Of a stretch of DNA of 21,736 nucleotides, positions 1-21,736 are shown in pieces. The stretch comes from Melioribacter roseus. Lineage in GTDB: Bacteria > Bacteroidota > Ignavibacteria > Ignavibacteriales > Melioribacteraceae. A program made the translations under genes and the position numbers. Below the pieces are notes generated by a model. It had not been told where the DNA came from. It saw only the letters and a list, made by a program, of their open reading frames with translations, and searched no databases. The first letter of the stretch is position 1, and the number at the start of each line of letters is the position of its first letter. The stretch covers positions 1 through 21,736 of the forward strand of contig DYHC01000003.1 in assembly GCA_020724325.1 (NCBI GenBank), in the 5' to 3' direction.

Positions 1-76
1 TGTCATTCTGAACCGAACGAAGTGAGGTGAAGAATCTGTTCGTAGTTCCTCAGTCGCTTCGCTCCTTCGGAATGAC
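1..76. repeat. Palindromic interspersed repeat (REP-like), left edge
   Basis: The first 76 bases begin with TGTCATTC and end with GAATGACG, so the outer ends form an inverted repeat (GTCATTC/GAATGAC). The interior holds the shorter complementary-looking blocks GAACGAAGTGAGG and CGCTTCGCTCCTTCGG. There is no ORF. Sequences of this style (TGTCATTCTGA...GAATGACA) are recurrent intergenic repeats in many Bacteroidota-like genomes; that is recalled knowledge, not tested here. It may continue beyond the window edge. Confidence 0.6.
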
Positions 77-89
77 GTTTCCTAACTTT

Positions 90-539
90 TCAAAAACCTA
101 ATAATAGTAAACCGATCATAGCTGTTTTAATTATCCAATCAGGAATACCGATTAATTCTCCTAAACTTTTTACTCTGTAATACCAGGCGTCATCATATTT
201 TTTCTGAAGAATGCTGAATAATTGTTCTTTATTCTTTTTGTAAGCAATCAACTGATTTTTTGTTAAGCCGCTTGCTAGTTCTTCTTTTGTAAAATTATTT
301 GATTCCAATTCGCCGCGAAACACAAATTTCATTTTGTCTAGATTATAGAACTCGATTGTTAGAATTGTTTTTAATTCTAGAATAGATTTTCTGCGTAGAG
401 TATCATTTGCCTTATTTACATTAATTTGTTTAAGCGAATCTTTGATCGGAATCGTTTTAGTTGTATCGCTAATTGACTTATTTGATTGTGAATAAATTGA
501 GGCGGCGGGCAAAAGAATTATTAATAAAAGGTATTTCAC
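90..539 (-). CDS. Hypothetical secreted or membrane-anchored protein
   Basis: A 149-aa protein I do not recognise. It has a Sec-type signal peptide (residues 1 to about 18, a run of Leu/Ile followed by Ala-Ala-Ser then SQS). A charged, Lys/Asp-rich middle follows, and a hydrophobic C-terminal segment (about 135-149, ending IGLLLLGF) could be a membrane anchor. The start is GTG; the in-frame codons just upstream run into stops, so no longer start is available, and no Shine-Dalgarno is visible. It lies downstream of the tricorn-like protease but is separated from it by a terminator, so it is probably transcribed alone. Confidence that it is a gene is moderate: the signal peptide and complete frame support it, but no family assignment is possible. 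Confidence 0.6.
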   Translation of the reverse strand: MKYLLLIILLPAASIYSQSNKSISDTTKTIPIKDSLKQINVNKANDTLRRKSILELKTILTIEFYNLDKMKFVFRGELESNNFTKEELASGLTKNQLIAYKKNKEQLFSILQKKYDDAWYYRVKSLGELIGIPDWIIKTAMIGLLLLGF

Positions 540-609
540 AAAGGATCTAATTTTGTGTTTTCATTATACTTTGGTGGGCTTGAACGGTTCCGCGGAGAAT
601 AAAACAATT

Positions 610-643
610 TCTGTCCCGAAAGCTTAAATACTTCCGGGACAGA
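610..643 (-). terminator. Rho-independent terminator of the S41 protease gene
   Basis: Perfect 9-bp arms TCTGTCCCG (610-618) and CGGGACAGA (635-643) enclose a 16-nt loop that can add an AAG/CTT pairing. Read on the minus strand the hairpin lies just after the protease stop codon and is followed by a T-rich run (AAATTGTTTTATT), the expected layout for intrinsic termination. Confidence 0.8.
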
Positions 644-652
644 ACGGAAAGA

Positions 653-3600
653 TTATTTCTTCGAGTCAATCTGTTTCAACAATTCATCGCATGCTGCTTT
701 CAACTGTTCATCAACACCTTTCGAAATCCAGTTAACAGAATTTTCCAATACAATATCCGGAACAGCGGGACCGAGTTCTTGATTCTTGTCAGTTGCTTTT
801 GTAAACCATCCTCTGAATGGGAGCCGGACGAATGAGCCGTCAATCAATCCTTTGCCGCCGGTTGAAATTACAGAACCATTTGTAGGAAACCCGACAAGTT
901 TGCCAATACCAAGTGTTTTATAAGCATGCGAGAAGATTTCAGCATTCGAATAACTTCCTTCGTTGCAGAGCGCTATAGAGGGTTTAATCCATGCTGCAAA
1001 GACAAGTCGCTCGCCCAATGGATAGTATTCACGGTATTTCAGTTTATCTTTTTCAAGATCATTACTGGCGCCACGTGGAATTGTGTAAGCATGTTGTTTA
1101 TAATTTAATACTGTCATCAAATAATCTGTTGTAGAGCCGCCGCCGTTGTAACGTACATCAATTAATAATCCGTCTTTCCCGTATCCTGCAGCAGTTAATT
1201 CTCTTTCAAATACTTCAAAACTCGGGAAGTCCATTCCCTGAATATGAATATAACCTAATCGTCCGCTCGAATATTTTTCAACAAGCTTCTTCCTCTCTGC
1301 AACCCACTCTAAATACATTAACTGGCGTAAAGAAGCTGTCGGGCGAATTACTACCTCTCTCTCTTTTCCATCTTTACCTTTTATATTCAGTAAAACTTTT
1401 TCGTCTGCTTTTGTATTAAGGAGTTCATAAAAATTACTTTCCGGACTAAAGTTATAACCATCAACTGCGGTAATAACATCATCAACAAAAAGTCTGCTTG
1501 TTGATTTATCTGCCGGCGAATCCGGAATTACCCGCAATACTTTCATTCCATCATTTATTGGCATTAATTCAACACCAAGCAAGCCGGTTGCATCTCTTTG
1601 TGTTTCGCCTCTTTCCTGGGAATTAAAGCCCATATGGCTTGAATTCAATTCGCCAAGCATATTATTGAACATGTCGCGCAAATCGTTATTTGTTGAAGCC
1701 ATCAAACATAAGCCGCGGTACTTTTTACGGAGCGTATTCCAGTCCTCGCCATGGAATTTTGGATCGTAGAATCCATCTCGGATTGCCCGCCACGCTTCTT
1801 CAAAAATCTGAAGTCGTTCTGCAGGATAATCGATTTTCATTTTAGCCAAATAAGGAAGCGCTTCCGACTTGTCGGCTTTAATATCATGCCGCGTAATAGA
1901 GCCGCCCATTTTCATGTAGTAGAGATATTTCCCTTCCTTATCAATTGCAACATTTAGTGGATTGGAACCGCCTTTTGTAAGCTCTTTCAAATCCTTTCCG
2001 TCCCACTTAATACTGTAAAGGTCTCTTCCTTTTGCTGTGCTGCTTTGTCCGGTATAGAAGAATGTTTCGCCGTCTTTAGAAATTATCAGGTTACCCTCAT
2101 TACCGGGGAAGTTTGTAACCTGAACAATCCGCTCATGAATTTTATCGAAATCGATTTTGATCGGTTTAACCTTCGGTTCGTCTTTTTTAGATTTATCATC
2201 GGAAGGTTTCGGTGCTGCCGGCTTATCTGCTGCGGGTTCTTTTTCATCCCAATCCTGTTTCGTTTTTTCCCAATCGTCTTTCTTAAGCCAAACAAACCAT
2301 ATATCTGTACTTCTGTTGTTTCTTTCGGAAGTGAACCCAAGTTTTGAACCGTCAACACTCCAGAATGGATTGCCGTCTGAACGCGGATGCATGGATACAT
2401 TAACAGGCTTCATCGAATTATCTACTTCATGAATAAAAACTTCTTGATTGAAATAAAGATCGTTTTGAGAATAAGCAAGCCATTTATCATCCGGACTCCA
2501 TGTAACATTTTGCGGAGAGTTCCAGCCCTTGTGAAGAATTTTTTCGTTGCTCATTGTTCCATTGTTAGAAATATCTGCAACAACAAATTCTTTAACGTCT
2601 TTACCTCGAATGTAAACTATTTTCTTCCCGTCATTTGAAATCGATGGAGATGTTTCATCGCCGTCGGTATCTGTTAGTTTTACAATACTATGTTTAAGCG
2701 ATTTGAAAATGTTCGATTGATTTGGATCCGCTGATTTCAGAAGATAGAATTCGTAATTGTTGCCTTCGCGATCTGAAGAGAATATTAAAGTAGTATCGCT
2801 CAGCCATGCAAACTCCAGATCGCGGTACGGTGAATCTGATACATTTATACTTCTTGATTTATCCTTATCGGCTTCTTTAATAAAAATTTCTCCGCGTACA
2901 GCAAATGCTAACAGCTTACCGTTGGGGGATATTTCGTAAGCAGTTGCGTTATTATTGAAGGTCTTTATTTCAACCGGGTCGAAACGATCGTCTGCACTAA
3001 TAAACACATCAACTTTCTTTGCAGAACCTCCGGATGATTTCATTATGAAAATATTTTTTTCTTGTTCATAGACAATTGAAGAGCCGTCAGAAGAAAGTGA
3101 GAAGTAACGAATCGAATGATCTTTTACGTTTGTCAATTGTTCCGGCTTGCCCACAACTTTGCCGTTATCATCAATTTTTATTCTGTAGATATTATAGTTG
3201 CCGTTTATCGAGCTCATAAAAAAAATTGTTCTGTTATCGCTCCATTGAGGCATAATATCGTTGGTTTCGTTGCTAATAAGTTTAGAATATGTTTTCGATT
3301 TTGTATCGTATAACCAGATATCTCTGTTGGATGGACCTTTGTAATCTTCGCGGAAAACCGGGTTGATATCACCTCGGACAAATGCGAGAAATCTTCCATC
3401 CGGCGAATAAGCCGGATCAAAACCAACCGCATCTAGAATACGCTTTTCGGTTCCGCCTCCCGATGAAATTGAATAAACTTCCTGAGGACGTTCTATTTGA
3501 TTAAACTCGCGGGTAGTTGAAAAAATAATATCGCCGTCTTTAGTCCAGCTCGAGATGTTGTCGGCTGCTGAATGAAATGTTAAACGTTTCGGCATGCCGC

Positions 3601-3982
3601 CATTGGTCGGCATTACAAATATATCGTTGTTGCCATAACGGTTGCCGGAAAATGCAATCCATTTGCCGTCGTAAGAGAATTTGGGATTAGATTCGTAAGC
3701 TTCGTGGATAGTTAAACGCGTTGCTTTTCCGCCGGTTGATGGAACAGTCCATATATCACCTTGAAATGAAAATGCAACTTGGGAGCCGTCATTGTTTAAT
3801 GCCGGAAATCTTAAGAGCAAATCCTCCTGAGCAGAAAGAGGAAAGGATGTAAGAAAAAAAGGAAAGAAGGATAGAAGAAGAGAAGGAATGAAGAAAGAAG
3901 AAAAGAAGGAATGAAGGAATGAAGAAAAGAAGGAATGAAGAAAAGAAGGAATGAAGGAAAAAAATAGAAATGGTCGCTTCAT
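653..3982 (-). CDS. Tricorn-like S41 family protease, secreted
   Basis: A 1109-aa secreted peptidase, presumably periplasmic, that degrades peptides. After an unusual signal peptide (about 1-50, ending SFPLSAQ) come TolB/WD40-like beta-propeller repeats (PDGRFLAFV, SPNGKLLAFA, SPDDKWLAYS) to about residue 600. A Lys/Pro/Asp-rich linker, the tricorn C1 region (FYDPKFHGEDW), a PDZ domain (about 800-882) and an S41 catalytic core from about 907 follow. By comparison with tricorn, the catalytic pair is His783 (in NSSHMGF) and Ser1012 (in GSYSNAEIF). The frame extends 57 codons further upstream, but I chose the ATG at 3982. It has a good AAGGGGG ribosome site and directly precedes a signal peptide, whereas the extension has no secretory character. 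The gene ends at a terminator. It lies 109 bp downstream of the ligase gene and is probably functionally unrelated to that operon. Confidence 0.93.
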   Translation of the reverse strand: MKRPFLFFSFIPSFLHSFFSSFLHSFFSSFFIPSLLLSFFPFFLTSFPLSAQEDLLLRFPALNNDGSQVAFSFQGDIWTVPSTGGKATRLTIHEAYESNPKFSYDGKWIAFSGNRYGNNDIFVMPTNGGMPKRLTFHSAADNISSWTKDGDIIFSTTREFNQIERPQEVYSISSGGGTEKRILDAVGFDPAYSPDGRFLAFVRGDINPVFREDYKGPSNRDIWLYDTKSKTYSKLISNETNDIMPQWSDNRTIFFMSSINGNYNIYRIKIDDNGKVVGKPEQLTNVKDHSIRYFSLSSDGSSIVYEQEKNIFIMKSSGGSAKKVDVFISADDRFDPVEIKTFNNNATAYEISPNGKLLAFAVRGEIFIKEADKDKSRSINVSDSPYRDLEFAWLSDTTLIFSSDREGNNYEFYLLKSADPNQSNIFKSLKHSIVKLTDTDGDETSPSISNDGKKIVYIRGKDVKEFVVADISNNGTMSNEKILHKGWNSPQNVTWSPDDKWLAYSQNDLYFNQEVFIHEVDNSMKPVNVSMHPRSDGNPFWSVDGSKLGFTSERNNRSTDIWFVWLKKDDWEKTKQDWDEKEPAADKPAAPKPSDDKSKKDEPKVKPIKIDFDKIHERIVQVTNFPGNEGNLIISKDGETFFYTGQSSTAKGRDLYSIKWDGKDLKELTKGGSNPLNVAIDKEGKYLYYMKMGGSITRHDIKADKSEALPYLAKMKIDYPAERLQIFEEAWRAIRDGFYDPKFHGEDWNTLRKKYRGLCLMASTNNDLRDMFNNMLGELNSSHMGFNSQERGETQRDATGLLGVELMPINDGMKVLRVIPDSPADKSTSRLFVDDVITAVDGYNFSPESNFYELLNTKADEKVLLNIKGKDGKEREVVIRPTASLRQLMYLEWVAERKKLVEKYSSGRLGYIHIQGMDFPSFEVFERELTAAGYGKDGLLIDVRYNGGGSTTDYLMTVLNYKQHAYTIPRGASNDLEKDKLKYREYYPLGERLVFAAWIKPSIALCNEGSYSNAEIFSHAYKTLGIGKLVGFPTNGSVISTGGKGLIDGSFVRLPFRGWFTKATDKNQELGPAVPDIVLENSVNWISKGVDEQLKAACDELLKQIDSKK
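3882..3960. repeat. Octanucleotide minisatellite inside the protease signal peptide
   Basis: Read on the plus strand, the tract is an array of 8-bp units. GAAGGAAT occurs at 3882, 3905, 3913, 3929 and 3945, alternating with GAAGAAAA (3921, 3937) and close variants (3890, 3953); one unit at 3898 is 7 bp. It encodes the Ser/Phe/His-rich hydrophobic stretch of the signal peptide, where SFLHSFFS is repeated because three 8-bp units equal eight codons. Eight is not a multiple of three, so gain or loss of one unit would shift the frame just after the start codon. Confidence 0.85.
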
Positions 3983-4091
3983 AGTGACCCCCTTGTTTAA
4001 TAATGTTTGAGCAAAAATATAATTATTAGTTGAGAGGGGCAAAAACCTTTGATAAACAATTGAGGGTTTGGAAAATAATCTCGACTTACAA

Positions 4092-5438
4092 CTATTTTTC
4101 CATCGGAGCTCCTTTTGTTCTTCCCATCCAAGAAAGTTCATTAAATTCGCCAAAGTGTTCGCGAAAGATTCGATAATACAGTAATTCTTCTTTTGAATTT
4201 AATTTCCACCCGTTAGGTAGAATTCTTTCTCCTCGAAAATCGTCATCGGTGATTTTTTCTTTTGCGTAATCATATATCAATTCATGAATGCCTGCACCTT
4301 CCCAAAACTTAGCTTTTGTTCTATTTAGAATTTTTACAGGCAAAGAATTGTTCATTGCTTTCCGTAAAATCCATTTCTCTGTTTTATCTTTTAGTTTTAG
4401 ATCACCAGGAATTTGGAATGCGTAATTAAATACGATTGGATCGGCAAATGGCACATGAGCGGTAATCCCGTGTGCAGAAGAACATCTATCGACTCTCTGA
4501 AGTGCAGTATTGTGTAGCCGATTAGTGATATCTATTAATTCGCCTTGTAGATTAGAAGTATCGAGCGATTTCAAATATTCGTAACCGGCAAACAACTCAT
4601 CTCCTCCTTCACCAGAGAAAACCGCATCGGAGTAGTCCGAAGATGCTTTGCCTACAACAAAATTTGTAAGACTTGATCTAACTAAGAGAGCGTCAAACGA
4701 TTCAAGATGATATATAACATCAGGCAGTAATTTAATTAATTCTTTTACGGTTACTTTAATTTCATGATGCCGGGAACGAATAAACTCAGCAGCTGCCTTA
4801 GCATATTCGAGATCTGGCGAGCCTTCTAAACCGACAGAGAAAGTATGAAGTTTATCGACATGTTTTCGAACTATCGATGAGATTGAACTTGAATCCAATC
4901 CCCCTGAAAGCCAAGCTGCTGCGATTTTATTTTTTATCCTTTTCTCAACAGCTTCACTGAGTAGTGAGTAAAGTTTATTTGCTATTTCTGTTTCATTTTC
5001 ATTGAACATGGGATCAAACTTCAACTTGAAATATTTATTAAATGAGTTGTTCGAAAATATGTACCCAGGTGGAAATTCAAAGACGCTTTTGACAAAGTCC
5101 TTCAGTGCTTTAACTTCCGATGCGAAACAAAGACTTTCGTCTTCTGTGAATCCATAGTAGAGTGGCGCAGCTCCAAGCTCGTCACGAATTAATGAAAGTC
5201 CTCTTCCATCTATTGAAGCTTTGGCTAAGCGCCCATCTCCGTTTCCATCTTGCACAAATAATTTTTGATGAAAAATCATCTTATTACTTTTACTATTCGA
5301 ATCCATCACAATTCCGATTGTGGCGGATTTGTTTTCGACAATTTCTATTGCTTCCTTTCCTCGATGAGAAATTTTTTCAAGAATCTTTTTTATCAATTGC
5401 GATTCATTGGGTTTATTTATTCCAGCTATTCCTGCCAT
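4092..5438 (-). CDS. Asparagine-synthetase-like ATP-dependent ligase lacking the glutaminase cysteine
   Basis: A 448-aa asparagine synthase family protein. The C-terminal synthetase domain looks intact, with PP-loop SGGLDSS at 178-184, SGEGGDELFAGY at 275-286 and a HVPFADP segment near 329, so adenylation of a carboxylate is expected. The N-terminal Ntn-amidotransferase domain is degenerate. The protein starts MAGI instead of MCGI (nucleophile Cys replaced by Ala), the region between SHRG (24-27) and RDELGAAPLYY (85-95) is short, and no NGEIYN-type motif is present. It therefore cannot be a normal glutamine-dependent AsnB. Known Cys-less relatives include beta-lactam synthetase and carbapenam synthetase, which use an internal amine as nucleophile; ammonia-dependent use is the alternative. 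The start is fixed by a GGAG site. It is the last gene of a three-gene operon, 18 bp after the mutase-like gene. Confidence 0.85.
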   Translation of the reverse strand: MAGIAGINKPNESQLIKKILEKISHRGKEAIEIVENKSATIGIVMDSNSKSNKMIFHQKLFVQDGNGDGRLAKASIDGRGLSLIRDELGAAPLYYGFTEDESLCFASEVKALKDFVKSVFEFPPGYIFSNNSFNKYFKLKFDPMFNENETEIANKLYSLLSEAVEKRIKNKIAAAWLSGGLDSSSISSIVRKHVDKLHTFSVGLEGSPDLEYAKAAAEFIRSRHHEIKVTVKELIKLLPDVIYHLESFDALLVRSSLTNFVVGKASSDYSDAVFSGEGGDELFAGYEYLKSLDTSNLQGELIDITNRLHNTALQRVDRCSSAHGITAHVPFADPIVFNYAFQIPGDLKLKDKTEKWILRKAMNNSLPVKILNRTKAKFWEGAGIHELIYDYAKEKITDDDFRGERILPNGWKLNSKEELLYYRIFREHFGEFNELSWMGRTKGAPMEK

Positions 5439-5456
5439 TATATCTCCTTTAATTTG

Positions 5457-7091
5457 TCATAGTTGATCAATTATTTTTTTCAATCTTTCTTTTTCTCTTA
5501 TGATTTCGCTTGCCGATTCATCAACAGCGTAATAAGCACCATCAATCACACGAGTCAAAATTTTTCCGCATAAATGTTCATTACCGCGGAAATGTGGTGC
5601 GTCTAAAATTCCAATTTTTATTGCATCTGATAACACTTTAGGGTCGCTCCAGGGGTCTTCGCTTTTATCAGAACCAAATTTTTTCAACCCGTTCAAAAGT
5701 TCATTCGATTCATTTATCAATTCATTCTTTCGTGAATTAATCTTTGGATCAGTGAGATAATCCGGTGCACCGAATAGACAATTACGTAAAACCCCATGTG
5801 CAATCTGACAGCTTTCGATAAGTTCTTCAGGATAAATTGCATGATCTCCTTCGCTGAAACCAACTACATGTAAGATATGCGGTTTAATCGAAAGGCAAGT
5901 TACAATTGAAGAACCTAATTGCCCTTTGGCAACACTTGGATCGGAAGAGAAATGCGCAATTCCCGGTCGGGCTTCGATAAAGAAATTAAAATCGTTGTTA
6001 CATAATTTTTTAATCATCTCGAGCTTTGCAGACATTTTGGCTACATCCATACTCATCCAAGTGCCTGGCGGAGTATTGAACATAAATTGTGCTACATAAT
6101 TTTTGACTCCCATTTTCTTCGCATTGTAAGCCGCCAAGAAAAACATAGTAACCGCGAGTGAATCGTGCGCTTCCCTCAAACTCCATTGATGAGATTCGTT
6201 TACTTCAACTGGAATTTCTCTATCAGCATACCATTTCATAATTTTTTGATTTTCAGTGATTGCTTCCTCGAGTGATCTTTTCGATCTTCCATCGATTACA
6301 CTGTACCAGCAAAGAGGGATTGCTGCCCAAGCATTTTTAATTGTTTCAACACTCATCTCCGCCCACTTTATCAAATCGTTTGTTCCGCTGTAGCATCTTA
6401 ACAGCGGAAAGTTACCGCATCGGGTCGCTTCGTAGATTGCTTTCATATCATTGGGCGATCTTACCGGTACACCGCCGGCTCCATCCAATTTATGATCCAT
6501 CTTTTCATGATTAAAAAAATGTTCTTGAGCGTTTTGATCTATTCCTAATGAAATAACATCAATCAATTCGGATTCTGCGATTTTTTTTGCTCCATTGATT
6601 GTTTCCTGCACAGTCGGTCTGCCAAAGTGATGACGAATGATTGGATACGGATACTTGTTCGAAATTCGTTCGATAAGATTATCGGAATGAATAGCTTTTA
6701 CAAAGACATCTTTTCCGCCGTTCAGATAATTTTTTATTTCTTGAATAGATTCCGTCCCATCGAAGACTTTATCGAATAAACCTGATTCTATTGCGGCTTT
6801 GACATTCGGCGGAGTTCCACCAAAAATAAATTTTACATTAGCAAGATTTTTCTCTTTGATAATTTTTTTCAGTTCACCAAATAATTCTTTTGCCGATTCA
6901 TCGGTTAGTCTATAGCTAAGAGCAACAACGACGGGCTTTTTATCAATCACTTCTCGAATGAGCCGTTCCAATTTTACTGCCGGTCCTAATAATTCAGCCG
7001 TAAACCCTTCCGATTCGGTAATTTTCAAAAAGTTGTACAACCCCCAAACGTGAACACAATTACCGATTGCCGCACCTAATATTTTTTTCAT
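5457..7091 (-). CDS. B12-binding, glutamate-mutase-like fusion protein
   Basis: A 544-aa protein. Residues 1 to about 125 resemble the cobalamin-binding subunit of glutamate (methylaspartate) mutase, GlmS. GNCVHVWG at 10-17 sits where GlmS has a DxHxxG motif, followed by ALSYRL, a FIFGGTPP turn and FDKVFDGTESIQEI, which matches the order of the GlmS C-terminal part. The expected axial-ligand His is present (His14), but the Asp of the motif is Cys12. The rest resembles the GlmE-type TIM barrel (CWYSVIDGRSKRSLEEAI, then EVNESHQWSLREAHDSLAV and KKMGVKNYVAQFM). In classical glutamate mutase the two parts are separate chains, with B12 binding on the small one; here they are fused with B12 first. 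The likely role is adenosylcobalamin-dependent carbon-skeleton rearrangement of an amino acid or related acid; the substrate is unknown. It lies 29 bp after the opine-dehydrogenase-like gene and 18 bp before the ligase, so cotranscription is very likely. Confidence 0.75.
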   Translation of the reverse strand: MKKILGAAIGNCVHVWGLYNFLKITESEGFTAELLGPAVKLERLIREVIDKKPVVVALSYRLTDESAKELFGELKKIIKEKNLANVKFIFGGTPPNVKAAIESGLFDKVFDGTESIQEIKNYLNGGKDVFVKAIHSDNLIERISNKYPYPIIRHHFGRPTVQETINGAKKIAESELIDVISLGIDQNAQEHFFNHEKMDHKLDGAGGVPVRSPNDMKAIYEATRCGNFPLLRCYSGTNDLIKWAEMSVETIKNAWAAIPLCWYSVIDGRSKRSLEEAITENQKIMKWYADREIPVEVNESHQWSLREAHDSLAVTMFFLAAYNAKKMGVKNYVAQFMFNTPPGTWMSMDVAKMSAKLEMIKKLCNNDFNFFIEARPGIAHFSSDPSVAKGQLGSSIVTCLSIKPHILHVVGFSEGDHAIYPEELIESCQIAHGVLRNCLFGAPDYLTDPKINSRKNELINESNELLNGLKKFGSDKSEDPWSDPKVLSDAIKIGILDAPHFRGNEHLCGKILTRVIDGAYYAVDESASEIIREKERLKKIIDQL

Positions 7092-7120
7092 TTTGCCCTT
7101 TCTAATTTTTTTACCTATTT

Positions 7121-8224
7121 CTACTTTTCACCAATTGCAAGCAGACGCAAATCCTTTAATGTCATATCCTGAATACCAAGTTTTTCGACCGTTCTTCCAA
7201 TGGACCAGAAATCAGTTTGGAGTAAAATAGAAGAGAATTCAATTATTGAGTTTATCGTTGGAGTAGGAACACCGAATTTTTTTCCAATAGAAGAGATCGG
7301 GACTAAGCTAGCCGGAACATCTTCAGTAATATATCTCATTCTCAACCTTTTAGGAGCTAGAATACCGCTGTAGCCCAGATTTGCCCGCATCGCTTCGAAT
7401 AAATTTCTACCGGTAGCGCCGTAGCCAAGGTAAAGCCATTCTTTCGCTGTTAGAGCACGAATACCCAATGCTTCAGCGACAGATACACGTTCACTATCGA
7501 CTTTTTCCAATATCAAAGCGGTTGAAGGTGTAATACCTTGCATATAAAATTGAAAATCGGCTTCATCTTCTATCCATCCTGCATTTAATACACATAAGGT
7601 AGGATGAAAAACCGCTCCAATATTATCGAGACTGGTTTTCAAAACATTATCACCGGCGACAAACTGTGGATAAGCTATACGCAATTTTTTCAGAACTTCT
7701 GGAATAAGATGAGCACGAATCGAAGCAACCGGAATAGAGTTTTTAATTCTAAAAATTTTGGATTGAGCTGGACCCATTGTTCTTGATGCATAAATAAAAG
7801 TTTGCGCCTCAACCACTACAACGTCTGCTTTACAATTATTTTTTTTAAGTATTTGTTTGAACTCAATTGCACCAAATGTTCTACCCGGGTTTAGAACAAT
7901 CATTTGACCATCTTTCAAAAAAGGGGCACATTTTTCCGCAAGATATCCATGTCCGGTTGCTGGTACTACAACCATAATTATATCAACATCATCAATTGCC
8001 TCTTCTATGTTTGTGGTTGTTATATTTATTTTACCAAATCCTTCGACCTCGCCTTCGAGAGTTATTCCTCCCATCGAGTCTACTCCCCATAATCTTTGTT
8101 TACTGCGATTATAAAGATTTACTTGAAAACCCATTATGGCCAAGTGACCTGCCATAGCTAAACCACCGTGACCTGCACCAAGCACGGCGAATTTCAGTTT
8201 AAGTTGTGATGTTTGATTCGTCAT
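7121..8224 (-). CDS. Octopine/nopaline (opine) dehydrogenase family oxidoreductase
   Basis: A 367-aa cytoplasmic NAD(P)-dependent enzyme. It has an N-terminal Rossmann fold with GAGHGG at 16-21, VPATGHGYL at 88-95 and NPGRTFGAIEF at 112-122, all typical of the opine dehydrogenase family. An alpha-helical C-terminal domain holds an N201-H207-P208 region (DNIGAVFHPT) corresponding to the substrate-binding and catalytic His segment of that family. These enzymes reductively condense an amino acid amine with an alpha-keto acid. The frame can start at 8257, but I chose ATG 8224: a GGAGG lies a few bases before it and the Rossmann strand begins soon after, while the 11 extra residues (MKYKQIKMEET) overlap that ribosome site. 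It is the first gene of an operon with a B12-mutase-like protein and a Cys-less Asn-synthetase-like ligase. Substrates cannot be read from the sequence. Confidence 0.85.
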   Translation of the reverse strand: MTNQTSQLKLKFAVLGAGHGGLAMAGHLAIMGFQVNLYNRSKQRLWGVDSMGGITLEGEVEGFGKINITTTNIEEAIDDVDIIMVVVPATGHGYLAEKCAPFLKDGQMIVLNPGRTFGAIEFKQILKKNNCKADVVVVEAQTFIYASRTMGPAQSKIFRIKNSIPVASIRAHLIPEVLKKLRIAYPQFVAGDNVLKTSLDNIGAVFHPTLCVLNAGWIEDEADFQFYMQGITPSTALILEKVDSERVSVAEALGIRALTAKEWLYLGYGATGRNLFEAMRANLGYSGILAPKRLRMRYITEDVPASLVPISSIGKKFGVPTPTINSIIEFSSILLQTDFWSIGRTVEKLGIQDMTLKDLRLLAIGEK

Positions 8225-8477
8225 TGTTTCCTCCATCTTGATTTGTTTGTATTTCATAATATGTTTTCTCTATTTAGCTTATTGATGTAGGATCCAATCA
8301 AATTAGCGTGTGCAATTAGAATACATAAAAAGGTAAGGCAATATTTATTAAGGTGCAATAGAATTATCAGCTTAAAAATTACACGCGCATTGATTCATAA
8401 TTAATATAATCCAAGAGAGGTTGGGTCGATGGTCGTTGACTTATAATATAGGTAACCAAAAATTATGGATTTATATT

Positions 8478-8540
8478 ATGAGCAACAAAGCCAAGAGAGA
8501 ATATCTTCTTGAAATAAGAAAACGCATTTCGGGAGTGTAA
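8478..8540 (+). pseudogene. Transposase N-terminal remnant
   Basis: A 20-codon frame reads MSNKAKREYLLEIRKRISGV then stops. The first 16 residues resemble the N-terminus of DDE integrase-type transposases that begin with a KREYL..IRKRY segment. The similarity stops abruptly, as expected for a deleted insertion sequence. It is too short to be sure of a family, and a chance match is possible. Confidence 0.4.
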
Positions 8541-8693
8541 AAATTAAGCCAGCTAATACGAACGCCCTCTTCAAGATGTTTCCCGATTTATTGGAATAGT
8601 CTTAGAGCAAGCTAAATTTATTTTGTACTATCAATTTATTCTGAAGGTTGTAAAACTTCTTTAAAAATGTCAGAGTATAAATTGATAAATTAA

Positions 8694-8738
8694 TTGAGAT
8701 AACTACATGATGGCAAAACCCGGCTGCAGTTATCTCAA
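8694..8738. repeat. Inverted repeat downstream of the TonB receptor
   Basis: Arms TTGAGATAACT (8694-8704) and AGTTATCTCAA (8728-8738) are perfect 11-bp complements with a 23-nt loop. An alternative hairpin GCAGTT/AACTGC (8726-8731 with 8738-8743) shares the right arm. It lies about 90 bp beyond the receptor stop codon. It could end receptor transcription, but it has no convincing T tract on either strand, so the role is open. Confidence 0.45.
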
Positions 8739-8829
8739 ACTGCTTAAAACCCATCTAAGGTCTATATTCTTACATATCCATCTTTACCAATCCTTATTAA
8801 TCTCCCTTTCTTCCTTTATTAGCTGTTCC

Positions 8830-10968
8830 TTAGAATTTCCACTGCATTCCAAACTGAATGAGTCGTGGACTGCCAACTAGAATGCCGCGAGTACGATCTA
8901 CAATATAAATCTTATTGGTAAGGTTTTTTATCGTGAGGAATAGCGTTGTATTAAAAATTTCGAGATTATAATTGAATGCCGCATTCCAGATCATGTAAGC
9001 CCCTATCTTACCGCGCTGCCCATCGGCTGTTGGAATTGTTGTATTAGCAAAATCGGCAAACTGCTCAGAGACGTGTACAGCTTCAAGCTGAGTGTTGAGT
9101 TCATCCACAGTATAACCTGCTGCTATAGTGAGTAAATGTTTCGGAGCGTAGGGCTGGCGATTCCCGGCTGCGCTTCCAGCAATAATTGTATTGCCCACAA
9201 CTTGTTGAAAGGGAGTAGTTTGTTCGGCTCTCTGCAAAAATGTGTACGCTCCGTTCAAATACAGCCCATTTGCAAGATCAAAATAACCCGATAGTTCCAT
9301 TCCCTGAAAGAGCGCCTCGCCCTGTGCTAAAGGAGTAGCTCCAGCGGCAATAGAACCTACAGCGATCAGTCGCTTAAAATCATTACGGAAAAGAGTAACC
9401 TGAAATACATTAGCAGAAGAAGGCTGCAAACGTGCACCAAGTTCCCAATTGGTTGATTCCTCTGGTTCAACATTTGTTGCGGTTCCAACAAGACCTATAA
9501 TATCTTCTGTGCGGGGCGGGGAAAATCCGCGATGTACTCCTGCAAATACAGTCAGTGTTGTAGTTGGATTCCAGTTTACTCCTAAACTGGGGACCCACTT
9601 GCCCAAATCATCCGAACCGGCTTTGCCACCTGGGAGCCGATTGGTACGCAACGAGCTGATATATTCGTAACGTAGCCCCGGTGTAACAGAAAAGTTACCG
9701 AAAAGAAACCGATTAACAATAAAAGCCGAATAGGCTTTGGTTTCGCGTATATTGTCCTCTACTGTTGTACCAGCTCGCGCTGTTGGAGTTATGCCGTTTA
9801 TCTGTCTCCGATTCTGCTCTTCGAAATGCACTTTAATACCAAACTGCAGCTCGCTGCTTATTCCTAATACTGAGTGTAAAATCTTCAGTCGTGGCTCAAC
9901 ACCAAGAGTAGTATATTTTCGTAAACGTCCTTGAACTGAGTTAAGGTCGTCTGGATTAACTTTCTTGCCCGCAAGACGAGCATCTCTAAACGCAATACCG
10001 GCGGCACCTCCTTGTGTATCGGTTGTTGTGCTGGATTGACGCCACCAATCCCGGTTGAATTGTGAGAGATAGAAATTAGTCGTTAACAAGACGCTTTCGC
10101 CCAGCTCAAGATTATGAGTAGCCGAGGCACCATAACGCTTGATGTCAAACCGGTCGTTCTTAAAGGGATTGTAAAAAGGACCGAAGTTTTGGAATTCTGC
10201 CTCTGTAAGACCACTATAGGTTACAGTTGAGTTTTCTGTAAACACATTGGCGCGCAGAGTAATTGCTTGATTACTACCTAAACCAAGTACTGCCTTAAAG
10301 TTAAAATCGTTCAGTTGTGAATAGATATTATTGCGAGCGCCTTCTCCCTGTTTGCGGGTATAGTCCAGCAGCATCCGATGAGCACTCAGTCTAACCTTAC
10401 CATCGAAATATCCCCGGTTGCCGCCGGTAACAGAAACAAAACCGCCAAATAGCTCCGCGGGTGCTGGCGTGATGTAATTAATAATACCGCCTATCGTCTG
10501 CGGCCCAAACAGTATCTGACCAGCTCCTTTCAATAACTCAATCCGCTCGAAACGGTCTATAGGCGGGTGATAGTAGCTTGCATTATCTCCATAAGGCGAG
10601 TAAGCAACTGGAACTCCATCTTCAAGCAAAGTAACTTTTGTTGTGCGGGTTGGATTTAGTCCGCGAATACTAATATTGGGTCGTAGTCCAAAACCATCTT
10701 CATCGCGCACATTTACCCCTGGAAACTTGCGCAGCGCTTCATTTGTTGTGAACACGCGGCTGATTTCCAATGAACGCATATGTAAAACATTTGCACTGCC
10801 CGGAATCGTAATAAGATTTTCTGTCGTACCAATCACATTGACCACCGGCATAATATAAGTAGTATAGATAGTATCTTCCAGAACGGTTTTCTTCGTCTGT
10901 GACAAAAGTGTGCAGGTGCTAATAAGAACGAGTGTTAAAATGTAAATCAACTGTTTATTGATGTGCAT
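8830..10968 (-). CDS. FecA-like TonB-dependent outer-membrane receptor
   Basis: A 712-aa ligand-gated outer-membrane transporter. It has a signal peptide (about 1-23, ending LLSQ), a short pre-plug segment with a possible TonB box (PVVNVIG, 41-47), and a plug domain (about 50-170) with RPNISIRGLNPTRT, LLEDGVPVAYSPYG and the FecA-type signature FGPQTIGGIINYITP near 154-168. A 22-strand-type barrel follows, ending in a C-terminal aromatic residue (QWKF). It lacks an N-terminal carboxypeptidase-like or FecR-signalling domain. The ligand is probably a ferric or other metal chelate, by family only. The start is supported by GAGGAGG 8 bases upstream. The gene is visibly richer in G+C than its neighbours and lies between transposase remnants, which suggests transfer. 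It shares strand with the downstream opine-dehydrogenase-like operon, so the ligand might be that operon's product; this is inference. Confidence 0.9.
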   Translation of the reverse strand: MHINKQLIYILTLVLISTCTLLSQTKKTVLEDTIYTTYIMPVVNVIGTTENLITIPGSANVLHMRSLEISRVFTTNEALRKFPGVNVRDEDGFGLRPNISIRGLNPTRTTKVTLLEDGVPVAYSPYGDNASYYHPPIDRFERIELLKGAGQILFGPQTIGGIINYITPAPAELFGGFVSVTGGNRGYFDGKVRLSAHRMLLDYTRKQGEGARNNIYSQLNDFNFKAVLGLGSNQAITLRANVFTENSTVTYSGLTEAEFQNFGPFYNPFKNDRFDIKRYGASATHNLELGESVLLTTNFYLSQFNRDWWRQSSTTTDTQGGAAGIAFRDARLAGKKVNPDDLNSVQGRLRKYTTLGVEPRLKILHSVLGISSELQFGIKVHFEEQNRRQINGITPTARAGTTVEDNIRETKAYSAFIVNRFLFGNFSVTPGLRYEYISSLRTNRLPGGKAGSDDLGKWVPSLGVNWNPTTTLTVFAGVHRGFSPPRTEDIIGLVGTATNVEPEESTNWELGARLQPSSANVFQVTLFRNDFKRLIAVGSIAAGATPLAQGEALFQGMELSGYFDLANGLYLNGAYTFLQRAEQTTPFQQVVGNTIIAGSAAGNRQPYAPKHLLTIAAGYTVDELNTQLEAVHVSEQFADFANTTIPTADGQRGKIGAYMIWNAAFNYNLEIFNTTLFLTIKNLTNKIYIVDRTRGILVGSPRLIQFGMQWKF

Positions 10969-11087
10969 GAGAAATTCCTCCTCTGTTATTTATAAGTGTG
11001 AATCTTCTTTGATTTATGCTAATGACATCCATCCCAATCCCCCAACCAAATATCGTTTGAGAGATTGTTTGGTTTTTATTTAGACTA

Positions 11088-11100
11088 AATATAAATAGCG
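11088..11100. promoter_or_regulatory. Palindromic operator candidate upstream of the TonB receptor
   Basis: ATTTAG-A-CTAAAT is a perfect 6-bp palindrome around a single base, extendable by one T/A pair, about 120 bp upstream of the receptor start. Its shape (TTTAG...CTAAA) recalls metal-dependent DtxR/MntR-type sites, but AT-rich palindromes arise by chance and no regulator is encoded nearby. Confidence 0.3.
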
Positions 11101-11257
11101 GCACTTTCTTTTACAAGAGAATTCTGCCTCATTATCTCAATTTTTTAATTAATTGTCACAATCGTAAAAAAAAGACCGAATAGTGAAGATTGGCTTGCAG
11201 AAAGGACCCTCCATTCAGATTTACTAATGAATAATAGACCTTAATAATTCATTAAAG

Positions 11258-11396
11258 AACCAAGTCTGGTAACAAACCGACCTCCTTTCAATTATTAGAA
11301 CCGATTTGTGATCGCAAATGGACAAAAGAAGTCGGGCTTTATTTGGCAGTAATTTTAGATTTATATTCAAGAATGCATGTTTATCATTAAGTCATT
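11258..11396 (+). pseudogene. IS3-family transposase (OrfB) remnant
   Basis: A degenerate reading gives NQVW at 11258, then, after frame breaks, WTKEVGLYLAVILDLYSRMHV and a stop. This matches the integrase-core segment of IS3-family OrfB (NQVWVTDITYIWT..GWLYLAVILDLYSR) that contains the first catalytic Asp region. The flanks no longer read through and no inverted ends were identified. It marks an old insertion upstream of the receptor gene. Confidence 0.65.
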
Positions 11397-11864
11397 GATT
11401 GAAATGCTTCGGGATTAAAGATATTTGAAAAGTATGAGTGAAAAATGAAACTACTGTAATAATACCGTCTCGAATATTTTTTCTTATACAGAAGTTTAAT
11501 TACTTTGAAATAATTTACAACGGACAAAGAGGGCGTTCAGCGTTAATTTATTTTTTCCGGTTGATTTTGAGAATAACCGATCTAAATTATTTGCTTACTT
11601 ATGTACTGCGCTGAAAAGGGAGCGGTTCACATTGAGCCATCAATGAATCGAATAATCAACAACAAGATATTATCTTTACTTAGAACGGTAATAAAAACCG
11701 AACTGAAAACAAAACAATATATGGCTATATAAATGTAAATCTTTGATATCTAAAAAATCTCAAACTAGACTTACTAAACGCCCATCTTTTACGCATGGTT
11801 ATTTTTTAATATATTATCTATCGAAAATATACTCTCTATAACCCAGCCATAAGAGGGTCTATAT

Positions 11865-14293
11865 ATGTCCGAAAAGAATTATGATGCGGTTCTTAAAGAA
11901 TTAGAGCAACTAAAAAAAGAAAACGACGCATTAAGAAGAAACGTATTTAACGAAAAGAAAATAATTAAAGTTGACTTTAGCAACACGTTTTTTAGTATAA
12001 TATTAGAAAACGCATCAGTTGGTATTGTTCTTTTTAATGAAGACGGCAGAATATCTAAAGTAAATCCGTTTTTATTAAACATGCTTGGTTACACAGAACA
12101 AGAATTATACGATTTAAAATGGGAAGCGATTACACATCCGGATGATGTTGCATCTTTATCAAAAGAATTTGATGATCTACTAAACGGGAAGAAAAGTTAT
12201 TTAAAGTTTGAAAAGCGCTGCGTATCAAAAGCTGGTCAAACCAAAAACACAAGAATTATCATTAGTATTATACGGGATGAAAAAAATCCGCTTCACTATT
12301 ATCTTGGAATAATAGAAGATATAACCCCACAAAAAAAGCTTGCCAAAGAAGAGCGTTTGTTTAACATTCTTATGGACAACATTCCAGACAAAATTTATTT
12401 CAAAGATTTAAATAGCAAATTTGTTAAAGTTAGTCGTTCCAAAGCTATTAAGTCGGGCTTCAAAAATCCCGAAGACATGGTTGGTTTAAGTGATTTTGAT
12501 ATATTTGGAAAAGAACACTCTCAACAAGCATTTGCGGACGAACAATTAATAATTAAAACTGGCGAGCCAAAAATTAACATCGAAGAAATGGAAGATTGGC
12601 TAGACGGAAGAGTTACGTGGGCATCTACAACCAAACTTCCTTTATATGATGCTAACGGTAAAATAATAGGTACCTTCGGAATTACACGTGATATAACAGA
12701 ACGAAAGGAAATGGATAAAGCCCTTCATGAAAGCGAGGAGAGATATAGAAAACTATTTCAGACATCCGCAGACGGCATGTTCTTAATGACCGATGTAATT
12801 GTAGAGTGTAACGATGCCTCATGTAAAATACTTAATTATGAAAGAGAAAATTTGCTGAGGCACTCGCTGGTAGAATTTTGCCCGGAATTTCAAGAAGAAG
12901 GAAGAAAATCTGCCGACTCATTTGAAGATTATTTGGCGTTGGTTAAAGAAGGAGAAAATCAAAGCTTTTACTGGAAATTCAAGACTTCTGATGGCAGAAT
13001 TATTGATACCGAGGTGTTCCTTAATCTTATCTTAAGTGATGGTAAAAAAATTATACAGGCAATATTCCGGTATATTACAGAAAGAAGCCGGTATGAAAAA
13101 GTTCGCGAAGCATTATTCGAAATTTCTGAAGCGGCTTACAATGTAAATGATATGGATAGTTTGTATAGACAAATTCATCATACAATTAGCAAACTTATGC
13201 CCGCAAAGAATTTTTATATTGCTTTTTATGATGAAAAAGAAAATCTCCTTTCGTTTCCATACTATGTGAATGAGAAAGACCCTCCGATAACTTCAAAGAA
13301 ATTTGGAAGAGGTTTAACCGAATATGTACTGAGGACCGGGGAAGAAATTCTTGTTAATGCTGAAAAAGATATTGAATTACAACGAAAGGGTGAAATAGAA
13401 ATGGTAGATGCGCCTCAAACTATTTGGCTTGGAGTTCCTCTTAAAATTAGCGGCAAAACCGTTGGTGTAATAGCGCTGCAGAATTACAAAGACGAAAAAG
13501 TTTATGGCGAAGAAGAGCTTCTCATTTTAACTTTCGTTTCTGATCAGGTTGTTCAGGCAATTGAACGAAGAAAAAATGCCGAAGAAATTAAACGTTATGC
13601 GGAAGAACTCAAACAACTTAATGCTACAAAAGATAAATTTTTCTCCATTATTGCTCATGATCTAAAAAACCCGTTTATAACTATTTTAGGTTTTTCAGAT
13701 CTGCTAATTACAGATTACGATGAGTTAACCGACGAAGAAATACTTTATTATGTCCAGGAAATGAAAAGCTCTGCCGATAAATCGCACAGTCTTCTCCAAA
13801 ATTTACTCCAATGGTCCCGTTCTCAAACCGGGCACATACACTACAATCCTCGCAAATTGAATTTAAGAGAAATTGCCTGTACAAATGCAAATTTAGTACA
13901 GCCGGCTGCTCAGAAAAAAAATATTGCTTTAGATTGTTCGCTTAATGAAAATATCTTTGTTAATGCCGACGAAGACATGCTGAATACAATATTTAGAAAT
14001 TTGTTAAGTTTACAGATTTAGGAGGCAGCATAAAAATTAATTCAAAATCAATAGAGGGTTTTGAAGAAGTTACTATTGAAGACAACGGGATTGGAATGCC
14101 GGAAGATATTCGTCTTAATTTATTCCGACTAGATAAATCTTATACTACAACCGGTACTCAGAACGAAACCGGCACCGGGCTGGGGCTTATCCTTTGCAAA
14201 GAGTTTGTCGAAAAACAAGGCGGCTCTATTAAGGTAGAAAGCGAAGAAAGCAAAGGTACAAAATTCATTTTTACGTTACCTTTATACGAATAA
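11865..14293 (+). pseudogene. Multi-PAS/GAF histidine kinase broken in the ATPase domain
   Basis: A sensor kinase with no membrane segment, so probably cytoplasmic. Domains in order: a short coiled N-terminus (about 8-25), PAS 1 (about 45-155), PAS 2 (about 160-275), PAS 3 (about 285-405), GAF (about 415-560), a coiled linker, then HisKA with the phospho-acceptor His598 in SIIAHDLKNPF. The first frame ends at 14021 in ...FRNLLSLQI. The HATPase remainder (KFTDLGGSIKI, EDNGIGMPEDI, TGTGLGL, then KGTKFIFTLP) continues from 14006 in another frame to 14293. Family kinases read LLSNAIKFT here, so about 13 nt encoding the N-box Asn are missing. The AAGT at the junction fits a slipped deletion between short repeats. 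ATP binding should be lost, leaving a 718-aa sensor/HisKA protein at most. An AGAGGG site precedes the ATG. No response regulator is adjacent. Confidence 0.85.
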
Positions 14294-14860
14294 GTATAAA
14301 TGTCTTTTCTCTTTTCCAAGAGATAACTTATATGAATTCCATATGTTTAATATTTATTAGATAACAATTATGCGCTTATCTGAAAAATAAACGAGACTCT
14401 TTGCATTAAAGAAAAAAATATTGATTTTGTTGGAGAGCTGTCGGTTCGACAGTAATTGTAGAGCTGGTATTGTCAACAGAGTAAATAATATTAAATGATT
14501 CCCAAATAACTAATTTTTATTCTTTATAAAATTTACACAAGATAGAATTTGATCCGCTTTAACTCTTTAGAAAATTTAAAAATTATAGATTCTCATCCTG
14601 AAAAAATATAAATTGCATACAATCAGTTTGGTACCAAATGAATATTTCTTCAGTTAATATATTGACCTATCATTTCTACTCCTTTACTAAATACCCAATT
14701 AAAGTATTGTACTCTATTTTATTCAAAACCATTTTAGTATTTGATTCAATTGATATAAAATAGTTAATAGTTTGTCGTAATAAATTCTAAAATATTCTTA
14801 TACAGCAAAATCACCTTTACTAAAAAGTAAAAAATCCAGTTTGTTTATTAAAGGTAAAAA
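14294..14860. other. 567-bp AT-rich leader region of the radical SAM operon
   Basis: No gene or transposase fragment was recognised. A small hairpin (TCTCTT-TTCC-AAGAGA, 14308-14323) just after the kinase stop may be a weak terminator, without a strong T tract. The 3' end holds copy A of the shared 60-bp element (14790-14849), directly ahead of the radical SAM start codon. The remaining sequence is very AT-rich and featureless to the eye. Confidence 0.5.
14790..14849 (+). promoter_or_regulatory. Shared 60-bp regulatory element, copy A
   Basis: This matches copy B (17004-17063) at 55 of 60 positions, with the first 32 bases identical. It contains a hairpin TTTACT (14816-14821), loop AAAA, AGTAAA (14826-14831). 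The loop differs from copy B (GAAA) while both arms are identical. It ends 11 bases before the radical SAM ATG, so at least part of it should be in the 5' untranslated RNA or overlap the promoter. Promoter, operator and RNA element are all possible. Confidence 0.7.
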
Positions 14861-16378
14861 ATGAGATTAAGCAGTTATACAATATTATCTGATCCTCTAC
14901 CTGGTGGCGGATATGTCTTAATGAACGGATATAATGGTGCGATAGATTTGATATCTGACAAAGTCGCTCTCGCTTTAGTACTTTATGGAAAATTTAGAGG
15001 TCCAGAAGGGAAATATTACACGCCCAAACTAAGAGAAAAACAAAAACATTACTTGAACTATGATAGACCAAAAATAGATGAAAACAGTATTGAAAAGTTC
15101 TTGCCATTTGAGGCCGATTTAATTGATTTCTTTTCTAAAAGAGGTCATTTAACAAAATTATCCCACGTTGAAGAAAAAGAATTGGTTAAAACAATGAGTG
15201 AGGTACTTCATGAGAAGGCTAAAAAACAGCCAAGCTTTGTACTTGTTCCCAGCTTAGATTGTAATTATAGATGCTTGTATTGTTACGAAAGAGTTCTTCA
15301 GAATTCTTTGGATTCAGATTTGAGTAATGTTAATTACTTAAAGAAAAATGTTGTTCTTAGTAGTGATCAAGTTGATGCAATATATAAATGTATTAACGAA
15401 TTGAAAAAATATCACGAAGATGAAAGCAATGACAAAAGTATAACTTTATATGGCGGAGAACCATTTAATGCAGCGAACAAGGAATTGATTTATGAAATAG
15501 TTAGTAAAGGGAAATTGAATGGGTTTACCTTTTCTGTTATAACAAATGGGCATGATCTTGAACATTTTTTACCTTTAATAAACAAAGGTGGAATCTCTCA
15601 TATTCAAATAACTTTGGACGGCCCACAAAACATTCATGATCGAAAAAGAATAAGTGCTGATGGAACTAGTTCGTTTAATAAAATAATATCAAATATTCAT
15701 TCATTGTTAAACCTCACCGACTTAGAAATTAATATTCGTGTTAATTTGGATAAACAGAACATTGAATATTTTGATGAATTAATTAATCAATTAGACAAAG
15801 AAGGTTTTCTGGATTATAACAATCTTTTTGTATACATCAGCCCAATTACAGTTAAACTTTGTGATTCAAAAATACATACATTGATTACATCGAAAGAGAT
15901 AACACAGTTTTTTGGTGATAGATATAAAAGCCGAAGAAATATATGTATTAACTCTAAATTTATTGATGAGATAAAATCGTTAAATCCTTCGTTGTTGCAG
16001 CAGAAACCGCATGAAATAAAGTCGGTTGCTTGTGCTGCAAATGTCTGTGAATATATTTTTACCCCAGACGGATTTATATATCCTTGCTGGGAAACCTTAG
16101 GTCTTGATGAGCATAAAATAGGATCTTATAATTTAAACGGTAATGTAAAAATTAATAAAGAAGTGGCTGAACGTTGGTTTAATCGGCATTCCGCCAAAAT
16201 CCCTCAGTGTTTAGAGTGTTCATTTTGTTTACTGTGCTCAGGAGGGTGTGCAATCCATGCATTATATAATAACGGGACTTTATATAGTAATAATTGTCGA
16301 GGTTTTAACGAAGAGTTAGGTACACATATTGCCAATTTTGTTGAAGAGTTTGCAATGGTTATTCAAAAACATGAATAA
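14861..16378 (+). CDS. Radical SAM/SPASM peptide maturase
   Basis: A 505-aa iron-sulfur enzyme. The N-terminal region (1-120) has the GGGYVLMNGYNGAIDLIS type opening seen in SPASM peptide maturases. The radical SAM core carries the cluster motif C134-X3-C138-X2-C141 (CNYRCLYC) and the GGEPF motif at 198-202. A C-terminal SPASM domain (about 390-482) has C396-X12-C409, then C450-X2-C453-X5-C459-X3-C463 and C479, the expected set for two auxiliary 4Fe-4S clusters; extra Cys391 and Cys456 are also present. The family modifies ribosomal peptides (thioether, C-C or C-O crosslinks) or proteins (anSME). The likely substrate is the Cys-containing Tat protein encoded 46 bp downstream. The ribosome site is weak (AAAGG), and the shared 60-bp element lies immediately upstream. 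The pairing is inferred; the enzyme class is clear. Confidence 0.9.
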   Translation: MRLSSYTILSDPLPGGGYVLMNGYNGAIDLISDKVALALVLYGKFRGPEGKYYTPKLREKQKHYLNYDRPKIDENSIEKFLPFEADLIDFFSKRGHLTKLSHVEEKELVKTMSEVLHEKAKKQPSFVLVPSLDCNYRCLYCYERVLQNSLDSDLSNVNYLKKNVVLSSDQVDAIYKCINELKKYHEDESNDKSITLYGGEPFNAANKELIYEIVSKGKLNGFTFSVITNGHDLEHFLPLINKGGISHIQITLDGPQNIHDRKRISADGTSSFNKIISNIHSLLNLTDLEINIRVNLDKQNIEYFDELINQLDKEGFLDYNNLFVYISPITVKLCDSKIHTLITSKEITQFFGDRYKSRRNICINSKFIDEIKSLNPSLLQQKPHEIKSVACAANVCEYIFTPDGFIYPCWETLGLDEHKIGSYNLNGNVKINKEVAERWFNRHSAKIPQCLECSFCLLCSGGCAIHALYNNGTLYSNNCRGFNEELGTHIANFVEEFAMVIQKHE

Positions 16379-16424
16379 ACTTAATTAAAATATCTTCCAA
16401 CTAAATAAGCGTAAGGAGTAAATT

Positions 16425-16913
16425 ATGAAAAATCGCAAGAAGAATAACGAGAGGAATTCGGTTACTTCTTCAGAAAGAAGAGAGTTCATTAAAAAAGCCT
16501 CCCAGGTTACAGCTGGTGTTACGTTAGGAACTATGTTATCCCCAATCGAACTATTTTCTAATGAAAGAATGACTCAAAATCAGGCAATGAAATTAAACGA
16601 AGAATTGATTTTATTGCCAGACGGGAACGTTTACGATAAAGATGGGTTAGCAAATAAACTCAAGCTTAGTATGTGGCCTGAATGTATTTGTAAAACACTA
16701 GAATGTATTTGTCGTAAATTTAGTATTAGTGGTTGCGGTAATAAAATTATTGTAACCAAGGCTAAATTTAAGATTACTAAAGGTGGAAGAAAGATTCCTT
16801 TAGACAAACCAGTTGTGGCTTATTGGGAATGGTTAGAAGTGGGAGATGCAGCTCGGTTAGTAAAAGAAGGTATTATTGATAAGGAGATGTTGGAGCATAT
16901 AAGAAAGTTATAA
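16425..16913 (+). CDS. Tat-signal Cys-rich protein, putative radical SAM substrate
   Basis: A 162-aa protein I do not recognise as a family. It opens with a twin-arginine signal: ERREFIKKA at 17-25 (motif RRxFIK), then a mild hydrophobic region (about 25-45). The mature part has five Cys in an 18-residue stretch: Cys87, 89, 94, 96 and 104, with ECIC-KTL-ECIC as a duplicated motif, followed by a basic segment and an acidic, helical C-terminus (VGDAARLVKEGIIDKEML). Tat export handles proteins folded or loaded with cofactor in the cytoplasm. That fits a polypeptide that is first modified by the adjacent radical SAM enzyme, or loaded with a metal, and then exported. GGAGTAAATT precedes the ATG. 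The gene is cotranscribed with the maturase and followed by a strong terminator. Alternatives: a metal-cluster protein, with the maturase acting elsewhere. Confidence 0.75.
   Translation: MKNRKKNNERNSVTSSERREFIKKASQVTAGVTLGTMLSPIELFSNERMTQNQAMKLNEELILLPDGNVYDKDGLANKLKLSMWPECICKTLECICRKFSISGCGNKIIVTKAKFKITKGGRKIPLDKPVVAYWEWLEVGDAARLVKEGIIDKEMLEHIRKL
16680..16712 (+). repeat. 12-bp direct repeat encoding the duplicated Cys-Ile-Cys motif
   Basis: GAATGTATTTGT occurs exactly at 16680-16691 and 16701-16712, in frame, encoding Glu-Cys-Ile-Cys twice. Identity at all wobble positions suggests recent duplication or strong constraint on this stretch. Confidence 0.8.
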
Positions 16914-16941
16914 CAATTGAATTCCAAAGGAAGACGGTTAT

Positions 16942-16972
16942 AAAAAGGTCGAGCATGTCCTGACCTTTTTTT
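16942..16972 (+). terminator. Rho-independent terminator after the radical SAM operon
   Basis: Arms AAAAAGGTC (16942-16950) and GACCTTTTT (16962-16970) are perfectly complementary with an 11-nt loop, followed by further T residues. It begins 28 bp after the Tat-protein stop codon and separates this operon from the next, which starts with its own copy of the 60-bp element. Confidence 0.88.
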
Positions 16973-17003
16973 GGAGAAAGAGTACATATAATGTTATTAT
17001 AGG

Positions 17004-17063
17004 AAATATTCTTATACAGCAAAATCACCTTTACTGAAAAGTAAAAATTCCGATTTATTTATT
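17004..17063 (+). promoter_or_regulatory. Shared 60-bp regulatory element, copy B
   Basis: 55 of 60 positions match copy A (14790-14849). The hairpin TTTACT (17030-17035), loop GAAA, AGTAAA (17040-17045) is preserved, with the only nearby difference in the loop. It lies between the preceding terminator and the first secreted-protein gene, 59 bp before its ATG, which places it in the promoter or leader of that operon. Confidence 0.7.
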
Positions 17064-17122
17064 GTCTCTGAATCCTGACAAACTAATGTTCTAACATTTA
17101 TAAATCATTTTAAGGAGGCAGT

Positions 17123-17659
17123 ATGAAACTGAAACAATTCCATTATTTTATTTTCATATTCTATTCAATCCCAACTTCCATATTTTTTTCATTAGAAACC
17201 AAAGAAAAGACTTTTGATGAATTCAATAGTGCTGCTTCAAATGCAACTGTTAAAGCTGAACCCGTCGCTGGTGCCGAGATAATGATAGAATTATTACCCG
17301 GGCCGAAGGGACCATGCATAACCCGTGATGATGGCGTATTTGGAATTAATTTTTCTAACATCATTGAAGTGCAAGGCAAAGAATCAAAAGTAATTAATGT
17401 TAGACTTACTATTAAACCCAAAAGTAACTTTCCTTATAAAACGCTCAATAACATTTTCCCTTTAACCCTATCGAAATCTGATGGACCGTATTACGAATTC
17501 ATATTAAAATTTGTTAAAGACAATCCAAACGCTGGTACTGGAAAATTTATAATCGAAAAAAACCAACAAGTTAAAGCTAGTCCTCAAGGTGCAAAACAAG
17601 GTAAAGGTTCAGCCGTTAAAACTGGGCAAAGCTACCAGGGTGAAGTAAGACATTTTTAA
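17123..17659 (+). CDS. Secreted protein with carboxypeptidase-regulatory-like fold, paralogue 1
   Basis: A 178-aa exported protein with a Sec-type signal (about 1-23, FHYFIFIFYSIPTSIFFS). The segment PVAGAEIMIELLPGP...TRDDGVFGINF (about 47-75) has the strand-turn-strand look of carboxypeptidase regulatory/transthyretin-like domains (AxVxV...TDxDGxFxF). A second beta segment carries RLTIKP and SDGPYYEFILKF. The Gly/Gln/Lys-rich tail (about 150-178) is probably disordered. It shares its core layout with the next gene (RLTIKP/KLKIKP, GPYYEFIL/GPKYELIL), so the two are likely paralogues. AAGGAGG precedes the ATG. It is the first gene after the second copy of the shared element, which links it by regulation to the radical SAM operon. 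The function is unknown; binding to or presenting the Tat-exported product at the envelope is a guess. Confidence 0.75.
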   Translation: MKLKQFHYFIFIFYSIPTSIFFSLETKEKTFDEFNSAASNATVKAEPVAGAEIMIELLPGPKGPCITRDDGVFGINFSNIIEVQGKESKVINVRLTIKPKSNFPYKTLNNIFPLTLSKSDGPYYEFILKFVKDNPNAGTGKFIIEKNQQVKASPQGAKQGKGSAVKTGQSYQGEVRHF

Positions 17660-17685
17660 CACAAATATTAATGGAGGAAGAAAAA

Positions 17686-18201
17686 ATGAAAGCAGCCAAT
17701 CAAAAAATTATTTGCGCAGTTTTTATTTTACTTGCATTAATGTCATTTCAAACCATAGCGCAAGAAAAAACGAAAACAGAGAAAGAAAGGGAAATTATTG
17801 GATCAGGTTTTGAAAAGAAAATTGCTAATGCTGCAATAACAAAAGCGGTTGTAGTTTTAACTCAACTTCAAATATCTTCAGACGGCGAAAGTACAGCCAA
17901 AACTGAAAAAGCCCAATTCGATGTAATCTTAAAAAGCAGAATTGTAACAAATAAAGAGGGCGAATTCATAATCAACATTCCCATAGACCAATTCAATAAG
18001 ATTCCTGAAACAACCACTTTTGAACTTAAACTTAAAATTAAACCATCAAAAGAATTTGTCGGAATTTATAAGACTGATGAAGCAGTAATTAAACTAAAAC
18101 AATCTGCCGGACCTAAATACGAACTAATATTAATTTGGATTCCTGATGCTGTAAAAACTAATAAAGGTACATTTGCCGTTAGTTCAAGAGCGCAAACATA
18201 A
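17686..18201 (+). CDS. Secreted protein, paralogue 2 of the preceding gene
   Basis: A 171-aa exported protein. It has a signal peptide (about 1-26, a run ending LMSFQTIAQ), a charged linker (EKTKTEKEREI), then a beta-rich domain with VTNKEGEFIINI, ELKLKIKP and SAGPKYELILIWIPD. The last two match the order and spacing of the preceding protein. The frame opens at 17671, but I chose ATG 17686: GGAGG lies 8 bases upstream, and the five extra residues (MEEEK) are encoded by that ribosome site. The 26-bp gap to the preceding gene makes cotranscription likely. Like its partner, it looks like a small carboxypeptidase-regulatory/Ig-like envelope protein without enzymatic motifs. Confidence 0.75.
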   Translation: MKAANQKIICAVFILLALMSFQTIAQEKTKTEKEREIIGSGFEKKIANAAITKAVVVLTQLQISSDGESTAKTEKAQFDVILKSRIVTNKEGEFIINIPIDQFNKIPETTTFELKLKIKPSKEFVGIYKTDEAVIKLKQSAGPKYELILIWIPDAVKTNKGTFAVSSRAQT

Positions 18202-18216
18202 TTTCATTAAAAAGTT

Positions 18217-18385
18217 GAGGCTGTTTCAAAAGCAAAATTTTTTGAAGAACGGCACGCTTATAAGAACAGATTACAGCGCCCGCTCCGACTCGCGTTGAGC
18301 GAGGCGGGCCCGCCCGACTCGGTAGTTCGAGGCGGGGATTTTCGCTGAAGTTTTGCTTATCCCGTTTGAGGATTGAAACAGCCTC
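18217..18385. mobile_element. 169-bp palindromic MITE-like element
   Basis: Perfect 13-bp terminal inverted repeats GAGGCTGTTTCAA (18217-18229) and TTGAAACAGCCTC (18373-18385) enclose a second inverted pair AAGCAAAA/TTTTGCTT (18230-18237, 18351-18358). The core is strikingly GC-rich (about 18276-18337) and itself made of CCCGC...GGCGGG hairpins. There is no ORF. The layout fits a miniature inverted-repeat element or a large REP-like unit; no clear target-site duplication was seen. It sits between the second secreted protein and the outer-membrane gene and could influence readthrough. Confidence 0.7.
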
Positions 18386-18424
18386 TTTTGATACAAACCT
18401 ATAAAAATTTATGTGAGGCTGATA

Positions 18425-19273
18425 ATGAAAAACAAATTATTGTTCTTTTTAATAGTTGTATTGATTCCGATCAGTATTTTATCCCAAGAATCCAATTTTG
18501 AATTTTCGGCTAGTTCTAATTTAGGATTAACATTTACCAGTATGAGTAAGGAAGAAACAAATGAAAATCTTGAATGGTTATTGAATCTTCAGGTAATACT
18601 TAAATATCATTCAGATAATTTTCATTTCGATTCCGATTGTTTCATAAACTATGGTCAAATAGTACGGACAGGTTATACACCTTTAAAATCTCAAGATCTA
18701 TTAATATTCAACTTAATGCCATCAATAAAACTAATGGATACACCCAGCATAAGATTGTTTCTACAAACCAAAGCAGAAACTCAATTAAAACGAGGTTACA
18801 TTGGCGAACAAGAAACTAATTTTTTAGATCCCCTTTTTTTAACAAACACAATTTTTATCGGCGAAAAAAATAATCTAATTAAATATACAGATGACCAGAA
18901 ACTTGAGCTTATCTATGGAATCGGTTATTCATTTCAACAGGTTATAAAAAAACATTTTGTTTTAACAAGCGAGGATTTTCCCAGCAGCGATGTTGAATAT
19001 ATAAATAGTCCGTCGGCTGTTTTCAAGGTAGAATTCAATAAAACTTTCAGCGAAGATGTATCATTTAGCGCTTCAATCAATTCTTTATTCACAATGAAAA
19101 AAGATTTTTGGAAATCGACAAGCAATTCAAGGTTTAGTTCTTTATTCTTAGCAAGATTAGACATAGCGTTTTTATCATTACAATACGTTAATCGTTTTGT
19201 ATTCGACAAGGAGATTTCTAAAAAAAGAATAATTGAGCAATCTCTTGTTTTGGGATTGCCAATAAGTATTTAA
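18425..19273 (+). CDS. Outer-membrane beta-barrel protein, DUF3078-like
   Basis: A 282-aa protein with a clear signal peptide (about 1-20, ending ISILSQ) and alternating amphipathic strands throughout, as in outer-membrane barrels. The region LLNLQVILKYHSDNFHFDSD, then NYGQIVRTGYTPLKSQDLLIFN, LFLQTKAETQLKRGY and NFLDPLFLTNTIFIG follows the order of motifs I recall for DUF3078 (a DUF seen in Bacteroidota), so I place it there with moderate confidence. The frame opens at a GTG at 18413, but ATG 18425 has GAGG at a good distance and begins directly with the signal peptide (MKNKLLFFLIV). It may be the last gene of the secreted-protein operon, although the palindromic element lies between them. 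A role as the outer-membrane partner of the locus is inference. Confidence 0.75.
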   Translation: MKNKLLFFLIVVLIPISILSQESNFEFSASSNLGLTFTSMSKEETNENLEWLLNLQVILKYHSDNFHFDSDCFINYGQIVRTGYTPLKSQDLLIFNLMPSIKLMDTPSIRLFLQTKAETQLKRGYIGEQETNFLDPLFLTNTIFIGEKNNLIKYTDDQKLELIYGIGYSFQQVIKKHFVLTSEDFPSSDVEYINSPSAVFKVEFNKTFSEDVSFSASINSLFTMKKDFWKSTSNSRFSSLFLARLDIAFLSLQYVNRFVFDKEISKKRIIEQSLVLGLPISI

Positions 19274-19297
19274 TTAGAAGAAAATAGCTTAATTAAA
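19269..19297 (+). terminator. Weak AT-only hairpin at the end of the barrel gene
   Basis: Arms TTTAATTA (19269-19276) and TAATTAAA (19290-19297) are complementary around a 13-nt loop, overlap the stop codon and are followed by TTTC. It could end the operon, but a pure A/T stem is weak evidence. Confidence 0.3.
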
Positions 19298-19675
19298 TTT
19301 CAGGTATATATTCAGTGCTGGCGGCATTTAGTCGGATCTGGCTGGGACTTCTTTTGAGGCACCAAACTCATACATATAGCTTGCCAATTAATCTGATAAC
19401 CCATAGAGTTACACCGGTAAGCATCGGCGTTGACTTCTATAAAATCCGATCTTGTTTCAAGCCGCTTGTTCGTTTTTATTTGTTAGAATTACTTTTGAGA
19501 AACAACTTTTTTCTATTCCCTTTCGGTTTCCTTATCTATAGTGCAATGCGGCAGTATAATGGAACAAAAAAGGTAAGGAAGCAAAATTTAACTTTACTTT
19601 TATTTGGTAATTAGTTAAGTTACTGGCGTTTCAAACGTTTCAAAAATATAGAACGTAAATAAGAGGAAGCGCCAA
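19274..19675. other. 402-bp region without a supported gene, promoter of the thiolase unit
   Basis: A 99-codon frame opening with GTG at 19315 has no ribosome site, no recognisable domain and an odd composition, so I do not call it. The stretch 19320-19470 is less AT-rich than its flanks and may be decayed coding sequence, but no family was recognised on either strand. The last 60 bases hold the operator candidate at 19629-19639 and the thiolase ribosome site. Confidence 0.5.
19629..19639 (+). promoter_or_regulatory. Operator candidate upstream of the thiolase
   Basis: TTTCAAACGTT lies 36 bp before the thiolase ATG and recurs exactly at 21400-21410 before the dehydrogenase gene. The core AAACGTTT is a self-complementary 8-mer. 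The GbsR/MarR-type regulator encoded between the two genes is the natural candidate to bind it. Confidence 0.45.
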
Positions 19676-20854
19676 ATGAAAAAAGTAGTAATAACCCACG
19701 CAAAGAGAACTCCCGTTGGTTCATTTAACGGTTCATTAAGCAGTTTATCTGCCACGCAACTAGGAAGCATTGCATTAAAATCAATATTGGAAGAATCCAA
19801 AATCGATCCTAATGTTGTTGACGAAGTAATTATGGGAAATATTTTAAGTGCGGGATTAGGACAGGCACCGGCTCGTCAAGCTGCAATCTATGCCGGCTTA
19901 CCAGAAAAAACCGAATGCCTCACCATCAACAAAATGTGTGGAAGCGGATTAAAGGCAATTATGCTTGCACACCAGGCAATTCTAACCAGCGATGCAGATG
20001 TAATTATAGCCGGCGGACTAGAAAGCATGAGCAACGCTCCTTATCTATTAAAAAATGCTCGCGGCGGCTATAGAATGGGGCATGGCGAAATATACGACTC
20101 AATGATTATGGACGGATTATGGGATGTATATAATAACGTTCACATGGGCAACTGTGCCGAGGCGTGTGCAAAGGAAATGAATCTTACCAGAAAAGAACTT
20201 GATGATTACGCAGTAATGTCGTATCAACGTGCGCAGGATGCTCAAAAAGAAGGTAAGTTTAATGATGAGATTATTCCTGTTACTATTAAGTCCAAGAGTG
20301 GAGATATTGTAATAACGAAAGATGACGAGCCAGAAAAAGTAAACATCGAAAAGATTCCCTCTCTTAAGCCTCCATTTGATAAGAACGGCGTAGTAACTGC
20401 TGCAAATGCTTCAAAAATTAACGACGGTGCTGCTGCCCTGCTGGTTATGAGCGAAGAAAGAGCAAAAGAGCTTGGATTAAAACCCATGGTTGAAATAGTT
20501 GCACAAAGCTCGGCAGCAAAATCGCCAATTCAATTTACAACAGCGCCGGCTGATGCAATAAACAAAGTTCTTGCTAAAGCAAAAATGAAAACTGCCGATA
20601 TTGATCTTTATGAAATAAACGAAGCATTCGCCGTTGTTTCTCTCGCGGTTAACAGACTGCTCGGTCTTTCAACTGATAATGTAAATGTTAACGCAGGTGC
20701 AATTGCAATTGGTCATCCAATTGGTGCTAGTGGAGCCAGAATTATGGCAACACTTTTACACGAAATGAATAGAAGAAAATCGAAATACGGTTTAGCTTCT
20801 CTTTGCATTGGCGGCGGCGAAGCATCCGCTCTTATTGTAAAACTATATGAATAG
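19676..20854 (+). CDS. Acetyl-CoA C-acetyltransferase (thiolase)
   Basis: A 392-aa cytoplasmic thiolase, the normal length for the biosynthetic/AtoB-PhaA type. It condenses two acetyl-CoA to acetoacetyl-CoA, or runs in reverse. The acyl-accepting Cys is in INKMCGSGLKA (about Cys89). The other catalytic elements are NEAFA, the His in IGHPIGASGAR and the second Cys in SLCIGGGEASA; the usual GGGMG/GGGQG is GGGEA here, within family variation. The AGAGGAAG site supports the start. The next gene, a GbsR/MarR-type regulator, begins six bases after the stop, and a FabG/PhaB-like dehydrogenase follows. Thiolase plus acetoacetyl-CoA reductase suggests a 3-hydroxybutyryl-CoA route (polyhydroxybutyrate or a beta-oxidation-type branch). 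Which one cannot be decided from this window. Confidence 0.95.
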   Translation: MKKVVITHAKRTPVGSFNGSLSSLSATQLGSIALKSILEESKIDPNVVDEVIMGNILSAGLGQAPARQAAIYAGLPEKTECLTINKMCGSGLKAIMLAHQAILTSDADVIIAGGLESMSNAPYLLKNARGGYRMGHGEIYDSMIMDGLWDVYNNVHMGNCAEACAKEMNLTRKELDDYAVMSYQRAQDAQKEGKFNDEIIPVTIKSKSGDIVITKDDEPEKVNIEKIPSLKPPFDKNGVVTAANASKINDGAAALLVMSEERAKELGLKPMVEIVAQSSAAKSPIQFTTAPADAINKVLAKAKMKTADIDLYEINEAFAVVSLAVNRLLGLSTDNVNVNAGAIAIGHPIGASGARIMATLLHEMNRRKSKYGLASLCIGGGEASALIVKLYE

Positions 20855-20860
20855 AAAATT

Positions 20861-21349
20861 ATGTCTACTGAAAATAAAATCCGCAAAGAAATGATACAGC
20901 GTTTTGGCGATGCTTATAAAGCATTTGGCTTGAATAAATTGATGGGACACATTGTTGCTCTTTTAATCTATACCGGCGAACCTTTATCTCTCGGCGATAT
21001 TTCCAAATACCTTAATAGAAGTAAAGGACCTGTAAGCCAGATTCTAAAAAGACTGCGCGACAAGAAATTAATTCGCAAAGCATGGTCGCCAGAAAATAAC
21101 CGTCAGGATTTTTATGAGATTGAACCGGAAATTTTTGAGAACGCATTCAGAAACAATCTTGAGCTTATAAAAAATAATGTAAGAATTGCAAAGCAGCTAA
21201 AATCCATTGTTAAGAATGTTAAGTCCGCCGAGATGTCTCTGCTTAAGCAGCGGATGGACGAGATGGAATCCTTTTATATGTTGATGGAACAGCATTACAG
21301 AATTTTTTTAGCGGAATGGATTACAGCACGGGAAAAAATCTATAAATGA
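20861..21349 (+). CDS. GbsR/MarR-family transcriptional regulator
   Basis: A 162-aa DNA-binding regulator. A winged helix-turn-helix spans about 35-90: LSLGDISKYLNRSKGPVSQILKRL is the recognition helix region and the wing is near KAWSPENNRQDFYEI. A long helical C-terminal part (about 95-160) is typical for dimerisation in the GbsR-like branch of MarR proteins. The ATG lies six bases after the thiolase stop with no obvious Shine-Dalgarno, so translational coupling is likely. Its position between thiolase and reductase genes that share TTTCAAACGTT upstream suggests local autoregulation, perhaps in response to an acyl-CoA or related metabolite. The ligand is a guess. Confidence 0.85.
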   Translation: MSTENKIRKEMIQRFGDAYKAFGLNKLMGHIVALLIYTGEPLSLGDISKYLNRSKGPVSQILKRLRDKKLIRKAWSPENNRQDFYEIEPEIFENAFRNNLELIKNNVRIAKQLKSIVKNVKSAEMSLLKQRMDEMESFYMLMEQHYRIFLAEWITAREKIYK

Positions 21350-21386
21350 AAAAGTATTTGCAAAGAACCGCTTTTTATATTCTAAG

Positions 21387-21410
21387 AACGTTTTAAAATT
21401 TTCAAACGTT
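21387..21410 (+). promoter_or_regulatory. Operator candidate upstream of the dehydrogenase
   Basis: AACGTTT and AAACGTT (21387-21393 and 21404-21410) form an inverted pair with a 10-bp spacer, and TTTCAAACGTT at 21400-21410 repeats the motif upstream of the thiolase. It ends 22 bp before the ATG, a good place for a repressor. Confidence 0.45.
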
Positions 21411-21432
21411 AAAAACACAAAGGAACAGCAAA

Positions 21433-21736
21433 ATGAAAAGACTTGAAAACAAAATTGCAGTTGTAACAGGCGGCGCACAGGGAATCGGGAAAGCTACCGT
21501 TACAAAGTTTATTGACGAAGGGGCAAGTGTTGTTATTTGGGATATTGACGATAACAAAGGAAACCTGCTTGCGAATGAACTATCTTCCAAAGGTAAAGCG
21601 GTTTACATGAAAGTAAATGTCGCAAAATTTGATGAGGTTGAAAAATCTGCCCTTTCTGTAATTGCGCAATTCGAACGGATTGATATCCTTGTTAATAACG
21701 CCGGAATCCTGCGCGACGCAACCCACGCAAAGATGA
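21433..21736 (+). CDS. Short-chain dehydrogenase, FabG/PhaB-like, truncated by window end
   Basis: The first 101 codons of a short-chain dehydrogenase/reductase; the window ends within the gene. The Rossmann motif TGGAQGIG lies at about 11-18, an acidic WDIDD after the second strand suggests NAD rather than NADP preference, and NNAGILRDA near the end matches the NNAG motif and the following residues of 3-oxoacyl-ACP/acetoacetyl-CoA reductases. AAAGGA precedes the ATG. With the upstream thiolase it would reduce acetoacetyl-CoA to 3-hydroxybutyryl-CoA; a fatty-acid role (FabG) is the alternative. The active-site Ser-Tyr-Lys lies beyond the window and cannot be checked. Confidence 0.88.
   Translation, partial: MKRLENKIAVVTGGAQGIGKATVTKFIDEGASVVIWDIDDNKGNLLANELSSKGKAVYMKVNVAKFDEVEKSALSVIAQFERIDILVNNAGILRDATHAKM

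Follow-up and report, generated by a model that had tools for sequence, protein, structure and literature searches.

On balance, we read a two-gene locus of this contig, which encodes a radical SAM/SPASM maturase and a 162-amino acid (aa) protein with a Tat-like leader, as a RiPP-like maturation system in which the small protein would be modified in the cytoplasm by radical chemistry, probably by formation of a thioether, and then exported via Tat. As in RiPP loci, a gene-encoded putative precursor adjoins a radical SAM/SPASM maturase. The small protein is likely a divergent member of a family, here called the CGSNA family, whose encoding genes adjoin related maturase genes in other genomes.

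Organization of the locus

The window, i.e. the whole stretch of DNA analysed, is a complete contig of 21,736 bases and part of a 2.3-Mb assembly that is 67% complete. Both ORFs, the complete SPASM maturase, the RREFIKK motif, and the five clustered Cys residues are present as the earlier note on this DNA had described them. The features of the locus are as follows.

14790..14849, plus strand: upstream copy of a 60-nt element (92% match to 17004-17063)
14861..16378, plus strand: radical SAM/SPASM maturase, 505 aa (N-terminal region aligns to that of CteB)
16413..16418, plus strand: AAGGAG ribosome-binding site of the small gene (direct sequence reading)
16425..16913, plus strand: 162-aa Tat-tagged likely substrate, divergent CGSNA-family member (similarity to six relatives in a profile that leaves the window protein out)
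16473..16559, plus strand: Tat-like signal, residues 17-45, ERREFIKKASQVTAGVTLGTMLSPIELFS (TIGR01409 below cut-off; aligns with the Tat leaders of relatives)
16611..16667, plus strand: conserved pre-core segment, residues 63-81, LLPDGNVYDKDGLANKLKL (alignments with relatives; pLDDT)
16668..16832, plus strand: replaced core region, residues 82-136, with all five Cys (stands where relatives have CGSNASAL)
16833..16910, plus strand: conserved C-terminal segment, residues 137-162, LEVGDAARLVKEGIIDKEMLEHIRKL (17.2 bits alone against a profile without the window protein)
16942..16972, plus strand: terminator-like hairpin and T run (folding energy; absent from the consensus scan)
17004..17063, plus strand: downstream copy of the 60-nt element, preceding the ORF at 17123-17659 (repeat comparison)

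The small ORF starts 46 nt past the end of the maturase gene. This spacing, the AAGGAG site, and the presence of similar proteins in the same position elsewhere make it improbable that the ORF arose by chance. The hairpin that follows it at approximately 16942-16972 is likely a terminator: hairpin and T run are real, but the strength claimed for them in the earlier note is not borne out by the folding energy (-9.6 kcal/mol, z = -1.06), since 31 of 200 shuffled sequences fold equally well. A consensus terminator scan, which covers only loops of up to 8 nt, reported no terminator at this hairpin. The 60-nt element was found in only two copies across the 2.3-Mb assembly.

The maturase

The maturase contains a radical SAM domain (PF04055) and a SPASM domain (TIGR04085, 49.5 bits; cut-off, 27). 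The CX3CX2C motif of the former is formed by C134, C138, and C141, and the SPASM domain supplies seven Cys residues (C391, C409, C450, C453, C459, C463, and C479); none of the ten cluster Cys varies across 26 aligned sequences. The best NCBIfam matches include TIGR04463 (135.6 bits; cut-off, 525), NF038107 (CefB, 129.2 bits; cut-off, 600), TIGR04334 (Clo7bot, 109.8 bits; cut-off, 600), NF047865 (PapB, 96 bits; cut-off, 340), the SCIFF maturase model (72.7 bits; cut-off, 425), and the anSME model TIGR03942 (68.3 bits; cut-off, 349.45). Among the best 25 of 49 matches, no peptide-maturase model exceeded its own cut-off, which agrees with the view of the earlier note that the pair is not a named system; nor does the enzyme group firmly with anSME, an outcome that the same note had named as evidence against its reading. 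The related maturases of loci L002, L009, L010, L016, and L051 and the maturase P0003, which together with P0004 is closest to the window enzyme, likewise remain below the cut-offs of all families listed at E 1e-20. For the full-length enzyme, the best solved structure by both sequence profile and fold is CteB, and, as regards a possible RRE-type recognition domain, the N-terminal part of the predicted structure aligns to CteB and TigE from residues 1-5 onward in comparisons of the full-length model.

A search of genome contigs with the single maturase sequence gave no match; an alignment of the maturase and 25 relatives (26 sequences) was used for the genome search and yielded 52 loci, designated by L numbers. 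Maturase relatives that lack a partner are common: among 295 other genomes in a sample of the window's phylum, 7 contain a relative (E 1e-30) and none has a partner. Relatives on plasmids are distant (23.5-29% in 7 records). In a tree of a 12-row set, the window maturase nests within the clade of maturases that have CGSNA partners (SH-aLRT 99), on a terminal branch of 1.11 versus a median of 0.32.

The small protein and the CGSNA family

When the 162-aa protein, which is recorded on two contigs in the protein database, was searched alone among 5.8 billion proteins, only the protein itself was found, and no Pfam or NCBIfam cut-off was reached. A CueP-like match was rejected (15.7 bits, far under the cut-off of 195). 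This result does not make the protein an orphan, which it probably is not: likely homologues came to light in the neighbourhoods of related maturase genes.

A profile search, in which only the 7,995 candidates sharing most words with the profile were scored, found 130 proteins, with 120, including that of the window, among the matches listed. The 119 listed relatives all contain C[GSRQI]xN, i.e. a core Cys and an Asn three residues on; the exact sequence CGSNASAL is present in 77, and 113 have a single Cys. In the alignment of the 119 relatives, six positions are invariant where filled (R, first L, first P, W, C, and N), and the family stretch reads R-x6-L-G-L-N-P-x-T-P-P-D-A-W-L-x-I-x-x-C-G-S-N-A-S-A-L. 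As far as tested, the family appears to be named by no curated family.

Against a profile of six relatives from which the window protein was excluded, the 162-aa ORF scored 28.0 bits (E 4.4e-7 among 4436 ORFs). Part of this score is contributed by the Tat leader. A Tat-less profile of 14 relatives, which were picked from the most similar subgroup for their likeness to the window protein and exclude it, gave 22.6 bits for the whole ORF (E 2.4e-5) and 24.0 bits for residues 50-162, a score attained by none of 20,000 shuffled sequences (best, 15.9 bits). The match lies on two flanks, i.e. residues 63-81 (3.0 bits) and residues 137-161 (LEVGDAARLVKEGIIDKEMLEHIRK; 17.2 bits). With the broad profile of 119 relatives, the whole ORF reached 24.5 bits (E 6.8e-6), the first 49 residues 12.5 bits, and residues 50-162 just 8.1 bits (E 0.75). 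Homology of the window protein to the CGSNA family is held to be likely because its position, its leader, the two flanks, and the maturase tree agree.

Judged from these alignments, the window member is atypical, having kept both flanks and exchanged the core for a Cys-rich stretch. It retains the family-invariant L and C and departs at the other four of the six invariant residues (R72 = K, W88 = I, N107 = K, and P absent), and C104-G-N-K stands instead of the C-G-x-N-A core. Residues 82-136, which take the place of the core, include PECICKTLECICRKFSISGCGNK, with Cys at residues 87, 89, 94, 96, and 104 and an ordered ECICKTL/ECICRKF repeat. The structure model of the protein is poor overall, with pLDDT below 50 at residues 89-111, yet reaches 88-89 at residues 61-80. 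The Cys-Ile-Cys cluster, after which the earlier note had named the protein, is peculiar to the window member among those seen, the hallmark of the family being a single Cys in CGSNASAL.

Association with the maturase and other genes

Among the 15 maturase loci closest to the window (L002-L015 and L036), 11 (L002-L009, L011, L013, and L036) encode a homologous small protein directly downstream on the same strand, the two genes overlapping by up to 8 nt or lying as much as 153 nt apart; the other four (L010, L012, L014, and L015) have no CGSNA partner. Two of the 11 loci (L003 and L009) carry partners as a tandem pair, and none of the 13 partner proteins contains more than two Cys. At L010 and L012, small ORFs with Cys that precede the maturase gene were considered as core-swapped partners and rejected, since they resemble neither each other (E 1.6) nor the profile (E 46 and 760). 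The partial locus L048 contains only the start of a partner, broken off at the beginning of an ORF that resembles a transposase by eye.

When widened to the entire genomes that contain 41 of the 52 loci, the partner search gave 13 matches in 11 genomes, and each of these matches adjoins a maturase gene; the remaining 30 genomes, which have a maturase relative and include those of four of the 15 closest loci, contain no partner at E 1e-4. Homologues of the small protein occurring routinely without the maturase, which would have counted against the pairing, were therefore not encountered in these 41 genomes, and the proposal that the small protein is the substrate of the maturase is supported by the 13/13 adjacency. 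Beyond the central genome of each sample, no partner was found in 296 genomes of the window's phylum (at most 14 candidates scored per genome), in 385 genomes of the class of the Maricaulis locus L036, or in 396 genomes of the phylum of L002 (at most 11 candidates scored per genome in both), numbers of candidates at which partners may have been missed. None was found on plasmids, and none on viral contigs in a weak scan whose confirmation relied on the divergent window sequence. The maturase-partner pair is rare and scattered, yet tight wherever it is found.

In seven of the 11 partner loci (L002, L003, L004, L006, L007, L011, and L036), the gene right after the partner encodes a DUF6895 protein above the Pfam cut-off. 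The corresponding protein of L013 lies just below it (23.7 versus 23.8 bits), that of L008 was assigned by similarity to the others alone, and none was seen at L005, where 920 bases downstream of the partner were examined, or at L009. A DUF6895 protein is a lasso-peptide epimerase according to the title of an article in the reference list of PMC13352647, the single paper found to mention DUF6895. At L009 (Desulfocicer vacuolatum), the gene after the partner encodes a RiPP C-methyltransferase (TIGR03975, 502.3 bits; cut-off, 281.85). Of 10 further neighbours scanned, five gave family matches (SIMPL, S1, AstB, cytochrome c, and DnaB) and five gave none, and no leader protease or exporter was recognised among the neighbouring genes scanned. 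In the window genome, which is 67% complete, neither DUF6895 (in searches whose controls were also without any match) nor the TIGR03975 C-methyltransferase (control matches in 4 of 14 genomes, none over the cut-off) was found.

The Tat leader

The first 40 residues of the window protein contain a twin-arginine motif, RREFIKK, at residues 18-24 (RR at residues 18-19). The leader aligns with the Tat leaders of relatives and scores 12.2 bits with TIGR01409, under the cut-off of 16.7, whereas the relatives of loci L002, L003, L009, and L036 score 16.7-18.3 bits; TatC is encoded in the same genome (226.7 bits; cut-off, 25.1). The Tat signal of the window protein is thus plausible but sub-threshold. 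A strict Tat filter gave no leader for this protein, presumably because the filter does not tolerate a charged residue within the one stretch that it scores best.

Across the family, a Tat-like leader is present in about 60% of the relatives, i.e. 67 of 119 by the strict filter, which is approximate in that it misses clear cases (P0126) and admits a few short proteins (P0189), and 74 of 119 by a looser filter. Of the 67 relatives that pass the strict filter, 63 have an AxA motif within residues 26-60; the window protein has none in this range. Members without a leader are short (about 85-90 aa) or start with an IDFDPP-type segment, and the partners at three of the 11 loci (L007, L008, and L013) have no Tat leader. 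The Tat leader postulated earlier for the window protein is common in the family and not universal, the window's own falling under the TIGR01409 cut-off. With a leader that is weak and lacks AxA, the product of the window gene may possibly be retained in the membrane.

Proposed maturation and alternative explanations

In the pathway that we propose, recognition would take place in the cytoplasm, where the SPASM enzyme would bind the small protein by the conserved flanks of the core, i.e. LPDG...L...L.L before the core and DAxxLVxxGxIxxxxLxxIR at the C-terminus; residues 63-81 of the window protein perhaps serve this recognition. 5'-Deoxyadenosyl-radical chemistry would then join a core Cys to a nearby residue, most likely as a thioether. 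In typical relatives, the bond would link the invariant Cys of CGxN to the likewise invariant Asn at +3, and it is because of this spacing that a small ring is proposed for them. PMC8172795 reports both an i to i+3 sactionine (streptosactin Cys31-Gly34) and Asn as an acceptor (thurincin H Cys13-Asn19). In the window protein, the bond may lie in the ECICKTLECIC segment and connect Cys89 with Glu93 in CX3E spacing, a spacing that is used by PapB according to PMC9413430. The specific Cys87-Cys104 crosslink and the loading of a cluster that the earlier note had envisaged are unsupported. The modified protein would leave via Tat, and such a signal would fit export in the folded state. Cleavage at AxA probably removes the leader of Tat-type relatives, and the leader of the window protein may stay membrane-attached.

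Several other explanations were weighed. That the window protein is a decaying or pseudo-substrate, which has lost its core and carries a functionless Cys-rich stretch, is unlikely: the changes at four of the six invariant residues, the replaced core, the long terminal branch of the maturase, and the broken partner at the related locus L048 point in this direction, but the ORF is intact and has a good ribosome-binding site, the maturase retains all ten cluster Cys, both flanks are still recognisable while the core differs, and the insert contains an ordered repeat. We regard it as quite improbable that the five Cys form the site of a metal or an Fe-S cluster and that a folded metalloprotein is exported via Tat, with the radical SAM enzyme being unrelated or an assembly helper. 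The CxC...CxC arrangement resembles a metal site, the far sub-threshold CueP match is in the same direction, and Tat is known to export folded cofactor-containing proteins; nevertheless, relatives with the same neighbouring gene mostly have one Cys (113 of 119), so multi-Cys metal binding by one chain is not the common role of the family, and the companion genes of the relatives point to peptide modification.

Oxidation of the core Cys to an aldehyde (formylglycine) by an anSME-like reaction, after which a small catalytic protein would be exported, is very improbable. The anSME model scores far below its cut-off, CteB matches over the whole length of the maturase including its N-terminal region, and the CGxNA core differs from the modification motif of sulfatases, which is CxPxR or CxAxR; this explanation would also leave the invariant Asn at +3 unexplained.

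Returning to radical crosslinking followed by Tat export, we tentatively extend this reading, with somewhat less than even confidence, to an undescribed class spread thinly over Acidobacteriota, Pseudomonadota, Rokubacteria, Cyanobacteriota, Thermodesulfobacteriota, and the phylum of the window. Its members would be crosslinked at CGxN in the cytoplasm, mostly exported folded via Tat, and tailored by DUF6895 epimerases or a C-methyltransferase, and the window lineage would have swapped the core while keeping leader and follower, i.e. would use a core-swappable Tat vehicle. The cores of antimicrobial RiPPs are variable. The near-invariant core of the CGSNA family argues against a peptide shaped by an antimicrobial arms race and for a constant partner, and its near identity across phyla suggests a fixed target or a cofactor-like role.

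Comparison with known systems

CteB acts on a Cys-rich peptide that is not known to have a Tat leader. This thioether-forming radical SAM/SPASM RiPP maturase (PDB 5wgg/5why) shares 17-20% identity with the window maturase. TigE (PDB 8vpo), with 18% identity, is likened to it by the structure and sequence of the enzyme alone; no paper on TigE was found in the open-licence literature. The TIGR04463, CefB, Clo7bot, and PapB models, whose enzymes carry peptide-maturase annotations, match the window enzyme at 96 to 136 bits; with scores so far under the cut-offs, it belongs to none of these families. anSME, which modifies Cys in proteins that are later exported, has the radical SAM/SPASM core in common with the window maturase but matches only its residues 122-501, and the core motif of the target differs.

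The products of known radical SAM peptide maturases usually pass to ABC exporters or leader proteases. A search of the open-licence literature, by which subscription papers and preprints are mostly uncovered, gave no paper on a radical SAM substrate with a Tat leader or on CGSNA. Export of a modified RiPP in folded form via Tat is described, in PMC11048544, for a nisin precursor fused to pIII in phage display; this is an engineered fusion, whereas the Tat-like leader of the window protein is natural and encoded in the small gene beside the radical SAM enzyme. If a natural family of substrates with Tat leaders is true, the crosslinked product would be a folded small periplasmic protein. In the approximately 130 likely substrates of the family, one Cys and one Asn are invariant, so that the set allows the bond to be tested directly. 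The kind of system is thus known, i.e. radical SAM RiPP-like maturation, and what is new is a Tat-tagged, core-conserved substrate family together with the core-exchanged member of the window, which appears to be the same scaffold with another core.

Repeated sequences around the maturase gene

Two types of repeats were identified by sequence repeat comparison at the radical SAM/SPASM maturase gene, which lies upstream of two adjoining genes for secreted-looking proteins:
14790–14849, 60-nt element preceding the maturase gene
17004–17063, 60-nt element preceding the ORF at 17123–17659
14840–14863, inverted repeat arm, ribosome-site/start-codon region of the maturase gene
15563–15586, inverted repeat arm within the maturase coding region
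17123–18201, secreted-looking proteins of 178 and 176 aa

The two copies of the 60-nt element are 92% identical and contain a TTTACT-(4)-AGTAAA palindrome, and no third copy was found in the assembly. The element suggests that the maturase and the two secreted-looking ORFs are under shared regulation. The 178- and 176-aa proteins, which yielded no match over the cut-off in the family search, resemble each other by eye.

The 24-nt inverted repeat is perfect, whereas the longest perfect inverted match obtained by chance was 16 nt (300 first-order Markov randomisations of 14701–17000), and the two arms pair with each other in the predicted mRNA fold. This repeat may act in translational control, be left over from template switching or have arisen as an artefact of the assembly.

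Other genes in the window

Family matches identified the protease, the gene row and the receptor among the following genes:
653–4153, minus strand, tricorn-like protease
4092–8257, minus strand, asparagine synthase-like, B12-binding and octopine/nopaline dehydrogenase-type genes in a row
8830–10968, TonB-dependent receptor, upstream of this gene row
11865–14021, PAS/GAF histidine kinase ORF, with ATPase-like residues beyond it to about 14290

The gene row and the receptor possibly constitute an opine-like metallophore or amino-acid pathway. The protease ORF carries an odd N-terminal Phe/Ser/Leu/His repeat stretch (PSFLHSFFSSFLHSFF...) ahead of a signal-like region. Judged by eye, the kinase ORF ends ahead of its ATPase domain, and ATPase-like residues continue in another frame; this interruption appears to be a frameshift, either genuine or introduced during assembly.

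Small ORFs at the maturase loci of relatives

Small ORFs were also found at three maturase loci in other genomes:
L048, 5462–5770, start of a Tat-tagged partner (profile match)
L010, 1954–2274, Cys-containing ORF immediately upstream of the maturase
L012, 1462–1911, Cys-containing ORF immediately upstream of the maturase

The L048 partner is cut off past the conserved AKAVLP, and a transposase-like ORF, seen by eye, begins at the broken end. The maturases at L010 and L012 have no CGSNA partner. In sequence comparison, the L010 and L012 ORFs exhibited no detectable similarity to one another or to the CGSNA family of partner proteins; they may be different substrates.
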